A stretch of DNA of 64,000 bases. Origin: Phycisphaerales bacterium. Its GTDB lineage: Bacteria > Planctomycetota > Phycisphaerae > Sedimentisphaerales > Anaerobacaceae. The notes beneath the pieces are model-generated. The model did no database searches. It was given only the letters and a program-made list of their open reading frames with translations, and was not told where the DNA came from. The translations under genes and the position numbers were made by a program. Positions 1-64,000 of the stretch are shown in pieces. Positions within the stretch are counted from its first letter, which is position 1; each line of letters opens with the position of its first letter. The DNA lies in NCBI GenBank assembly GCA_030602885.1, contig JAUVYV010000006.1, positions 1 through 64,000 of the forward strand. Direction: 5' to 3'.

Positions 1-2
1 TA

Positions 3-587
3 ATTGCGGATTTTGCCCAGAGCGCTGCTGCCGACAGTGCCCGGGTACACCTTGCGAAGATGGATGTGATTAATTTTGCACAGTCAGGCCAACTGGAAGA
101 GGCAAGGGCGGTAGCGGAGGATTTGATGATAGATTATGAGGACAACGACTCTCTGCCTGAGGCAGTTCTAATGGTAGGAGAGTACCTGTACTGGCATGGG
201 CAGGAATTGCAGAATCAGGATATGGAAGATGAGGCGCTGGCCTGGTTTGAAAAGGCTGCAGAGGTACTTGAGATTGTGAAGTCGCAGTGGCCATCTTCGG
301 GGATTTTGCCAATAGTGTATCGTGTTTCAGGCCATTGCTATGTGTCAATGGAGGACAATGCAAAGGCGGCGGCATCTTTTGAGAAGATGATATCGGATTA
401 TCCTGAGGGCAAGGAAATATGGCTGGCTTTGTTCGAGCTGGCCCAGTGTTACGAAGGTCTAAAAGGATCAGGTGAAATATCTGAGTCCGAAGCAGATGTG
501 AAGATAAAGGCTGCTTATAAGCGAATTTTGGATGAGTATCCGAATTGCCCTGTAGCTGAGAGTGTTCAGCAGCTACTAAACAAATAA
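3..587 (+). CDS. TPR-like repeat protein, 5' end outside the window
   Basis: The reading frame is open from the first bases of the window. The codons at 3-59 (IADFAQSAAADSARVHLAK) continue without a stop into the ATG at 60, so that ATG is probably internal and the gene is cut by the window edge. The visible part is about 195 residues of paired amphipathic helices of the tetratricopeptide type: a short AQSGQLEEARAVAEDLM helix pair, a WFEKAAEVLE helix, and an AKAAASFEKMISDYPEGKEI unit followed by YKRILDEYPNCP. TPRs act as protein-protein scaffolds; no enzymatic domain is visible. It ends 28 nt before the giant gene, so co-transcription with it is plausible. The specific partner is unknown. Confidence 0.75.
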   Translation: MADFAQSAAADSARVHLAKMDVINFAQSGQLEEARAVAEDLMIDYEDNDSLPEAVLMVGEYLYWHGQELQNQDMEDEALAWFEKAAEVLEIVKSQWPSSGILPIVYRVSGHCYVSMEDNAKAAASFEKMISDYPEGKEIWLALFELAQCYEGLKGSGEISESEADVKIKAAYKRILDEYPNCPVAESVQQLLNK

Positions 588-615
588 ACAGGTCAAGGCA
601 AAGGAGGAATTAGAA

Positions 616-3600
616 ATGACGAGAAAGCGACTTTCGGCGATTTTCATTACGGCCTTATTGTGTGCATTTACGAATGATGTATTTCCCCACGGCGGCTGTA
701 CGTATCCTACAACTCCGGCTTTGGTTAGTCCTACCGGCGGTGCAACCTGTCAACCAATCAGCGGGGTGACACTTACGTGGCAGGACTGTTCTAACGAAAC
801 CTCGTACCGGGTGTATTTCGAAGCGGAAGACCCCACTCCCGACGATTACGTCACCAAGGACCAGGATGTTACCTCTCATAATACCGGTGCGTTAGAACCG
901 GATACAACTTACTATTGGAAGGTCAGGGCTATAAACAGTTGCGGCTCGCGTACCTCTGCGGTTAGGAGCTTCACTACAAGCTGTACGACGGCGGTACTGG
1001 ATTCTGAAGTGAAGCATACGATGACGGGTCTGGCGGTGACTTTTGATGCGAGTGGGTCCGTGCTTACAGAGGCAGACCGGTATATCGCGAAGTACGAGTT
1101 TGACTTCAACTGGCCAGATGAAAACCCAGCGAATTTTGATCCGACGGCTGAAGACGGTTACGTCGAATGTCTGGAGGATTGCGGAGATGTGAATCGTACC
1201 CATTATTTTGACGGTATCGCCAGCTACGCGTACGAGGAGGCCGGTGGGTCCCACCTCGGTGAGCACATCGTTGGCTTGCGGGTGACGGATAGTACCGGAT
1301 ACACCAGCCCCATTGTTACCTGTAAGGTTTACGTCCACCGCAGCGTTGCTCCATACGGTACAGATGCCGACTACGATGATATTCAGGATGCTATTGATGC
1401 TTACGAAGCTAGCTGGGATGATAAAGAGGTTTGGGTCGCGCCAGGGACCTATAAATCCTATCAATCTCCATATCGTGAACTGTTCACGTTTCCCAGTGAC
1501 AGCAACGGTATTATCTTACGAAGTATCGATCCTGATGATCCTGAAGTAGTCGGGAAAACAATCATAACGGACGGTATCCAAGCCCCTATAGACATAATGG
1601 AATTTGATACCGGTATTGACAGCACTACGAAGCTCCTTGGCTTTACAATAGCGTATGGATCTAAAGCTATATACTGCAATGGCGGGTCGCCGACGATTGA
1701 GAACTGCATCATACGAGGGAATTATGATGGTATCTACAATGATAGCGGTGCGTCACCGGTGATTGAGAACTGCATCATACGAGGGAATTCCACCGGCATC
1801 TACAATGATAGCGGTGCGTCACCAACAATCGAGAACTGCGTGATTCGGGACAACTCCAGTCGCGGCGTGTACAACAAAAACTCGGCAAGCCCTACTCTGC
1901 TTAACTGTGTTCTCAGTGATAACGGTAGCTCCATCAACAGAGCAGGCGGCATGGTCAACAATAATGAAGATGGAGGTGGAGATCTGAGCGTTGTCGCGAC
2001 AAACTGTATTTTCAGTTATAATGAGAGTAATTTCTCTGGCGGTTACGGTGGGGGGATTCACAATTGGCAATCTGAACTTTCGCTGGTTAACTGCACCTTT
2101 GCACACAATACGGCTATAACAGGGGGTGGCGCAATATATAACGGCTATAATTCCGGCTCTGCTTCCATAACTATGAGGAACTGTATCTTGTGGAACAATC
2201 AGTCAGGGGGTGTAAATCCTGAAATATATAAAGAGAACGGAAGTATATCGATAGCATATTCCGACATCAAAGACTGCTATGACGGTGAGACATGGGACAA
2301 CTCACTTGGCACTAACGATGGTGGGAACATCGATGCGGATCCCAACTTTGCCAACTCCGAAGACCCTGCTGGGCCGGATGGGGTTTTTCTGACCGCGGAC
2401 GATGGGCTGCGACTTCAGCCGGGGCAAGGCAGTCCGTGTATTGACCAGGCAAGCGATGATGTTGTGAATTACTCCACGACAGACATTACAGGCCGAGACC
2501 GAATCGATGTCCGTTATATAGACGATGCCGGCTCGGAGACAGGCTACCCCGATATGGGAGCATATGAGACGCCGATGGTGTGGTTCGTGCGAAAGAATAC
2601 CAGCGGAGGAGATGATGGTAAATCCTGGGATACGGCGTTTGACGAGCTCAGCAGCGCGCTGGATCCTGTTTCTGAGAATCCTGATCTTATATACGGCGGT
2701 GAGATATGGGTATCCGCATCGCCGAGTGACAGTCCTTATCTACCGGGCGACGAGCGGACGGACTGTTTTGAGGTGGTCTGGAAAATCGCAGTGTATGGAG
2801 GATTCCCTGCGGAAAAAGATAGACCAACGTGGCTTGACCGCGACTGGCAGACGAATGAGACAGTTCTGAGTGGTGATATAGACGCCGGAGGCAATCCGGA
2901 CGATGACAGCTACCACGTGGTAATGATGGGGCCGCATAAGGATATCCTCGATGGATTCACGATTACGGGCGGATGTGCCAGTGGTTCCTCCTGGCACGGG
3001 TACGGTGGTGGTATTTACTGCTACGGGATATACAGTACGCCGGTTATTTCCAACTGTAAGGTTGTCGGAAATTATGCCAGTGAATATGGCGGTGGTATGT
3101 ACAATAGTTCAGGTACCGCAACTGTGACCAACTGTACGTTCTCGGGTAATTACGCCGGATTATATGGTGGTGGAATGTACAACCGCTGGGGAGCGCATGA
3201 TATCGAGAACTGCCTTTTTCTCGATAACATAGCGGGTTGTGGAGGAGGGATGTACAACAGAGACTATTCGCCCAAAGTAAGCAATTGCGTTTTTGCCGGG
3301 AACCGGGCGGATGTGGCTGATACCGATATGGCAGGAGGGGCTATCTACAACACGGAAATTAATGAAAATCCGGAGATTATCAATTGTGTATTCTATGCCA
3401 ATACTGCGGCCAACGGGGGGGCGGTCTATAATTCGACGGGAAGCTCACATGTGCACTATCTAAACTGCACCTTCTACGAAAATACATTACTCGGAGAAGA
3501 AGGCGTGGGAGCTTCGATGTATAACTACATGGCGTACCCGACGGTAACGAACTGTATTTTCTGGAACAGTAAAGAGGACGACTCATCGGATTATGCGGAG

Positions 3601-6600
3601 GGTGGTGAGGATTTATGGTCTGAAGTGTACACATACATCGACCCGGAAGATGAAGACCCACCTCTTCCGAGCTTCAGGGCATGCAACATAAAAGGTTCAG
3701 GGGGAAGCGGCGAAAACTGGGATGAGAGTATCGGCGTAGATAGTTGTGCTTCATATGAGGTTGAATGCCACTCTTCCCCCATCGACATCGTAAATATGGA
3801 TGAAGATCCGATGTTTGTTGACAGCAGTGCATCCGGTATCATGGGGCCTGACGGGATTTGGGGTACATATGATGACGGACTGCAGCTTAATAACGGAAGT
3901 CCGTGTATTGATGTCGGTGATTTTCAGACAGAGCAAGAGACACAACTGGAAGATTTAGATATCAAAGGTCAGGATAGAGTCCTGTACGGATACGATTACT
4001 GGCTTCCTCCAGATACAACCGTAGTTGACATAGGGGCTTATGAGCATTTTCCCTGGCCGGTTCTTGAAGAACCGAACGAGTACGTATCGTTCTGTATATC
4101 CTGGCAAGAGGACGTTAAGCTTGAATGGGAAAGGCCGTTAGTCGAAAAAATAGGTTCTTGCCAAAGCGACAGGAAATATGATGGCGAATATGATGTGTAT
4201 TTCGGCACGAGCCTGACCGATGGTTATCCGCCCTACTGGGATCATGTCGACGACCTCTACGAGACAATTTATGCAGATGATGGCTTGGAGTTCAAGGCCG
4301 GGACCACGTATTACTGGGCGGTCAGGTGCCGATGGTCTGAGGAACCCAAAGACTGTTCGGGTTACAGCCAAGTGTGGAGCTTCAGGACGGCACCGGCCAA
4401 GGCGACACTAACATATCCGCAGGATGAGGCCGAAGATGTGCCTTTGGATTCAAAGTTGCAGTGGGAGCCGGCAGATACGGCCGTTCTGCATGCGGTTTAT
4501 TTAGGCACCGATGCAGAGCATCTCATTTACCAGTATACGCAATACGAGACTGAGTATGACCCGGGTGGCCTGGAGCCCGATAAAGAGTATTACTGGCGTA
4601 TCGATGAAATCGACGAGAACGGCTGTGTAACTGAAGGGGAGACAGGAGAATGGTGGGAACTCTGGAATTTCCACACCGGGCCAAGTAATATTCTTCAGGG
4701 CTTGATTGACGAAGCAAGTCTTGGTGAGGTGATCATCCTGGAGCCCGGTGTTTACGTTGAGAATGTCACTGTCAACAAGAATATTACGATCAAGGGTGCA
4801 GATACTTCCGATCCGAGCAAAACGGTTATAAAAGGCCACTCTACAAAAAGCGATCCTATCTTCACAGTCGCCAGCGATGTCACCGTCACCTGCACGATTG
4901 AGGGCGTGACGGTCATCAACGAGTATGGTCCGGCGATTGAGTGCGGAACAAATTCTGATGTAACCATAACAAACTCGGTAATCCGGGGCAGTGGCTGGTC
5001 GGACGGTGTCTACAGTGAGGGTTCTGCGCTGACAATCACCAATTGTACTATATCGGATAACGGCGGCAACGGCATTGAGTATGAATATACGTCCGCTGGT
5101 TCCGGTTATATAGATATCAGTGGCTGTACGATCTCAAATAATAGCGGTGCCGGTATTTATCTGCCTAATACATATTCTGGGGATTTTGCCGTCACAGCAA
5201 CAATCAGAGACTGTATTTTGATCGGCAATGGCGGCGGGATCGAGCTGGAAGAAGGGAACGGTGGCTCCACGACTATTGAGCGGTGCGTCTTCTACCAGAA
5301 CAAAAGAACCAGCGGTGGTGGTATCAAGGTCTTTGGCCATGCTAATCATGCACTATATCTGAAAAATTGTGTTTTCTCTTCCAATGAAGCCATGTCGTAC
5401 TACGGCGGGGCCATCTACTATGAATACCTTTCATCAATTAATCCTACGCAGCCGCTCGAGGTATACAATTGCACCTTTACGGAAAATAAAGCAAATTACT
5501 ATGGTGGAGCTCTGTACTTCACCGGTATACATGGTGGACCCTCTACAACTTTTTCTATGGTCATCTACAACAGCATTTTCTGGGATGACGTGGCAACAAC
5601 CAGTGGCAATGAAATTTATATAAATGCTAGCCTTTGCACTTATTTTATTACGTTGGAAAACTGCCGCATTGCGGGAGACGAAGTTGAATCGCCCTCATCA
5701 GCAATCACCATTGGGGACACGTGTTTTGATGACGACCCACTTTTTGCTGATGCGGGTAATCCTGCGGGGCCGGATGGGATTTTCCTGACCGAAGACGACG
5801 GCCTGCAGCTCCAGCCGAGCAGCCCCTGCGTGGACATTGGCACCAATGCAACTGGAGTCCCAGCCACTGACATTCTTGAAGCCTCTCGTATCAATATGCC
5901 CGGATGGGGCAACGAAAGCCCGCCTTTCGTTGATGTCGGCGCCTATGAGGCACAGGTGGTCTGGCACGTGGATAAGAATGTTCAAGGTGGGGATAGTACC
6001 GGGCTGTCGTGGGAGAATGCATTCGATGATTTGCAGGAAGCATTGGATGATACGACTTTGAATCCATACCTTGAGGTCGGTCATGAGATATGGGTAGCGG
6101 ACGGTACTTATGAGCCGGGAGCAGCGCGGGCAGACACATTCCAGTTGGTCAGCGGCGTCGAAATTTATGGCGGGTTTGCGGGCAACGAAACGAGCAGATA
6201 TCAGCGAGACTGGAAGCTCAACGAGACCATACTCAGCGGCGACATAGACGCAGGCGACCTCGACAGCTACCATGTGGTTACAGGCAGCGGGACCGACGAT
6301 ACAGCCCTGCTCGACGGCTTTACGATCACCGGAGGCAACGCCGCCTTACCAGGTGGGGGAGGCATGTATAACAACGCAGGGAGCCCGACGGTCGTAAATT
6401 GTGCATTCAAGGGCAACTATAGTCTCTTGTACGGTGCCGGGGTGCGTAACAGAGACGAAAGCCAAGCGTCTTTTGAAAACTGTACGTTCGAGGAAAACGA
6501 GGCAAAGTCCGGTGCTGCCGTTCACAATGACGACTCTAATTGCACCTTCACGAATTGCACGTTCAATAGTAACATTAGTTCAAGTACTACAAGCGGCGGT

Positions 6601-9600
6601 GGTGGAATGGCCAACTACGACAGTGACCCGGCGCTTACGAATTGTACGTTTACAGGTAACACAGCGACGAAAAACGGCGGCGGCATATACAATTCCAACA
6701 GCGTCCCTGTCCTGACCGGAGTTACGTTCACGGACAACTCCGCGGAAGAAGGCGGCGCAGTGTACAACTGCGTGGGCAGTGAGGGTACTTATTCTCAGTG
6801 TGTTTTTGTCGAAAACTCAGTGGCCGGCGGAGGAGGTGGAATTTACGATGACGCCAGCAGCCCGGCACTGATTAATTGTTTGTTCTGGGGCAACGAGGCA
6901 GCGGATGGTGCAGGGATGTTTAATGCTGCCGATAGCAACGCGACTCTGATAAATTGTACGCTGGTTGGTAACGAGGCATCAAACAATGCCGGCAGTATAT
7001 ACAACGACAGCAGCAACCCAATACTGACTAACTCTATCCTCTGGGGCAACCTGGCCGGTGACTTTAACGAGATACGCAATGTCAATTCCAGCCCGACGAT
7101 AAAGTATAGCTGCATAGAAGACAGTGGCGGTAGTGACAATTGGGATGCAAGTTTTGGTGTTGACGAGGGCGGCAACATAGACGTAGCCCCGCGGTTCGCC
7201 GATCCGAACAACCCTGCAGGGCCGGATGGCGTGTTCGGGACGGTCGATGATGGTCTGCGGCCGGTGCCTTACAATGACTTACAGAGCGATTTGGAACAGG
7301 GTTTCATGCCCACTTACATCGATTCAGCCGACAGCACGGTTGCACCCGACACGGATATAACCGGCCGGGCTCGAGTGGATGTGCCGTACATTGTCAATGC
7401 GGGAAGTGAGCAGGCAGGCTTTGCTGATATGGGGGCATACGAGGCGCCTGTTGTCTGGTACGTTAATGCCAGCGCCAAAGGAGGCAGAGGCAGGGGCTGG
7501 TCATGGGAGACTCCGCTGGATGATCTGCAAAAGGCCCTCGAGGTAGCAGAGTCCGGAGATGAGATATGGGTAGCAAAGGGAGTTTATACGCCTGGTGCTG
7601 ACCGCGAGGACTGCTTCCATCTAACCAAGGACAAGCCCGTCGCCATCTATGGCGGTTTCTCAGGAACAAAGGACAGTCTGGCCAAGCGTGACTGGATTGC
7701 TAATGAAACCATTCTGAGCGGAGAGATAGGTTATGCCGACGAGGCGAAGGATAACTGTCTGCATGTTGTAAGAATCGACTGTGACGGTGCAACCCTCGAT
7801 GGTCTTACTATCCGTGATGGGTGCGGCATTTACGGTGGTGGAATATATATCGACGATGCCTCTGCGAGAATAACAAACTGTGTTATTCGTGGTAACTACG
7901 CTACTGGCGGCGGTGGGGGTATCTGTGTGGATGGAGGTTCGCCGACCATATCGAACTGCATAATCATCAACAACAGGAGACCCGCATCCATACCCCAATT
8001 CATAGTGAAATACGGCGGTGGCCTGCGAAGCTACTATGCTTCGCCCATAATCACAGGCTGTTTGTTTACCGGTAATCGTGCCAGATACGGCGGTGGGATG
8101 TGGAGCGACCATTCGGACATAACCGTCACAGATTGTGTCTTCAGAGAAAACAAGAGCAACTCCACAGGAGGTGGGCTGTGCAGTAATAGGTCGTCCGTTG
8201 TTTTGACAAATTGCCTTTTCACGGGAAATCACAATACGCTAATGGGCGGAGGGATTTCCCTCGACAGGGATTCGCCCGCGACCATAACGAACTGCACAGT
8301 AGCTTGGAACAGCGTTCGTAGTCAGACGCCATACTACGGCGCGGGACTCCACGATTACGCAGGTAACTCCGCAGAGACTCCGGATTGTATCATTACAAAC
8401 AGTATTTTCTATAAGAACGTTCCCAGCGGAGCATTGCAGATATATCTGAGTAGTAGTGGCTACGCTGCTACCATCAGCTATTGCGACATTGAGGGTGGTT
8501 GCTCCGGAATTGGAGGGACAGGAGGTTACACGTGCTGCCCGACGAGCGTCATTGGTGACGATCCGGACTTTGTCGACAAACCTGAATTTTATGACAGGAC
8601 GATTGCGGACGGCGGCATCGATACAATCATAGTGCCTGGTGCGACCGTGGCACTGTACCGGGTCGGCGACATCATCGAATACGGCGAAGAAGGTCAATAC
8701 GATGGCCAGTCCAGGGTTGTGACCCAGGTTGATTATGACTGGGGCATAGTCAGATTCGAGCCGCCACTCGGTCCGGAAACCCCCACCGCAGCCGATGCAC
8801 AGATTAAGGTTTGGGGAAGATATGCTCTTACTCTGTATGATGATGACAATGACAAGTTCAATACCAAGGGAATCGGGCGTTTGCAGACGAACAGCCCGTG
8901 TATCGATACCGGCCTAGACGATGCCATTGCCAACGATATCGATGATATAGACGGCGATGGAGTCACAACCGAGAAATTGTATGACACCGATATTATGGGT
9001 GTTCCCCGTTTCCAAGACATCCCTGGTGTCCCAAACCCTGAGCTCGACGATGTGATTGATATGGGTGCGTTCGAGTGCGGCGGTTTGACGGCGGATGATG
9101 TGGGTGTTGGTTCTGTTAATGAAGACACAGCTACAGAGATTGACCTGGCGCCATACATAAGCGATATGAAAGGCGGTCTCGTTACCTATGAGATTATTGT
9201 GCCGCCGAGACATGGCACCTGCAGTCCAAGCGATGCCGACAACGACGATACCATAACCTACACACCGGCAGAGGACTATTTTGATGCTGATGGTGATTTA
9301 TTCTCGTATAAGGCTACCGACGGGATCAACCTCAGCGAAATAGCAACCGTCACTATCGGGACTATTGCCAGCCAGAATGATAATCCGGTGGCGAACGATG
9401 ATGTGGCCTGGATTAATGAGGCAGGCAGTATTACTATTGATGTTCTTGCTAACGACGAAGATCCCGAGGGAGTTACATTAACAATTGCATCGGGCTCTGG
9501 CGCTCCTCAGAATCCACCTCCTTCGTATGGAACACTTGCGGTTGTCAGCGACAATATCCAATATACAGTCATAGATTGGCCAAATCTTGAGAGCACCGGT

Positions 9601-12600
9601 TATGATGAGTTCATATACAAGGCTTATGACAGCCAATTGGAGTCTGAGGCGGCTACCGTCCGCGTGAATGTAAATAACAAGCCGGACCCTGATGATGACG
9701 ATAAGGAAACCGAACGTCATATAGTTGCTGTTGTTGATATCCTCGCCAATGACAGTGACGGCGACGACGGAACACAAACGCTGACGGTTACCAACCTGGT
9801 ACAGACCCAGACAGGGCCTAATCCGGATAATGAACATTTCGTTTTCAATGAGAAACTCAACCTGTTGCTCTACTGGCCGGATCCCGACGCAGAGACAACA
9901 CACACATACCCCTACTTTGTGAAATTCACCTACAAGGTAGAAGATGAGTTCGGTCTCGAAAGCGACGATACCGCCCAGGTTGATATCAAGGTACTTGGAA
10001 CAACTGTTCTAAAGGATTCGGACGGCGACGGCCTCAGCGACGATGATGAAGAAGAGTTACTTGGCACGGACAAGCTCAGCTTCGACAGCGATGGTGATGG
10101 TGTCGATGACGGCAAGGAACTCAGCCAGGGCACAGATCCGAGCAACCCGTTTTCGGGTTACTTCGTCGACCGATTGCCTTATGTCTGCAGATTCTTATGG
10201 AATCAGGACTACAAAATTGATGAATCGCTGGATGGGCAGTGTGGCTGGGAGGTGGATCAAGAAGGTGACTGCCAGCTCGGATACAAGTTCCTTTACTCGT
10301 ATAAAGTCCCGGGTACAATCGACGAGTATGTTCGCAATGGCGCCTGGGTTGCCAAACTCAATCCCGATTCTGATACAGCAACGAAGATCAGTAAGGCGTT
10401 TGACGATAAGGGTGAAGACGACGATCTCAGCAACGTCATCAGGATAAAATTGTATCCGGCAAATAATGCCGAAGTGAAAATATACTCTGACACTACGGTT
10501 ATTGCCGGCATCAAGTTTTTCTACAGTGAACCTGACGTCCGCAAGCTACAGTACTGGGATCCCGACCCATCTGAATTAGATTGGTTAGATTCAGGTGAGA
10601 CGTGGGACTATTATCCGGGTGATAAGGAGCCGCTTTCTGATGGCACTTTTTTTGAGCATTACTGCGCAAATCTGCTCAAATTCGAGTTCGATTTCACCAA
10701 AACTGATAGTGATCCCGACCCCAGCGGCAAGGTTAAGATATATTGGGACAAAAACTATGCAGCCAATGACAAAAACGACGACTTCGAGGTTGCCGATGTG
10801 CTGCTGCGCAATTTGGAAGATCTTGTTTTCACAAGCAACGGAATGAACGGGCATTTTTCTGATACAATCAAGGACATAACCAGAATCGAGTTCGGCACTC
10901 CCGAAAATACCACATTTGAGGTCCGCGGTGTATATATCCATGAAGCGGACTATGCTACTCACGAAATTACTTATCCGCACAGCGGCGACAACGTCCAGGA
11001 ATCAAGAATCCCCATCAAAGGGCATTGTTCAGTAAATGCTTCAACCTATCTGCTTAGGGTACATGCGAAAGAGACCATGGGGGCAGAAGCGGATGCCGTC
11101 GGGCCCTGGCTTTTTAATATCCGCTACTTCAGCAATACTATCGTAGATCCGCAATTTTACAAAGGCGCTGCTGATGTGGACGTCCTGGGATACTGGAACA
11201 CGGGGGTATTGCCAAGCGATATTTACCATGTAGTTATGACAGAGGCAAAAGATTTTGTGTATGAACACCCATCAGATCCTAACAAGAGCCGGATTATATG
11301 GTACAGGTCCAGCGAGGATTCTGTTGCTCGAAATGTAGCAACATCGGGTTTTGTCAAGAACAACACATTCCGCCATGAAGAAGTGGAGATATCAGTGCCC
11401 TGGCCGGGTGAGTTTGGCTTCGAGTGCAGGCGCATCTACGATAGCGGACGTGGCCGGGTAAATTCAGGGCTGTTCCCCGGCTGGACGAATAACAACCAGA
11501 TTATCCTGACCGAATACGCAGACTACTACGAATCGTCACAGTGCGAGAAAAAGGTAAGAGGCGAAATAGCAGACAAGGATGATAGCGGCCTGGCCTTCGG
11601 AGCGATTTACGTTCAATACGAGGACGGCTCGACGCATATGTTCAGGCATCGGACAGGCACTGTGGACGGCAACGAAGCCGTTTACACTCCTTATCCGGAT
11701 GACGGCTCGGGTGATTATATCATTAGAACAACAGAGGGGTACGTGGCAGTCTGGCACACGCCTCAACTTATCAGCGACTTTCCTTACGGCGATGACGATC
11801 CCGGCTATTATAGGTGTAGTCCGGACCCGGAAGAGAATGGTTTTTTACTTGAAGACAATAACCTAACAATCAGTTATGAACTGAATCGCTCCGACGGCAC
11901 GAAGCTAACCTTTTACTCGGTTGAGCACGACAAAGACTCCGATGAGGATCCGATAGCAATAAATGTAAATGACTGCCACGATTGGAAAGATGAGTGCGAG
12001 TGGCCCGTTGATGCGGAGTGCTTTACAGAGTATTATCCCAAGGGTGGCGCAGTTTATTCGGATATCGGCGGTGGCTGCGAGGGTGATACCGGATGGCATT
12101 TTAGACATCCGGACCACGCCCCCAAATGGCGGTTCGTCACCGCCGTGGACACAAAATCCGACCGTTACGGCAATACACTGCATTACACATGGAACGAGAA
12201 CAAATACAATCCGCTTGTGAATAAAGTATCATACAACGATGGTACCGAGCCAATTTCAATTGAGCTCGAGGGCACTATTTACGGATATGATACTATCCTG
12301 AAGGTGAATGATGACGCAAAGCGTACGGTTTACCACCGTTTTGCTGACGGTTCGTGGTGGCTTCTTGAGGTGTCCACTGAACAACGTGATGATGCAACAT
12401 GCTACTATTACGGACCTGATTCACTTATTTACGGTATTTTTGATGATTTTGCCGTTTATACCTCATTGCCCTGGGGATATTGTTACCGGCCGCCGTGGTC
12501 GGCTCTCAAAACCTTGATTTGGTATGACAGTAGGCGCAACTGCGTTGCCCGCGATGATTATGTCGATTACAACGACCAGACGTTTCTGATGCGCGACTAC

Positions 12601-15600
12601 TGGTATTACTTCCTCGATCCGGATTCGGGTAACGAGGAAGATGGCCAGTGCGTGTTCAAGGCGGTGGATTACCGCACCTGCAGCCAGGGTGTGATAGCCC
12701 CTCCGCACAGGACAGATATAAGCATTATCAACGAAAAGGGCCAGTTGCGGGTTCAAATGCCATATGTCGGCAATGACCCCACCAAGCTGACCAATTTCCG
12801 TTATACCAACACGAAATTGCCTTTCACCCCGACAGAGATGGTTGAATACTGGGACTACTACGATCCCGAGACCGAGTTGCTGAAGGTGGCTGGGCGAAAA
12901 ATATTAAACACCTTCCGAACAGACAGGCACCTGAACCCCGTGCCGGATACGGGAAACCCTGACGATGTCAATGCGTGTGTCCTGGATACCCAGAAAATAT
13001 ACGATATGGGTCGGGACATACAGCCCGGCACCGAGCCGGAAGGGACACTTGTTTCGTACACCGAGAAGCAGTACCACCCCTATCCCGGCTACAACTGGGA
13101 AACCGAGAGCATTTCCTACCAGCATCTTGACCAGGCCGAGGTCCAGCACGAGAAACCCGTCAGAACTCAATACGTCTATCGCAAGCGTCACACAGATGGC
13201 ACATACGTGGAGGATACGACGTATCCGCAGAACAACAGATACCTGTGGAAAAAGCGGGCTCTTCTTGACGAATCGCCCGACCCGGACCTCTGGGCCGAGA
13301 CGGAGTACAACTACGAACATCGGACAGGCCCGGGGCTTGATGGAACCGTCGATACAGAGGACGATACATACGCGCTGACAAAGGTGATCGAAGACTATAG
13401 TGACGATGGAATCTCCGATGTCGATAACGCCACCATCTTCACCTACGACAACGACCATCGCAAAAAATGGGTAAAGGCCGACCGGCTCACAAATGGAACG
13501 CCCGCTGGCGAGGTCCCGGTGGAAAGGTTCTGCTACGATGATATCGGCCAGCTTTTACTAAAGGCCGATACGTACGGTCTTGTGACCAAGTATCATTATA
13601 ACGACTTCGGCGACGTCGAAAAAATCGAGACCTTCGCCGACAGCGATGCTCTCAAAACTGACACGACATTTGAGCCGGCGACGTACGACAACTTCACGCC
13701 TCGTTCCACAACTGAATACGAATACGACCATCAGCGGCGAAGGATTACCGAAAAGACTCAGTCGCAGGAAAAGAAAGCGGCTGGAATTCCGGTGGCTGTC
13801 AAACGGACTGAATATATAGGTGCCGGGCTGCCGAGTAAGGTGATCTTCGATACAGACGGGCTTATCGATACACCCGATGATAGCTTCGTCGAATACTTCT
13901 ACGACGGGCGGGGTCTGAAGTTAGCTGAGAAAAACTATGACCGAATCACCGACAGGTGGTGGTACACCGACTACTTCTACGATAATCTCAACAGAAACGT
14001 CTCGACGGTCTGGTGGGACTATAAAGACAGCTCGATTCTGCAATTCACTACCGCCGTTTATAACGGCCCCGGTGAAAAGGCCCTCGAAGAGGTCTGGGCG
14101 CTCGATGCCAAAGGTAGATGGCAGTTGCAGGGCGAGTCGGCGAGTCTCTACGACGGTTTAGGCAGAATGACCGACCAGATGGTCGCATACGACTTTGACG
14201 AGGCCGATCCGCTCTGGCTGACAACTTCGTTCGGCTATGACGATGCGGGCAACCAGACAGCCGTAACGGACCCAAAGGGCAGTATCATCTACACCGATTA
14301 CGATAACGCCAATCGTAAAACATTAGATTACTTCGCCGTAGCGCCTGCAGCAGAAGTTACCGACCTGGTCAGCCACTGGACATTTGACGAAGGAGCAGGC
14401 GATATCGCATACGATTCGGCAGCGGCAGACAAAGACGGCAGCGTGTCCGGGGCGATCTGGACGGCCGGTCGCATCGGCCGGGCCCTGAGCTTTGACGGTG
14501 ATGCTGACAATGTAGAGGTGCCCGGCTTCTCTGATTTACTGGGTGCGGATTACAGTCTTTCCTTCTGGGTCAAGCCCAATCAACCGGCCCTTTCTGAGAT
14601 TATCGTGCTGGGAGAAGATGCCACCAACCACGACTTCGAGTATTACATGGAGAGTAACGGGGATCTGAGCGTCAGAGCCGATGCCGGCAGTGAAGATGAC
14701 ATCACAGTCAATAATGTATTTACCGAAGGGCAATGGGTGCACATCTGCGGAGTGGGCGACAGCACCGGCACAAAGGTATATGTTAATGGTGTCCTCGCCG
14801 ACAGCACCGCCGTCAAGAAGGACAGCACCAGCGGGTATAGTCTGAATATCGGCTCGTGGGACAATCATAGCTGGAGCTTTGATGGGATTATCGATGACGT
14901 TCTTGTTTACGATCGGGCGTTGAACGAGGCCGAGATCAATATGATAATGAACGCCGGCGGCGGTGTTCGGGCAGAGACCGAATATTACGAAAACGGGCAG
15001 GTGGCGGCTGTCAGCAGTTACGACTATGACGAAGATACGCTGGCCTATAAGGAATTTGATTACGACAGCAGAAAACGTATAGCAGCAGTTATCGAAGATA
15101 TCAACGACAGTAACACGGCTGAGACGACCTATGCATACGAAGATGCCAATGACAGCGCCTTCACAGTTGACGACCAGAATTGCGCCAATGTGACAATCAC
15201 CAGAAAAGGTGATTCAAGCCCCGACGATGATATAGTTACCCAAGTGGCCTATAACGAGCTTGGCAAAGTGGTTAAGACCGTATACCCCTCGACGCAGTAT
15301 CAGCAGTTCACATATAACGGCGACGGGACATTGATGAAGAAAAAGGTATGGGATGCTGAGGACCCGCCTGTTGCCCACTGGGTCGAATACGACTACGACC
15401 AGTACGCCCGGGTGGAAAAGGTCTCTTACCCCCCGACCGGCGATCAATACATCGAGTACACATACGACGGCTTAGGTAGGGTTATGCAGATTGACGACCA
15501 GCGGGATGCCGCCGACTGCATACCCGGCACAATCACTTATGAAAATGACCCACTTGGCAGGCTGCTTGCCGTTACCGGCCAGGACGGCTACCGCATCGAT

Positions 15601-17349
15601 TACTCGTACCGGGCCGACGGGCAAAAACAGAGAATACTGGCGAGTAATCCGGCAGGTGAGATTATCTATAAGGCTGGCTATGAGTTTGACTTGGCCAGCC
15701 GGCTAAAACAGGTTGTCAGGCCGTCGCTCATTGTGCCTGCACCGGCTGAGGCGCTTATAGCCGGCTTCGGCTACGACGATAACGGCAACCGTAAACAGCT
15801 TAGATACTACTTAGATGGCAACGATACCGGTGATATAGCCCAAATCGGATACAAGTTCAATCGCGATAATATGCTGATCAATTTGACGACTATGGGTACT
15901 ATAGAGGATCTGGAGTTTGCGCTCTACAACGTCGTTGTTGACGGCTTGGGCCGATTGGTTTCAGCCGACGAAATTTTGACCAAAACCGACCAGACTTCTC
16001 TTGCACATGACTACACCTACGTTTACGATATGCGTTCACAGCTTACACGGGTTGACAGAGATGCTGCCATTCCGTGGCGAGAGTATAGCTATAACAAAAA
16101 CGGTAATATGAGCTATCGCAAGGTTGAAACCGCCCAGACGGACTACGGCTATACCGGTGAGCGGCTTACCGGTGCTACCAACGCCGAGATATTTAGCGTT
16201 ACCTGGGACGAGAACGGCGATATCGACTCGGCGGGTCATACCGGCTGGGATTACGAGTTCAACTGGGATAATAAGCTGCGAAAGGCCACTAAGGGCAGCG
16301 ACACCATCGAAATAAAGTACGATCCGCAGGGCAACCGTATCTATAAAGAAACGGTCATCTCCGGCCAAAACACGAAGCGAAAATATATTGTTGACATTGT
16401 CGGCGATTTGCCGGTAATATTGTTGGAGTTGGATGCGAGTACGATGGATATCGAAAAAACCTACATCTACGCTAATTCTCAGATTCTTGCCCAGCATGAT
16501 GGCGATCAGGCCACGGGTGATATCTACTTCTACCTCCACGACAGATTAGGCTCCGTACGCCAGATTATCGACGATGACGGCCTGGTAGTGATGCTCTATA
16601 CATACGATCCGTTTGGGGAAGTAGTCGAATCCGATGGCTCATTCGATAACGCCTTCCGCTTCACCGGCCAATACTACGACGACGAGATAGAGCAGTATTA
16701 CCTGCGAGCCCGCCAGTACGACCCGAAGATTCACGTGTTCACGTCTCGTGATTTATTCGATGGTGTCTTTGAGCAGCCGTTAACGTTACACAAGTATCTG
16801 TACTGCATCAATGACCCGATCAACTTCGTCGACCCGCAGGGTCTGGATGCTTATTATCTTACCGGTGGGGTCCTGGCATCTTTGGGCTTTAGTTTTGCAG
16901 AGCAAATGGGAATAACCTGGGATGATGAAGGGAATTGGGGTATTATTGGGATAGAAAGTGTGGGAGGTGGTTCACTGTCAGCGTCCGTGGGTATTAATTT
17001 CGGCATCACAAATGCTGAAACTATATTAAGGCTGCGAGGTCCGGGCAGAGCCATTGGCGGGGGTTTTGGAGTTGGTTTTGGCGGGGGAGCAGAAGTTATT
17101 TGGGGAAGATATTACTATGGCTTAGAGTTTTCGGTTGGCTTGGGTGTTTCATGGCCGGCAGTTGAAGTCCATGCCCATAGAACGCAGACTTATGTACGAC
17201 CGGTCCACAGCGAGACTCTAATTTTCGAAGACATTCTTGGGATGGCATTGGCAGAAGCCGTAGCTGAGGCTGATACCTATGGAGAGCATCGGATGATAAT
17301 AGATTTTGTGGTAATGACCGGTCTGGATTTGGATGTCTTGTATCAATGA
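616..17349 (+). CDS. Giant secreted beta-helix / RHS-repeat protein (5,577 aa)
   Basis: A single uninterrupted frame of 16.7 kb with AAGGAGG upstream of the ATG. Approximate order of domains: signal peptide 1-25; FN3-like 30-122; PKD-like 125-240; five right-handed beta-helix blocks (250-650, 655-1140, 1360-1775, 1780-2275, 2280-2815), each closing with a GxPDMGAYE-type segment as in choice-of-anchor Q proteins; two FN3-like domains between blocks 2 and 3 (1145-1355); Ig/cadherin-like repeats 2825-3130 (VLANDxD motifs); a TSP3 calcium motif 3134-3182 (DSDGDG twice); RHS/YD repeats from about 3600, interrupted by a LamG domain at 4585-4780; RHS core with DRLGSVRQI, YDPFGE and YYLRARQYDP at 5309-5410; then a unique 167-aa tip. 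RHS shells encapsulate a C-terminal effector in known systems. I infer an exported, possibly surface-attached adhesin or effector carrier. Secretion route and tip function are unknown. Confidence 0.9.
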   Translation: MTRKRLSAIFITALLCAFTNDVFPHGGCTYPTTPALVSPTGGATCQPISGVTLTWQDCSNETSYRVYFEAEDPTPDDYVTKDQDVTSHNTGALEPDTTYYWKVRAINSCGSRTSAVRSFTTSCTTAVLDSEVKHTMTGLAVTFDASGSVLTEADRYIAKYEFDFNWPDENPANFDPTAEDGYVECLEDCGDVNRTHYFDGIASYAYEEAGGSHLGEHIVGLRVTDSTGYTSPIVTCKVYVHRSVAPYGTDADYDDIQDAIDAYEASWDDKEVWVAPGTYKSYQSPYRELFTFPSDSNGIILRSIDPDDPEVVGKTIITDGIQAPIDIMEFDTGIDSTTKLLGFTIAYGSKAIYCNGGSPTIENCIIRGNYDGIYNDSGASPVIENCIIRGNSTGIYNDSGASPTIENCVIRDNSSRGVYNKNSASPTLLNCVLSDNGSSINRAGGMVNNNEDGGGDLSVVATNCIFSYNESNFSGGYGGGIHNWQSELSLVNCTFAHNTAITGGGAIYNGYNSGSASITMRNCILWNNQSGGVNPEIYKENGSISIAYSDIKDCYDGETWDNSLGTNDGGNIDADPNFANSEDPAGPDGVFLTADDGLRLQPGQGSPCIDQASDDVVNYSTTDITGRDRIDVRYIDDAGSETGYPDMGAYETPMVWFVRKNTSGGDDGKSWDTAFDELSSALDPVSENPDLIYGGEIWVSASPSDSPYLPGDERTDCFEVVWKIAVYGGFPAEKDRPTWLDRDWQTNETVLSGDIDAGGNPDDDSYHVVMMGPHKDILDGFTITGGCASGSSWHGYGGGIYCYGIYSTPVISNCKVVGNYASEYGGGMYNSSGTATVTNCTFSGNYAGLYGGGMYNRWGAHDIENCLFLDNIAGCGGGMYNRDYSPKVSNCVFAGNRADVADTDMAGGAIYNTEINENPEIINCVFYANTAANGGAVYNSTGSSHVHYLNCTFYENTLLGEEGVGASMYNYMAYPTVTNCIFWNSKEDDSSDYAEGGEDLWSEVYTYIDPEDEDPPLPSFRACNIKGSGGSGENWDESIGVDSCASYEVECHSSPIDIVNMDEDPMFVDSSASGIMGPDGIWGTYDDGLQLNNGSPCIDVGDFQTEQETQLEDLDIKGQDRVLYGYDYWLPPDTTVVDIGAYEHFPWPVLEEPNEYVSFCISWQEDVKLEWERPLVEKIGSCQSDRKYDGEYDVYFGTSLTDGYPPYWDHVDDLYETIYADDGLEFKAGTTYYWAVRCRWSEEPKDCSGYSQVWSFRTAPAKATLTYPQDEAEDVPLDSKLQWEPADTAVLHAVYLGTDAEHLIYQYTQYETEYDPGGLEPDKEYYWRIDEIDENGCVTEGETGEWWELWNFHTGPSNILQGLIDEASLGEVIILEPGVYVENVTVNKNITIKGADTSDPSKTVIKGHSTKSDPIFTVASDVTVTCTIEGVTVINEYGPAIECGTNSDVTITNSVIRGSGWSDGVYSEGSALTITNCTISDNGGNGIEYEYTSAGSGYIDISGCTISNNSGAGIYLPNTYSGDFAVTATIRDCILIGNGGGIELEEGNGGSTTIERCVFYQNKRTSGGGIKVFGHANHALYLKNCVFSSNEAMSYYGGAIYYEYLSSINPTQPLEVYNCTFTENKANYYGGALYFTGIHGGPSTTFSMVIYNSIFWDDVATTSGNEIYINASLCTYFITLENCRIAGDEVESPSSAITIGDTCFDDDPLFADAGNPAGPDGIFLTEDDGLQLQPSSPCVDIGTNATGVPATDILEASRINMPGWGNESPPFVDVGAYEAQVVWHVDKNVQGGDSTGLSWENAFDDLQEALDDTTLNPYLEVGHEIWVADGTYEPGAARADTFQLVSGVEIYGGFAGNETSRYQRDWKLNETILSGDIDAGDLDSYHVVTGSGTDDTALLDGFTITGGNAALPGGGGMYNNAGSPTVVNCAFKGNYSLLYGAGVRNRDESQASFENCTFEENEAKSGAAVHNDDSNCTFTNCTFNSNISSSTTSGGGGMANYDSDPALTNCTFTGNTATKNGGGIYNSNSVPVLTGVTFTDNSAEEGGAVYNCVGSEGTYSQCVFVENSVAGGGGGIYDDASSPALINCLFWGNEAADGAGMFNAADSNATLINCTLVGNEASNNAGSIYNDSSNPILTNSILWGNLAGDFNEIRNVNSSPTIKYSCIEDSGGSDNWDASFGVDEGGNIDVAPRFADPNNPAGPDGVFGTVDDGLRPVPYNDLQSDLEQGFMPTYIDSADSTVAPDTDITGRARVDVPYIVNAGSEQAGFADMGAYEAPVVWYVNASAKGGRGRGWSWETPLDDLQKALEVAESGDEIWVAKGVYTPGADREDCFHLTKDKPVAIYGGFSGTKDSLAKRDWIANETILSGEIGYADEAKDNCLHVVRIDCDGATLDGLTIRDGCGIYGGGIYIDDASARITNCVIRGNYATGGGGGICVDGGSPTISNCIIINNRRPASIPQFIVKYGGGLRSYYASPIITGCLFTGNRARYGGGMWSDHSDITVTDCVFRENKSNSTGGGLCSNRSSVVLTNCLFTGNHNTLMGGGISLDRDSPATITNCTVAWNSVRSQTPYYGAGLHDYAGNSAETPDCIITNSIFYKNVPSGALQIYLSSSGYAATISYCDIEGGCSGIGGTGGYTCCPTSVIGDDPDFVDKPEFYDRTIADGGIDTIIVPGATVALYRVGDIIEYGEEGQYDGQSRVVTQVDYDWGIVRFEPPLGPETPTAADAQIKVWGRYALTLYDDDNDKFNTKGIGRLQTNSPCIDTGLDDAIANDIDDIDGDGVTTEKLYDTDIMGVPRFQDIPGVPNPELDDVIDMGAFECGGLTADDVGVGSVNEDTATEIDLAPYISDMKGGLVTYEIIVPPRHGTCSPSDADNDDTITYTPAEDYFDADGDLFSYKATDGINLSEIATVTIGTIASQNDNPVANDDVAWINEAGSITIDVLANDEDPEGVTLTIASGSGAPQNPPPSYGTLAVVSDNIQYTVIDWPNLESTGYDEFIYKAYDSQLESEAATVRVNVNNKPDPDDDDKETERHIVAVVDILANDSDGDDGTQTLTVTNLVQTQTGPNPDNEHFVFNEKLNLLLYWPDPDAETTHTYPYFVKFTYKVEDEFGLESDDTAQVDIKVLGTTVLKDSDGDGLSDDDEEELLGTDKLSFDSDGDGVDDGKELSQGTDPSNPFSGYFVDRLPYVCRFLWNQDYKIDESLDGQCGWEVDQEGDCQLGYKFLYSYKVPGTIDEYVRNGAWVAKLNPDSDTATKISKAFDDKGEDDDLSNVIRIKLYPANNAEVKIYSDTTVIAGIKFFYSEPDVRKLQYWDPDPSELDWLDSGETWDYYPGDKEPLSDGTFFEHYCANLLKFEFDFTKTDSDPDPSGKVKIYWDKNYAANDKNDDFEVADVLLRNLEDLVFTSNGMNGHFSDTIKDITRIEFGTPENTTFEVRGVYIHEADYATHEITYPHSGDNVQESRIPIKGHCSVNASTYLLRVHAKETMGAEADAVGPWLFNIRYFSNTIVDPQFYKGAADVDVLGYWNTGVLPSDIYHVVMTEAKDFVYEHPSDPNKSRIIWYRSSEDSVARNVATSGFVKNNTFRHEEVEISVPWPGEFGFECRRIYDSGRGRVNSGLFPGWTNNNQIILTEYADYYESSQCEKKVRGEIADKDDSGLAFGAIYVQYEDGSTHMFRHRTGTVDGNEAVYTPYPDDGSGDYIIRTTEGYVAVWHTPQLISDFPYGDDDPGYYRCSPDPEENGFLLEDNNLTISYELNRSDGTKLTFYSVEHDKDSDEDPIAINVNDCHDWKDECEWPVDAECFTEYYPKGGAVYSDIGGGCEGDTGWHFRHPDHAPKWRFVTAVDTKSDRYGNTLHYTWNENKYNPLVNKVSYNDGTEPISIELEGTIYGYDTILKVNDDAKRTVYHRFADGSWWLLEVSTEQRDDATCYYYGPDSLIYGIFDDFAVYTSLPWGYCYRPPWSALKTLIWYDSRRNCVARDDYVDYNDQTFLMRDYWYYFLDPDSGNEEDGQCVFKAVDYRTCSQGVIAPPHRTDISIINEKGQLRVQMPYVGNDPTKLTNFRYTNTKLPFTPTEMVEYWDYYDPETELLKVAGRKILNTFRTDRHLNPVPDTGNPDDVNACVLDTQKIYDMGRDIQPGTEPEGTLVSYTEKQYHPYPGYNWETESISYQHLDQAEVQHEKPVRTQYVYRKRHTDGTYVEDTTYPQNNRYLWKKRALLDESPDPDLWAETEYNYEHRTGPGLDGTVDTEDDTYALTKVIEDYSDDGISDVDNATIFTYDNDHRKKWVKADRLTNGTPAGEVPVERFCYDDIGQLLLKADTYGLVTKYHYNDFGDVEKIETFADSDALKTDTTFEPATYDNFTPRSTTEYEYDHQRRRITEKTQSQEKKAAGIPVAVKRTEYIGAGLPSKVIFDTDGLIDTPDDSFVEYFYDGRGLKLAEKNYDRITDRWWYTDYFYDNLNRNVSTVWWDYKDSSILQFTTAVYNGPGEKALEEVWALDAKGRWQLQGESASLYDGLGRMTDQMVAYDFDEADPLWLTTSFGYDDAGNQTAVTDPKGSIIYTDYDNANRKTLDYFAVAPAAEVTDLVSHWTFDEGAGDIAYDSAAADKDGSVSGAIWTAGRIGRALSFDGDADNVEVPGFSDLLGADYSLSFWVKPNQPALSEIIVLGEDATNHDFEYYMESNGDLSVRADAGSEDDITVNNVFTEGQWVHICGVGDSTGTKVYVNGVLADSTAVKKDSTSGYSLNIGSWDNHSWSFDGIIDDVLVYDRALNEAEINMIMNAGGGVRAETEYYENGQVAAVSSYDYDEDTLAYKEFDYDSRKRIAAVIEDINDSNTAETTYAYEDANDSAFTVDDQNCANVTITRKGDSSPDDDIVTQVAYNELGKVVKTVYPSTQYQQFTYNGDGTLMKKKVWDAEDPPVAHWVEYDYDQYARVEKVSYPPTGDQYIEYTYDGLGRVMQIDDQRDAADCIPGTITYENDPLGRLLAVTGQDGYRIDYSYRADGQKQRILASNPAGEIIYKAGYEFDLASRLKQVVRPSLIVPAPAEALIAGFGYDDNGNRKQLRYYLDGNDTGDIAQIGYKFNRDNMLINLTTMGTIEDLEFALYNVVVDGLGRLVSADEILTKTDQTSLAHDYTYVYDMRSQLTRVDRDAAIPWREYSYNKNGNMSYRKVETAQTDYGYTGERLTGATNAEIFSVTWDENGDIDSAGHTGWDYEFNWDNKLRKATKGSDTIEIKYDPQGNRIYKETVISGQNTKRKYIVDIVGDLPVILLELDASTMDIEKTYIYANSQILAQHDGDQATGDIYFYLHDRLGSVRQIIDDDGLVVMLYTYDPFGEVVESDGSFDNAFRFTGQYYDDEIEQYYLRARQYDPKIHVFTSRDLFDGVFEQPLTLHKYLYCINDPINFVDPQGLDAYYLTGGVLASLGFSFAEQMGITWDDEGNWGIIGIESVGGGSLSASVGINFGITNAETILRLRGPGRAIGGGFGVGFGGGAEVIWGRYYYGLEFSVGLGVSWPAVEVHAHRTQTYVRPVHSETLIFEDILGMALAEAVAEADTYGEHRMIIDFVVMTGLDLDVLYQ
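1696..1893 (+). repeat. 66-bp tandem repeat, three copies, inside beta-helix block 1
   Basis: Units begin at 1696, 1762 and 1828 and start with att/atcgagaactgc. The first two are nearly identical at DNA level and the third is diverged. 66 nt is 22 residues, the length of one beta-helix coil (IENCIIRGN... YNDSGASP), so the repeat expands the solenoid by whole turns without breaking the frame. Confidence 0.85.
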
Positions 17350-17428
17350 ACAGGCAACGATTCTTGATTTTCGTATTTTGGCTGTTTGATTGATTCCGTT
17401 GCTACGGAGAGCTTTTAGGAATAACATT

Positions 17429-18058
17429 ATGTGGTTTTTCGATATAAGGATGCTTCCTAGCCTTGTCTTTGGGATTGTCGTGCTATTGATTTCAAGACGC
17501 ATGGGCAATTGGCAAATCAGGCGTGACCCGGACAGTTTCGCAAGCGTCCCGATTATCAATAAGATATTCATTGTCTGGGCAGCCCGAGCCGTCGGAATTA
17601 TGGCGATTGGTATTTTCTTCTCTATGGGCATGAACAGTCCGCCGCGGGGCATGATGAGAAAAGCCGAGAACCGGCTCATTTTGCTGGAGGAAGGGCAGAT
17701 TGTCAAGGGTGAGGTTGTTGAATGCTGGTTTGATAACTTGGCTCCACCGGCGTGGATGATACTGTATAGCTTCGAAGCCCCAAATCCTAAAGACGGTCAG
17801 GCGAAAACATACTGGGGCAGTGCCCGTGGGCCGAAGCAATACTATGCCAAGTTTTCCGAAGGCGACCCCGTATCTGTAATATATAACCCGGCCAAGCCTA
17901 AGATGAACTGCGAAATGTACTACTTTTTGAATGAACCTCAATACCGTAGGACATTTCGGAAGGCCGGGAAGCTGGAACTTTTAGCCAACTTTGAAGATGA
18001 ATATGAGCTAGTGGATTACTCTGAGATGAGCTGGCTCGATTCAGCAAGGATAAGGTAG
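17429..18058 (+). CDS. DUF3592-like membrane protein
   Basis: I start it at the ATG at 17429, which has AGGA about 8 nt upstream; the frame is also open back to a TTG at 17390. It encodes 209 aa: an N-terminal membrane segment (SLVFGIVVLLIS), a second hydrophobic segment (AARAVGIMAIGIFFSMGM), then a soluble beta-rich part containing IVKGEVVECW, ILYSFEAPNPKDG and GDPVSVIYNPAKP. That alternation of a small beta domain with a GDxVxVxYxPxxP ending is typical of DUF3592 proteins, whose function is unknown. It directly follows the RHS gene (79-nt gap). RHS effectors are commonly followed by an immunity gene, so an immunity role is possible but purely positional inference. Confidence 0.6.
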   Translation: MWFFDIRMLPSLVFGIVVLLISRRMGNWQIRRDPDSFASVPIINKIFIVWAARAVGIMAIGIFFSMGMNSPPRGMMRKAENRLILLEEGQIVKGEVVECWFDNLAPPAWMILYSFEAPNPKDGQAKTYWGSARGPKQYYAKFSEGDPVSVIYNPAKPKMNCEMYYFLNEPQYRRTFRKAGKLELLANFEDEYELVDYSEMSWLDSARIR

Positions 18059-18101
18059 CTCATCTGAATAATCGGGTTCTAAGGAAAAGTTAAGGTGGAT
18101 A

Positions 18102-18473
18102 ATGCTTAACTTAAATATTCGACAAAAACGGCAGGTTTGTATTATTGCGTTTATCATTATAGTGGTCCTTATTGGTATGTTCCTTTTTGATTATCTCAAA
18201 TTACGTTCTTCGGTCCGATTCAGCTTACTCCTTCAGAATATAACGGTGGGTTCCCTGTTATCCGATCTGCCGGACGATTTGGGTGAGCCAATTCACACAT
18301 GGACCAAGCCGGCTGACATTGAAGCCTGGGGTTCAATAAAAGGGGCCGGGATTCCGAAGAACTGCGACTTACACGTTTACGAATATTGGTGGGGCTTATC
18401 GGTTAGATACATACTTATTTATACAGATAAACAATCCAATGTCATACGGCATGTTCGCCATAGATGCGTGTAA
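18102..18473 (+). CDS. Small single-pass membrane protein, unrecognised
   Basis: 123 aa with AAGGTGG just before the ATG. Residues 12-32 form one strong transmembrane helix (ICIIAFIIIVVLIGMFLFDYL-like), preceded by a positive N-terminus, so the remainder probably faces outward. The outer part contains LSDLPDDLGEPIHTWTKP, a WGSIKG segment and a YEYWWGLSVRYILIYTD beta region. No family recognised. It lies in the small-gene cluster downstream of the RHS giant. Confidence 0.55.
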   Translation: MLNLNIRQKRQVCIIAFIIIVVLIGMFLFDYLKLRSSVRFSLLLQNITVGSLLSDLPDDLGEPIHTWTKPADIEAWGSIKGAGIPKNCDLHVYEYWWGLSVRYILIYTDKQSNVIRHVRHRCV

Positions 18474-18584
18474 AAAAACAGATGGCTGTTTTTAGTGCGG
18501 TGGTGTAATGGATTGACCGTGTTAAGATAGGTAAAGTTTAGGCCGTTTTTGGAGCATGAACTGTGGGTGATAAGGGTGATTTTT

Positions 18585-19262
18585 ATGAAAGCATTTAGAC
18601 TAAAAATACTTACTGTTTTTGCTGTAGTTGCAGTGGTTGTGGTTTTAGCGGCGGTCTTGCTGTTACGGCCAAGGCCGATGTCGCAGAAGGTTGAACTAGG
18701 CCGGGTTTCGGGTACACAAACACCGACTACCCCTATAGAACCCGAACCCAACGACCCGGCTTATTTAGCTATGAAGGAAAAGGCCGAAGGTCCGCGACAG
18801 GAAATTGCCGAGGCCTACCCCGGCAGCGGCGCCGCCGAGCGGGCCGATGCGGTTTTAAGCAAGCTGCCGCAGCGATACAAGACTCGAACCGAGAAAACTG
18901 CCGGTAAACAAACTGCTGCGCCGAGGCCGGTCACCTTGAACGAAGCTCATTTGCCGCAGTTCGGCGAAGAAAACGCTTTGCCGCCGGGCCTGCCCGATTA
19001 CATATACGAACGCTACGGCCTTACCTGGCCGGTATCGACATTGACACCTATAGGCACGCGTCCTGACGACAGATCGGCCGAGATGTTCCAAAAGCTGCCC
19101 GACCGCTATAAAAAGTTGCTGCAGGATGAGACCGGCCGGATCAACCTCGACCACATTCGAAAGCTTTCGGAAGAGCAGCGTGCCGATTCGGCAGTTCCCC
19201 CGGATACCGAGCAAGGTCGATACCACTCAGCCGACGCCAACGAACCACCCAGCCGCCGCTGA
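18585..19262 (+). CDS. Hypothetical membrane-anchored protein, Pro/Glu-rich
   Basis: The ATG at 18585 has AAGGGTGA upstream; the frame extends to a TTG at 18549 that lacks a good site. 225 aa: one N-terminal transmembrane helix rich in Val/Ala/Leu (residues 7-28) followed by a soluble tail that is Pro/Glu/Lys rich and includes two LPxRYK motifs (LPQRYKTR and LPDRYKKLL). No catalytic motif seen and no family recognised. The stop is only about 10 nt from an orphan RHS-like fragment, so its 3' end may have been shaped by RHS-associated rearrangement. Confidence 0.5.
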   Translation: MKAFRLKILTVFAVVAVVVVLAAVLLLRPRPMSQKVELGRVSGTQTPTTPIEPEPNDPAYLAMKEKAEGPRQEIAEAYPGSGAAERADAVLSKLPQRYKTRTEKTAGKQTAAPRPVTLNEAHLPQFGEENALPPGLPDYIYERYGLTWPVSTLTPIGTRPDDRSAEMFQKLPDRYKKLLQDETGRINLDHIRKLSEEQRADSAVPPDTEQGRYHSADANEPPSRR

Positions 19263-19271
19263 TGCAGCCAT

Positions 19272-19330
19272 GACTATAGCTATACCGGCGAGCAGCTTAC
19301 CTGTGCTACCAACGCCGAGACGTTTACGGT
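19272..19330 (+). pseudogene. Orphan fragment of the RHS/YD region
   Basis: About 60 nt here closely resemble 16141-16200 inside the giant gene, sharing ataccgg, gagc, gcttacc and the run gtgctaccaacgccgaga; by eye roughly 50 of 60 positions agree. In the giant the segment encodes YGYTGERLTGATNAE. Here it is followed within a few codons by a stop and has no start. It is a displaced or decayed copy of RHS sequence. Confidence 0.7.
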
Positions 19331-19941
19331 TAGCGGGCAGTAAAGCTATTGCCTGTTTGGGCTTTGGACGAATGGGTCCCCTTGTCACCACTTGATTTTT
19401 AGGGTACGTCCCTAACCGCCGGACTCCGGAGCCAACGCGGCATTCACCCTTCCCTGGTAAGACTATGACTGCGATTAGGCCCCGATTCACCTGAGCGGTC
19501 GCCCTTCATAGCCGATTTGCCCAGTTCTTCTTGCGGGAAATTAAGCCCGATTTTGAAAAATAGGCTGTATGACTACCCTCAAGACCAGTTCGGCGATCCT
19601 ACGGGCGTAAAGTGGCTGTGAGAGGGGTCCTGTGAGATTGTGTAAGCTGGTTTAACTGCGTTTTCTCCTCACCATCACCGCACACAAGCTAAGTGCGTTT
19701 TTCATAGGTTTTGATGAGGGGAGTAGAATTGTTGACATCATTGCTCATTTCCTGGCTTTGGTTTGCGTGTTTGGTCATCGAATATCTGCTTGCATTTGCC
19801 ATCCTGAACGGGTAGTATTTGGCCAGACTTATCTTCGGTAAGAATGCTGGCTAAATAGGGAATTTGCAAAGAAACAACAGTATAAGCCGTAGAAGAACAT
19901 AAAATCACGGACAACAGCGTCATAGAAAATATGGTTATGCT
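19331..19941. other. Intergenic stretch without a supported gene
   Basis: About 600 nt between the RHS scrap and the defence cluster. A short frame near 19568-19620 would encode YDYPQDQFGDPTGVKWL, possibly another decayed coding scrap, but has no start. The last 200 nt are more AT-rich and probably carry the promoter of the following gene. I see no tRNA or direct repeat matching the tRNA-Cys end of the island. Confidence 0.5.
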
Positions 19942-22900
19942 ATGACTACTCAATTCATTACTAACCAAGAGAAGCTTCTCTCAGATGTTGTCAATAACAT
20001 TCTCCCCTGTGCGGAGCGGTTATATTTCCTAATAGGATACTTTTACTTTTCTGGCTTTCAGGAGATATATAAGCAGGTAGCTAAGAAAGAGGTCAAGATT
20101 CTGGTCGGTCTTGAAGTTGAACGAGACCTCGCAAACAGGATAAGGGAGTTTCAGGTCATACAGGAGGTGCATGCCCCCCGAGGCAAGATAAGGGAAAGCT
20201 ACTACAGGTCGTTGGTGCAGCTCTTCAACGACACCGATTTCTTCGATTCGCGGGAGAAGCAAGAAGCGTTCAAGCTCTTTATTGAAAAGATGAAGAACGG
20301 TACGCTTGAAATAAGAAAAACGCTACAGCCAAATCACGCCAAGCTTTACATCTTCGAGAATAAGGAAGAATTTAGTCAGGGTGGGGATTATCCAGGGACA
20401 GTCATAACGGGGTCGAGCAACTTTACGAGGTCGGGATTTAGAGGGACGTTTGAGATCAACGTTGTGTCCAGAGATGCTGGAAATTATGCCGAAGCCTGGA
20501 AGATATTTCAGGATCTTTGGGAAGATGCCGTCACCATAGTTGACAAGGAGAATATTGACCAGTTCCTCTACAGCGTGGTCCAGAAGGTCTGGATAGACAA
20601 ATTACCACGGCCCTTCTTGCTCTATGTGCGCGTCTTGGAAGAGTACTTTCCACAATACAAAAAGGATTTTTTGAGGCTACCAAGTGAAATTACAAAGGGC
20701 AAGTATATCAATCTCAAGTATCAGGAAGATGCGATAAGAAGAGCGATTGACATTCTGCAAAGGCACAACGGCGTTATCGTTGCCGACGTTGTGGGCCTGG
20801 GCAAAAGCATCATTGCGTCCGCTGTAGCCCACAATCTCAACATTCCGACCATCATTATCTCACCACCTCATTTGATAGAGCAGTGGGATGACTACCGCTG
20901 GTTTTTCGAGTTCCACGCCAAAATCTACAGTAGCGGGAAAATCGAACAGGCCCTTGAAGAAAACGACGAAGATCAAGAAAAGCTGCTAATCATAGATGAG
21001 GCACACAAATACAGAAACGAGCTTACGGCTGATTATGCAAATCTCCACCAGCTTTGCCAGCGAAACAAAGTTATGCTGCTGTCGGCAACACCGTTCAACA
21101 ATCGTCCTCAAGATGTCTTCTCTATGGTCAAGCTGTTTCAGATACCGACAAGGTCAACAATACAGACAGTCGATAACCTGTCCTATCAATTCAGAGAACT
21201 ATCCCGGGAATACAAAAAGGTCAAAGAAATCCAGAAAAAGAAAGCAGAGAGCGAGAGCTCAATCGCAGCAAGGATTAGGCAAATCGCAGGTGAAATCAGG
21301 GACATTCTTTATCCGCTGGTAATCAGGCGATCACGTTTGGATTTGGAGGAGATAGAAGAGTACAGGGACGACCTCAAACAACAAAACATATCTTTCCCCA
21401 AAGTCCACGACCCGGAGATGTGCGTATACGATCTGGAAGACTTGAGTGAGCTTTACGAGGCTACGCTTGAGAAAATTGCCCCGGAGGATGAGGAAGGTGG
21501 ATTCATCGGTGCCCGTTATATGCCCACCAACTACATCAAAAACTTCGAGTCATACAGGAAAAAAATCGCCGAGGAGATGGGCATAGACGAAAATCTCCTC
21601 AGGCAAACACAAGTCAACTTGGCAGACTTTATGAAACGCCTGCTTGTTCGCCGGTTCGAGAGCTCCATCTACGCCTTCCGGTCAACCTTAGACTCGATTA
21701 TTCATTCGTCCGAGGTTATCGTGGATTGGTACGAAAGACTGGGCAAAGTACCTGTTTACAAGAAGGGAAAGCTTCCCGACGTTGATGCACTGGTCCAGGC
21801 AACGGGAGAAGACCTCGATGAAGAACTGCCGGAAGCTCTTCTTGAGAACGAGCTGCGAAGCTACATCGAAAAGGGCTTATGGCTCATCGAGAAGAAGGAA
21901 CTGAAAAAGGAGTTCATTGACTGCGTGAAGCAAGACATCGAGCTCCTGTCACAGATACGTGAGGAGTGGTTCGGAAATGGATTTCCGGACGACCGTAAGC
22001 TCAAACACTTCGCCGAGATTGTCAAGGACAGGCTCAGCAAAGACCCTGAAAGAAAAATTGTAGTTTTCACTGAATTTGCTGACACCGCTGAACACCTGTA
22101 TGAGAACCTGAAAGACCATTTCCGAGTCTTCAAGTATTCGGCAAAAGACGCAACGAAAACAAATAAGAGGACCATCAAAGAGAATTTCGATGCGGGCAGC
22201 AATGTCCAGAAAGACGACTACGATGTCCTGATAGCCACCGATGCGATCTCCGAGGGCTTCAATCTCCATCGAGCAGGCATCGTTTTCAACTACGACATCC
22301 CCTACAATCCCACGAGAGTAATCCAAAGAGTCGGGCGAATAAACCGCATCAATAAGAAAGTCTTCGACGAATTGTTCATTTGTAATTTCTTCCCCACTGC
22401 GACAGGAGAAAGGGAAACACGGGTAAAGCAAATCTCTACCTTGAAGCTTGCTATGGTACACGCCCTGTTCGGTGAAGATACTAAGGTGTTGACCAAGGAT
22501 GAAGAACTCCAATCGTGGTTTTCACAGCAGTTTAAGGAAGCATTGAGCAGCCAGGAAGAGCTATCTCCTGAGACCACCTACGAGAATTTCATCAGGAATC
22601 TGCGAACATCAAACCCCGAAATCGTCGAGGAGGCACGCAGCATACCGAAAAGATGTAGAGTAAAACGAACCGTCAAGAAAGACCGGTCCGGTGTGCTCGT
22701 TTTCGGTAAGAAAGGCGAGGAATATACCTTCAAGCTCGGAACGAACACAAAAGAGCCGACTTCCTTAGGTGTGGCAGATGCACTGGAACTCTTTAAAGCC
22801 GAGATGTCAGAGCAATCCGAGCAGACCAGTGATGCGTTTGAGCCGGTTTACGAAAAGGTAAAGGCCAAGCTGTTCACAAGAAAGACAGAAGTCGCTCTCG

Positions 22901-23184
22901 ACAGAGGCAAAAGAGACACAATTCTCAAAGTCGAGGCCCTCAAAGACAAACTGCCGAAAAAAAGGGACTATCTTGAGGACCTGCTTTACGTGCTTAAAGA
23001 ACTGGATGCACTGCCGGACCGATACAGCCGCTTTATCAGGTCGATTGACTTAAAGACTCTGGAGGAGGATTTCGAGCTTTTGCAAAGACAATGTCCCCAC
23101 AATTATCTTGTTGGCATTATTGAACGCGAAAAGCGAATTGAAGAGGGACCAGAATCGCTAATCTTGTCAGAGGAGCTAATTTAA
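19942..23184 (+). CDS. PLD-domain SNF2-type helicase, putative defence protein
   Basis: 1,080 aa. N-terminal phospholipase D-like nuclease module with one HxK motif (NHAKLYIF, His132/Lys134) and GSSNFTRSG at 157-165. Then a superfamily 2 helicase: Walker A VGLGKS at 284-289, DEAH box in LLIIDEAHKYRNE near 352, motif III LLSATPFNN, and C-terminal VFTEFADTAEHL, ATDAISEGFNL and arginine-finger motif QRVGRINRI near 795. PLD-helicase fusions next to N6-adenine methylases occur in restriction-like defence loci; DISARM likewise uses helicase, PLD and methylase parts. The next gene starts 4 nt after the stop, indicating one operon. I infer that it translocates on and cuts unmodified DNA. A single HxK suggests the PLD site forms by dimerisation. 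Confidence 0.88.
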   Translation: MTTQFITNQEKLLSDVVNNILPCAERLYFLIGYFYFSGFQEIYKQVAKKEVKILVGLEVERDLANRIREFQVIQEVHAPRGKIRESYYRSLVQLFNDTDFFDSREKQEAFKLFIEKMKNGTLEIRKTLQPNHAKLYIFENKEEFSQGGDYPGTVITGSSNFTRSGFRGTFEINVVSRDAGNYAEAWKIFQDLWEDAVTIVDKENIDQFLYSVVQKVWIDKLPRPFLLYVRVLEEYFPQYKKDFLRLPSEITKGKYINLKYQEDAIRRAIDILQRHNGVIVADVVGLGKSIIASAVAHNLNIPTIIISPPHLIEQWDDYRWFFEFHAKIYSSGKIEQALEENDEDQEKLLIIDEAHKYRNELTADYANLHQLCQRNKVMLLSATPFNNRPQDVFSMVKLFQIPTRSTIQTVDNLSYQFRELSREYKKVKEIQKKKAESESSIAARIRQIAGEIRDILYPLVIRRSRLDLEEIEEYRDDLKQQNISFPKVHDPEMCVYDLEDLSELYEATLEKIAPEDEEGGFIGARYMPTNYIKNFESYRKKIAEEMGIDENLLRQTQVNLADFMKRLLVRRFESSIYAFRSTLDSIIHSSEVIVDWYERLGKVPVYKKGKLPDVDALVQATGEDLDEELPEALLENELRSYIEKGLWLIEKKELKKEFIDCVKQDIELLSQIREEWFGNGFPDDRKLKHFAEIVKDRLSKDPERKIVVFTEFADTAEHLYENLKDHFRVFKYSAKDATKTNKRTIKENFDAGSNVQKDDYDVLIATDAISEGFNLHRAGIVFNYDIPYNPTRVIQRVGRINRINKKVFDELFICNFFPTATGERETRVKQISTLKLAMVHALFGEDTKVLTKDEELQSWFSQQFKEALSSQEELSPETTYENFIRNLRTSNPEIVEEARSIPKRCRVKRTVKKDRSGVLVFGKKGEEYTFKLGTNTKEPTSLGVADALELFKAEMSEQSEQTSDAFEPVYEKVKAKLFTRKTEVALDRGKRDTILKVEALKDKLPKKRDYLEDLLYVLKELDALPDRYSRFIRSIDLKTLEEDFELLQRQCPHNYLVGIIEREKRIEEGPESLILSEELI

Positions 23185-23188
23185 TCCT

Positions 23189-26100
23189 ATGGACTTCAAT
23201 TTACCATATGACCGTAATAGCTACGTTCGCTTCTTCAGGAGCCAGTTTCTGCCCGAAGATTTCGATGCAAGCTGCGAAAGCATATCCTTAAGCTTCAGCC
23301 CTCAATACACTCAGCAAGTAACTAAAATCGGCCAATCGAGATCCCTGGATCTGAATGTCTACGAGGTCAAACACACCTCTGAACGTGACCCTCGCGTTTC
23401 ATTGTCGAAGGAATCGTTCCGGCTTTTGGCTGAATATGGCCAAAAGCGGGCCTTGGTCCTGTTCATTTCGAAGACATCGAAGAACTACCGCCTGTCCTTA
23501 GTAACCATCGATTTGAAATGGGAAGAAGGGAAGCGCCCGACCACGGAATACTCTAATCCGAAGCGATTCTCTTTCTTCCTCGGCCCGGATGCCAAAGTCC
23601 ACACGCCGCAGGAATATCTGATAAGGCAGGGCAGGGTCAAAGACTTCGATGATATTAAGAACCGATTTTCTATCGAGGTTGTGAACAAGGACTTCTACAC
23701 CCAAATTGCTATCCTCTTCACTAGGCTCACGGGTGGCACAAGACAAATCGGCACTGAGACTCGTGATTTCAAGACTGGAGAACTTGCCTTCCCATCTCCG
23801 GATGATATCACAAGGAAGGAATTCGCCGTTCGTCTAATTGGCCGACTTGTCTTCTGCTGGTTTCTGAAAAAGAAACACTCAATACAAGGCATACCGCTAT
23901 TGCCTGAAGAACTCCTCTCGACAGATGCTGTCGGCAAGAACAGTGGCTACTATCACAATGTCCTCGAACCCTTGTCCTTTGAAGTCCTAAACACACCGAT
24001 GGGCGAAAGAGCCGAAAGCTTTGCATCCAAACCTTGGGCAATAATTCCATTTCTAAACGGCGGCCTGTTCACCCCACATGAGGATGACTACTATGAGCTT
24101 GATGACCTCGGTATATCGAAGCACATCAACACATTTAAGGTCCCCGACGATTGGCTGCACGACCTGCTTGAAATCTTCGAGACGTACAACTTCACCATCG
24201 ATGAGAACACGCCAGTCGATGTTGAGCTTTCAATCGAACCTGAAATGCTCGGTAGAATCTTTGAAAACCTCTTGGCTGAAATCAATCCTGAGACAGGCGA
24301 CACAGCACGCAAGGCTACGGGGAGTTACTACACGCCCAGGTCAATCGTCGAGTATATGGTCGACCAAAGTTTAAAGCAGTATCTTCTTACAAGAACCAGT
24401 CTTGCTGAAGACAAAATCAGGTCTCTGCTCGACTATGCGGAAGACGAACCTGGCCTAACCGATTTTCAGAAGGACGCGGTACTTGATGCTCTCGACGCGA
24501 TCAAGGTTATCGACCCCGCCTGCGGCAGTGGGGCTTTCCCTATGGGTGCTCTGCAAAAGATACTCCTGATCTTGCAGAAAATAGACCCCGACTCAAACAA
24601 GTGGCTTGAAAGGATTCTCGCAAGCGTCAAGGATCAGCTTGTCGCAAAAGAACTCAAAAGAAGTGTCGGGCAGCCAAATTACCTGCACAAGCTCGGAATC
24701 ATTAGAGATTGTATCTATGGCGTGGACATCCAGCCAGTCGCTGTTGAGATTTCTAAGTTAAGATGTTTCCTCTCACTTATTGTGGACCAGGCGGTAGATG
24801 ACTTGGAAGACAATCGCGGCATCAAGCATCTTCCCAATTTAGACTTCAAGTTTCTCTGTGCGAACAGCCTCATCGGGCTTCCCCAAAGAGCATCCCAGGA
24901 GACTATGTTCGAGGCAAAGGAGGCAATCAAGGAGCTGGAAAACCTCAGAGATGAATGTTTCCAAGCCGAAACCGCCAAGGGCGAATTGGAGAAACGCTAC
25001 TGTCAGATTCGCAAGAAGATGTTTGCGCATATCGAGAGCTGGGGTGGGCGAGATCTCCTGACTCTCAAGCTGATGGAATGGAATCCTTTCTCAGACGAGC
25101 CTGCTACCTGGTTCGATCCCGAGTGGATGTTTGGAGTCAGGAACAGCTTCGATTTAGTTATAGCCAATCCTCCCTACATTGATTCGGAAGCAATGACAAA
25201 ATCTATGCCCGATTTGAGAAAAACAATAGCGGCGTCTTACAAGGCAGCTAAAGGCAACTGGGATATTTACATAGTATTCTTTGAGTTCGGCCTCCGGATT
25301 CTGAAGAGGCCGGGCTCCCTTGCATTCATTAGCCCTGATAAATGGATTTCAAAACCGTTTGGGACTGAACTCAGAAAGAATACCATAGGCAACATATCTG
25401 CCATTGTGAAAGCCGGACGAACCGTATTTGAAAGCAGCAAAGTGGACGCCATAGTTTCACTTTTCCAAAAGCCGTCTTGCGAAAACATACAGACGCTGAT
25501 TGTTGAAGGTGATCGTATCGTCTTAAAGAATGCTGTGAACAAAAAGAAATTGAGGCCCCCGTTTGCTCTTGATTTCCTGTTCTCTGATTATCTGAAGCTC
25601 TTACTCAAAATCGAGTCGACCCCAAATCGACTCTCAGATTGGTTTGATTGCGAAAATGCTTGTGCAACATCTGATGCCTACAAATTGAAGCCTCTTATCA
25701 GCGATTTGTCTCTAAGAGACGACTTTGATCAACACAGCCAACTGAAGATAATAAACACCGGGACCATTGGGAAATACACATCGAAGTGGGGCAAGAAAGA
25801 AATGACTTACTTAAAGGACAAGTACCTATGCCCGGTTGTAAATAAAGAGGAGTTTTTGAATACGTTTAGAAACACTTATGCAGAGAAATCAACACGACCC
25901 AAAATCATAATAAAAGGGCTGACCCTGCTGGATGCTTGTTTAGATGCCGCTGGTCAGATTATACCTGGAAAGTCAACCTTGCTTATTAGCACCAACAATA
26001 TGAGTGATTTGAAATACTTATTAGCCTTGATAAATAGCAAACTGGCGTTCTTTTACATACGAGAAAAGTACCCAGCATCAAGTTACAATCAAGGGATTAA

Positions 26101-26344
26101 TTTTACTAAGCATATGATAAATGCCCTCCCGGCTCCACCCGTATCACAAAGTCAAAAGAGACCTTTTGTTGATTTAATCAACAAGATCCTAAAACTCTCA
26201 GAGTCCTATGATTGTTTTGAAAATTCCAGTAAGCAAAATAAACGTGAAGAATATGAACGGCAAATTGACCAGATGGTTTACAAGCTCTACGGCCTTACGC
26301 CCGAAGAAATCGCCATCGTGGAAGGGCATGGAAAACCAGATTGA
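23189..26344 (+). CDS. Eco57I-type N6-adenine DNA methyltransferase with N-terminal nuclease-like domain
   Basis: 1,051 aa. Methylase core: RKATGSYYTPRSIVEYMVD (the helix before motif I in this family), motif I DPACGSGAFP near 442, motif IV NPPY near 661-664 in the context DLVIANPPYIDSE. The C-terminal third (LNTGTIGKY, STLLISTNN, INSKLAFFYIREKYP) is a TaqI/Eco57I-like target recognition region, and the end LYGLTPEEIAIVEG is typical. The N-terminus (VYEVKHTSERDPRVSLS, residues 57-73) is conserved in this family and contains an ExK reminiscent of PD-(D/E)XK nucleases; that reading is inference. Partner of the PLD-helicase 4 nt upstream. Likely substrate is adenine in a specific, unknown DNA site. 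Confidence 0.85.
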   Translation: MDFNLPYDRNSYVRFFRSQFLPEDFDASCESISLSFSPQYTQQVTKIGQSRSLDLNVYEVKHTSERDPRVSLSKESFRLLAEYGQKRALVLFISKTSKNYRLSLVTIDLKWEEGKRPTTEYSNPKRFSFFLGPDAKVHTPQEYLIRQGRVKDFDDIKNRFSIEVVNKDFYTQIAILFTRLTGGTRQIGTETRDFKTGELAFPSPDDITRKEFAVRLIGRLVFCWFLKKKHSIQGIPLLPEELLSTDAVGKNSGYYHNVLEPLSFEVLNTPMGERAESFASKPWAIIPFLNGGLFTPHEDDYYELDDLGISKHINTFKVPDDWLHDLLEIFETYNFTIDENTPVDVELSIEPEMLGRIFENLLAEINPETGDTARKATGSYYTPRSIVEYMVDQSLKQYLLTRTSLAEDKIRSLLDYAEDEPGLTDFQKDAVLDALDAIKVIDPACGSGAFPMGALQKILLILQKIDPDSNKWLERILASVKDQLVAKELKRSVGQPNYLHKLGIIRDCIYGVDIQPVAVEISKLRCFLSLIVDQAVDDLEDNRGIKHLPNLDFKFLCANSLIGLPQRASQETMFEAKEAIKELENLRDECFQAETAKGELEKRYCQIRKKMFAHIESWGGRDLLTLKLMEWNPFSDEPATWFDPEWMFGVRNSFDLVIANPPYIDSEAMTKSMPDLRKTIAASYKAAKGNWDIYIVFFEFGLRILKRPGSLAFISPDKWISKPFGTELRKNTIGNISAIVKAGRTVFESSKVDAIVSLFQKPSCENIQTLIVEGDRIVLKNAVNKKKLRPPFALDFLFSDYLKLLLKIESTPNRLSDWFDCENACATSDAYKLKPLISDLSLRDDFDQHSQLKIINTGTIGKYTSKWGKKEMTYLKDKYLCPVVNKEEFLNTFRNTYAEKSTRPKIIIKGLTLLDACLDAAGQIIPGKSTLLISTNNMSDLKYLLALINSKLAFFYIREKYPASSYNQGINFTKHMINALPAPPVSQSQKRPFVDLINKILKLSESYDCFENSSKQNKREEYERQIDQMVYKLYGLTPEEIAIVEGHGKPD

Positions 26345-26402
26345 CGAGACAATCGAAGCCCACGGCGGCTGGCCAATAAAATGAATTTATGGGATTATTG
26401 AA

Positions 26403-27512
26403 ATGCCTCGACATCGTGGTTTGACTTTGCATAAACTTGTCAGTGCCATTGACCCTGAATTGCTGGAACGATATTTTAAAGAGAAGCTGCCGAAGGGAAC
26501 GAAATTACCTCCTCGTTTTACTATGAGTCCGGGGACGTTTGAAGATTTTATGACTGACGCTCGAAATGCGGAAGCCAAAGCTTTGCTCTTGGAGGACTTT
26601 CAAAAGATAAATGACATTTGCGAGAAGGCCAAAAATCATATAGTCAAGGCATACCGGCAGTTTCAAATAAAGTGGAAGGAAGGAGAAGCGCCTGAAAATA
26701 TGGCTATGAAACTCTTTCTTGACCATAAAGAAGCTTTTGACTATGCCTATACATGGTTCTGTTACTATCATACGTCAAGCTCACTGAGCAGCCATATTTT
26801 GCCGGGCAATTTCAAGCTGACGAAAGATACGCTCGATGCTTTTCTTAAAGAAACGAAAGAATGGTTTGAACAACTCGCAAAAGGCAATGAGTGTATTATC
26901 ACACCCTATAACGAGAAAGATTCGACTGTTATACTGGTGAAGCACGGCAGCTATGTCCGAACAGTAGCGTATTGGAAGGAAGACAAAATTGAGATTGCCT
27001 CTTTCCGGCCTGCAAATGAGGATATACTTCTTTACGATAAGACCGATGGAATCCTACGGATAAAAACGTCGCTTCACAAAGACCGCGAGCAGTATATTGA
27101 ATCTTTTTCACGCTGTATTATGGGCGATGAGGCCCTTGCTGCGAGCGGCAACCGGGATAAAACCTATACTCTGAAACCGTTGCAGGATGGCTCGTTTGAC
27201 TGGAGCGGAAATAAGCACATAAGCGAAATAATACTGACGGAAGTAACGCTTCGACTTATGGGAAAGACCAGGCCGGTCGTGATAATAAGCTCAGGCGATG
27301 TGCGAAAGAGCTTACAGGAGAACATTGGCGGAATTAACCTTGGCAATGGTGAACTCACTTACGCCCGTTTTCGCTTTGTGTTGAAGGTTGACGGCAGGAA
27401 GCGAAAGGTCTCGGTTGCAATTACGCCTCCAGTAAAGACCGACTTGGCCCAGAAGAGGCACTCGGATATTATCTCTGACTATCTCAAAGAACAGGGGGTT
27501 AAACTGGTTTGA
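26403..27512 (+). CDS. Unrecognised protein of the defence cluster (369 aa)
   Basis: No family recognised. Mainly helical, Lys/Glu-rich N-terminal half (coiled-coil-like around 60-110, with an aromatic WFCYYHTSSS segment near 118-127). The C-terminal half looks alternating alpha/beta (VILVKHGSYVRTVAYW, KIEIASFRPANEDILLYD, RPVVIISSGDVRK). It lies 58 nt after the methylase, and the next gene overlaps its stop as TTGA, so the two are translationally coupled. Position makes a role in the methylase/helicase system likely, for example specificity, sensing or regulation, but no motif decides this. Confidence 0.75.
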   Translation: MPRHRGLTLHKLVSAIDPELLERYFKEKLPKGTKLPPRFTMSPGTFEDFMTDARNAEAKALLLEDFQKINDICEKAKNHIVKAYRQFQIKWKEGEAPENMAMKLFLDHKEAFDYAYTWFCYYHTSSSLSSHILPGNFKLTKDTLDAFLKETKEWFEQLAKGNECIITPYNEKDSTVILVKHGSYVRTVAYWKEDKIEIASFRPANEDILLYDKTDGILRIKTSLHKDREQYIESFSRCIMGDEALAASGNRDKTYTLKPLQDGSFDWSGNKHISEIILTEVTLRLMGKTRPVVIISSGDVRKSLQENIGGINLGNGELTYARFRFVLKVDGRKRKVSVAITPPVKTDLAQKRHSDIISDYLKEQGVKLV

Positions 27513-28540
27513 TTGCTTATATCTTAGGTGAGTTAGAGAAGAACCCCACAAGTATTTTTTATAAACAAGACCTGCTCAAGCGGTCTAAGAAGTATTTTGA
27601 AGAGTTACAGCGTCTCAGATTGCTAACGTATGTCCAGCCAGACCCAAATAGTGAAACGTTTCCATGCTCTTTGCCATGCGAAAACGCCTGCCCTATGGAT
27701 ATTGTTGAAAATGAAGGCAAACAGTATGCTGTCTGCTCACAGAATGATGAGATAGACCCCATTCTCTTAGACGCGGACGCAATAGAGCAATACGAGTTTT
27801 CTATAGAGAGATTTTTGGAGCACATTCGAGCGGCCAATGGCTTTGGTGGGACACTTCAAAGGATAGCACAAGATTTGTTTTATCTTGGTCACACAACTTA
27901 TAAGGGTAATCGAGTGGGTTTTATTTTTGGTTTTACCTGTGTGCGCAAGGGGGTGTTAGAATTGACGGGGCTGAAACGTCTTTGCAGCGATGATGATTAC
28001 TTAATCGTTTTTAGCCCGGTTTCTTTAATAGAAGATGTATTCTGCAAAAAGCAATTAGAGCAAGAGAAAATTGTACAAACATCTTTAACCATTTCGCTGG
28101 ACTTCCAGGCATATAAATTCTCAGTTGAAAAAGTTCTTTCTGGAATAGTGGCACGCGAAGTTGATAAAACAGTACATCCGAACCGAGCCGCGCTCGTTGG
28201 AGCAACCAAATGGGAAGAAATCACTATTGAGGTTATTGACGATGATACGATAAAATGCAAGGCAGGGGCTGAAAACTGGCAACGATATGGTTACTTTGAG
28301 CTTGGATTTAGGGACGAACGTAAAACATTGCCGAATAAACTGTGGTCCATATTCTTATCTTTAGCTGAACAGAATCAGCCCTCAGTAAATTCTCAAAAAA
28401 TCACACCTAAAGATATTCAACGCATTCGCAAGACACTGCGGGAAGCATTTGGTCTTCAGGGGATGCCAATAAAACGATATGACGAGAACGCCAAGAGGTA
28501 TCCGTGCAAATTCAAATTTGTTGACCCACGAGAGTGGTGA
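27509..28540 (+). CDS. Unrecognised Cys-cluster protein of the defence cluster (343 aa)
   Basis: Starts at a TTG overlapping the previous stop (TTGA) with AGGGGG 10-15 nt upstream. The N-terminus looks like a winged-helix segment (SIFYKQDLLKRSKKYFEELQ). Residues 50-75 carry a CSLPCENACP cluster with a further Cys in YAVCSQ, a possible zinc site. The middle is mixed alpha/beta (RVGFIFGFTCVRKG, DYLIVFSPVSLIED). The C-terminus ITPKDIQRIRKTLREAFG with a basic tail KRYDENAKRYPCKFKF could bind nucleic acid. Family unknown. Paired with the 369-aa protein upstream; the last gene before the mobility module. Confidence 0.72.
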   Translation: MIAYILGELEKNPTSIFYKQDLLKRSKKYFEELQRLRLLTYVQPDPNSETFPCSLPCENACPMDIVENEGKQYAVCSQNDEIDPILLDADAIEQYEFSIERFLEHIRAANGFGGTLQRIAQDLFYLGHTTYKGNRVGFIFGFTCVRKGVLELTGLKRLCSDDDYLIVFSPVSLIEDVFCKKQLEQEKIVQTSLTISLDFQAYKFSVEKVLSGIVAREVDKTVHPNRAALVGATKWEEITIEVIDDDTIKCKAGAENWQRYGYFELGFRDERKTLPNKLWSIFLSLAEQNQPSVNSQKITPKDIQRIRKTLREAFGLQGMPIKRYDENAKRYPCKFKFVDPREW

Positions 28541-28818
28541 AAACATATCTTAAGAGCCAAGATGAAATTTCATTTTGGTTTCCCCTTGAAAAGGGCATTT
28601 TCTGAAAAAATTCCTTCCTCTTCGACACATAAGCTTTTTCCTTTTAGTTCGCTACGCATAACACGATCCGGAGCATCCTCTTAATCCGATATTGGCATCA
28701 CTTTTCGCTGTCTGAGAATGAAATTTCGCCATTAAAGGGTAGTAGGCAACGATGGTCATGCAATGGCCGTACCAAAGCCTTAACCAACGTAGCGTGAATT
28801 GTGAACAAGGAGAAAGAA
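28541..28818. other. Intergenic boundary between defence cargo and mobility module
   Basis: 278 nt, AT-rich at the left with a small ccctt-gaa-aaggg hairpin near 28584-28596 that may terminate the cargo operon. The right part presumably holds the promoter of the excisionase gene. No attachment-site repeat recognised. Confidence 0.4.
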
Positions 28819-29055
28819 ATGGGTAATCAAGAGTTAAATCAAACCTGCCAACTCATTAGCTGCAAAGAATTGGCTAAGCGTCTCAGCCTGAGCAAGCGAC
28901 AAATTTTCCGGCTGAACAGTTGTGGAAAGATACCTGCCCCCATAAGAATCGGCGGTAGTGTGCGCTGGGCGGAGAGCACAATTGCACAATGGCTTAAAGC
29001 CGGAGCGCCCGACAGAAAAACCTTCGAGACCATGCAGCAGGCGGGTGGTGAATGA
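28819..29055 (+). CDS. AlpA/MerR-like helix-turn-helix excisionase-type protein
   Basis: 78 aa from the ATG at 28819, which has AAGGAGA directly upstream; a GTG at 28801 in frame lacks that support. The sequence LISCKELAKRLSLSKRQIFR followed by GKIPAPIRIGGSVRW and IAQWL is the classic winged HTH of the AlpA/HTH_17 excisionase group, which bend attachment-site DNA or activate integrase genes. It overlaps the next small gene by 4 nt, placing it first in the mobility operon. Confidence 0.82.
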   Translation: MGNQELNQTCQLISCKELAKRLSLSKRQIFRLNSCGKIPAPIRIGGSVRWAESTIAQWLKAGAPDRKTFETMQQAGGE

Positions 29056-29342
29056 TGAGAACCAGAGAAGGGCAGATAGCAGAGCGCAAAGAACAAATGT
29101 CAAAGATTCACAGGGCGAACTATGACAAGGCTATGAAGGGCAGGAGTATGAAGGCAGCGATAAAAGCCTTCTGTCTTATGTGTGTCCAGTGGCAAAAGGA
29201 AGAAGTCCGGCTCTGCACAGATTTAGGCTGTTCGCTATATCCTTACAAACCGTATAAGAGCAGGTCAAACCGTGTGTCTGAGGGGCTTAGTTTCGGCGCA
29301 GAATCAAAAAAGTCGGGTCGGGGGGGTGATGATGCCAAGTAA
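29052..29342 (+). CDS. Small Cys-rich protein of the mobile module
   Basis: 96 aa starting at tandem ATGs that overlap the previous stop. It contains CLMCVQWQKEEVRLCTDLGC then SLYPYKPYKSRS: four spaced Cys with a YPYxPY tail, which looks like a zinc ribbon. Similar short proteins sit beside primase and integrase genes of small integrative elements; function not established. Its 3' end overlaps the next gene by 14 nt. Confidence 0.65.
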   Translation: MMRTREGQIAERKEQMSKIHRANYDKAMKGRSMKAAIKAFCLMCVQWQKEEVRLCTDLGCSLYPYKPYKSRSNRVSEGLSFGAESKKSGRGGDDAK

Positions 29343-31482
29343 TGAGAAAACGGGACTGGTGGATGTTGAAAAGAGAATTATATCGACCTACGACTACAAG
29401 GACGAATCAGGGCAACTATTGTATCAGGTTGTCAGATACGAGCCTAAAGACTTCCGGCAAAGACGCCCTGACGGCCAAGGTGGATGGGAATGGAACCTTG
29501 AGGGAGTCCGGCGGGTTTTATACCGATTACAGGAGCTGCTCAGAGCGAAGCCAGACGATTGGGTGTTCATTGTGGAAGGTGAAAAAGATGTCGACCGGTT
29601 ATACAAAGAAGACCTTACCGCTACTACCTGTGCGATGGGAGCGGGAAAGTGGGAAGATAATTATAGTGAATTTCTCAACGACCGTAAACTGGTAGCTATC
29701 ATACCGGACAATGATGAGACCGGCAAAAAGCACGCTAAAGAAGTGGTTGAAAGTTTAGCTCGTGTAGGTGTGAAGGTAAGGATAGTTGAACTGCCTGAAC
29801 TGGCAAGAGGCGGAGATGTATCTGATTGGCTTAACAATAGTGGAACTAAAGAAAAACTGCTTGAACTGGTAGAAAAGGCGAAGCCGTCTGAGTCTGAAAG
29901 CGAATGGGAATTGCCAGCGCCACTGGGACATTTTAACCTGCCGACATTTCCTCTTGAAGCGTTTCCGAGGCAATTGTGCGTATTGTGCGAATTTTGCGAA
30001 GCAGTAGCGGAATCATATCAGGTTTCGGCTGACCTGCCTGCAATGCTCGTTTTATCTGTCGCTGGTGCTTCGCTGGCGAAACGGATCACAGTTCACGTTC
30101 GGGGAGACCACTGGGAGCCTGTTAATTTGTTTACGGTTGTTGCTCTGCCACCGGCGAATCGTAAAAGCGGGGTTTTTAGTGTAGTAACAAAACCGCTTGC
30201 ACATTTCGAGATACTGGAAGCCGAGCGGCTGGCACCAATGATCGAGCAGAATCGTAATCAGAGGATCATTCTTGAAGAATCTTTGAAACATGCCCGAAAG
30301 CAGGCTGCCAAAGTAAAGAAAACAGAGGACAGAGAAGGCTATAAAGAGCAAGCAAGTGAATTCTTAGAAGAATTGAGCAAACTGGAAGCCCTGACAAGCC
30401 CACAGTATATCGGCGATGATGCAACACCTGAGAGCGTAGCGTTATTGCTAAGCGATAACGCTGGTCGATTTGCGTTGTTGAGTCCAGAAGGTGATGTATT
30501 TGACCTTATGGCCGGTCGTTACAGCAGTAACGGTGCTCCGAATCTTGGAGTTTACCTAAAAGGCCATGCAGGTGATGATATTCGTGTAAACCGAGCTAAT
30601 CGGGATTTTTCGCCAAGATATGTACGCAAGCCAGCTCTTAGTATTGGTGTTGCTGTTCAGCCTGAAGTCCTGCGAGGGCTTACGCTTAAAAAAGGCTTTC
30701 GTGGACGTGGACTGCTGGGGCGGTTTCTTTATTCATTGCCTCAATCGCTTTTAGGCCATAGAAAAATCAATCCCTGTCCGGTTGATTCCAAAATAGCAGC
30801 GGCATATCAAGACAAGATTCTTGATGCGCTTAGACTTGAGCCTAACGTTGATACCGATGGTAAACCGTGTCCTCATATAATAACTGTTGGCAGCGATGCT
30901 CTACAAGAAGTTGACAGATTTGCAATGCAGGTTGAGAAACAACTTGGCCCTGGTGGAGATTTTGCGTCAATGGGAGACTGGGCAGGTAAACTTGTTGGTG
31001 CTGTATGTCGTATTGCCGGTATTTTTCACGGCTTGATTTATGCAATTTCAGGCAATCCGGCAAAGGCTCAGATAGATGCTGAGACGATGCTGGGAGCAAT
31101 TGCAATCGGTGAATACTTGATACCACATGCAAAGGCTGCATTTTTTGAGATGGGAGCAGACCCAGCTATTGATTCGGCTCGGAGAATACTTGACTGGGTA
31201 TCCTCTGAACAAATACAAGAGTTTACCAGGCGCGAGGCGTTTAATTCCCTTCGTGGCGGTATCCAGAAAGTCAATGAACTTGATAAGCCTTTGGAGATAC
31301 TTATCAATCACGGCTATATCAGAGAAGTTTTGCGGGAGCACAAGGGGCCAGGCCGAAAACCCAGCCAAAAATACAAAATAAATCCGTTATGGCTCGCGCA
31401 AAATACGCAAAATGCGCAAAATAGCTACGCCAACTTGAATTCTGCGTATTCTGCGCAATTTGCGCAGGGAGTAGCGTTATGA
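29329..31482 (+). CDS. TOPRIM / DUF3987 (YfjI-like) replication protein
   Basis: Started at the ATG at 29329, just after a run of seven G residues; the open frame extends further upstream, into the preceding gene, without a site. About 717 aa. The N-terminal TOPRIM fold is seen as VFIVEGEKDVDRLY (Glu), AMGAGKW and LVAIIPDNDETG (DxD), as in phage-type primases. The rest matches the DUF3987 layout: VVALPPANRKSGVFSV in the modified P-loop position, ALSIGVAVQPEVLRGL, GFRGRGLLGRFLYSLP and a C-terminal winged-helix-like segment. Proteins of this type are replication or helicase-like factors of integrative elements and phage satellites. ATGA overlap with the next gene. Confidence 0.8.
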   Translation: MMPSNEKTGLVDVEKRIISTYDYKDESGQLLYQVVRYEPKDFRQRRPDGQGGWEWNLEGVRRVLYRLQELLRAKPDDWVFIVEGEKDVDRLYKEDLTATTCAMGAGKWEDNYSEFLNDRKLVAIIPDNDETGKKHAKEVVESLARVGVKVRIVELPELARGGDVSDWLNNSGTKEKLLELVEKAKPSESESEWELPAPLGHFNLPTFPLEAFPRQLCVLCEFCEAVAESYQVSADLPAMLVLSVAGASLAKRITVHVRGDHWEPVNLFTVVALPPANRKSGVFSVVTKPLAHFEILEAERLAPMIEQNRNQRIILEESLKHARKQAAKVKKTEDREGYKEQASEFLEELSKLEALTSPQYIGDDATPESVALLLSDNAGRFALLSPEGDVFDLMAGRYSSNGAPNLGVYLKGHAGDDIRVNRANRDFSPRYVRKPALSIGVAVQPEVLRGLTLKKGFRGRGLLGRFLYSLPQSLLGHRKINPCPVDSKIAAAYQDKILDALRLEPNVDTDGKPCPHIITVGSDALQEVDRFAMQVEKQLGPGGDFASMGDWAGKLVGAVCRIAGIFHGLIYAISGNPAKAQIDAETMLGAIAIGEYLIPHAKAAFFEMGADPAIDSARRILDWVSSEQIQEFTRREAFNSLRGGIQKVNELDKPLEILINHGYIREVLREHKGPGRKPSQKYKINPLWLAQNTQNAQNSYANLNSAYSAQFAQGVAL

Positions 31483-31709
31483 TTTCGGCTCTTGACCGCT
31501 TGAGAGCGTTGCGGGCAGGAGAGGTCTTGGGTACCTCTCACTTGACCAGCGTTGAGGAGCTACCCGTAGAATGGAGGGTCGAATATGAGGAACGTGCAGC
31601 CATACTTGAATATGACGGGGGGCTGCCAAGAGAGCAAGCTGATAAACAGGCATTACGTGAGATACAGGAAAGAATAATAAATCTGAAAAAAACTTCTTTT
31701 TATAGTTGA
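31479..31709 (+). CDS. Small hypothetical protein of the mobile module
   Basis: 76 aa, ATGA overlap with the upstream stop, so translationally coupled. Acidic, helical, with VEELPVEWRVEYEERAAI and LPREQADKQALREI. Short proteins of this layout between primase and integrase are common in integrative elements. No defined function. Confidence 0.6.
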   Translation: MISALDRLRALRAGEVLGTSHLTSVEELPVEWRVEYEERAAILEYDGGLPREQADKQALREIQERIINLKKTSFYS

Positions 31710-31747
31710 CGAACCTCAACTGCACCATTACACTACTGCTTATGATA

Positions 31748-31936
31748 ATGGAACAGATAAGAAAACAAATCGAGACATGCGGCAAAAGCCGCTACCGGAT
31801 AAGCAAGGAAACCGGCATTGATAAAGCTGCTTTGTGCCGAATTATGCAGGGCGGGAGCTGCAAAGCCGAAACCGCTGATATTCTGCTCAAATACTTTGGG
31901 CTGACAATTACAAAAGACAAGAAAAAGGCAAGGTGA
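31748..31936 (+). CDS. Xre-type HTH regulator
   Basis: 62 aa from ATG 31748; a second ATG at 31742 and a TTG at 31706 are also in frame and no strong ribosome site separates them. KSRYRISKETGIDKAALCRI with GGSCKAETADILLKYFGL is a helix-turn-helix of the Xre/Cro class. It sits 4 nt before the integrase and probably controls it. Confidence 0.75.
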   Translation: MEQIRKQIETCGKSRYRISKETGIDKAALCRIMQGGSCKAETADILLKYFGLTITKDKKKAR

Positions 31937-31940
31937 TATT

Positions 31941-33443
31941 ATGGCAAGCATATTCAAACAAAAGTACACGGTTGAGGGCAAGAGCGGCAAGAGGATTCGC
32001 AAGCAGTCGAAATACTGGTATATCGACTACAAGACCGCTGAGGGGACAAGAAAACGAGTCAAAGGTTTTAAGGATAAACAGGCCACGTCTCAACTTGCTG
32101 CACAGCTTGAAAAAGAGGCTGAGCTTGCACAGGCAGGGATAGTGGATAAGTACAAGGAACACCGCAAACGACCGCTGATAGAACATCTTGCAGACTTTAA
32201 GGCCAGTCTGGTGAATAGGGGCACAACGGAGAAACACGCTTGTTTGGTTCATAATCGGGCAAAGGCAGTAATAGAGAACTGCAAATTTGCTCTCATAGCT
32301 GATATTTCTGCGTCAAAAGTGCAAAGGTATCTTGCCGAGCGCAGGCGCAATGGTTTGAGCATACGCAGTAGCAACTTTTATCTGCAAGCGGTTAAACAGT
32401 TGTGCCGTTGGCTGGTAGCGGATAATAGAACCGCTGAGAATCCTCTGGCTTATCTTACAGGCCAAAACCCAAAAACAGATATACGCCACGCTCGCAGAGC
32501 ATTAAGCACTGATGAGTTAGACCGGCTTATAAAAAGCACAGCTAAGGGGCAAAGGCACAGTGGTATGACCGGCAAGGAACGGACAATGCTTTATACGCTT
32601 GCTGTGAGCACAGGCTTGCGAGCGAGTGAATTAGCATCCCTCGCGTGGCAATCGTTCAATCTGAGCGGTTCTACGCCGTCTGTGACTGTCTTGGCAGCTT
32701 ACAGCAAACACCGCAGAGATGATGTTCTGCCGTTACGGTCAGATACTGCAAACCAATTAGCAGGCTGGAAAGCTGAGCAGAAAGCAAACGAGCAATCGAA
32801 CATATTTGCTGGTTTTCGAGTTAATAAGGCAGCCAAAATGCTACGCAAGGACTTAGAAGCTGCCGGTATAACCTATGAAGATGATACGGGACGGGTAGCT
32901 GATTTTCATAGTTTACGGCACACATTTATAAGCAACCTTACGCGGAGCGGTGCCTCACCTAAAATTGCACAATCTTTGGCAAGACACAGTACCATCGGCT
33001 TGACGATGGACACCTATACTCATATCGGGTTGTATGATGAAAGAGCTGCTCTTGATTCACTGCCGGAGTTGCCCTCTTTTGATGGGGATAAAAACGATGA
33101 GAACAAAGCAGTGGCATTGAAAACAGGCACAGATGACACATCTGTTGTAATTGACAAAAGCGCTTACAAACCAGCTTACAAAAAACTTACAAAAAATGCT
33201 TACTTTGATTCAGACTCGATGTCCGCAAATGGCAATGGAGTAGAACACAGCAGAAAATCCGATGAAGATAGTAAGTCTTTGTCTGGTGGTTTGTTAGGCA
33301 ACAAACAAGTCCAACTTTCACCCCCTGTCATAGGGCAAAAAGAAAAGGCGGCGGGCGGATTCGAACCGCCGAATAACGGTTTTGCAAACCGTCGCCTTAG
33401 GCCTCTTGGCTACGCCGCCATACCAAATTCCCGCATATCTTAA
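31941..33443 (+). CDS. Tyrosine recombinase (phage-type integrase)
   Basis: 500 aa. SAM-like core-binding region 60-165; catalytic domain 185-375 with Arg in STGLRASELASL near 227, HSLRH near 323-327, the second His in LARHSTIGL and nucleophile Tyr in MDTYTHIG near 359. After residue 380 follows a 120-aa low-complexity tail. The last 33 or so codons read through the antisense strand of a tRNA-Cys gene (AAGGFEPPNNGFANRRLRPL), so the gene ends inside its own presumed attachment site. It is the last gene of the element and reads toward the tRNA. Mediates site-specific integration/excision of the 19.9-33.4 kb island (inference for the left border). Confidence 0.9.
   Translation: MASIFKQKYTVEGKSGKRIRKQSKYWYIDYKTAEGTRKRVKGFKDKQATSQLAAQLEKEAELAQAGIVDKYKEHRKRPLIEHLADFKASLVNRGTTEKHACLVHNRAKAVIENCKFALIADISASKVQRYLAERRRNGLSIRSSNFYLQAVKQLCRWLVADNRTAENPLAYLTGQNPKTDIRHARRALSTDELDRLIKSTAKGQRHSGMTGKERTMLYTLAVSTGLRASELASLAWQSFNLSGSTPSVTVLAAYSKHRRDDVLPLRSDTANQLAGWKAEQKANEQSNIFAGFRVNKAAKMLRKDLEAAGITYEDDTGRVADFHSLRHTFISNLTRSGASPKIAQSLARHSTIGLTMDTYTHIGLYDERAALDSLPELPSFDGDKNDENKAVALKTGTDDTSVVIDKSAYKPAYKKLTKNAYFDSDSMSANGNGVEHSRKSDEDSKSLSGGLLGNKQVQLSPPVIGQKEKAAGGFEPPNNGFANRRLRPLGYAAIPNSRIS
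33346..33419 (-). tRNA. tRNA-Cys (GCA)
   Basis: Read on the minus strand: acceptor GGCGGCG (33419-33413) pairs with CGCCGCC (33353-33347), discriminator U at 33346. The anticodon stem ACGGT/ACCGT encloses loop TTGCAAA with anticodon GCA. The T arm is GGCGG-TTCGAAT-CCGCC. CCA is not encoded. The integrase gene on the other strand overlaps the whole tRNA, consistent with integration at the tRNA 3' end. Confidence 0.93.
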
Positions 33444-33573
33444 CCCCTACCACCCCACTTTGCAACATCTTTCTCACACCTTCGCCCCGACAACGCAGGC
33501 ATCGGGCTTTGCAGCCAGCCGTAATAGAGCGGGGTATTAGGATAGGCTCTTAACTGCCCGACCGTGCCCCTAA

Positions 33574-33630
33574 CGGCACAACAAAAGGGCTGCAAGCATC
33601 ACGCTTGCAGCCCTTTTGTTTGGTGTGCCG
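33574..33630. terminator. Long perfect hairpin after the integrase
   Basis: An 18-bp perfect stem (33580-33597 with 33603-33620, loop atcac), extended by CGGCACA/TGTGCCG outside. The ends are A-rich on one side and T-rich on the other (aacaaaagg/ccttttgtt), so it can terminate in both directions. It lies 130 nt after the integrase stop. Confidence 0.7.
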
Positions 33631-33642
33631 AGTATGTTTGAT

Positions 33643-33704
33643 AACCCGCCAGACGGAGTGGCGGGTAAGCCCGCCAGCCCGCCAAATGAACGGCGGGTAA
33701 AAGG
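33643..33704. repeat. Pair of small GC-rich hairpins; second one recurs at 62760
   Basis: acccgcc/ggcgggt forms one stem at 33643-33665. The second, at 33671-33704, contains cccgcc-aaatgaac-ggcggg and recurs with a single difference at 62760-62793. This is a dispersed short palindromic element of the genome. Confidence 0.7.
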
Positions 33705-33960
33705 CAGGCAAGCATGGAGGTGAAAGTCCTCTACACAACCTGATAGAGGTGAAGTGTTAGCGAAGCGCAAGAGCGCTGCCGTGAGGCAGGGTTCTAAGGA
33801 AGCGTAGCTCCGAAGACCCGGCGTGAGAAATTTTAATACGCTGGGACCTGCTTTGTTGGCAGAATAGATAACAGCTTAACCAGCCGAACCGCCGTGGTAC
33901 GGCCCCGTATGCCCGGTGGTGTGGCAGAGAAAGCCCGCGAGGACCTACCTATGTCGATTT
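33705..33960 (+). ncRNA. Probable ORF-less group II intron remnant
   Basis: The 3' part has a domain V-like hairpin near 33886-33920: ACCGCCG and TACGG on the 5' side pair with CCGTA and CGGTGGT on the 3' side, followed by gtgtgg, a second stem and an end resembling CTACCTATGTCGAT as at bacterial intron 3' ends. The 5' part has the ggtgaaagtcctc segment common near intron starts. No reverse transcriptase is encoded between them, so this is a deleted or degenerate copy. Structure judged by eye; exact boundaries uncertain. Confidence 0.55.
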
Positions 33961-34018
33961 GGCGTGGTTCAAGAGGAAGGGGCTCGTTCGAGACTGAAAA
34001 CTCAGCGGTGCCCTGCGA

Positions 34019-35221
34019 TTATTTGAGTGCGTTTTCGAGGTCGGTGATGATGTCTTCGGTGTCCTCGATGCCGACGGCGAGCCGGAAGAGGGTGTCGGTG
34101 ATGCCGAGGGTGTATCGCTGCTTTCGGGTGTAGTCGTAGTAGCTGACGAGTGCCGGGTGAGTGATGAGAGTTTCGACGCCGCCGAGTGAGGGGCCTATGA
34201 AACAGAGCTTTAGGGCATCGAGGAATTTCTTTGCGGTATTGAGGCTGCCTTTGATGTCGAAGGAGACGACGCCGCCGCCGCCGGTCATCTGGTTAGTGGC
34301 GACGTCGTAATGGGGGTGTGATTTGAGGAACGGGTAATAGACTTTTTTGATTTTGGGGTGGGTTTCGAGCCATTGTGCGATTTTGAGAGCGGATTCGTTT
34401 TGGTATTTGACGCGGAGTGGAAAGGTTTTCAGGCCTCGCAGGAGGAGGTAGCAGCAGTGGGGGTCGATGGTACCGCCCATAGATTTGTGGAGGTCTCTGA
34501 TTTTGTCGATGAGCTCTTTTCGGCCAAGGACGGCGCCTGCGAGGATGTCGTTGTGGCCTGCGAGGTATTTGGTGCAGGACTGGAGGACGATGTCCATTCC
34601 GAACTCGATAGGGCGCTGGTTATACGGTGTGGCGAAAGTGGAGTCGATGAGTGTGAGGACGTTGTGTCGGTCGGCGATTTTTTTGATTTTGACGAGGTCG
34701 AAGATGTTCAGGTATGGGTTTGTGGGTGACTCGGAAAAGATGAATCGGGTGTTCTTCTTTATGGCTTTTTCGAGGATGTGGTAGTCGCCGAACGGGATGA
34801 TGGTGCATTCGATTGCGAACTGCTTTAGATATGATTTGCAGAATTCGAGGGTTTTTTTGTAGCTGTCGTCGGTGATGACGATGTGGTCGCCGGACTGGAC
34901 GAGTGAGAGGATGGTGGTTGTGATGGCGGACATGCCTGAGGAGAAGACGACGCAGTCTTGGGCACCTTCGAGGTCGGCGAGGCGAGCTTCTGCGATGGTG
35001 GCGGTGGGGTTGCCGTAGCGGGCGTATTCGTATCGCATCTTGCCCTTTTTGGTATAGTCTTCGATTGCCTTCGTATTGGCGAACGTGAAGGTGGAGGTCT
35101 GAATGATGGGGGTGGTGATTGAGTCGGCGTATCTTTTTCGGGGCTCGCCGGCGTGGACGGCACGGGTGGCGAGGGACTTTCGGTTTTTTGCAGTTTTTCT
35201 TTTCCCGGGCGAGTCGGCCAT
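34019..35221 (-). CDS. metB: Cystathionine gamma-synthase-like PLP enzyme
   Basis: 400 aa, Cys/Met-metabolism PLP family. PLP-binding Lys218 in SCTKYLAGHNDI; substrate/PLP contacts YEYARYGNPT, FSSGMSAIT and SESPTNPYL. The segment DDSYKKTLEF replaces the bacterial YGGTYR motif and, with TFATPYNQRP, resembles the plant-type cystathionine gamma-synthase branch; that is from memory of plant sequences. The likely reaction joins cysteine and an activated homoserine to cystathionine in methionine synthesis; gamma-lyase activity cannot be excluded. Monocistronic, 3' end facing the group II intron remnant. The N-terminal 15 residues are a basic extension. Confidence 0.82.
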   Translation of the reverse strand: MADSPGKRKTAKNRKSLATRAVHAGEPRKRYADSITTPIIQTSTFTFANTKAIEDYTKKGKMRYEYARYGNPTATIAEARLADLEGAQDCVVFSSGMSAITTTILSLVQSGDHIVITDDSYKKTLEFCKSYLKQFAIECTIIPFGDYHILEKAIKKNTRFIFSESPTNPYLNIFDLVKIKKIADRHNVLTLIDSTFATPYNQRPIEFGMDIVLQSCTKYLAGHNDILAGAVLGRKELIDKIRDLHKSMGGTIDPHCCYLLLRGLKTFPLRVKYQNESALKIAQWLETHPKIKKVYYPFLKSHPHYDVATNQMTGGGGVVSFDIKGSLNTAKKFLDALKLCFIGPSLGGVETLITHPALVSYYDYTRKQRYTLGITDTLFRLAVGIEDTEDIITDLENALK

Positions 35222-35392
35222 CGGTATTTCCTTTCCGAAGATATTTTCAGATTAGCAGGTTTTTATCTTAAAAAGGTCCCGGGTTCAAGAGGTTTTTGGC
35301 GAATGAAGAGAGTGGACAAGGGCCACCCTACCCTTGCAATGGATGCAGAGGGAGGTAAAATGTCGGCACACGGTCTTTTCTCGTGAGGTATT

Positions 35393-36352
35393 ATGGTCAG
35401 GAAGCGGTTGAGTATTTTGGTGGTTTTTTGTTTGGCAGCGTGTGGGTACGGGGCGTTCGACCTTGAGGGGGTGTTTTACGGGAGTGATGTGCCGGCTGAG
35501 GAGCCGAGGCTTTATCTGAATGTGGGAGACGGCAATGACAATAAGCTGGCGACTGTGGACGGCAATTACCGTGCGGGGAAAAGGAAATATTTAGTTGTGG
35601 GGACGCACGGCTGGTTCGAGCGGGCTGCGTGGCCGAGGGATTTGGCGGTTGAGATAGCGAAGAGGGTCGATGCGAATGAGTGGGTGTGCGGGTGGTTCGA
35701 CTGGCGGGTCGATGCAAGAAAAGTGAATCCGCGCGATGCGGCGGAGTTTGCACGCGATACTGCGGGGGCGATGCTGGCGGAGAAGATATTAGAGGTTTCG
35801 AAGGACTGGGAGCATGTTCACTTGGTCGGGCATTCTGCGGGTTCGTGGCTGATAAGCGAGGCGGCAAAGAAAATAGCACAGCAGACGGATGCGAGTATCC
35901 ATCTGACTTTTCTGGATGCGTATGTACCGTTAGGGTGGGATGAGGATAAGCTGGGGGCGATGCCGAACGAACCGAATCTCATTTACTGGGCGGACCATTA
36001 TCTTACGCGTGATGTGACACTGAAGGTGACGCAGAGGCAGCTTTCTAATGCTCATAATGTGGATATCGGTGACATCACGCCGGGTTTGAAGGACCATGAG
36101 TTTCCGCGGTACTGGTATCCGGCGACGGTTCGGGGCGAGTATCTGCCGGGCCAGCGGTATAAGGGCAAGAAACTATACGTGGGGACAGGGGACAGAGAGT
36201 ATGGTTTTGCGCGGTCTCTGGAGGCGGGGCGAGAGAGATGGGAGGAGTCGTTGAAACTGGCTATGGGTAACAAGGCGGTGGAGGTGAAAAAACCAAAAAA
36301 GCCATTTGATCCTTTAGGGTGGTTATTCGGGAAGGAAAAGCCCTTGCAATAA
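35393..36352 (+). CDS. Lipoprotein alpha/beta hydrolase
   Basis: 319 aa. Lipobox LAAC at residues 14-17 after a hydrophobic stretch, so probably an outer-membrane or periplasmic lipoprotein. Alpha/beta hydrolase signs: VVGTHGWFERAAWPRD oxyanion region, nucleophile elbow GHSAG near residues 146-150 (HVHLVGHSAGSWL), an Asp in TFLDAYVP and a His in the LSNAHNVDIGD segment. Specificity unknown (lipase/esterase-like). The basic C-terminus ends with LGWLFGKEKPLQ. About 80 nt before the GH116 gene on the same strand. Confidence 0.78.
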   Translation: MVRKRLSILVVFCLAACGYGAFDLEGVFYGSDVPAEEPRLYLNVGDGNDNKLATVDGNYRAGKRKYLVVGTHGWFERAAWPRDLAVEIAKRVDANEWVCGWFDWRVDARKVNPRDAAEFARDTAGAMLAEKILEVSKDWEHVHLVGHSAGSWLISEAAKKIAQQTDASIHLTFLDAYVPLGWDEDKLGAMPNEPNLIYWADHYLTRDVTLKVTQRQLSNAHNVDIGDITPGLKDHEFPRYWYPATVRGEYLPGQRYKGKKLYVGTGDREYGFARSLEAGRERWEESLKLAMGNKAVEVKKPKKPFDPLGWLFGKEKPLQ

Positions 36353-36435
36353 CTGAGTGCGGAATTCTTGCAATCGGGAGCGAGGGTAATACAATGGGGG
36401 CGTCTGGTTGGCTAATTCTTTTAAGGAGCAGGATT

Positions 36436-38955
36436 ATGAAGTGTGCAGGAATTTCGCGTGTTATCGGTTGCGTTGTTTTGCTTGTGGTCGGCAGTAGTGT
36501 GGTGTTTGGCGGGCATGAATATAACGGGGCGTACACGGGGGGAAATCTTGACCGTGTAGCGTTTCCGTTAGGCGGTATCGGGGCAGGGATGGTGTGCCTT
36601 GAGGGAACGGGGATGCTGAGTCACTGGTCCTTGCGGAATCGGCCTGACATTTTTCGTGAGCATCGGGTGTTTTCTGCAATTTGCGTGAAGGGGCAGGACG
36701 GGAATGTCGCACGCGTACTGGAGGGGCCTGTACCCAAGTGGAAGGTGTTTGCGATTCACCCGGGGACAGGACAATTTGGCGGGCCCGGCAACGGTCTTGG
36801 GGAGACGACGTATGGGCTGCCGAGATTTCGCGAGGCGAGTTTTGAGGCGAGGTTTCCATTCGGGGTGGTGACATTAGAGGATGCGAAGGTGCCGTTGAAG
36901 GTGGAGATAACGGGGTGGAGTCCGTTTACGCCGCCGGAGCCGGATACGTCGAGCTTGCCTGTGGCCGGGCTGGAGTACAAGCTCGTGAACACTTCGGGTG
37001 AAAGGGTCGAAGCGGTTTATTCGTTCAATGCAGAGAACTTCATGGCTGTTAAGGACAATAAGGGCGTTATCAAGAATACCGAAGGCGGTTTCATTCTGGC
37101 TCAGCCGGCGGGAGGCGGGATGAGGAAATGGGACGAGGGGTACTTCGCAGCTTTTGTGGAGAGTAAAGATGCGAAGGTGAACGCGGCGTGGTTCAGGGGT
37201 GGCTGGTTCGATAGTTACACGATGGTGTGGAAGGACATCGCCGAAGGCGCATGCTATGACAAGGATTTTGCGCGAAGCGGGGGTCCGAGTCCGGGGGCGA
37301 CGATATATGTACCAATCTCGCTGCAGCCCGACGAGGAAAGAGTAGTTCGGCTGATGATGTGCTGGTATGTGCCCTACAGTGACGTTGAGGCAGGCGGGCC
37401 TCGTGTGGTGAAGGCGGGTGAAGAGAAAAAGGAAGAGAGGTATCAGCCGTGGTATTCGGGGAAGTTCGGCAGTATCGAGGAGGTAATCGAGTACTGGGGG
37501 AAGAATTACGATGATTTGAGAAAGAAGACGGCGAAATTCAGCAAGTGCTTTTATGATACGACGTTATCGGCGGAGGTTATTGAGGCGGTGGCGGCGAATA
37601 TGACGATATTGAAAAGCCCGACGGTGTTGCGGCAGAAGGACGGTCGGATGTGGGCATGGGAGGGCTGCCACGAGGTTTCGGGATGCTGTCCAGGCTCATG
37701 TACGCATGTCTGGAATTATGCCCAGGCAGTGCCGCATCTGTTTCCATCGTTAGAGCGGACGCTTCGTGAGACGGAGTTTTGCGTTTGTCAAAATGCGCGG
37801 GGTCATCAGAATTTTCGGTGTCCGTTGCCGATACGCGAGCCGGGTCATGGCTTTCACGCAGCCAGTGACGGGCAGTTGGGCTGTGTGATGAAGGTGTATC
37901 GTGACTGGCGTATCAGCGGGGACACGAAGTGGATGAAGGGTTTGTGGCCTAAGGTGAAGGCGAGCTTAGACTACTGTATTAAGGCATGGGACCCGAATCA
38001 TAACGGGGTTCTGAGCGAGCCGCATCATAACACGTATGACATTGAGTTCTGGGGGCCTGAGCCGATGTGCAGCAGCTTTTATTTGGGGGCGTTGAAGGCG
38101 GCTGTTGGGATGGGCAAGGCGATTGGAGAGGATGTGTCACTGTACGATGAATTAGTCGGCAAAGGTGAGAAGTTTGTGAATGAGGAGCTTTGGGATGGGG
38201 AGTATTTCTATCAAAAGATACAGACGGAGGGACTTCGGGCGGGTAGTCCTCTGGAGATGCAGAGTTTTGGCGGGGGCTATACGCCGGAGGCGATTGAGCT
38301 TTTGAAGAAGGAAGGGCCCAAGTATCAGTACGGCAAGGGCTGTCTTGCGGACGGTGTGTTGGGTGCGTGGCTTGCAGCGGTATCGGGTGTCGGTGACGTT
38401 CTTGACCAGGAGAAGGTGGCGAGTCACCTGAGGAGTATCCACAAGTACAATCTGAAGAGGGACCTGAGCGAGCATGCGAATCCGCAGAGGCCCGGTTATG
38501 CGATGGGCGACGACGGCGGGCTGCTGATTTGCACGTGGCCCAAGGGGGGCAGACTGAGTCTTCCATTTGTCTATAGCAACGAGGTGTGGACGGGAATTGA
38601 GTATCAGGTTGCGTCGCATCTTATTATGAAGGGCATGGTGAGTGAGGGCTTAGAGATTGTGAGGGTAGCGAGGGACAGGTACGACGGACGGGCGCGGAAT
38701 CCGTTCAATGAGTATGAGTGCGGGCACTGGTACGCGCGGGCTATGTCGAGCTACGCGCTGCTTAGCGCACTAAGCGGCGCGCGATACGACGGTGTTGAGA
38801 AGGTGCTTTATTTACAACCGAGAGTAAAAGGTGACTTTCGGGCGTTTTTGAGTACGGCGACGGGGTATGGGACAGTCGGCGTGAAGGACGGCAAGGGCTT
38901 TTGCGAGGTGGTGAGCGGGAAGATATCGTATGAGAGGATAGAGTACATAAAATAA
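36436..38955 (+). CDS. GH116 family glycoside hydrolase (GBA2-like beta-glucosidase)
   Basis: Start at 36436, with AAGGAG upstream and a signal peptide (ISRVIGCVVLLVVGSSVVFG). 839 aa. N-terminal beta-sandwich with FPLGGIGAGMVCLEG, then an (alpha/alpha)6 barrel with WAWEGCHEVSGCCPGSCTHVW, PHLFPSLERTLRE (Glu near 440 in the nucleophile position) and NTYDIEFWGPEPMCSSFYLG (Asp near 533 in the acid/base position), by analogy with GBA2 and TxGH116. It cleaves beta-linked glucose or xylose from a glycan or glycolipid outside the cytoplasm. The CCPGSC insertion is unusual. Codon use is typical of the surrounding host genes. Confidence 0.85.
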   Translation: MKCAGISRVIGCVVLLVVGSSVVFGGHEYNGAYTGGNLDRVAFPLGGIGAGMVCLEGTGMLSHWSLRNRPDIFREHRVFSAICVKGQDGNVARVLEGPVPKWKVFAIHPGTGQFGGPGNGLGETTYGLPRFREASFEARFPFGVVTLEDAKVPLKVEITGWSPFTPPEPDTSSLPVAGLEYKLVNTSGERVEAVYSFNAENFMAVKDNKGVIKNTEGGFILAQPAGGGMRKWDEGYFAAFVESKDAKVNAAWFRGGWFDSYTMVWKDIAEGACYDKDFARSGGPSPGATIYVPISLQPDEERVVRLMMCWYVPYSDVEAGGPRVVKAGEEKKEERYQPWYSGKFGSIEEVIEYWGKNYDDLRKKTAKFSKCFYDTTLSAEVIEAVAANMTILKSPTVLRQKDGRMWAWEGCHEVSGCCPGSCTHVWNYAQAVPHLFPSLERTLRETEFCVCQNARGHQNFRCPLPIREPGHGFHAASDGQLGCVMKVYRDWRISGDTKWMKGLWPKVKASLDYCIKAWDPNHNGVLSEPHHNTYDIEFWGPEPMCSSFYLGALKAAVGMGKAIGEDVSLYDELVGKGEKFVNEELWDGEYFYQKIQTEGLRAGSPLEMQSFGGGYTPEAIELLKKEGPKYQYGKGCLADGVLGAWLAAVSGVGDVLDQEKVASHLRSIHKYNLKRDLSEHANPQRPGYAMGDDGGLLICTWPKGGRLSLPFVYSNEVWTGIEYQVASHLIMKGMVSEGLEIVRVARDRYDGRARNPFNEYECGHWYARAMSSYALLSALSGARYDGVEKVLYLQPRVKGDFRAFLSTATGYGTVGVKDGKGFCEVVSGKISYERIEYIK

Positions 38956-38968
38956 GTTTGACAGAAAG

Positions 38969-39220
38969 ATGGACGACGAGACTTTTGTTGCGGATTTTGG
39001 ATGCGATGGATATACTCTCGGTATGGTCGGCGAATGCGAGCAAAATATTAAATCGGGTGCGGGGCTACCGAAATGCCATGGGATCGAGGCGGCGATCGAG
39101 CATGGGATTGATGTTCATCAATTGGCGGCGAATGTGAAGCGAAGTGTCTCCGAGCGGCTCCGTCGGCACCAGATTGCACTTGATATAGTGGAAAAGCTGC
39201 GCAAGGCGAAGAGGCTGTGA
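38969..39220 (+). CDS. Small protein paired with a nucleotidyltransferase
   Basis: 83 aa, AGAAAG upstream of the ATG. Contains CDGYTLGMVGECEQN, GIEAAIEHGIDVHQLAANVKRS and a basic C-terminal helix LRRHQIALDIVEKLRKAKRL. Family not recognised. Its stop overlaps the next start as GTGA, so the pair is translationally coupled, a layout seen in toxin-antitoxin modules; antitoxin role is inference only. Confidence 0.6.
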   Translation: MDDETFVADFGCDGYTLGMVGECEQNIKSGAGLPKCHGIEAAIEHGIDVHQLAANVKRSVSERLRRHQIALDIVEKLRKAKRL

Positions 39221-39702
39221 AGAAAGATTTGTCGAGTCTGGTTGAGCTGCTAAGCAAAGGAGCAGTGGAGTTTGCCGTTGTGGGCGGTTACGCCGGTGTG
39301 GTTCATGGGTGCAGTTACGTCACTGCAGATGTGGATATATGCTGTTTGTTCTCTGAAGAGAACCTGCTGCGACTGCAGAAAGCTCTTTCGGATGTTCATC
39401 CGGTTCACCGGATGACGCCCGGGCACCAAGCACTACGATTAACCGAGGAAAACTGCGGTCAATTCAAAAATTTGTATCTGGATACGGATATCGGTCAGTT
39501 GGATTGTCTGAGTTTTGTTGAGGGAGTGGGCAGCTTTCTACAAGTGAAGGAGTCCAGCGAGGAGGTCGAAATCGGCGGTGTAGCTGTTTATGTTCTGGGT
39601 CTGGAGGCATTGATTAAGGCGAAGAAGGCGATGGGCCGGCCTAATGATAAAGAGGCGGTTCTGCAGTTGGAAGCAATACAAAAGCTACGGGAGGAGAAGT
39701 AA
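39217..39702 (+). CDS. Minimal nucleotidyltransferase-fold protein (AbiEii/DUF6036-like)
   Basis: 161 aa, GTG start overlapping the upstream stop. FAVVGGYAGVVHGCSYVTAD followed by VDI gives the GG, HG and DxD signature of nucleotidyltransferases; the C-terminal GLEALIKAKKAMGRPNDKEA is the alpha-helical lid typical of AbiEii/MNT-like proteins. It would transfer a nucleotide to an unknown acceptor (protein or tRNA in characterised toxins). The tight pairing with a small upstream gene suggests a toxin-antitoxin-like module. Confidence 0.75.
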   Translation: MKKDLSSLVELLSKGAVEFAVVGGYAGVVHGCSYVTADVDICCLFSEENLLRLQKALSDVHPVHRMTPGHQALRLTEENCGQFKNLYLDTDIGQLDCLSFVEGVGSFLQVKESSEEVEIGGVAVYVLGLEALIKAKKAMGRPNDKEAVLQLEAIQKLREEK

Positions 39703-39823
39703 CGCCGGAGTGATTCGGGGAGCCGGCAGCAAAGTCATCCTTTACAATCTTTGCAAACCGGGGGGGATGGGATTATAATGGGCATTTCGTAAGTTTAAGA
39801 ATCCATTTGCATTAGAGGGTATT

Positions 39824-41305
39824 ATGGCTAAACTGGCGAAGCTGGATGATATCGTGAGTTTGTGCAAGCGGCGTGGTTTTATATTTCAGAGCAGTGAGAT
39901 ATACGGGGGATTGGCGAGCTGTTACGACTATGGGCCTTTGGGGGTGGAGCTGAAGAATAATGTGCGCAAGGCCTGGTGGAAAGCGGTCGTTCAGATGCGC
40001 GACGACGTGGTGGGGTTAGACTGTTCGATATTGATGCACCCTTTGGTGTGGAAGGCATCGGGACATGCGGACAAGTTTGCGGATTTGATATGCGAGTGCA
40101 AGAAGTGCAATACGCGGACGCGGGTTGACCATCTGAAGGACAAGGCAGAAGAAGGGGCGGCGGCACAGGAGCATATCGAGCACGTGGATATCGAAAAGGA
40201 AGTGGCGGCGCAACACGATTTGAGTAACAAGGTGTGCCCCGATTGCGGCAAGGTCGGTAACTTTACCGAGCCGATGCCGTTTAAGCTGATGTTCGAGACG
40301 CAGATGGGTGCGAACGTCGATGATTCGATGACACTCTTTTTGCGGCCTGAGACGGCACAGGGGATATTTGCGAATTTCAGGAACGTATTGGATACGACGC
40401 GGGTGAAGATACCGTTCGGAATTGCGCAGATAGGAAAGAGCTTTCGCAACGAGGTGACGACGAAGGCGTTTATCTTTCGGACGCGAGAATTCGAGCAGGC
40501 GGAATTAGAGTTTTTCTGTGAGCCGGGGACGGACGACGAGTGGTTCGAGCACTGGAAGGAGCAGCGGTTCAACTGGTACCTGAATTTAGGGATAAAGAAA
40601 GAAAACCTGAGGTTCAGAGAGCACGATGCGGATGAATTGGCGCACTATGCCAAGGGGTGTGTCGATGTGGAGTATAAGTTTCCGTTCGGCTCGGGCGACT
40701 GGCAGGAGTTGGAGGGGATTGCGAACCGGACGGATTATGACCTGCGGCAGCATCAGCGTGGGATGCGGACGCTGAATGCGTGGTTCGAGGCGAAAGGGGA
40801 CTTGGCGAAGATTGAATTGAAAGCCGAAGCGGAGGAGTATTTGAAGGGGCCTTTGTCTTATTTCGACGATGTCGAGAAAAAGCGATACATACCGTATGTG
40901 ATTGAGCCGAGCGCAGGCATAGACAGGAGCACGTTGGCGTTTTTAGTCGATGCGTATGACGAGGAAGAGGTGCGGGGCGAGAAGCGAAACCTGCTGCGGT
41001 TTCACCCAGCGCTTGCGCCGACGAAGGTTGCCGTCTTTCCATTGGTGAGGAAGGACGGGATGCCGGAGATTGCGCGGAATATCTATAATGATTTGAAGGA
41101 ACATTTTACGACGTTCTACGATGAGAAAGGGGCGGTGGGCAGGCGGTATCGTCGGCAGGATGAGGCGGGGACGCCCTTTTGCATCACTGTTGACGGCCAG
41201 ACTCTGGAAGACAAGACGGTGACAGTTCGCGAGCGGGATTCGATGGAGCAGGTGCGGGTGGCGACGGATAAGCTGCCTGGGCATTTACGAGAAAAACTGG
41301 TTTAG
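39824..41305 (+). CDS. glyQS: Glycyl-tRNA synthetase, alpha2 type
   Basis: 493 aa. Class II synthetase of the dimeric alpha2 type: LASCYDYGPLGVELK, zinc-ribbon Cys pairs (CECKKCNTRTR and CPDCGK), motif 2 FRPETAQGIFANF and IAQIGKSFRNE, glycine specificity region REFEQAELEFFCEP, motif 3 IEPSAGIDRSTLAFLVDAY and a C-terminal anticodon-binding domain (LAPTKVAVFPLV, GAVGRRYRRQDEAGTPFCIT). Charges tRNA-Gly in the cytoplasm. Full length, no oddities. Expected host housekeeping gene. Confidence 0.95.
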   Translation: MAKLAKLDDIVSLCKRRGFIFQSSEIYGGLASCYDYGPLGVELKNNVRKAWWKAVVQMRDDVVGLDCSILMHPLVWKASGHADKFADLICECKKCNTRTRVDHLKDKAEEGAAAQEHIEHVDIEKEVAAQHDLSNKVCPDCGKVGNFTEPMPFKLMFETQMGANVDDSMTLFLRPETAQGIFANFRNVLDTTRVKIPFGIAQIGKSFRNEVTTKAFIFRTREFEQAELEFFCEPGTDDEWFEHWKEQRFNWYLNLGIKKENLRFREHDADELAHYAKGCVDVEYKFPFGSGDWQELEGIANRTDYDLRQHQRGMRTLNAWFEAKGDLAKIELKAEAEEYLKGPLSYFDDVEKKRYIPYVIEPSAGIDRSTLAFLVDAYDEEEVRGEKRNLLRFHPALAPTKVAVFPLVRKDGMPEIARNIYNDLKEHFTTFYDEKGAVGRRYRRQDEAGTPFCITVDGQTLEDKTVTVRERDSMEQVRVATDKLPGHLREKLV

Positions 41306-41367
41306 CCACAAAGAACACAAAGAATTATAAGCAGTTGTTTAAGGTGGCTTGTCGCGTGTATAAGATT

Positions 41368-41386
41368 CACGGGCAAGATGCCCGTG
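41368..41386. repeat. Small perfect palindrome cacgggca-aga-tgcccgtg
   Basis: An 8-bp perfect stem with a 3-nt loop between glyQS and pspC. Such short GC palindromes are often dispersed in planctomycete intergenic DNA; no T-run follows, so a terminator is unlikely. Confidence 0.55.
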
Positions 41387-41434
41387 ATACGAGGTGGAGC
41401 TCGCAATGGCATTGGTTTTTTGGTGGGAGCAATC

Positions 41435-41629
41435 ATGAAGAAGATATATTTGTCGGATACGGACAAAAAGATTGCCGGAGTTTGCGGCGGTATCGGTGAG
41501 GCGTTTGATATCGACTCGACAATCATTCGACTTGTAACAGTGTTTCTCTGCGTGGCGACGGCGGTGATTCCGCTGGCAGTGACGTATGTGGTCGGCTGGT
41601 TTATCATACCGAAGAAGTCCTCGGCTTAG
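41435..41629 (+). CDS. PspC-domain small membrane protein
   Basis: 64 aa from the ATG at 41435 (GGTGGGAG upstream); an in-frame ATG at 41378 lies in repeat-like DNA. KKIYLSDTDKKIAGVCGGIG then AFDIDSTIIRLVTVFLCV and a second hydrophobic segment YVVGWFIIP are the complete PspC domain, an inner-membrane stress-response domain. Confidence 0.9.
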   Translation: MKKIYLSDTDKKIAGVCGGIGEAFDIDSTIIRLVTVFLCVATAVIPLAVTYVVGWFIIPKKSSA

Positions 41630-41738
41630 GCAGAGAAGCAGAGTCAGAGAAAACGTAAGAGGATTGAAGAAATCGGTGAGGGAAGCGTCCATGTTTAAGA
41701 ATCGAAACAGGCAAGATGTTGACTATGGAGACAAAAAG

Positions 41739-42500
41739 ATGAGCAGCAAAGCGATGAAGTCTTCGGTTATCGTTCGCGCTGTTTTAACAGTCGTGCTGGT
41801 TCTGCCTGTCGTTATGTCACTGTCCTGCGGCACATGTGATATGTGTCCTCGCAAGGTTAGCCTGGCAGGAAAAGACTTTAGCACGTGGCGTTCGCCGGCC
41901 GGCTGGGAAATCGTCGGCGATGTGACGATAAACAAGGATAACCTCAAGCTGCTTGTGACGAAAAGGGGAACAGGCGTCCTCATTAACGGCCCCGTCGGCA
42001 AGGCCAGGGACCTGATTAGTAAAGACGAATTCGGCGACGCGAGGGTGCACGTCGAATTTATGGTTGCGCAGGGTTCGAACTCAGGCGTCTATGTCCAGGG
42101 GCAATACGAAATCCAGATTTTTGACAGTTGGAAATTGAAAAAGCCGCCCTATCCCGGAATAGAGTGCGGCGGCATCTACGAGCGCTGGGACGAAAACAGA
42201 GAGCCCAAGGGCTACGAGGGCTATTCGCCTCGCGTCAATGCGGCGTTAGGGCCGGGAAAATGGCAGACGTTCGACATCTTTTTCAAAGCTGCACGCTTCG
42301 ATGAAAACGGTAAAAAGATCGCCAACGCCCGCTTTGAGAAAGTCATCCACAACGGCATTGTCATCCATGAGAACATCGAGCTGACCGGGCCGACCCGTGG
42401 AGGGATGTATCCCGATGATGTGCCTGCCGGGCCGCTGCGTTTGCAGGGCGACCACGGCCCCGTCGCATATCGAAATATCCGGGTTTGTCCGCTGGATTGA
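41739..42500 (+). CDS. DUF1080 (3-keto-disaccharide hydrolase-type) exported protein
   Basis: Start at 41739, with GGAG upstream (the open frame extends to 41586). 253 aa with an N-terminal signal and hydrophobic segment VIVRAVLTVVLVLPVVMSL, then a Cys-rich junction SCGTCDMC. One DUF1080/LamG-like jelly roll: FSTWRSPAGWEIVGDV, FGDARVHVEFMV, SNSGVYVQGQYEIQIFDSW, ECGGIYERWDENREP, KWQTFDIFFKAARFD, AGPLRLQGDHGPVAYRNIRV. Members act on polysaccharides in Planctomycetes and Bacteroidetes; some hydrolyse 3-keto sugars. Likely periplasmic or outer-membrane. Confidence 0.87.
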   Translation: MSSKAMKSSVIVRAVLTVVLVLPVVMSLSCGTCDMCPRKVSLAGKDFSTWRSPAGWEIVGDVTINKDNLKLLVTKRGTGVLINGPVGKARDLISKDEFGDARVHVEFMVAQGSNSGVYVQGQYEIQIFDSWKLKKPPYPGIECGGIYERWDENREPKGYEGYSPRVNAALGPGKWQTFDIFFKAARFDENGKKIANARFEKVIHNGIVIHENIELTGPTRGGMYPDDVPAGPLRLQGDHGPVAYRNIRVCPLD

Positions 42501-42537
42501 GTTGTTCGCAGTACTTTCGTTTTCACCCGAGCGCGGC

Positions 42538-45500
42538 TTATGCTGATATGAGTTCGCCGGCTGTGACGTTTGTCTCTTCTCTTGAAGCCACCTGCTCGAC
42601 GAACGCCTCCAATCGCGTTGTCAAGGTCGCGTCCTCCTGACCATCGAAACTGATGTTCAGAATCGGCATGTCCCCACAGTCGGCGCTAAGCCGCCTTGTC
42701 TGGCTGCTAACGATCGTCGAAGGCATGCAGCTAAACGGCATCACATTGACGACGCCGCCGAAACCATCCCGATAGTATTCGACGGTCTTGCCGATGCTGA
42801 GAATTGCCTCGCCTTCGAAAGAGACGTGCAGATATGGTTTCGCCAGCTCAATTACGTGTTCGACCGGCCGCTCAGCCAGTGGGCCGAACCTCTCTTCCAG
42901 CGGCCGGGCAAGCGCCTTCTCCAGCTTGTGCTGGAAGTGGTTCTGAACGAGGTTGCCGAAGAGGTTGCGAAATTGTCGTTTTCGTCCTGCAGTTGAAATG
43001 CGGGTGAAGTTGGTGTAGTATATCCACTCGGCAAGTGAAGCGAGATCGCAGACGGCGCCGAGCTCTTCCAGGCGCGCGATAATATGTCTGTTCGCAAAGG
43101 GATGGTTACGCACATATATTTCGCCTACTATGCCGATACGCGGTTTTCGCATCTGCCCGTTCAGCTCAATTGCCGCGAGTCTGCCGGCCATGTCCCGCAT
43201 AAGCTGTTTCTTCGCCGAAAAGCTTGTTCTTGCCTCCACCGCTTGTACCCACCGGCTGACCGACTCGTTGTAGATTCGTTGAGCTGCCTGGCGGTCAACT
43301 GCGAATGGGCGAATCCGCAAGAACGCCTTGTGCAGCAAATCCGGGCCAACCACCGAAATCCAGGTGTCCTTCATGAATGTCCCTGTTGTCGAGCCGTCGA
43401 AACTGTGTACAAAATCCGCGTAGAAGTTGCTGTCCTGGTTGGGCGAGACAACCGCAACACCCTGGGCGCCGGCGTATTTCAGGATAAGCTTGTGCATACA
43501 GTTGTACATTCCGAACCTGCACGGCCCCGACGTGCTCGGCATAAAGAACGCGGCCTTGTCCGGCTCGAAGTCCTCTGCGCCGACAATCTTCAGCAGCTCA
43601 CCGGTTGTGATTGCGCACGGCAGACACTCTTTTCCCGTCGTGTACGCTCTGCCCATAAGCAGTGCCGCTTCGTCGGCCACAGGCATAACCTTTGCGGGCT
43701 GGGCATACGCTCTGAAGCACGCCGCAAGACCGTAAGCCGCATCGCCCATATAAGGAATGTACAAGGTCCGCTCCGGCCCAATCCCTGCTGCCTTTGCCGG
43801 TCTTTTAATCGGCCCGGTCGGCGCAGCGTCACTTATCCTTTCGGGCTCATAATTTTTCATACTCTCAAGGAACGCCTCAAGCCGCGTTATAATCCCCGCA
43901 TCGGCCGAGTGCTCATCAATCTCGAGCAACAGAGACGGCTTGTCGGCCATGATGTCTTTGAAGAACGTCATCAAAAACGAATCCGGCCCGCAACTGAAGT
44001 TCGAGAGATAAATCCCGAACAGCCGCTTGTCTGTCTTGATTACCTCCGCAGCCCTGAGAATCTTCTGCCCGTAAGACCAGTAAGTGGACCTGTGCAAATC
44101 TTCGTCACTTAAATCTGCCTGCCCGAGGTCGAGCATATCCAGTGGTATCGCCTCAGCTCCGTGTTCGGCCAATTTCTTCGGAAGCTGAAGATTCACCCCG
44201 TCGTCACAGCCGTTGTAAGGCCGCGACACCAGCACAAACAATCTGTCCCCCGGCTCAATCTGGTCGATGATTTCCCGACCTTTCCGTTTCACAGCCGACT
44301 CGAAACCCGCCTGGGCCGAAAATGCCTCTCCCAGCGCCTTGCGAACCGCCCCTGAAGAAAGCTTCAACTGCCTGCCAATGTCCAGGAAACCCTTTCTGAT
44401 TAGCCGTTGGCCCTCACCGAGACGAATCTCGGCGCTTAGGATCTGAGTGTCACCAAGCTTATCGGCAAACGCAGTCTTCGCCTGGTAGCAGAACGACTGA
44501 ACGTATGGACACAACTGGCTGTGCTCGTTTTCAGGGTAGCTGGCTGTCATCGAGACAATGCTCGGCAGGAAGATATAGTCCACCTTTCTGCTGACCAGCT
44601 CGGCAATGTGACCGTGGGCGACCTTCACAGGAAAACACGTCTGTGCGGTGACGCTTTCCACTCCCATGCGGATTGTCTGCTTGTCTGTATTGCCGGAGAG
44701 AACTATCTCAAAGCCGAGCTCACCGAAGAACCGGCAAAACAGCGGCAGAAGCTGCCACGAGGTCAAAGCCATCGGGATACCTATTGTCTTTCTGCCTGTC
44801 GATATCCCGGACGAATCAGTATCTGTCAGGCCTGCGTACTCGAGCAGCTTACGCCTGTAGTAGCCGAATGCGTCGAACCGCGTTGTGCGATGTGCGGCTT
44901 TTTTCAGGTTGTATCTGTCGCAACGCGAGCCATAGTGCAGCGGCTCGGCCCCGGGCAGTTTCACCTTCTTTATCTCGCAGTGATTCGGACAGTGCTCACA
45001 TGTGAATGACTCGACTGAATAGCCGGCCGAAACGAGGTTCTCGAATCCCCTGAATTTGCCTGCGGGCGTTTGTCCCGGCTTGACTGCCTTTTTCTGCATG
45101 TATTCAGCCGCAATTGCCGCCGCACCAAGTGCGCCCGTCACCTCGTGGTGGTCGGGAACCATTATGGGTTTTCCCACGACCTTTTCGAAAGCCGCCCACA
45201 CCGCCTTGTTGAACGCCGTTCCCCCCTGAAAGCAGATGTTGTTGCCGATCTTTCGCCGTCCGACCACGCGATTAAGATAGTTGGCCACAATCGAATAGCT
45301 CAGACCTGCCACAAGGTCGCTTATCTCGGCCCCTTGTTGCTGGTAGCTCAACAGGTCCGACTCCATGAACACCGTACAGCGCTCGCCGAGCTTGATGGGG
45401 CCTTTGCTCGCAAACGCCAGATTTGCAAATTCGTCCTTGATACTTATGCCTAATCGCTGCGCCTGCTCTTCCAGGAACGAGCCGGTTCCCGCGGCGCACG

Positions 45501-46932
45501 CATGGTTCATTTCAAAGTCAACGACCACGCCGTTCTTGAGCGATATGTATTTGCTGTCCTGGCCGCCAATCTCGAATATCGTATCGACTTTCGGGTTCAC
45601 TATCGCCGCCCCGGTCGCCTGCGCCGTGATTTCGTTTATGACGATATCGGCTCCTATGAAATCGCCGGTGAGGTATCTGCCCGAGCCGGTTGTTGCCGCA
45701 CCCAATATCTTCACCTTGCCTGCGACTTTCTTTGCGACTATGTCCAGTCCCTGCTGAATTGCCTCCAACGGTCTGCCCGCTGTCATCAGATAGGCCTTGG
45801 CGAGGATGCGTTTGCCTCTATCCATCACGACCACGTTAGTGCTCAACGAGCCGACATCGACCCCAAGGTACGCCTCAATTGGTTCGACGGCCTCGGCAAG
45901 CAGATTCTCATAAACATTGCTTTCGGGCGGGGCCAGCACCGGCTTATCCAAAGGTTCTCGTTGCGGTGCACCGGCCAGTGCCGAGCCATGCTTATGCAGG
46001 TAGAGGTCGATTGCCCCAGTGAGGGCTTCGGCGTCAATGTCCTGCCGTACGGCTTTGCTCCCGGCAACGAGCACCGCACCAATTGCGCCGGTAAAAAAGT
46101 GCTCTTTCGGCACGAGAAGACCGCCTCTGTCCAGCTCGAAGACCTCTTCCAGTGCGCGGGCCACCCCGACGTTGGCTGCAACACCGCCGGTAAAAATAAT
46201 CGGTTTTGCAAACTGTCGTCCGGAGCCGAGATTATTCTTTAGATTTCGTGCAAGCGCCAGGCACAGCCCGGCGAGAATATCACCGACCGGTGTCGCCTGC
46301 TGCTGGAGGTGAACCATGTCACTCTTGGCAAAGACCGAGCACCGTCCGGCCATCCTCGGCACGTTCCTGCTCTCAAGAGCCAATCGCCCGAATTCATCCT
46401 CGATACTGATGCCGAGCCGATCCGCCTGCTGGTCCAGAAACGAACCTGTCCCGGCGGCGCAGACGGTGTTCATCGTAAAATCGAGAACCCTGCTGCGGCC
46501 GTCTTCCTTTGCGAGGAATATCAGCTTGCTGTCCTGGCCGCCCATCTCGATGACCGTTGCCTGCGTCAGCTCGGGATAGAGATGTGATATGGCGCAGGCC
46601 TGGGCGGGCACCTCATTTACGAATGGGACATTTAGCAGCCTGGCGATAAACCGACCGGCTGAGCCCGTCAAGGCGATTAGTCCGACCTGTCCGCTGTTGA
46701 CCTGTTCGAGGGCTTGCTGCAGCTGTGACCGCACTGTCTCTATGGGTCTTCCTCTGGTGCGCCGATAATCGCAGGATACTATTCGGTAGTCTGCATCGAG
46801 CATGACAATGTCACTGCTGGTCGAGCCGATGTCGATACCGATGTAAAGTCCTCCCTCCGAGCGCAATGGCTCAACCTGACGCATCTTCGCCTGCCTCGAT
46901 GAAATAATCCCAGGTCGCATCGTCTCGTCCAT
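42538..46932 (-). CDS. Fused double 2-hydroxyacyl-CoA dehydratase activase with HgdB-like region
   Basis: Start at the ATG at 46932, preceded by AAGGAGGTGAGC; the GTG at 46938 in frame is less likely. 1,464 aa. Two successive BcrAD/BadFG ASKHA ATPase domains: first with IGIDIGSTSSDIVML, EMGGQDSKLIFL, VCAAGTGSF and CSVFAKSDM; second with LGVDVGSLSTNVVVMD, EIGGQDSKYISL, ACAAGTGSF and CTVFMESDLL. Both keep the Cys that ligates the [4Fe-4S] cluster in HgdC-type activases. Then a Cys-containing linker (CEHCPNHCEIKK), a DUF2229 region and an HgdB/CoA-dehydratase-like C-terminus (FMPSTSGPCRFGMYN). Such long activases are common in anaerobes; the enzyme they energise is not next to it. Monocistronic. 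Confidence 0.88.
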   Translation of the reverse strand: MDETMRPGIISSRQAKMRQVEPLRSEGGLYIGIDIGSTSSDIVMLDADYRIVSCDYRRTRGRPIETVRSQLQQALEQVNSGQVGLIALTGSAGRFIARLLNVPFVNEVPAQACAISHLYPELTQATVIEMGGQDSKLIFLAKEDGRSRVLDFTMNTVCAAGTGSFLDQQADRLGISIEDEFGRLALESRNVPRMAGRCSVFAKSDMVHLQQQATPVGDILAGLCLALARNLKNNLGSGRQFAKPIIFTGGVAANVGVARALEEVFELDRGGLLVPKEHFFTGAIGAVLVAGSKAVRQDIDAEALTGAIDLYLHKHGSALAGAPQREPLDKPVLAPPESNVYENLLAEAVEPIEAYLGVDVGSLSTNVVVMDRGKRILAKAYLMTAGRPLEAIQQGLDIVAKKVAGKVKILGAATTGSGRYLTGDFIGADIVINEITAQATGAAIVNPKVDTIFEIGGQDSKYISLKNGVVVDFEMNHACAAGTGSFLEEQAQRLGISIKDEFANLAFASKGPIKLGERCTVFMESDLLSYQQQGAEISDLVAGLSYSIVANYLNRVVGRRKIGNNICFQGGTAFNKAVWAAFEKVVGKPIMVPDHHEVTGALGAAAIAAEYMQKKAVKPGQTPAGKFRGFENLVSAGYSVESFTCEHCPNHCEIKKVKLPGAEPLHYGSRCDRYNLKKAAHRTTRFDAFGYYRRKLLEYAGLTDTDSSGISTGRKTIGIPMALTSWQLLPLFCRFFGELGFEIVLSGNTDKQTIRMGVESVTAQTCFPVKVAHGHIAELVSRKVDYIFLPSIVSMTASYPENEHSQLCPYVQSFCYQAKTAFADKLGDTQILSAEIRLGEGQRLIRKGFLDIGRQLKLSSGAVRKALGEAFSAQAGFESAVKRKGREIIDQIEPGDRLFVLVSRPYNGCDDGVNLQLPKKLAEHGAEAIPLDMLDLGQADLSDEDLHRSTYWSYGQKILRAAEVIKTDKRLFGIYLSNFSCGPDSFLMTFFKDIMADKPSLLLEIDEHSADAGIITRLEAFLESMKNYEPERISDAAPTGPIKRPAKAAGIGPERTLYIPYMGDAAYGLAACFRAYAQPAKVMPVADEAALLMGRAYTTGKECLPCAITTGELLKIVGAEDFEPDKAAFFMPSTSGPCRFGMYNCMHKLILKYAGAQGVAVVSPNQDSNFYADFVHSFDGSTTGTFMKDTWISVVGPDLLHKAFLRIRPFAVDRQAAQRIYNESVSRWVQAVEARTSFSAKKQLMRDMAGRLAAIELNGQMRKPRIGIVGEIYVRNHPFANRHIIARLEELGAVCDLASLAEWIYYTNFTRISTAGRKRQFRNLFGNLVQNHFQHKLEKALARPLEERFGPLAERPVEHVIELAKPYLHVSFEGEAILSIGKTVEYYRDGFGGVVNVMPFSCMPSTIVSSQTRRLSADCGDMPILNISFDGQEDATLTTRLEAFVEQVASREETNVTAGELISA

Positions 46933-47227
46933 GCTCACCTCCTTGACTTTTTCATCCGCCGGCCCCGGCGGCGGTTTGCCATTTCGGCGCCTTATGATAG
47001 CTCTTTTCCGGATAAGGGCAAGTGTTTTACATCACACATTCCGCTCTTTGTGCGTCCGCCGGTTCGAGACTGTCCATGCCGTATCTGCAGGCGTACCCGG
47101 CGAGCCGACACAAAAGTTTTGTTGGATTCCGATGTGGTTTTTGCGTACAATTTCGCTCTGCCGGTGCGAGTGTGCCCGGCTGGGCAAGTGACGGAATCGA
47201 TGGACTTTGGACGGTTGGTTAACTGTA

Positions 47228-48073
47228 ATGGAAGTTGTAGTCGCGGACAAATGTGGATTTTGCCCCGGCGTGAATAACGCCATCCGTATCGCCGAGAAGA
47301 TACTCGCCGACCATGAAGAGGTCTATTGTCTCGGGCCGATTATTCACAATAAAGATGTTGTCGAGCAGCTGGCTGAAAAGGGTCTGAGGACGGTTGACGA
47401 TGTGGAACAGATCAAGGCAGGTGCGACGGTCCTGATTCGCTCACACGGAGCCGCTCCCGAACAGATGACCAGACTCAGCCAAAAGGGTGTCAACATCGTC
47501 GATGCCACCTGCGTGCTCGTAAAACGCCTCCAGCAGATTGCTTCTCAGATGCAAAAGGACGGCTACAAGGTTGTCATCATCGGCGACAAGAACCATCCCG
47601 AGGTACAGGCGGTCGCCGGCTGCATGTCGGAGGCAATTGTCATTGCCGACGAGTCGGATTTGCACAAGATCGCCGAGAACGCGAAATTGGGTGTTGTCTG
47701 CCAGACCACACAGAGTCCCGAGTTTTTCAGCTCGATGCTTTGCGCGATAGTCAGGTGCAGCTTCAGCGAGGTGAAAGTAGTCAATACGTTGTGCAAAGAA
47801 GCCGTAAAGAGGCAAGAGTCCGCTGTGGAATTGTGCAGGCGGGTCGATATAATGTTCGTGCTGGGCAGCCTTGAAAGTGCCAATACGCGCAAACTGGCCG
47901 AACTATGCAAAAAATACAATAAGCAAACGTTTCATTTGCAAAACTGGCAGGAATTTGATATAGGTATAGGTTTTGGCAAAAAGGTGGCTGGCGTGACAGC
48001 AGGGGCTTCGACCCCTGAGTGGATAATCGGCGAGTTTGTCGAAAAGCTAAAAGCCCTTGATCGGCCCTTGTGA
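47228..48073 (+). CDS. ispH: 4-hydroxy-3-methylbut-2-enyl diphosphate reductase
   Basis: 281 aa from the ATG at 47228. Last step of the MEP isoprenoid pathway, making IPP and DMAPP from HMBPP with a [4Fe-4S] cluster. The three cluster cysteines are present: Cys12 (CGFCPGV), Cys95 (DATC) and Cys189 (NTLC). Catalytic HPE is in DKNHPEV (His123, Glu125), substrate His40 in GPIIHN and His73 in RSHGA; the end TAGASTPEWII is canonical. GSLESANTRKL replaces the more usual SxNSxxL motif. Upstream intergenic region is AT-mixed. Confidence 0.93.
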   Translation: MEVVVADKCGFCPGVNNAIRIAEKILADHEEVYCLGPIIHNKDVVEQLAEKGLRTVDDVEQIKAGATVLIRSHGAAPEQMTRLSQKGVNIVDATCVLVKRLQQIASQMQKDGYKVVIIGDKNHPEVQAVAGCMSEAIVIADESDLHKIAENAKLGVVCQTTQSPEFFSSMLCAIVRCSFSEVKVVNTLCKEAVKRQESAVELCRRVDIMFVLGSLESANTRKLAELCKKYNKQTFHLQNWQEFDIGIGFGKKVAGVTAGASTPEWIIGEFVEKLKALDRPL

Positions 48074-48249
48074 TGCCGCTGAGCCGGGGCGAACATTTGG
48101 ATGTGTTGCATTTGCTGCGTGGGCAAGTGCATTTTCATATATGATTAACTCAAAACAGAACTTGTGTAGCGTTGCACAATGGCCTCTCAGCGTAAATGTG
48201 GGGCGCTGAAAGGAAAGCAAATTGAGACTCCACAAAGGGAAAATCGTTT

Positions 48250-50373
48250 ATGGTAGATAGAAACATAGTCAACAGGTTGGGAATTTCCGAGCAGCAGCTC
48301 GACCAGCAGGTCGGTGAGATGTTCGGTGAGGAGGAAAATCAGTTCCTCGAAGAGGTCTTACGAGTGAAGGTGGATTCACACCTGCCCGGGACTATATTGA
48401 AGGGCAAAATAGTATCACAAATCGGCAATGACGTTATTGTCGAGGTCGGCCTCAAAAGCGAAGGTGTTGTCGAGGCGAGCGAGTTTGCCGACCCGGAAGA
48501 AATCACCCCCGGAAAAGAAATAGAGGTCCTGCTCGAAGAAACGGACTCCGAAAGCGGCCTTATCCTGCTCAGCAAGCACAAGGCGGACCGTATCCGCGGC
48601 TGGGAGAACATCATAAACACGAAAAAGGAAGGAGACATCGTCACCGGCAGGGTCATACGCCGCATCAAAGGCGGTTTGCTTGTGGATATCAGTGTGCCGG
48701 TTTTCCTGCCCGCCTCGCAGGTCGATATCAGAAGGCCCGGCGATATCAGCCGCTTCATCGGAAGGGAAGTCGAGTGCGTCATCCTCAAGATTGATATCGA
48801 AGGTCGAAATATCGTTATCTCCAGACGCAAGCTGATTGAGGACGAACGGCGGGTCAGCAAAGAGAAGATACTCTCCGAGATTGAGGCCGGCCAGCTGCGC
48901 AAAGGCGTCGTTAAGAATATTGCGGATTTTGGTGTCTTTGTGGACCTGGGCGGTCTGGACGGGCTGCTGCATATTTCCGACCTTAGCTGGGGCAGAATCA
49001 GCCATCCGTCTGAAGTCGTCAAGATCGATGAGGAAATCGAGTGTGTTGTAATCGGTGTTGACAAGGAAAACGAGAAGATATCGCTGGGGCTCAAGCAAAA
49101 GACCCCAAGCCCGTGGGAAGATGTCGAGCAGCGATATCCCATTGGAACCAGGGTAAGTGGCAAGATAGTAAATATTATGAACTACGGCGTGTTTGTGCGA
49201 CTTGAGGACGGTATTGAAGGCCTTGTTCACATCAGCGAGATGAGCTGGACAAAACGGCTCAATCACCCCAGCGAAATGGTCGGTCTCGACGATGAGGTCG
49301 AGGTCGTTGTGCTTAACGTCAACAAGGACAAGCAGGAGATATCGCTCGGTCTGAAACAGACCGAGACCAATCCCTGGAGCGTTGCATCTCAGAAGTATCC
49401 GCCTGGGACGGTTGTCACGGCCATCGTGCGCGGTGTTACCAACTATGGCGCCTTTGTTGAAATCGAGGAGGGAATTGACGGGATGATACACATTTCGGAC
49501 CTTAGCTGGACCCGCAAGTTCAGCCATCCCAACGAGGCCGTCCAGAAGAGCGAAGAGGTAAAGTGTGTTGTCCTGGACATCGACCCCGACAAACAACGCG
49601 TATCATTAGGCGTCAAACAGTTGACCGAAGACCCGTGGGCGCGTGCAATTCCTGAAAAGTATATCCCCGGACACATCATAAAGGGCAAGATCACCAAGCT
49701 GACCAATTTCGGCGCCTTTGTCGAGCTTGAGCCGGACCTTGAGGGTCTTCTGCACGTCTCTGAATTGGCCGACCACAAGATCAAAAAGCCCCAGGACGTC
49801 GTGAAAGTCGGCGATGAGCTGGAAGTGAAGATATTAAAGGTCGATACCGACGCACGTAAGATCGGCTTGTCTCTACGACGAGCGCAATGGGCCGCCGAGG
49901 AGCAGGCCGCCGAAGGCGAGACACCTAAGAGAACAATACCTGTTGGCGTACAAACCGTCCTCTCAGATTCCGAAGCCGAAAAACCTGTCGCCGCCGACAA
50001 GCCCGCCGAACGGGCTGAGACTACTGAGCCGAAAGAGCAGACACAGCAAGCCGACCACGGCGAAGTTGAGCCAACACAGCAAGCTGAACAAGAGCCGCAA
50101 CCTCAGACCACTACCGACATTAGTCCCGAACCTGTAAAGGAAGTCACCGAGCCGGCAGAGGAAGCCACCGAGCCGGCAAAGGAGGCCACCGAGCCAGCAG
50201 AGGAAGCCACCGAGCCGGCAAAGGAGACCACCGGGCCGGCAGAGAAAGCCACCGATCCTGCAAAGGAGGCCACCGAGCCGGCAGAGGAGGCCACCGAACC
50301 AGCAAAGGAAACCGGCGAGCCGGTGATGGAAGCTGAGGGTGATGCCGATTCGCTCGAAAAAGACCCGGCTTGA
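48250..50373 (+). CDS. rpsA: 30S ribosomal protein S1 with repetitive acidic tail
   Basis: 707 aa. Six S1 (OB-fold) RNA-binding domains at about 46-115, 127-195, 212-283, 299-370, 386-457 and 473-545, the last four carrying GxFVxL...GLxHxSE/D and the spacer HPSE. The family normally has about 550-580 aa; here 545-707 is an extra tail of Glu/Ala/Pro/Thr heptads. S1 anchors mRNA to the 30S subunit. The site AAAGGGAAAATCG precedes the ATG. A GC-rich hairpin lies downstream. Confidence 0.93.
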   Translation: MVDRNIVNRLGISEQQLDQQVGEMFGEEENQFLEEVLRVKVDSHLPGTILKGKIVSQIGNDVIVEVGLKSEGVVEASEFADPEEITPGKEIEVLLEETDSESGLILLSKHKADRIRGWENIINTKKEGDIVTGRVIRRIKGGLLVDISVPVFLPASQVDIRRPGDISRFIGREVECVILKIDIEGRNIVISRRKLIEDERRVSKEKILSEIEAGQLRKGVVKNIADFGVFVDLGGLDGLLHISDLSWGRISHPSEVVKIDEEIECVVIGVDKENEKISLGLKQKTPSPWEDVEQRYPIGTRVSGKIVNIMNYGVFVRLEDGIEGLVHISEMSWTKRLNHPSEMVGLDDEVEVVVLNVNKDKQEISLGLKQTETNPWSVASQKYPPGTVVTAIVRGVTNYGAFVEIEEGIDGMIHISDLSWTRKFSHPNEAVQKSEEVKCVVLDIDPDKQRVSLGVKQLTEDPWARAIPEKYIPGHIIKGKITKLTNFGAFVELEPDLEGLLHVSELADHKIKKPQDVVKVGDELEVKILKVDTDARKIGLSLRRAQWAAEEQAAEGETPKRTIPVGVQTVLSDSEAEKPVAADKPAERAETTEPKEQTQQADHGEVEPTQQAEQEPQPQTTTDISPEPVKEVTEPAEEATEPAKEATEPAEEATEPAKETTGPAEKATDPAKEATEPAEEATEPAKETGEPVMEAEGDADSLEKDPA
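50140..50328 (+). repeat. 21-bp tandem repeat, nine units, in rpsA tail
   Basis: Nine in-frame copies encode EATEPA followed by E or K, alternating so that the higher-order period is 14 residues. Copies differ at a few synonymous and a few coding positions (for example TTGPAE and ATDPAK). Slippage of such a repeat would change tail length without a frameshift. Confidence 0.85.
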
Positions 50374-50504
50374 TACCGATAATAAACAGCCGGCCGTAAA
50401 TCAGAAAAGCAACAGGGGCCTGTCCGCTTAATAGCAAGGTCCCTTTCCGTTATTATCGCTGGCTCACTTCCGTCAGCTAAACCACGACCCCCTTTCAACC
50501 GATA

Positions 50505-50533
50505 CCTCCACCGGGTTTAGCCCCCGGCGGAGG
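50505..50533 (+). terminator. GC-rich hairpin downstream of rpsA
   Basis: cctcc-accggg-ttta-gcccccggc-ggagg folds on itself, followed by attctttctcc. It lies between rpsA and the sigma factor gene. The T-tract is short, so termination is likely but not certain. Confidence 0.45.
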
Positions 50534-50624
50534 ATTCTTTCTCCATCGCTGTGAAAACGGTTGACTGTTCTTGTGGCCCTTGCTGCTGAGGTCGAGAGAC
50601 CTTTCGGCTGGGCGGGAGTGAACC

Positions 50625-51446
50625 ATAGCTTTTGACGTAACCATAAAAGACTACCTCAAGGAAATAGATGAGGCGCCGCTGCTGACCGCCGCCGAAGAGC
50701 GATATCTCGGAAAACTGGTCATTGAAGAGCACGACCCGGTCGCAAGAGAGCAGCTTGTGCGCAGTAATCTGCGCCTCGTGGTCAGCATAGCCAAGAGATA
50801 CGCCAACCGAAGTATGGGTATTGGAGACCTCATTGAGGAAGGCAACCTCGGGCTTATCAGGGCGGTCGATTATTTTGACCCGGACCGTGGGACCCGATTC
50901 AGCACTTATGCTGCCTGGTGGATAAAGCAAAGTATCAAAAGCGCGCTTCTGACGGATATAAGACCCGTCCATGTGCCCAGCTATATGATTGGGCTGATGA
51001 ATCGATGGCGTCACACCGCCGCTGAGCTCCAGAACAAGCTGGGCAGAAAGCCGGATGTTGAGGAAATGGCCGATGTAATGCGCCTGCCTCTTCGAAAGGC
51101 CGGAATCATACATGAGACCGTCAAGATACTCAGTACCGTAAAGGACAGCAGCGAGGTCGATGACTCCGAGGAGAACCAGACCTTCGAGTCCACTTTGCGA
51201 TGTCACGATACGAGCAAACCCGAGGATGAGCTGGTTGCGCATGAAGAGCAGGCCAAAGCTCTCACGCTGCTCGACGAGATCACCCCTCGCGAAGCCCGAA
51301 TACTGACCATGCATTACGGGCTCAACGGCGACAAGCCCCTCACCTTGAAGGAGATTGCCGCCGAATTGGGCCTGACACGCGAGCGAATCAGACAGATTCA
51401 GCACGAAGCACTGATGAAGCTTTACGAGTACATGAATGAAGACTAA
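50625..51446 (+). CDS. RNA polymerase sigma-70 factor (RpoD/RpoS-like), apparent ATA start
   Basis: The frame homologous to sigma factors extends upstream of the GTG at 50757 to a stop at 50619. Reading from the ATA at 50625 gives AFDVTIKDYLKEIDEAPLLT, region 1.2, and there is no ATG, GTG or TTG before 50757. GGGAG lies 7-8 nt before that ATA. Region 2 is LRLVVSIAKRYANRSMGIGD, DLIEEGNLGLIRAVDYFD and FSTYAAWWIKQSI; region 3 covers VPSYMIGLMNRWR on; region 4 HTH is LTLKEIAAELGLTRERIRQ. 273 codons, a group 2-size sigma without a long 1.1 region. It directs promoter choice; the regulon is unknown. The ATA could be real, a mutation, or a base-call error. Confidence 0.85.
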   Translation: MAFDVTIKDYLKEIDEAPLLTAAEERYLGKLVIEEHDPVAREQLVRSNLRLVVSIAKRYANRSMGIGDLIEEGNLGLIRAVDYFDPDRGTRFSTYAAWWIKQSIKSALLTDIRPVHVPSYMIGLMNRWRHTAAELQNKLGRKPDVEEMADVMRLPLRKAGIIHETVKILSTVKDSSEVDDSEENQTFESTLRCHDTSKPEDELVAHEEQAKALTLLDEITPREARILTMHYGLNGDKPLTLKEIAAELGLTRERIRQIQHEALMKLYEYMNED

Positions 51447-51575
51447 TCCTGGCTTTTGCCGATTGGCCTTGCATTTCTGCGATAATCTGATAAATATAAC
51501 AGCCCGGCAGGCTCGTGCTCCCATGCGTTAAGCCCGATGTGTGGCGTTTCTTGTGCTGATATGGTGACTGTCAAA

Positions 51576-52088
51576 ATGAGACTACAAGATTACATTCGTG
51601 ACATACCCGACTGGCCGAAAAAGGGCATCCTGTTTCGCGACATAACGCCTTTGCTGGCCGACGCCGAGGCGTTCGGCTGTGCTGTCGATATGCTCTGTGC
51701 CGCCTTTCCGGACACCGCTGTTGACTATGTTGCCGCCGTTGAAGCCAGAGGTTTTATCTTCGGCTCTGCGGTGGCAAGAAAGCTCAACGTCGGCTTCGTG
51801 CCGATACGCAAAAAGGATAAACTCCCCTTCAAGACCGAAAGCATCACCTACGAGCTCGAATACGGAACCGATACGCTGCAGGTGCACGCCGATGCCGTCG
51901 GCAAAGATGCCAATGTCCTGATGATTGACGACCTGCTGGCGACGGGCGGGACCATGGCCGCTGCCTGCAGGCTCATCGAAAAGATCGGCGGCCGAGTCGT
52001 CGGTGTCGCCTTTCTTATTGAACTGGCGCAACTCGGTGGAGCTAAAAAACTGACCGGCTATGACTTCAAATCCGTCATTCGTTATTGA
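51576..52088 (+). CDS. apt: Adenine phosphoribosyltransferase
   Basis: Start chosen at 51576 (MRLQDYIRDIPDWPKKGILF) by alignment to the family; the frame is open from 51537. 170 aa. Salvages adenine to AMP with PRPP. PRPP loop VLMIDDLLATGGTM, flexible loop VPIRKKDKLPFKT, VEARGFIFGSAVA. Full length. Followed within about 17 nt by aroB. Confidence 0.93.
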   Translation: MRLQDYIRDIPDWPKKGILFRDITPLLADAEAFGCAVDMLCAAFPDTAVDYVAAVEARGFIFGSAVARKLNVGFVPIRKKDKLPFKTESITYELEYGTDTLQVHADAVGKDANVLMIDDLLATGGTMAAACRLIEKIGGRVVGVAFLIELAQLGGAKKLTGYDFKSVIRY

Positions 52089-52105
52089 CAGTCTTCGAGA
52101 CCAAA

Positions 52106-53218
52106 ATGTCCGACCACTCTCCAACCTCAGAGCTTGATGTTACAGTGCCGTCTGTGCCGGCCAAAACCTGTAAGATACGAATCGGCACAAATATTCTGAC
52201 TTCTCTCTGGGCCGAGATAGAAGCGCAGTTCGAACACCTGGCCAAGTTTGTTGTCACCGATGAAAACCTTGTATCGGCGGGCCACCTGCATGACTTGCTG
52301 TCGTCAAGAGATGTCCCCACGTTTGTTATCAGCCCGCCGGGAGAGACCTCAAAGAACATCGATACCGTCACGGCGATAGTAGAGCAGATGGAGAAGGTGT
52401 ATCTCGGCAGAGATACCGTCGTCGTTGCTCTCGGCGGCGGGACCGTCGGTGACATCGCCGGCTTCGCAGCCGCTATTTTCAAAAGGGGGGTTCCTGTCGT
52501 TCAAATACCCACCACAACGGTCGCCCAGGCCGACTCCGCGGTAGGGGGAAAGACAGGCGTCGATTCATCTGTCAGCAAAAACGCCTTCGGCGCCTTCTGG
52601 CAGCCCACTGCCGTCTATGTCGATGTTGCCACGCTGAAAACGCTCGATGACCGCCAGTTCCGCGCCGGACTGGTCGAATCCGTCAAACACGCTGTCATCG
52701 CCGACGCCGGGTACTTCGAATTTCTCGACGAGAATCTCGATGCTGTCCTCTCGCGCGACTGTGCCGTACTTGAAAAACTCGCGTACTACAACTGCCAAAT
52801 CAAGGCCCGCGTTGTCGAAGCCGACCCTACCGAGAAGAACCGGCGAAGGATGCTTAATTACGGCCATACCATCGGCCATGCCGTCGAATCCGCAAGTGGT
52901 TTTGAACTGCTGCACGGCGAGGCCGTCGCCATCGGGATGATTGCCGCCGGTCTGATAGAAATTCAGCTCGGCCTCGGTGACCGGGCCAGACTTTCCGGAA
53001 TCAGAAACATCCTCGAACGCCTGCACGTTCCCGTGTCCCTGCCGAAGGGGCTGGACAAAGAACGGTTAATTGAGATTATCAAACATGACAAAAAGGCGAT
53101 AAATAGGTGGCCTAAATTCGTTCTAATTGATAAAATAGCAAACGTATATTGCCAGGAGGGGCAATGGGCCGTCGAGGTCGGACAGGAGGTCGTCGAAAAA
53201 GTCCTCGATGAACTTTAA
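52106..53218 (+). CDS. aroB: 3-dehydroquinate synthase
   Basis: 370 aa from the ATG at 52106; an in-frame TTG at 52085 overlapping the apt stop is possible. It converts DAHP to 3-dehydroquinate, the second shikimate step, using NAD and a metal. NAD loop VVALGGGTVGDIAGFAA, TTTVAQADSAVGGKTGVD, metal ligands in NYGHTIGHAVE and LLHGEAVAIGM. Full length. 24 nt before the aldolase gene, probably one transcript. Confidence 0.93.
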   Translation: MSDHSPTSELDVTVPSVPAKTCKIRIGTNILTSLWAEIEAQFEHLAKFVVTDENLVSAGHLHDLLSSRDVPTFVISPPGETSKNIDTVTAIVEQMEKVYLGRDTVVVALGGGTVGDIAGFAAAIFKRGVPVVQIPTTTVAQADSAVGGKTGVDSSVSKNAFGAFWQPTAVYVDVATLKTLDDRQFRAGLVESVKHAVIADAGYFEFLDENLDAVLSRDCAVLEKLAYYNCQIKARVVEADPTEKNRRRMLNYGHTIGHAVESASGFELLHGEAVAIGMIAAGLIEIQLGLGDRARLSGIRNILERLHVPVSLPKGLDKERLIEIIKHDKKAINRWPKFVLIDKIANVYCQEGQWAVEVGQEVVEKVLDEL

Positions 53219-53242
53219 AAAATATAGACGAAAGGTAAACCT

Positions 53243-54190
53243 GTGTACAGAGAGCAGATAAAGGTCTTGGATTGCACCATCAGAGACGGTGGTCTTATTA
53301 ACAACCATTACTTCACCGATGAGTTTGTGCGCGAAATCTACAAGGCCCTGTCCGCCAGCGGCCTCGACTATATGGAAATGGGGTATCGAAACAGCAGAGA
53401 GCTGTTCCCGCCTGCCGACTACGGCGCCTGGAAATACTGCGACGACGACAAAATCAGAGAGGTTACCGATGGTATCGATTCGGATATCAAGCTCAGCATT
53501 ATGGTCGATGCCCACCGCGTAAAAGAGCAGCAGTTCGCCCCTGTCGATGAAAGCCCTATCGATATGATTCGCGTTGCCACATACGTAAAAGATATGGACA
53601 AGGCCATTGCCCTTGTCCGCAGATGTCACGACCTCGGCTATGAAACCACCGTCAACGTAATGGCAATCTCAAAGGAGATTGATCCCGACCTGGTCGAAGC
53701 ACTCGACCAGTTGGCAAAATGTCCCGTTGATGTCGTCTATGTCGTTGACAGCTTCGGCGCACTGTACTGCGAACAGGTGGAATATCTGGTCAAGCTATAT
53801 CGCTACCATCTTTCCGACAACAAGGAGGTGGGTATCCACTGCCACAACAACCAGCAGCTTGCCTACGCCAACACGATTGAAGGTATCATTCACGATGCCA
53901 ACTATGTTGATGGCTCACTGTTCGGAATCGGACGCGGCCCCGGCAACTGCTGCCTCGAGCTGTTGATTGGCTTCTTGAAAAATCCCAAGTTCAAGCTCTC
54001 CCCCATCCTAAAAGTCATCGAAGAGCAGTTGCTCCCGATGCGAAACGAAATCGAATGGGGCTACATCCTGCCCTATATGGTCACCGGCATACTCAATGAG
54101 CACCCGCGCTCTGCAATCAAGATGCGACAGACCGACCAGAAGGACAAGTACGCCGAATTCTATGAGGAAATGCGCGACGTTGCCGGCTAA
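53243..54190 (+). CDS. DRE-TIM (HMGL-like) aldolase family protein
   Basis: GTG start at 53243 with GAAAGG upstream. 315 aa TIM barrel: DCTIRDGGLINN carries the DxTxRDG motif of the HMG-CoA lyase/4-hydroxy-2-oxovalerate aldolase superfamily and VGIHCHNNQQLAYAN the HxHN metal ligands; IGRGPGNCCLELL and a C-terminal helical tail follow. The general reaction is metal-dependent carbon-carbon bond formation or cleavage on a 2-oxo acid or acyl-CoA. Specificity not clear; orphan aldolases of this kind occur in sugar or polysaccharide operons. Immediately follows aroB. Confidence 0.85.
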   Translation: MYREQIKVLDCTIRDGGLINNHYFTDEFVREIYKALSASGLDYMEMGYRNSRELFPPADYGAWKYCDDDKIREVTDGIDSDIKLSIMVDAHRVKEQQFAPVDESPIDMIRVATYVKDMDKAIALVRRCHDLGYETTVNVMAISKEIDPDLVEALDQLAKCPVDVVYVVDSFGALYCEQVEYLVKLYRYHLSDNKEVGIHCHNNQQLAYANTIEGIIHDANYVDGSLFGIGRGPGNCCLELLIGFLKNPKFKLSPILKVIEEQLLPMRNEIEWGYILPYMVTGILNEHPRSAIKMRQTDQKDKYAEFYEEMRDVAG

Positions 54191-54192
54191 GG

Positions 54193-55074
54193 CTAAAGAG
54201 CTTTCGCTGCCTTTGCAATTACAACACGCTCGTTGCCAACGAGGTCCTTTTCGATTGTTATGTGTCCGAACCTATCCTCTCCTTCAAGCAGCTCACGCAC
54301 CGCCTGCCCCTGCTCAAACCCGATCTCAAGCATCAACGCCCCGTCCGACTTCAGAAACTCATCAGCTCTCTCAGCGATTCTGCGGTGAGCATCAAGCCCA
54401 TCCGCACCCGCATAAAGGGCCAGCTTCGGTTCGTAATCCTTCACGTTCTTGCCAAGCTCTTCATATTCCGCCTCGCTCACGTAAGGCGGATTGCACACGA
54501 TTAAATCGAACTTCTCCGAATCGAGATGAGGCACTAACGGCTCAAACAAGTCACCGCACAATAACTCAACCCGTTCGCCAAGCCCATGCTTCGCGACGTT
54601 CTTCGCTGCAACCTTTAGCGCCGCTTCGGAGATATCCGTTGCGATAATTTTTGCATCTTCATAGTTTTTCGCAATCGCAACCGCAATGCACCCGCACCCC
54701 GTGCACAGGTCACACACAAATTGCCTGCCCCCGCGCTGCCGCAAAAACTCAATCGCTCGCTCAACTAAAACCTCCGTCTCAGGCCTCGGTATCAGGCAAT
54801 CACACGTCACCTCAAACTCCAGCGAATAAAACTCACATTTGCCTGTCAGATGCGCAATCGGCTCATGCTCTCCCGCTCGCTTGACCAGCTCGTGAAGCTC
54901 GGCGAGCTTATCCTGCTCAACAATCTTATCGAACTGCGTGTAAAGCTCTATCCGTTTCAAACCCAGAACGAAACTTAGTAACAGCTCGCCAGTGAGCCGC
55001 GGCGAATCTATCCCCTTCTCTGTGAAGTATCCCGCTACCCAGTTCAGCAGCTTCTGTATCGTCCACGTTTCCAT
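54193..55074 (-). CDS. prmC: Release factor glutamine methyltransferase
   Basis: 293 aa. N-terminal helical domain (LGLKRIELYTQFDKIV) then a Rossmann methylase: IPRPETEVLVERA, CTGCGCIAVAIAKN motif I and FDLIVCNPPYVSEAE motif IV. Methylates the GGQ glutamine of RF1 and RF2. The gene ends 2 nt from the convergent aldolase stop. Motif I reads DLCTGCGCIA, with Cys where Gly is common. Confidence 0.92.
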   Translation of the reverse strand: METWTIQKLLNWVAGYFTEKGIDSPRLTGELLLSFVLGLKRIELYTQFDKIVEQDKLAELHELVKRAGEHEPIAHLTGKCEFYSLEFEVTCDCLIPRPETEVLVERAIEFLRQRGGRQFVCDLCTGCGCIAVAIAKNYEDAKIIATDISEAALKVAAKNVAKHGLGERVELLCGDLFEPLVPHLDSEKFDLIVCNPPYVSEAEYEELGKNVKDYEPKLALYAGADGLDAHRRIAERADEFLKSDGALMLEIGFEQGQAVRELLEGEDRFGHITIEKDLVGNERVVIAKAAKAL

Positions 55075-55089
55075 CCGCGCGATTATACA

Positions 55090-55121
55090 ACAAAAAGGCC
55101 CCGCGTAAAACGCAGGGCCTT
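55090..55121 (-). terminator. Rho-independent terminator after the PIG-L gene
   Basis: Read on the minus strand: AAGGCCCTGCG-TTTTA-CGCGGGGCCTT with one mismatch, then TTTTTGTT. It lies between the PIG-L stop (55167) and the prmC start (55074), separating the two genes. Confidence 0.8.
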
Positions 55122-55166
55122 GTCAAAACCGTTTCTCAAATCCAGCCAACCTTGCCGGACCTGAAC

Positions 55167-56072
55167 TTATTTAGCAATGCCGAACAGCTTCTTGAGCTCA
55201 TCTTTCGACGGCCGGCGACCATATTCGCAGACCTCAAAGGCCTCGGCGTACTTTATGCTTTTGCCCTTCTCTTCGCCGTAAAGCTCGACCAGCATGTCAC
55301 GGTATTTGTTGGCTGTCCGTTCATCTCTGCGCGCAAAACGTTCTTTCACCTGTTTTTTGCGTTTCTCTCGCTCAGGCCCGTCCTTCGGAACAGGCACCAC
55401 CCTCTCGAAATTCCCCGTTGCCCACAGCGATTCAATCTGCGACTCAAGCAGCCAAAGCGCATCTGTTTTTATATCTATCGTCTCGTCCGTCGCAACAACA
55501 ATATCCGGCTCGAATGGATTCGGCTTCTGAAAACCGTCCGCCGAGTACAGGAAAATGGGATTGCGATTCAGAGCAGGCACGTCCGGACACAGATGCGGAA
55601 CGATTACCATAAACGCAGCGTCCTGAACTAATATCCCCGTATAGCGATGGTCGGGATGATAGTCCCATGGCCGATGCGCAATCACAATATCCGCCTTCCA
55701 CTCTCTGATAAGCCGAACGATTATTTTTCGATTTTCCAGAGTCGGCATCAGCTCGCCGTCGTGAATATCCAGCACCTCACTCGTCACCCCCATCATCTCG
55801 CCTGCCTTCTTAACCTCCGCCGTCCGCCGCTTCGCCAAAGGCCCGCCCGCCATCGTCGCGTGACCAACGTCGCCGTTCGTCGTCGAGACGAACTTCACAT
55901 GATGTCCCGCCTTCGCCCACATTACTGCAACGCCGCCGGCGTCTATCTCGCAGTCGTCCGGATGCCCCCCGAACACTATTATCCGCAGCTTCCCGTCATC
56001 GGCAGCCCCAACCGCAACCGCCGCCAGACCAAATACCACCACCAAACCAATCAACCACAACTTAACATTCAT
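55167..56072 (-). CDS. Exported PIG-L family deacetylase
   Basis: 301 aa with signal peptide (LWLIGLVVVFGLAAVAVGA). Zinc/deacetylase motif FGGHPDDCEIDAGG (His37, Asp39-40), HRPWDYHPDHRYTG for the third ligand and catalytic His. LmbE/PIG-L enzymes remove acetyl from GlcNAc-type sugars or related amides; secreted forms are frequent in Planctomycetes. C-terminus helical with PSKDELKKLFGIAK. Isolated transcript by its own terminator. Confidence 0.88.
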   Translation of the reverse strand: MNVKLWLIGLVVVFGLAAVAVGAADDGKLRIIVFGGHPDDCEIDAGGVAVMWAKAGHHVKFVSTTNGDVGHATMAGGPLAKRRTAEVKKAGEMMGVTSEVLDIHDGELMPTLENRKIIVRLIREWKADIVIAHRPWDYHPDHRYTGILVQDAAFMVIVPHLCPDVPALNRNPIFLYSADGFQKPNPFEPDIVVATDETIDIKTDALWLLESQIESLWATGNFERVVPVPKDGPEREKRKKQVKERFARRDERTANKYRDMLVELYGEEKGKSIKYAEAFEVCEYGRRPSKDELKKLFGIAK

Positions 56073-56434
56073 AGCTTACCTCCTAACGTTAACATTCACA
56101 ATTTACCCATCCAACCCGGAACGCACATAACCCCTCGCGCCCGGGACTGTTTACTCCGCCCGGTATTAGCCTGACTGCCTTACTGAACAGTTTTGCGTTT
56201 CGACTTATCGCCATTGGTCCGGTTCCAGGATAACCGTTAGCATAAGCGTTGCCCTGATAAAAAGATATAATAACACGGGAGAGTGGGACAGGCACCTTTT
56301 TTCGCAGAGACGGGGGGGAAACGGCCAGTGGCGGGGTCGAACTGGGCCCCGGATCGGAGTCCGGGGTCCCGCCGGAGGCGGGTAAACTGCGCGACCTTGG
56401 CGTTGGGTCCCCTGCTGCTGGGCCATTGGAGGAG

Positions 56435-56482
56435 CAGTTCCTCTGCTGCAGGACCAAAGTAGCAATCCCTCGAGAACAAGCG
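56435..56482 (+). repeat. Left copy of 48-bp direct repeat
   Basis: Starts cagttcctctgctgcagg and ends with cctcgagaacaagcg. Matches 62021-62068 with one difference in 48 (gagaac versus gaggac). Same orientation. Flanks the accessory operon at 57.2-61.6 kb. Confidence 0.85.
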
Positions 56483-56620
56483 GGGGTCTGCGCGACCCTG
56501 GCGGGTCGCTTGAAAATTGGGTTCGTTTTGGGTTTGATTGGGTTTGCTTTGGGTTTGTTTTTCATTGGCATAATTCGCGGTTTTTGACGTAAGGGTTTTC
56601 TGCGTAAAGAGTTAGGTAGC

Positions 56621-56870
56621 ATTTTGCCTATTTTAACATTGGGTTTGTTTGGGTTTGTTTTTTGCGGCCCGAAGGGGCTATTTTTCTCGTAATCTCTTTT
56701 ATTGTATAGGGTTAGGTTCATATTTTGCCTATTTTAACATTGGGTTTGTTTGGGTTTGTTTTTTTGCGGCATTTTCCAAGAAATTTTCTGTAAGTCCTTT
56801 TTGCGCATAGAGTTAAATGTTGTCTAGTTATTTTGACATTGGGTTTGTTTTGCATAAAAAGGTGTAAATT
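56621..56870. repeat. Degenerate tandem repeat, unit about 100 bp
   Basis: The block attttgcctattttaacat followed by tgggtttgtttgggtttg recurs at 56621 and 56722; a shorter copy has ttttgacattgggtttg at 56831. Spacing of the ttttaacatt/ttttgacatt word is 101 and 99 bp. More g/t-rich partial copies precede it at 56515-56570. Confidence 0.8.
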
Positions 56871-57211
56871 ACCAGCAAGTTAAGTTGGGCAATATAGGTG
56901 GTTTGTTTTTTAGACACAGATACCCCCCCCTTGGGGGCAAGCTTCGGTAGGCACAAGTTTACACTGATCCCCCTTCGATAGGGATAAATTAACACTGATT
57001 TTTGAAAAAGTTCAAGGGCTGAAAAACAAAATATAACATCTTGTAAATGGGCGGCCATTGTTGAACCCTCCGAGTTTAGGATATTCACTTTCTATATGTT
57101 AGCTGGGTATTATACCGCATGGGAAGTTAGATGTCAAGTGAAAAATTGAGAGGAAACAGGAAAAAGGAAAAGGGGCAAAAAAAGGAAGGTACTCTTTTTC
57201 TTCGTCGCTTG

Positions 57212-58273
57212 TTACTTACCGTTATGGAGTGAATACGTTTTCATGCGAAGACACAGTGGGTCCGGAGCTTTAAGCAATTGTCCGTGCGTTATATACTTCT
57301 GGGCCGTACAACCGGAACAACATTGATTGACGTCTCTACATTTTGAACAGGGTAAGTGCAAAGGAGCGGCAATGTATTCTCGTACCGAATTTAGGTAGGG
57401 GGAATTCTGCCAACATTCACGAAGGGACCATTTGGCCAGCGTAGAGTAAGCATCAGTCCCAACAACATCCATACTCTTTACCTGCTTGAAAGCATCACAG
57501 GGTGAAATAGTCAAATCTGGCGCAACCGTTAATCTGTCAATGCCAGCCATGCACTTGGGGCTCTGACTACATAATAGTATGCTGTATGGTGAGCCAATTC
57601 GGATCTCCACGTATTTCTTAGCATCGATTATTAACTGGGATAGTGCCTTGGTTTGCTTCTGAGACAAGACAATTCCATCTACTCCTTTACTTCGACCCTG
57701 GGGAACAAGGCGTAAAATGCTAAGTTGTTCAATGCCGAGTTGCCCGGCTAAGCTAGCAAGCTTAGGAAGCTCTAAGTAATTGGCTACCATTGGCACAAAA
57801 TGAAGCTCCGTTTTCAAACCGAGTGATTTTGAATGACGAATTGCTTCTATGGTCTGCTGGTGACTTTCGCCTACCATTGTTACTGCATCATGCGTGGCTG
57901 GTGTTGCAGCATAGAGGCTGAAGATAATTCGATGCAAGCCAGAATCAGCTAGGTTTTTGATTATAGTCTTGCTATTGGGAACGACGCCTGAGGTGTACAC
58001 GGTAGCCGGCAGTTCTGCTTCGGTACAATTGTGAATCAACCTTCTAAGATTCGGCCATAGCAGCGGATCTCCACCAGAGAAAGCGATGTGCTGGACTCCC
58101 ATGGCAATCGCTTGGCTGATTATGCGATCCGCATCTGTATATGACATTTCTGCCGTGCTGTCTGAACATGCTTCACTGGAACAGTGGATACATCGCAACA
58201 AGCAGCGATATGTCAGTTCAAGTTTGATTTCTTTCAAAGTATAACGGTTGGACAATGGCACTTCCTGCCTCAT
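57212..58273 (-). CDS. Radical SAM / SPASM protein
   Basis: 353 aa. Cluster motif CLLRCIHC at Cys24, Cys28, Cys31; SAM-binding SGGDPLLW, TVYTSG and IIFSLYA. The C-terminal SPASM domain has CMAGIDRLTVAPDLTISPCD, a CSKCRDVNQCCSGC Cys cluster and a last PLCLR, so two auxiliary [4Fe-4S] clusters are likely. SPASM enzymes modify peptides, sugars or cofactors by radical chemistry. No precursor peptide is visible nearby. Last gene of the minus-strand operon, 8 nt after the hmdU-kinase-like gene, hence likely acting on its product or substrate (inference). Confidence 0.85.
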   Translation of the reverse strand: MRQEVPLSNRYTLKEIKLELTYRCLLRCIHCSSEACSDSTAEMSYTDADRIISQAIAMGVQHIAFSGGDPLLWPNLRRLIHNCTEAELPATVYTSGVVPNSKTIIKNLADSGLHRIIFSLYAATPATHDAVTMVGESHQQTIEAIRHSKSLGLKTELHFVPMVANYLELPKLASLAGQLGIEQLSILRLVPQGRSKGVDGIVLSQKQTKALSQLIIDAKKYVEIRIGSPYSILLCSQSPKCMAGIDRLTVAPDLTISPCDAFKQVKSMDVVGTDAYSTLAKWSLRECWQNSPYLNSVREYIAAPLHLPCSKCRDVNQCCSGCTAQKYITHGQLLKAPDPLCLRMKTYSLHNGK

Positions 58274-58281
58274 CGATGGTT

Positions 58282-59301
58282 CTATGTGCTTCTAAGCATA
58301 TTGTTTATATTCCATTTAGGAGGATACCAATAGTGAATGGGATCAGCTATAGGCTTAAATTTCTGCTTGATGCGTGTTCGTCCCGATCCATTAGCTTCAG
58401 GATGGGCAATACGGGAATACTTATCCACTTCGCAAAACAGGTTCTGACAATCAATCAACTGCAAGGGTCTGTCTCCAAGGTATTGGAAGGTTAACCCTAA
58501 ACGCTCAAATTCTTCCTTTTGTCTGTTTGTAACACGAAGGATTAGTTCTGGTTCGGAAAGGCCACCAAGTGATTTAAAGCACTTATAGATTCCATTTTTT
58601 GCCCCGGGACCAGGAACAACAAATTCCATTTCAGAAAAATCTGTTAACTCGCTGTAGTTCAAGTCTGTGACCAACTGATAGGCAAGGAAGTCGCCGATAG
58701 TTGGATATGAACGCAGAATATCAAATGCTGCTGCCATGTTGCGAGCGTTTGATATCAATTCGTAAGCACGATCTTCCATCATTCTTTCCAATAGCTTGAG
58801 ATGGTTACTATGTTTTCGAGTGAAGCCAAACGCAGAGTTTCCACTCGGCATGATATATGCGGCCGAATATATGGGTTGTTTGCAATCCATAGTCTTGCTG
58901 AGTAATTTGTCATAGTCGGCAAAGGAGTACCCAGAATAGCAGATCGTACCCAATTCGTTTGTAAGCATTTCCCATGTCTCAATCTTGTTGAACAGCTTGA
59001 ACAGAATTATCCGAAAAAAGACTTCTGGCGGTGAGGGGTCGCCTTTGTAAATTACCTCTCGAATAAGGTATTGACTTACGCGGTCTGACGCACGATAGGC
59101 GTTGGTAAACTTATACTTTTGCAGGATCGCATCTTCCGTCCAAGGGCCCCACTGCTTGCCCATTCGGCGGAAAAAGACTGCCTGTCGCTCTACAGCAAAC
59201 CGCCAGTAGGTGTCAAAGACAACCGACGGGATAGCAGGAGCCCATGCTCGTCGCACCATTTCTGGTGCAACTAATTCTGATGATGCGAGGGTGTTAGGCA
59301 T
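58282..59301 (-). CDS. Protein similar to 5-hmdU DNA kinase helical domain / thymine hypermodification enzyme
   Basis: The ATG at 59301 has GAGGG 5 nt upstream and overlaps the previous stop by 8 nt; the frame extends to 59334. 339 aa, mostly helical. The N-terminal half has FDTYWRFAVERQAVFFRRMG, GPWTEDAILQKYKFTNAYRA and SDRVSQYLIREVIY, which I recognise as the helical domain of phage 5-hmdU DNA kinases and alpha-glutamyl/putrescinyl-thymine enzymes. Later FLAYQLVTDLNYSE and ELILRVTNRQKEEFERLG continue that family. No Walker motif is visible. By analogy it handles a 5-hydroxymethyl-pyrimidine or its DNA adduct; assignment by motif memory only. Confidence 0.65.
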   Translation of the reverse strand: MPNTLASSELVAPEMVRRAWAPAIPSVVFDTYWRFAVERQAVFFRRMGKQWGPWTEDAILQKYKFTNAYRASDRVSQYLIREVIYKGDPSPPEVFFRIILFKLFNKIETWEMLTNELGTICYSGYSFADYDKLLSKTMDCKQPIYSAAYIMPSGNSAFGFTRKHSNHLKLLERMMEDRAYELISNARNMAAAFDILRSYPTIGDFLAYQLVTDLNYSELTDFSEMEFVVPGPGAKNGIYKCFKSLGGLSEPELILRVTNRQKEEFERLGLTFQYLGDRPLQLIDCQNLFCEVDKYSRIAHPEANGSGRTRIKQKFKPIADPIHYWYPPKWNINNMLRST

Positions 59302-60076
59302 TAGTCCCTCGCGCTCTTTCGTAATCCTCAACACACGATTTTATGTTAAGCGCCAAATGTCGCAATGGAGTCTTCGCTGGAGTCCCTACACATGCTACGC
59401 CAACGAAGCATGTCATTTGAGCCAACTCCAAGCCCATTTGAGTTGCCATAAACTGTCCCAACCGACACAAGCCCAAATAGTTGCCATACCCACGATCGAA
59501 AATATGTTCTTTAGGGTAATACCCCGTAACACAAAGCCCTGATTTGTGGATTCGTGCAAAGCCCACTTGCTGAAGGCAGGGAAAACCACGTTGTCGTTGG
59601 TGTGTAGCATCGCAGGTAGGATCAAATATGGAGGCTTGAAGAGCACTACGGCGATGATTACCTTTGTTTGTATAGGTCTCAATAATGTACTCAAGCTGAT
59701 TCTTCTTGCTGTCACCAACTCCATAGGCGATGAGGCGTTCAAAGTACACTCCATTGTAGTTGCCCTTGCATTTATGAATCTGGCTTAGGATTCGCAGATA
59801 TCGTTGATAAAGGAGAGTCCGTTCTTTGTTACGGTTCCAATAACTTCTTGGAAATATAGTGTTGGCTACCGTATGGCAAGACCCCAAAGAGTTAGATGCC
59901 AAACTAACATCAACTGCTTTTCGGATTTCCTCGTGTTCAGGAATGAGGTCATTGCTCAAGTCTGTGACTGTTACCGTCATAGGTGAAATCTCAGGGTGTT
60001 TCATAGTTGCCAAAAAGGCTTTTGCCCAAGCGATTGAAAGATTCGCTTCATTGATGTGTGTCGAATAGCTACTCAT
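59294..60076 (-). CDS. Divergent thymidylate-synthase-fold protein
   Basis: Start at 60076, preceded by GGAGG, overlapping the peptidase stop by 8 nt; upstream ATGs lie inside the peptidase gene. 260 aa. HRRSALQASIFDP (Arg pair 142-143), GFPCLQQVGF (Cys167) and HIFDRGYGNYLGLCRLGQFM align with the RRxxxxxWNP, PPCHxxxQF and DxFLGxPFN motifs of thymidylate synthases: the nucleophile Cys, an Asp and an Asn are kept, but the PPCH His is Leu. Phage relatives hydroxymethylate dUMP or dCMP. A pyrimidine-modifying role is likely; exact reaction unknown. Confidence 0.72.
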   Translation of the reverse strand: MSSYSTHINEANLSIAWAKAFLATMKHPEISPMTVTVTDLSNDLIPEHEEIRKAVDVSLASNSLGSCHTVANTIFPRSYWNRNKERTLLYQRYLRILSQIHKCKGNYNGVYFERLIAYGVGDSKKNQLEYIIETYTNKGNHRRSALQASIFDPTCDATHQRQRGFPCLQQVGFARIHKSGLCVTGYYPKEHIFDRGYGNYLGLCRLGQFMATQMGLELAQMTCFVGVACVGTPAKTPLRHLALNIKSCVEDYERARGTNA

Positions 60077-60932
60077 GATCGACCTCCGGAAAATGGCGAT
60101 ATTGTGCCAAGCCTTCAAAATGCAGGCGTGAAACTCTGATGTGTGACGCCCAACGTTCGGCTTCATTCTGCGCTCTATCGATACCTTGAGCAACAGCTCT
60201 GTATAGCAAACCATGTGGACAGGTCGCTATGAACTCCATACGAGTTGCCTCAAGAATTGTTTGTGAGGGTACAACAAGAATATCTCCTACACAAAGATCG
60301 ACAGGTTTCTCTCCCCAATACTTATCCAGGAGTATGAGTTCTCCCGAATGCTCAACTCCTGCAATCGCACTTTTAAGAATTTTGGGAGAAACTCTACTTA
60401 ATCGCTGAAAACTGCGTGATGAAATAAGACCAAGTGAACGATACATGTGTGTTAATAATGATTGGTATCCAACCCCAATATGGCCAGAGACGGCAAAGGT
60501 TTGCTCCGGAGTACATTCATCTATCTTCCAGCCTCTACTAGTAAATGCCTTGCATACGGCTAATTTAGGCATCAGAAGGAAACCAGCAAAACAATCAGCA
60601 AGAAACTCGTCTGGGTCCCATTGCTTCTTTGATACAGAATCGATGACTTCGTCTATTCGATTCCCATGGGCGAAGACATGATGTCCATATTCATGTGCAC
60701 AAGTAAATGCTAATCTGCCTCGAGGGCGGCAAGATGAAAGTAATATAAGTGGATTCTCATCATTGTAGTAAAGGCCCTCCATGCTTGAGATATTTTGAAA
60801 ACGAACCTCAATACCAAAATGATACATTAAGTCACAGACACAAATAGAAGAGGCAGGGCCTATTTTGGCGCGGCGACGCTCCTGAATAGCTGCTCTATGT
60901 GCCTTGCGAGCCAATTTCACTTTTGTACTCAT
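60069..60932 (-). CDS. ImmA/IrrE-type metallopeptidase
   Basis: 287 aa. Zinc motif HEYGH at 80-84 in FTCAHEYGHHVFAHG and third ligand Glu in PDEFLADCFAGFLLMP. In ImmA and IrrE, such proteases cleave an Xre repressor to release an operon in response to stress. Here the Xre gene lies immediately upstream with an ATGA overlap, so a regulatory pair is strongly suggested. The C-terminal half (SGHIGVGYQSLLTHMY, a long region to VSRLHFEG) is larger than the minimal peptidase and unassigned. Confidence 0.85.
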   Translation of the reverse strand: MSTKVKLARKAHRAAIQERRRAKIGPASSICVCDLMYHFGIEVRFQNISSMEGLYYNDENPLILLSSCRPRGRLAFTCAHEYGHHVFAHGNRIDEVIDSVSKKQWDPDEFLADCFAGFLLMPKLAVCKAFTSRGWKIDECTPEQTFAVSGHIGVGYQSLLTHMYRSLGLISSRSFQRLSRVSPKILKSAIAGVEHSGELILLDKYWGEKPVDLCVGDILVVPSQTILEATRMEFIATCPHGLLYRAVAQGIDRAQNEAERWASHIRVSRLHFEGLAQYRHFPEVDHE

Positions 60933-61279
60933 TGCCCTCTACCTCTCTTTGGCCGCAAGGCACTAAGCAACTTCATTATTTTGTCGAGATCATCAGATTT
61001 GAGCTTCGCCAATTGACGAGCAGCAAAGCGAACACGTCTGTCATCATGTTCAGAATCTGATTCTGAGCCAGCCAGCCATTTCATGTCGATACAGTATATT
61101 TCCGACAGTCTTGTCAGTTCATCCGCTGAGACCCGGCGGCGGCCAGCTTCCATCTCAGAGATAGACGGTCGATGGAGCCCAAGAAGTTTTGCGACTTGAG
61201 CCTGTGATAGCCCGGCCATTTCGCGCGCTGTTCTAAGGCGTGATGCAATTAGCTTGCGACCTTCACCTAAATCAGTCAT
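60929..61279 (-). CDS. Xre-family HTH regulator
   Basis: 116 aa. SRLRTAREMAGLSQAQVAKL then LGLHRPSISEMEAGRRRVSA is an HTH_3 domain; IYCIDMKWLAG follows as the dimerisation helix and a basic C-terminus KPKRGRGQ-like ends it. ATGA overlap with both the upstream ACP gene and the downstream peptidase gene. It probably binds the palindrome at 61585 and is the target of the ImmA-like protein. Confidence 0.88.
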   Translation of the reverse strand: MTDLGEGRKLIASRLRTAREMAGLSQAQVAKLLGLHRPSISEMEAGRRRVSADELTRLSEIYCIDMKWLAGSESDSEHDDRRVRFAARQLAKLKSDDLDKIMKLLSALRPKRGRGQ

Positions 61280-61563
61280 GATTTCTTCCTCTTCTTTGAA
61301 GTAGCCTCAAGAATACGATCTGCAATTTCACCGACGGACAAAGCACGTGTGCCGTCTTGGGAGGCACACAAGTTGCCAACGTCACCTATGTTAACTTCTG
61401 CGTCAACCATTGCGGCAAACTCAACTCCACTGAGGCTATCAAAGCCAAGGAGATCGCCGATCGGAACCGTTTCCTCATTTATACTAATTTTCTCGCGACC
61501 ACTAATGTCTTGGATTTCCAAGAGTAGCTTTGCGGCAAGTTTCACGATTTCATTACGAGTCAT
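61276..61563 (-). CDS. Acyl/peptidyl carrier protein-like
   Basis: 95 aa, GGAG upstream of the ATG. Carrier protein fold with GDLLGFDSLSGVEFAAMVDA: Ser43 in the DSL motif is the expected phosphopantetheine attachment point. Flanks diverge from fatty acid ACPs and there is a long loop (SGREKISINEETV). First gene of the operon. No ketosynthase, adenylation or thioesterase gene is nearby, so it may deliver an acyl or aminoacyl group to the modification enzymes; that is inference. Confidence 0.72.
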   Translation of the reverse strand: MTRNEIVKLAAKLLLEIQDISGREKISINEETVPIGDLLGFDSLSGVEFAAMVDAEVNIGDVGNLCASQDGTRALSVGEIADRILEATSKKRKKS

Positions 61564-61584
61564 CTTTTTGCTCCTTACAGTTAA

Positions 61585-61599
61585 GTAAGATTATCTTAC
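61585..61599. promoter_or_regulatory. Palindromic operator candidate
   Basis: GTAAGAT-T-ATCTTAC, a perfect 7-bp inverted repeat centred 29 nt before the ACP start, in AT-rich upstream DNA. Position and symmetry fit an operator for the operon's Xre protein. Confidence 0.6.
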
Positions 61600-61705
61600 A
61601 TCGAACTTTGGCTTCTGGCAACAAAAAAAAGAAGTTGATAGGAAAATATTTTGTATTCAACCGTAAGTGCTTATTAGATAAGGAATAAGATGTGAATAAT
61701 TATTT

Positions 61706-61942
61706 TTGGCTAATCGCAAAAATCATAGGTGGTTTGACGAGATTCGGGAGTCTGGGGCGATTGTGTTTTGTTTGCTTGAGCAGGCCAAGGAGCGGGCGAA
61801 GAATGTCAGGGCTGCAATAGACTGCTACCGGGCGGCGCTGGAGCAGGGGATACCGGTGATAGCGGTGGGGGAGAACCGCAATCGGATGAAGAATGAGCTT
61901 GAGAGGTTGGGGTTTGCTCCGGGGATGACCCCGGTGAGATAG
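61706..61942 (+). pseudogene. Truncated host coding fragment at the element border
   Basis: 78 codons from a TTG after an in-frame stop at 61697, with no ribosome site. The fragment GAIVFCLLEQAKERAKNVRA then GIPVIAVGENRNRMKNELER has GC-rich host-like codon use, contrasting with the AT-rich DNA directly upstream. Looks like the 3' end of a gene whose 5' part was lost or replaced. Family not recognised. Confidence 0.4.
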
Positions 61943-62020
61943 GCGGAGGGCCATCTCACGGGGCAAGCGGGGAAAGTGAGAAGTAAGAATGGGTCCTCTG
62001 TAGCCAAGCCAAGGTAGCGA

Positions 62021-62068
62021 CAGTTCCTCTGCTGCAGGACCAAAGTAGCAATCCCTCGAGGACAAGCG
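62021..62068 (+). repeat. Right copy of 48-bp direct repeat
   Basis: Matches 56435-56482 at 47 of 48 positions, same orientation. Together the copies bracket about 5.6 kb containing the six-gene operon. The repeat also extends imperfectly to the left (gggtcc...ctg). Confidence 0.85.
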
Positions 62069-62162
62069 AGGATAAACTCAGGGTAAACTCAAGTGTGCAA
62101 CCCGCCGGTGGAACCGGGGGCTAAATATTTCGCCTGCAGGCAGGTGGGGGGGGTTAGTCGGT

Positions 62163-62516
62163 TTAGTCGAAGTTGGCGACGGTTGAGGGGAGCTGCATGG
62201 CGGCTTCGGCAGTTGGTCTGTCGTCGGTAATTTCGAAGATGCCGTCAAGGCCTGTAACCTGGAAGGCGCCCCGCGTGAACCAGTTGATATTGCATAGGAT
62301 GAGGCGACGCTTGTTATCGGTGAGGATTTGACGCAGCCGCAGCAGTTTTGCAAGACTGGGAGAAGTGACTATGTCGATTTTGGCGAAATCGATGATGGCG
62401 TCGCAGTCGTCTCTGTCAGTTAGAATATCAGCTACCGTCTTCAACTCACCGTTCAGATGCGGCTCACGCTCGGGAATGAACGTGATAATGTCATCAGCCA
62501 CGTTTTCAACTTCCAT
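62163..62516 (-). CDS. STAS-domain protein (anti-sigma antagonist-like)
   Basis: Start at 62516, with AGGAGAG 5 nt upstream; upstream ATGs lack it. 117 aa with the beta-alpha-beta of STAS: CDAIIDFAKIDIVTSPSLAK then LLRLRQILTDNKRRLILCNI and a C-terminal helix. The Ser in VTSPSLAKLL sits where SpoIIAA-like proteins are phosphorylated. Likely a partner-switching regulator; the kinase is not adjacent. Confidence 0.75.
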   Translation of the reverse strand: MEVENVADDIITFIPEREPHLNGELKTVADILTDRDDCDAIIDFAKIDIVTSPSLAKLLRLRQILTDNKRRLILCNINWFTRGAFQVTGLDGIFEITDDRPTAEAAMQLPSTVANFD

Positions 62517-62759
62517 CGAATCTCTCCTTGTTTCGGACATTGACGCATTTGTACGCTGTCTCAACATATTCTATCGGCATAACCGGGCGCTACTTTAACC
62601 AAGTTGCCGGGCTACTACAGTGAAATTCTGTGCATTGCCCGATAAAATGGCTCGCGGCACAATCCGGGAGTGAAAAAGTGCTATTTTGGATTGACGGCCT
62701 GGACGGAGCGAGGGGAATGAGAGGTCGAGAAGTGGTAATTCGAATCCGGGTCGCGTATT

Positions 62760-62793
62760 CCGCCAGCCCGCCAAACGAACGGCGGGTAAAAGG
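62760..62793. repeat. Second copy of the short palindromic element
   Basis: ccgccagcccgcc-aaacgaac-ggcgggtaaaagg, one base different from 33671-33704. A hairpin of 6 or more GC pairs. Lies between the STAS and RRM genes. Confidence 0.75.
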
Positions 62794-62850
62794 GGGGTAA
62801 ACTTCGCCATGAGTGTGCGTATCGGATTTTTGAGCAGTAGCGGCTCTTAC

Positions 62851-63222
62851 TTAGTAGCGGTTGCCGCCGCGGTTGTTGCCGGAACGGCCTCGTGGTCCGC
62901 TTCGGCCGCCGCGCTTATCACCTGAACGGCCTCTTGGGCCACCTCGAAAACCGCCTTGTCCTGGTCGGCTACGTGGTTCGGGTTTTGGCTTAGCTACGTT
63001 GACGCTCATGGGACGTCCGTTGAAGTCTTTGTCGTTCAATTCTTCGATAGCTTTTTCCGCCTCTTCTTTGGAGGGCATTTCGATGAAGCCGAATCCCTTT
63101 GATTTACCGCTGTACTTATCCATTATCAGGCGGACTTCTGTGACTTGGCCGAACTGTTCGAAGGTCTCTCTCAATTCACTTTCCGTGACGTCAAACAACA
63201 GATTTCCCACATAAAGATTCAT
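62851..63222 (-). CDS. RRM RNA-binding protein with Gly/Arg tail
   Basis: 123 aa from the ATG at 63222 (AAGGGAA upstream). One RRM: RNP2 LYVGNL, RNP1 SKGFGFIEM, and the alpha-beta order of Rbp proteins of cyanobacteria and planctomycetes. The tail has RGG repeats (GFRGGPRGRSG, GGRSGPRGRSG). Binds single-stranded RNA, often in cold or stress response. Confidence 0.92.
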   Translation of the reverse strand: MNLYVGNLLFDVTESELRETFEQFGQVTEVRLIMDKYSGKSKGFGFIEMPSKEEAEKAIEELNDKDFNGRPMSVNVAKPKPEPRSRPGQGGFRGGPRGRSGDKRGGRSGPRGRSGNNRGGNRY

Positions 63223-63791
63223 GGTTTTTATTCCCTTTCTCTTAAGAAAACGCGTGCCGGAATTATCGGCTGTCAATATTTACGTTGCATGATTATATCC
63301 GGTCTGCTCGAAGGAATCAATAGTTATCGTGATTTTTATTGAAGGGGTCCATTGTGGCGAGTGCAGGTGAAAACCCACCGCAGAGGTGGCAGCGTTTCGG
63401 GGGAATGATGCGGCGGCAGATGAGTGGAGGGGGGATTTGTGGGGTGCAGGAATTTTGTTATTTATAGGTCTTTTGGCGGCGAGAGACAAAACGAGTGGAT
63501 ACCGCGAAGGTGCCGAAGAACGGGCGGGAGGTGTGTCAAGATGTAAGTCCTTAGGGGCAAAGGGATTGTGAGGTTGGGGTTTGGGTGTGGGCGTTGAAGA
63601 GGTGCGAGAAATTTTTCGGACAGGGCAGTTTTGCAGTGAAACAGGCCTATTCGAGTCGCAGAGGAGGGGGTGGTTTTTGGCCTGATTTTTGGCTTAATTG
63701 CGATATAGAGAAAGACAAAGGATTTTTTTGCCGATAAAAAGCGTTGGTTGTTCTTTGGGAAGCGGAGCGTTGTGAGCCATGAGGTTATCGT
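63223..63791. other. Intergenic region without a supported gene
   Basis: A GTG-start frame at 63354-63467 (SAGENPPQRWQRFGGMM...) has no supporting site and may be chance. The rest is G-rich on the plus strand. No RNA gene or clear terminator seen. Confidence 0.45.
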
Positions 63792-64000
63792 ATGGATGCT
63801 ACTAATAATTCGACTCTGAGCGGAATTAAGGGTGCGACGCGGCGTCTTTGTGCAATTGTAGAAAGAGCAGGTGAGGCAATCGCGATTCTGGGGCTCGATG
63901 ATGAGATTCGATATGCAAACACAGCGTGGGTGAGAATGCACGGGTACGGGCGAGTAGGCGAGCTGGTGGGTAAACATATCAGCTTGTTTCATACGGAAGA
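63792..64000 (+). CDS. PAS-domain sensor, 3' end outside the window
   Basis: ATG at 63792 with GAGG 8 nt upstream; open to the window edge (69 codons). The translation RLCAIVERAGEAIAILGLDD then YANTAWVRMHGYG and ELVGKHISLFH is the start of a PAS domain (as in histidine kinases and PAS-GGDEF proteins). Downstream output domain unseen. Confidence 0.8.
   Translation, partial: MDATNNSTLSGIKGATRRLCAIVERAGEAIAILGLDDEIRYANTAWVRMHGYGRVGELVGKHISLFHTE

Follow-up and report, generated by a model that had tools for sequence, protein, structure and literature searches.

What is the function of an operon that joins a thymidylate synthase (TS)-fold enzyme, a carrier protein and a radical SAM enzyme to a repressor and a peptidase? 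The question is raised by a locus in a 64,000-nucleotide stretch of DNA from a Phycisphaerales bacterium (the whole of which is referred to here as the window). A preliminary description had proposed a six-gene operon, resembling a cellular thymine-hypermodification pathway or a defense system, under the control of an Xre/ImmA switch. The window's ORF list contains six co-directional minus-strand ORFs running from 61563 to 57212, placed as earlier described, and both the gene order and the close junctions are borne out: from the 5' end the carrier, Xre, ImmA, TS-fold, HMUDK_hel and radical SAM/SPASM genes follow one another with overlaps of 4, 4, 8 and 8 nt, and then with an 8-nt gap before the radical SAM gene. 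The assignments of the radical SAM/SPASM, Xre and ImmA products likewise held, on the profile matches given here.

61276..61563, minus strand: small phosphopantetheine carrier, 95 aa, with Ser43 in GFDSL (PP-binding E 0.017, below the cut-off)
60929..61279, minus strand: Xre-family repressor, CapH-like, 116 aa (HTH_31 E 2e-14; PADLOC capH E 2.6e-15)
60069..60932, minus strand: ImmA/IrrE metallopeptidase, CapP-like, 287 aa, with HEYGH (PF06114, ImmA/M78, E 5.8e-12; capP E 4.8e-13)
59294..60076, minus strand: TS-fold enzyme, 260 aa, with catalytic Cys167 and Asn199 (TIGR03283 E 3e-10; AlphaFold pLDDT 95.6)
58282..59301, minus strand: HMUDK_hel protein, 339 aa, with a helix-hairpin-helix (HhH) glycosylase-type fold (PF18723 E 1.3e-109; AlphaFold pLDDT 93.6)
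57212..58273, minus strand: radical SAM/SPASM enzyme, 353 aa (PF04055 E 3.6e-18, 66.7 bits)

Relatives were examined at 102 loci chosen by HMUDK_hel similarity, a choice on which all percentages are conditional. The order carrier–Xre–ImmA–TS–HMUDK_hel is present at 65 of the 102, in at least 14 phyla, and at every one of the 65 loci with carrier–Xre–ImmA–TS, HMUDK_hel lies downstream of TS. Gene order is conserved far beyond chance. The expectation that the set would recur in unrelated genomes is therefore sustained for the first five genes; the sixth slot varies, being filled by MazG plus MazG_C, by a second TS or, as in the window, by radical SAM. Holo-ACP synthase and dCTP deaminase (DCD) genes are often found beside the cassette, and the nucleotide-acting partners in relatives comprise MazG_C, DCD, TS and thymidylate kinase (a thymidylate-kinase-like gene in 15 of 102). 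Within the phylum the distribution is patchy, at 6 of 294 genomes, and relatives are also carried on plasmids and viral contigs; horizontal spread of the cassette is part of the reading preferred here. The GC-content of the operon is 0.44–0.47, compared to 0.52–0.56 in the flanks, which we count in favor of a defense cassette. Two copies of a repeat flank the operon.

56404..56485, plus strand: dispersed repeat copy beyond the operon's far side, 83% identical to 61990–62071
61990..62071, plus strand: dispersed repeat copy flanking the promoter end, with the same identity to 56404–56485

The possibility that these are attachment sites was rejected, the repeat being a dispersed one with 31 matches genome-wide. 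The STAS gene that adjoins the operon belongs to a multicopy family, so a comparison with empty sites based on this neighbor was uninformative.

Control by a CapH/CapP-type Xre/ImmA switch is strongly supported, because a conserved operator lies over the promoter and because the two proteins are similar to the CapH and CapP models. The recognition helix of Xre, HRPSISE, is conserved among relatives, and residues H80, E81, H84 and E109 of ImmA are invariant (69 relatives). Two elements lie upstream of the carrier gene.

61585..61599, no strand assigned: putative palindromic operator, GTAAGA-NNN-TCTTAC, conserved across cassettes
61593..61621, minus strand: sigma-70-like promoter, TTGCCA-17-TAAGAT, with its -10 box inside the operator

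The palindrome sits 21 nt upstream of the carrier start codon, covers the -10 box and is followed downstream by an additional half-site, GTAAG. Of 66 cassettes, 40 carry it without a mismatch, where 0.03–0.04 would be expected, and 53 carry it with at most one; the perfect form occurs just once in the 3.2-Mb genome. The palindrome lies immediately outside the interval of the preliminary description, where it was overlooked. Promoter-like matches in the operon's upstream region are at chance level overall; TTGACA-like -35 boxes are enriched in the aligned cassettes (mean 3.80 matches, whereas 200 shuffles gave no more than 2.84). By analogy with known families, Xre would be expected to bind the palindrome and to be cleaved in response to ssDNA: CapP is activated by ssDNA and derepresses immune operons (PMC13373217; PMC10904395). 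The reading that we prefer, and consider somewhat more probable than its negation, is that of a CapH/CapP-like, damage-derepressed, self-regulated anti-phage cassette that makes a modified pyrimidine nucleotide.

CapHP/PprI-type control responds to DNA damage in general (PMC10904395), and this, together with the glycosylase-type folds and the nucleotide-pool enzymes, would also fit a damage-induced stress or repair response, not directed at phage, in which modified pyrimidines are sanitized or repaired. We regard such a response as very unlikely: the patchy horizontal distribution, with copies on plasmids and viral contigs, suits immunity better, as does the exchange with TIR/SLOG modules. Moreover, we know of no role in DNA repair for a carrier protein.

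The assignment of the fourth product as a TS-fold enzyme, already made in the preliminary description, was upheld: TIGR03283 is matched by all 39 TS-like relatives, and the AlphaFold model aligns with TS-fold structures at Z 14.6–17.2, the top matches being a phage TS-fold dCMP hydroxylase (Z 17.2) and MilA (Z 16.9). The window protein does not reach the threshold of Pfam PF00303, and with 39.9 bits it misses the curated TIGR03283 cut-off of 174.55; judged by sequence, it is a relative of that family and not the equivalog itself. Fold and catalytic residues are those of a TS-fold pyrimidine (hydroxy)methylase, the predicted activity, and the known families point to a pyrimidine as the probable substrate. 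That this is the housekeeping TS was rejected: a different TS is found among the chromosomal genes, on contig C7 (there is no ThyX in the genome), and since that separate gene is present, the TS of the operon is additional to it. A recent phage origin was also rejected, tblastn having given no phage match.

The neighboring protein had been likened to the helical domain of hmdU kinases. This likeness is confirmed by PF18723; however, the protein consists of the helical domain only, lacking the 5-hmdU kinase P-loop domain, and a Pfam-type profile search detected no P-loop family among the six operon proteins. Its model aligns with the phage 5-PmdU glycinyltransferase (PUGT) at Z 11.3 over 230 residues with 7% identity, followed by a QMP glycosylase (Z 10) and then by DNA glycosylases. 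For a mostly helical protein with a Foldseek E of 0.24 this is a match at the level of fold only, which counts against the preferred reading; a sequence search of the PDB with the same protein gave nothing real. In a sister cassette a uracil-DNA-glycosylase (UDG)-fold protein occupies the HMUDK_hel slot; the glycosylase-fold enzyme may in this sense be interchangeable, HhH in the window and UDG-fold in the sister family.

The proposal of a thymine-hypermodification pathway survives in part: the operon encodes both a TS-fold enzyme and a second protein akin to the hypermodification enzymes of phages, but lacks the 5-hmdU kinase domain. It could be argued that host or mobile-element DNA is itself marked, phage-like, with a modified thymine for protective or epigenetic ends, given that TS and HMUDK_hel are neighbors in phage clusters with DNA polymerase and that the fold match is to a phage glycinyltransferase acting on DNA. 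We nonetheless think this distinctly unlikely. Beyond the missing kinase domain, no restriction partner was found in the cassette, and an operon kept silent by a repressor would speak against constant modification of self-DNA: the conserved operator that covers the promoter, together with the Xre/ImmA switch, suits an operon that is off by default.

Until now, carrier-protein chemistry has been associated chiefly with the making of fatty acids, polyketides and peptides. The carrier assignment of the first gene is retained on the strength of the DSL-motif serine (Ser43), which is kept in 98% of 66 relatives. Against PF00550 the window protein scores 15.8 bits and misses the curated cut-off of 20.8, which counts against the preferred reading; a match at E up to 0.1 is found in 10 of 28 carrier members. 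A holo-ACP synthase (AcpS) gene lies beside the cassette at 32 of the 102 loci, which makes a functional holo-form of the carrier probable. The cassette contains no adenylation or acyl-loading enzyme, which again counts against the preferred reading.

The last gene encodes a protein with the radical SAM motif C24-x3-C-x2-C, of which C24, C28 and C31 are invariant among relatives; the C-terminal SPASM cysteines, read directly from CSKCRDVNQCCSGC, fit CX2CX5CX3C. Its nearest solved relatives are PqqE and BlsE. Identity with prokaryotic viperin was rejected (pVip 39 bits versus PqqE 119 bits). A nucleoside-antibiotic cluster, suggested by MilA and BlsE, was set aside: the core recurs without biosynthetic companions.

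The window holds no killing effector (TIR, SIR2 or nuclease), which counts against an anti-phage cassette, and its six proteins include neither a TIR nor a cyclase with a cognate effector, as would define Thoeris or CBASS. Immune partners do occur in relatives: a ThsB-like TIR, SLOG and a CBASS phospholipase (patatin). TIR, Nmad2 and SLOG genes share one operon-like run with HMUDK_hel at several loci and adjoin complete cassettes in L034, L043, L052 and L082, while in L008 the phospholipase gene overlaps HMUDK_hel, and the annotation of the stretch read there shows no cyclase. These arrangements, the presence of MazG, DCD and thymidylate kinase (enzymes of free nucleotides) and the precedent of Kongming, in which dITP is the messenger (PMC12948488), would accord with a Kongming/Thoeris-like signal: a non-canonical pyrimidine deoxynucleotide that activates an effector (TIR, SLOG or phospholipase in relatives) encoded nearby or elsewhere. 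Such a signal would be a more specific form of the preferred reading. In that form we consider it unlikely, an effector being missing from the window and from most cassettes (TIR is near at only 17 of 102 loci). Furthermore, the usual substrate of UDG- and HhH-fold enzymes is polymer DNA.

In the anti-phage cassette that we favor, Xre would bind the palindrome GTAAGANNNTCTTAC over the -10 box and keep the operon off, until ssDNA, arising when a phage infects or DNA is damaged, activates ImmA, Xre is cut and transcription is released. The TS-fold enzyme would modify a pyrimidine deoxynucleotide at C5 with a one-carbon or related group. An acyl or aminoacyl intermediate may be provided or held by the phosphopantetheine carrier; the HhH-fold HMUDK_hel enzyme would move the carrier-held group to the pyrimidine (a free nucleotide, or a base flipped from DNA); and radical SAM/SPASM would complete the added group. 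The product may impair phage replication, as a poisoned DNA precursor or an alarm nucleotide.

We also advance, tentatively and as rather less than an even prospect, the broader claim of a new kind of innate immunity, in which a carrier-held acyl or aminoacyl group is passed to a pyrimidine by a TS-fold and a swappable glycosylase-fold enzyme under a CapHP-like damage switch, yielding a nucleotide not seen before. To our knowledge of the open-access literature, a carrier-aided DNA building block is known in no described bacterial immune system; Iyer 2013 and Burroughs 2015 are the likeliest prior art. If true, bacteria use carrier-protein chemistry for an immune nucleotide, and the phage-type enzymes of thymine hypermodification have a cellular, inducible counterpart. 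Context is also gained for the unexplained 5-hmdU-kinase and TS defense hits, which may be members of one modular family whose glycosylase-fold, nucleotide-pool and effector parts can be swapped, and the conserved operator offers a handle both for finding further members and for a simple bench test of control.

The defense role raised in the preliminary description draws support from the CapHP-like control, from the TIR/SLOG/patatin partners of relatives and from published anti-phage systems: TS and 5-hmU kinase domains have been newly validated as anti-phage in E. coli, according to the part of the DefensePredictor report drawn on here (PMC13092281). Those systems resemble the cassette in their TS and 5-hmdU-kinase-type domains, compared by description only; that part of the report mentions no carrier, Xre/ImmA pair, operator or radical SAM for them. 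A blastn search of E. coli genomes with the Pseudomonas relative L097 found no relative of the validated system. With Kongming the likeness is one of principle, namely that infection leads to the synthesis of a non-canonical deoxynucleotide; the operon has no gene identified as one of Kongming's. MilA resembles the TS-like protein in structure and BlsE the radical SAM protein, at low identities, but the surroundings of the window operon showed neither a biosynthetic cluster nor a transporter or resistance gene. The clusters with which phages hypermodify thymine (M6, PaMx11 and ViI types) share the TS-fold enzyme beside an HMUDK_hel-family gene, and the PUGT fold match; the window operon, in contrast, is cellular and repressed, is without a kinase domain and has a carrier and a damage switch in place of replication genes. 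CapH/CapP immune operons (CBASS and others) have the same pairing of an Xre repressor with an adjacent HExxH ImmA-type peptidase, encoded with the probable target genes, and an operator-like palindrome at the operon promoter (here a predicted site), whereas in the window the carrier gene stands upstream of the regulator pair, and carrier, TS, HMUDK_hel and radical SAM take the place of cyclase and effector.

The six genes are closely packed on the minus strand of the window, with a palindrome upstream and one copy of a dispersed repeat on either side:

61990-62071: dispersed repeat, about 82-90 nt
61585-61599: palindrome GTAAGATTATCTTAC, 5' of the carrier gene
61563-61276, minus strand: carrier protein
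61279-60929, minus strand: Xre regulator
60932-60069, minus strand: ImmA-type peptidase
60076-59294, minus strand: thymidylate synthase (TS)-like gene
59301-58282, minus strand: HMUDK_hel protein
58273-57212, minus strand: radical SAM protein
56404-56485: dispersed repeat, second copy

Read 5' to 3', successive genes overlap by 4, 4, 8 and 8 nt and the last junction is an 8-nt gap; a single transcript, as the preliminary description proposed, is therefore likely.

That description also assigned a TS fold and an hmdU-kinase helical domain to two of the products, and both assignments hold. Membership of the HMUDK_hel family is beyond doubt (E 1.3e-109). The window protein is the helical domain alone and has no P-loop kinase domain, the defining domain of 5-hmdU DNA kinase. 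Its AlphaFold model (pLDDT 93.6) matches, at fold level and weakly by Foldseek alone, the phage 5-PmdU glycinyltransferase PUGT (Z 11.3), queuosine-5'-monophosphate glycosylase (Z about 10) and, ranking after these, DNA glycosylases (Z 5-9). Since one of the two top matches works in DNA hypermodification and the other on a free nucleotide, the substrate may be either form. In phages, an HMUDK_hel-family gene adjoins or lies near TS.

For the TS-like protein Pfam support is weak and other routes are firm: all 39 TS relatives match a methanogen TS model, each under its cut-off, and TS-fold enzymes fit the AlphaFold model (pLDDT 95.6) with Z scores of 14.6-17.2, the highest-ranking being a phage TS-fold dCMP hydroxylase and MilA (CMP hydroxymethylase). 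The catalytic Cys is invariant among relatives, as is an Asn that aligns with the one by which TS reads the pyrimidine. In the window's own genome a single PF00303 thymidylate synthase was found (L112; contig C7, 5499-6389), divergent (31.6 bits) and located amid housekeeping genes; a search of this genome for ThyX found none.

The carrier scores low against profiles, yet its phosphopantetheine Ser is kept in 98% of 66 relatives; HExxH and Glu109 are kept in all ImmA relatives. The radical SAM protein retains CxxxCxxC, contains a SPASM motif and has PqqE and BlsE as nearest solved relatives; of the NCBIfam families listed, it reached the curated cut-off of none. An Indioceanicola profundi plasmid (L120, 1174-8470) carries, beside SIR2 and two TIR genes, three radical SAM genes and a PqqD-like chaperone gene. 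The profile of the window's radical SAM family matches two of the three radical SAM proteins.

Scanning bacterial and archaeal genomes with a profile yielded 80 HMUDK_hel loci; plasmids, phylum genomes and viral contigs brought the number analysed to 102. Partners, whose proportions are not population frequencies because loci were picked by HMUDK_hel similarity, comprise TS (75), ImmA (73), Xre (71) and carrier (66); the nucleotide-related MazG+MazG_C (53), dCTP-deaminase-like (32), second TS (30) and thymidylate kinase (15); and holo-ACP synthase (32), TIR (17), Nmad2 (16), radical SAM (12) and SLOG (7). The gene order, on whose conservation the pathway reading was said to depend, recurs widely: carrier-Xre-ImmA-TS occurs in 65 loci from at least 14 named phyla, and HMUDK_hel always lies 3' of TS, sometimes separated from it by a deaminase or kinase gene. 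Closest to the window operon is another cassette of radical SAM type, from Phycisphaerae (74% identity). The HMUDK_hel tree, whose bootstrap is not fully settled, shows that partners are exchanged: well-supported branches alone force at least 4 changes for radical SAM, 9 for MazG and 6 for TIR. A predicted viral contig from IMG/VR (L100) holds a complete radical SAM-type cassette and two large adjoining ORFs (615 and 706 aa) without any Pfam family match.

The operon is AT-richer than its flanks (GC 0.44-0.47 vs 0.52-0.56) and its neighbours are genes of the ordinary chromosomal kind: PIG-L deacetylase, PrmC/HemK (identified by inspection), STAS and an RRM protein. HMUDK_hel is patchy in the phylum, occurring in 6 of 294 genomes, and plasmids and viral contigs also carry relatives. 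Together with the flanking repeat, which has 31 matches in the genome, this points to horizontal acquisition. Elsewhere in the window are TTGGGTTTG-rich repeats at 101-nt spacing (56520-56863) and a single ORF of 5577 aa (616-17349) that fills more than a quarter of it.

Distant TS relatives on plasmids (L113, L114, L116-L119) belong to a sister cassette ordered carrier (xDSL)-Xre-ImmA-C1 peptidase-TS. In most of these, a uracil-DNA-glycosylase-superfamily gene in convergent orientation and MazG_C come next, and holo-ACP synthase or dCTP deaminase is often present. The carrier-TS core thus occurs with either of two glycosylase folds, and this alternation gives the best clue both to chemistry on a base or nucleotide and to a link between carrier and TS. 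Proteins of 727-770 aa lie near some cassettes: a metallophosphoesterase whose second half weakly matches thymidylate synthase (L116, 7711-9894), and three that form one separate cluster (L052, 10517-12697; L067, 12297-14522; L071, 505-2817). Parts of this gene network were reportedly predicted, probably, in Iyer 2013 and Burroughs 2015; searches of the open literature turned up no account of the carrier-Xre-ImmA-TS-HMUDK_hel cassette, of its operator or of the glycosylase swap, and the cassette may hold categorically new chemistry.

Of 66 cassettes, 40 have the palindrome GTAAGA-NNN-TCTTAC without mismatch and 53 with at most one (expected about 0.03-0.04), mostly 18-28 nt upstream of the start codon; those matches scored as background that were inspected sit close to the carrier gene itself. 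The window copy is the sole perfect site in the 3.2-Mb genome and overlaps the -10 box of a predicted promoter. Across aligned cassettes TTGACA-like -35 boxes are enriched, a third half-site is frequent after the palindrome, and Xre has a conserved recognition helix, HRPSISE. The simplest reading is a putative repressor operator, conserved with its repressor in at least 11 phyla. The motif is absent from sister-family cassettes, several of which have their own palindrome-like sequence around TCGGACATT 5' of the carrier. Repressor control is a poor fit to modification of the cell's own DNA by the operon; we lean slightly towards an inducible anti-phage cassette that makes a modified pyrimidine nucleotide. 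Such a product may poison DNA or act as a signal; this choice, the order of the chemical steps and the group borne by the carrier are inferences. A secondary metabolite was set aside as product, its usual companion genes being missing.

Some HMUDK_hel loci have, instead of the carrier-TS core, ThsB-like TIR, Nmad2, SLOG or CBASS phospholipase. Eight such operons (L008, L014, L037, L048, L085, L091, L095 and L097) mostly combine ThsB-like TIR with Nmad2, and some have SLOG-TIR, thymidylate kinase, dCTP deaminase or CBASS phospholipase (the last in L008, with no cyclase annotated within the stretch read). Core and immune partners occur together in a few loci (L034, L043, L052, L082). Among the domains newly validated as anti-phage in a screen in E. 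coli are 5-hydroxymethyluracil kinase and thymidylate synthase (PMC13092281). The window's Xre and ImmA match the PADLOC models of CapH and CapP, respectively; CapP is activated by ssDNA and derepresses immune operons (PMC13373217; PMC10904395), and by analogy the same trigger would act on the window's Xre/ImmA pair.

Follow-up and report, generated by a model that had tools for sequence, protein, structure and literature searches.

Thymidylate synthases (TS) are the textbook makers of dTMP. In these enzymes a cysteine bonds to C6, and C5 reacts as a nucleophile with a one-carbon iminium; the resulting electrophilic C5-methylene can take hydride, water or thiol. The fold can carry C5 chemistry other than dTMP formation, since the CMP hydroxymethylase MilA and the phage dCMP hydroxylase AfhB (PDB 5b6e, 9iqu/9iqc) do so. 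Phage thymidine hypermodification proceeds through a dUMP hydroxymethylase, a 5-hydroxymethyl-dU (5-hmdU) kinase and an aGPT-PPlase/PUGT protein, followed by radical SAM or PLP enzymes. The domain families concerned are probably those described by Iyer in 2013 and Burroughs in 2015, and the adjacency of the Pfam accessions PF18722 (MazG_C) and PF18723 suggests that the builders of these families had seen their association. The DefensePredictor study reports that TS and 5-hydroxymethyluracil-kinase domains were newly validated as defending E. coli against phages, and aGPT-PPlase, MazG, MazG-C and UDG are among the components of the systems that it predicts (Science 2026, PMC13092281).

The window (the whole stretch of DNA that was analyzed, 64,000 nucleotides from a Phycisphaerales bacterium) carries a minus-strand cassette that includes a divergent protein, TS1, placed in the TS fold by the original prediction (Table 1). 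The operon order is ACP, HTH, ImmA, TS1, PF18723 and radical SAM; the first five genes overlap, and the radical SAM gene follows after an 8-base gap. GC content is about 0.41-0.48 inside the cassette versus about 0.52-0.55 outside, and Rfam gave no match within it. The TS1 start at 60076 lies a few bases inside the end of the ImmA gene, an arrangement found also in its relatives, and an alternative upstream start is possible as far as 60214.

Table 1. Cassette genes and TS1 motifs in the window
Feature	Position	Strand	Basis or remark
Acyl-carrier-protein-like protein (ACP), 95 aa, GFDSL phosphopantetheine-attachment motif	61276..61563	-	Weak family matches; motif Ser conserved in family
Xre-type HTH regulator, CapH/RstR-like	60929..61279	-	Family matches
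ImmA/IrrE M78 metallopeptidase, CapP-like	60069..60932	-	Family matches
TS1, divergent thymidylate-synthase-fold protein, 260 aa	59294..60076	-	Family, fold and profile evidence
GFPCLQQVGF, TS1 residues 164-173	59558..59587	-	Cys167 = E. coli TS Cys146; Leu168 replaces His147
DRGYGNYLG, TS1 residues 194-202	59471..59497	-	Asn199 = E. coli TS Asn177; Arg195 replaces Gly173
PF18723 protein (HMUDK_hel; aGPT-PPlase/PUGT-like), HhH-glycosylase-related fold	58282..59334	-	Pfam E=1.3e-109
Radical SAM/SPASM protein	57212..58273	-	Family matches

TS1 has no PF00303 match in Pfam. Its best family match is the methanogen-type TS family TIGR03283 of NCBIfam (E=3.2e-10; 39.9 bits, the cut-off being 174.55 bits), and it lies below the cut-off of every TS family; PHROGs returned a weak TS match, and no relative turned up among PDB sequences when P0001 or the profile made from it was the query. 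The TS1 profile was aligned with E. coli ThyA, T4 gp42, SPO1-type gp29, CN1 and the second TS proteins (TS2) of related cassettes, and it matches the profile of ThyA and the hydroxymethylases over 219 columns (E=4.3e-7). An AlphaFold2 model built from 59 sequences has a mean pLDDT of 94.9 and a pTM of 0.93, and in a Foldseek comparison with the PDB it gave 392 matches at E<=0.001, led by TS-fold enzymes. MilA and AfhB are its best structural matches (Z 15-17), at an identity of only 15-16%; on re-alignment, which covered about 200 residues at 3.0-3.6 A, phage dCMP hydroxylase scored Z 17.2 and 17.0, MilA 16.8 and ThyA enzymes about 15, and among viral models the top match was T4-type dCMP hydroxymethylase. 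The NCBIfam, profile-profile and Foldseek matches put TS homology beyond chance, the predicted TS fold is supported, and the profile alignment with ThyA and the hydroxymethylases places Cys167 at the Cys146 equivalent.

The profile alignment pairs E. coli TS residues Cys146, His147, Tyr94, Arg126 and Asn177 with Cys167, Leu168, Tyr111, Arg142 and Asn199 of TS1. Cys167, Tyr111 and Asn199 are unchanged in all 83 TS1 relatives compared and Arg142 in 79 of them, and the relatives alignment also has Arg114, Asp156, Tyr187 and Thr73 invariant. The proposal that GFPCLQQVGF holds the nucleophile thus agrees with both the alignment and the invariance of the cysteine. Since the loci were fetched partly by motif (FPCL, YGNYL), which biases them toward invariance, subsets were checked: the cysteine is kept in 19 loci fetched through YGNYL only, the asparagine in 19 fetched through FPCL only, and both in the four loci that have neither pattern. 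The residues that hold dUMP in TS are a different matter. The position of Arg166 (TS1 188) has Ala in 70, Pro in seven and Arg in five of the 83 sequences; that of Asp169 (TS1 191) has Gln, Tyr or His, that of His207 (TS1 229) mostly Lys, and that of Tyr209 (TS1 231) Glu, Gly or Asp. The Ser167 equivalent is mostly Thr, the Gly173 equivalent (Arg195 in TS1) is Lys or Arg in all 83, and the Glu58 equivalent (TS1 77), where the local alignment is weak, varies among Gln, Glu, Ala and Ser. The original prediction had the distal DxFLGxPFN motif rewritten as DRGYGNYLG; this is correct for the Asp169 and Gly173 equivalents, which are replaced, but the asparagine of PFN is retained as the invariant Asn199. 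The deepest TS1 members (loci L006-L009) retain an Arg where E. coli TS has Arg166, and a His in the 207 region, so the main TS1 clade seems to have lost its dUMP contacts secondarily. In summary, TS1 has in common with the ThyA/TIGR03283 superfamily the fold, the nucleophilic cysteine and the equivalents of Tyr94, Asn177 and the partner-subunit Arg126; it differs in having no fixed Glu58 (again, the local alignment is weak), in the replacement of Arg166, Asp169, His207 and Tyr209, and in the genes linked to it, which encode a carrier protein and a paired repressor and protease. Judged from these alignments, replacement of the four dUMP-holding residues is the real departure of TS1 from TS.

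The loss of the PPCH histidine, by comparison, is real (82 of 83 TS1 relatives have Leu there) but ordinary, and the argument once drawn from it for an altered chemistry fails, because His147 is missing as well from the host's other TS (Leu), from dUMP hydroxymethylases (Asn) and from T4 gp42 (Thr). That other host TS lies on contig 7 (L010 1375-2265, contig C7), is methanogen-like and scores 131.6 bits with TIGR03283, also below the cut-off; it reads PPCLQ and keeps Arg126, Arg127, Arg166, Ser167, Asp169, Asn177, His207 and Tyr209. ThyX has no match in the host genome.

The cassette was compared across 91 loci; of the 142 stretches with TS1 relatives in the genome collection, the best 80 were fetched. 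The ACP, HTH, ImmA and TS1 genes share one strand in all 91. ACP was recognized in 87 loci, HTH in 88, ImmA in 90 and PF18723 in 82, and in every locus that lacks ACP the contig begins partway through the operon. MazG/MazG_C occurs in 60 loci, AcpS in 36, a dCTP-deaminase-like protein in 25, a thymidylate-kinase domain in 26, TS2 in 20, radical SAM in nine, DUF1643 in nine and UDG in three. PF18723 is followed by MazG/MazG_C, by a dUMP-hydroxymethylase-like TS with a kinase, or, as in the window, by radical SAM, which replaces MazG/MazG_C in nine of the 91 loci; these three modules seldom co-occur, and each clusters on the TS1 tree. Seven complete loci are without PF18723, and these have UDG (L007-L009) or DUF1643 (L065, L069, L085 and L091). 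Sequence identities of TS1 correlate with those of ACP (Spearman 0.81), ImmA (0.79), HTH (0.74) and PF18723 (0.57), and none of 300 permutations was as high; the TS1-PF18723 pairing was found again in three later-drawn genomes of the window's phylum. A C1 papain-like peptidase gene lies between ImmA and TS1 in L007, L008, L009 and L102, three of which have UDG downstream. The TS1 of L102 (3681-4515; Rhizobium plasmid pRlX4) comes as two open reading frames in an otherwise typical cassette, through either gene breakage or a mistake in sequencing.

The neighboring proteins suggest that the bases of DNA or of nucleotides are modified. The model of the window PF18723 protein (pLDDT 90.3) has as its best Foldseek match the 5-phosphomethyl-dU glycinyltransferase gp46/PUGT, a moderate one (prob 0.98, E 0.027); on re-alignment Z is 10.9 (3.7 A, 225 residues) for PUGT and 11.1 for the queuine-salvage protein DUF2419, and helix-hairpin-helix DNA glycosylases also match. 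PF18723 relatives occur in 487 phage records, and one record names such a protein "putative DNA base hypermodification protein". The proteins closest to TS2 are annotated phage deoxyuridylate hydroxymethyltransferases and SPO1-type gp29. The thymidylate-kinase domain is fused to PF18723 in 19 loci (for example, L027 7756-9414), a fusion that recalls the PF18723 family name "5-hmdU DNA kinase". The cassette is like the phage thymidine hypermodification pathway in its PUGT-like PF18723 protein and, in some loci, in its TS2, kinase domain and dCTP deaminase-like protein. Unlike that pathway, it is cellular or plasmid-borne and lies next to HTH-ImmA, has the carrier protein and TS1 in every complete cassette, and comes in MazG/MazG_C, UDG or DUF1643 variants. 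Both TS2 and the kinase domain are present in 18 loci, whereas the window cassette has no recognizable dUMP hydroxymethylase and no 5-hydroxymethyl-dU kinase, so that the phage pathway is incomplete as annotated there. One MazG/MazG_C query found no MazG in the host genome. Among plasmid proteins, the one most similar to the window radical SAM protein is encoded directly after a PF18723 gene, beside Nmad2 and a ThsB-type TIR gene. The row on this plasmid, from Parabacteroides distasonis (L103 4319-9477), is a 166-aa protein, a ThsB-like TIR protein, Nmad2, PF18723, radical SAM and a 521-aa protein; it is possibly an immune system with base-modification enzymes.

The cassette is rare and horizontally spread, and probably mobile. 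TS1 is present in four of 392 genomes of the window's phylum (the window genome included), and 16 phylum-level names appear among the rows of the TS1 tree, the sole Bacillota row (L090) being nearly the same as a sphingomonad sequence and so perhaps contamination. Relatives are carried by 20 plasmids, 13 of them typed conjugative, and by two viral contigs; with none in 50,697 phage records, a phage origin of TS1 was rejected.

The reading preferred here, with a probability of roughly 0.58, is that TS1 carries out C5 chemistry within a cassette for hypermodification or against invaders. The computations that bear on it are the fold, the invariant Cys and Asn, the rebuilt phosphate/sugar site, the fixed gene order, the co-inheritance and the module exchange; on this reading TS1 belongs to the TS superfamily, can still catalyze although its substrate pocket has changed, and forms the core that stays the same from cassette to cassette. 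The original suggestion of a C5 chemistry other than dTMP formation gains from the fold, the Cys mapping, the separate host TS and the thymine-hypermodification neighbors. In such a scheme Cys167 would attack C6 of a uracil-type base, the substrate being something other than free dUMP, and C5 would gain a carbon by way of the adduct usual for TS, with a product not released as dTMP. Like its phage structural relative gp46/PUGT, the PF18723 protein may then put an amine or amino acid on the base in exchange for a (phospho)methyl leaving group, and radical SAM may rearrange the base adduct; the phosphopantetheinylated carrier protein would hold a reactant or tether TS1, and HTH and ImmA would repress the operon until stress or a DNA signal arrives. 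Probably the cassette would serve to make a pyrimidine, modified or toxic, that acts against invading DNA, or else to mark the DNA of the element itself. A bolder version, in which the pantetheine thiol of the carrier, or a group that it carries, reacts with the TS1 C5-methylene to give a new 5-substituted uracil that PF18723 and radical SAM finish on DNA, is unlikely; if true, such carrier-protein-coupled chemistry would be a new TS-fold reaction and a bacterial route to hypermodified DNA. More generally, a widely scattered TS subfamily that keeps the nucleophile, has its nucleotide site rebuilt, is always accompanied by the carrier protein, repressor and protease, and neighbors DNA-hypermodification enzymes points to undescribed bacterial pyrimidine chemistry, possibly immune, and the cassette is a defined gene set with which the roles of PF18723, MazG_C proteins and TS-fold enzymes in defence can be tested.

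Hydroxymethylation, which the original prediction had offered by name, is a rather unlikely alternative: TS1 would be an ordinary pyrimidine hydroxymethylase using methylene-THF, water would end the reaction, and 5-hydroxymethyl-dUMP (or the UMP/CMP product) would feed PF18723. Close fold matches include MilA and viral dCMP hydroxymethylases, the DPxxD motif is common to TS1 and dUMP hydroxymethylases, TS1 resembles uracil-specific enzymes in retaining the Asn177 equivalent (T4 gp42 has Asp there), and most MazG and radical SAM cassettes are without a second TS. However, the SPO1-type, CN1, T4 and TS2 hydroxymethylases conserve Arg166, Ser167, Asp169, Gly173, His207 and Tyr209, all of which are replaced in TS1, and the Glu58 position, in a weakly aligned stretch, varies; moreover, the 20 loci with a separate dUMP-hydroxymethylase-like TS2 beside TS1 indicate that the two are not simply redundant. 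Hydroxymethylation specifically is thus not established. That TS1 is an extra thymidylate synthase making dTMP is very improbable, even though plasmid records name it "thymidylate synthase" and TIGR03283 is its best family match, given the score below every TS family cut-off, the lost dUMP contacts, the rarity within the phylum and a host that has another TS with its nucleotide-binding residues in place.

The loss of Arg166, His207, Tyr209 and a fixed Glu58 could also mean a sensor rather than an enzyme, a protein that binds a nucleotide, perhaps covalently via Cys167, and so controls ImmA cleavage of the HTH repressor. Its fixed order with regulatory genes at every locus fits such a role, as does the fact that its strongest co-divergence is with ACP and ImmA, but the invariant equivalents of Cys146, Tyr94 and Asn177, together with Arg114, Asp156, Tyr187 and Thr73, look catalytic, and in some loci the C1 peptidase gene separates ImmA from TS1; a purely regulatory TS1 is accordingly quite improbable.

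A role in defence against phages is possible. The window HTH protein resembles CapH and the ImmA protein CapP. LmuB-like, type I methyltransferase or ThsB genes lie next to several cassettes, as seen in a few hand-picked neighborhoods with no background rate. No PADLOC model matches TS1 or PF18723. TS, kinase, aGPT-PPlase, MazG, MazG-C and UDG domains are common to the TS1 cassettes and the DefensePredictor systems (PMC13092281), as compared by domains. The accessible literature yielded no description of the invariable ACP-HTH-ImmA-TS1 unit, of the remodeled TS pocket or of the exchangeable modules.

The window cassette is flanked by an 82-nt direct repeat (56404-56485 and 61990-62071, 83% identical). 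A mobile-element boundary there was considered and rejected, as 28 matches in the genome mark it as a dispersed intergenic repeat. Between the radical SAM gene and a PIG-L-type deacetylase-like gene lies a T-rich array of 43-nt repeats spaced about 101 nt apart (56520-56863).
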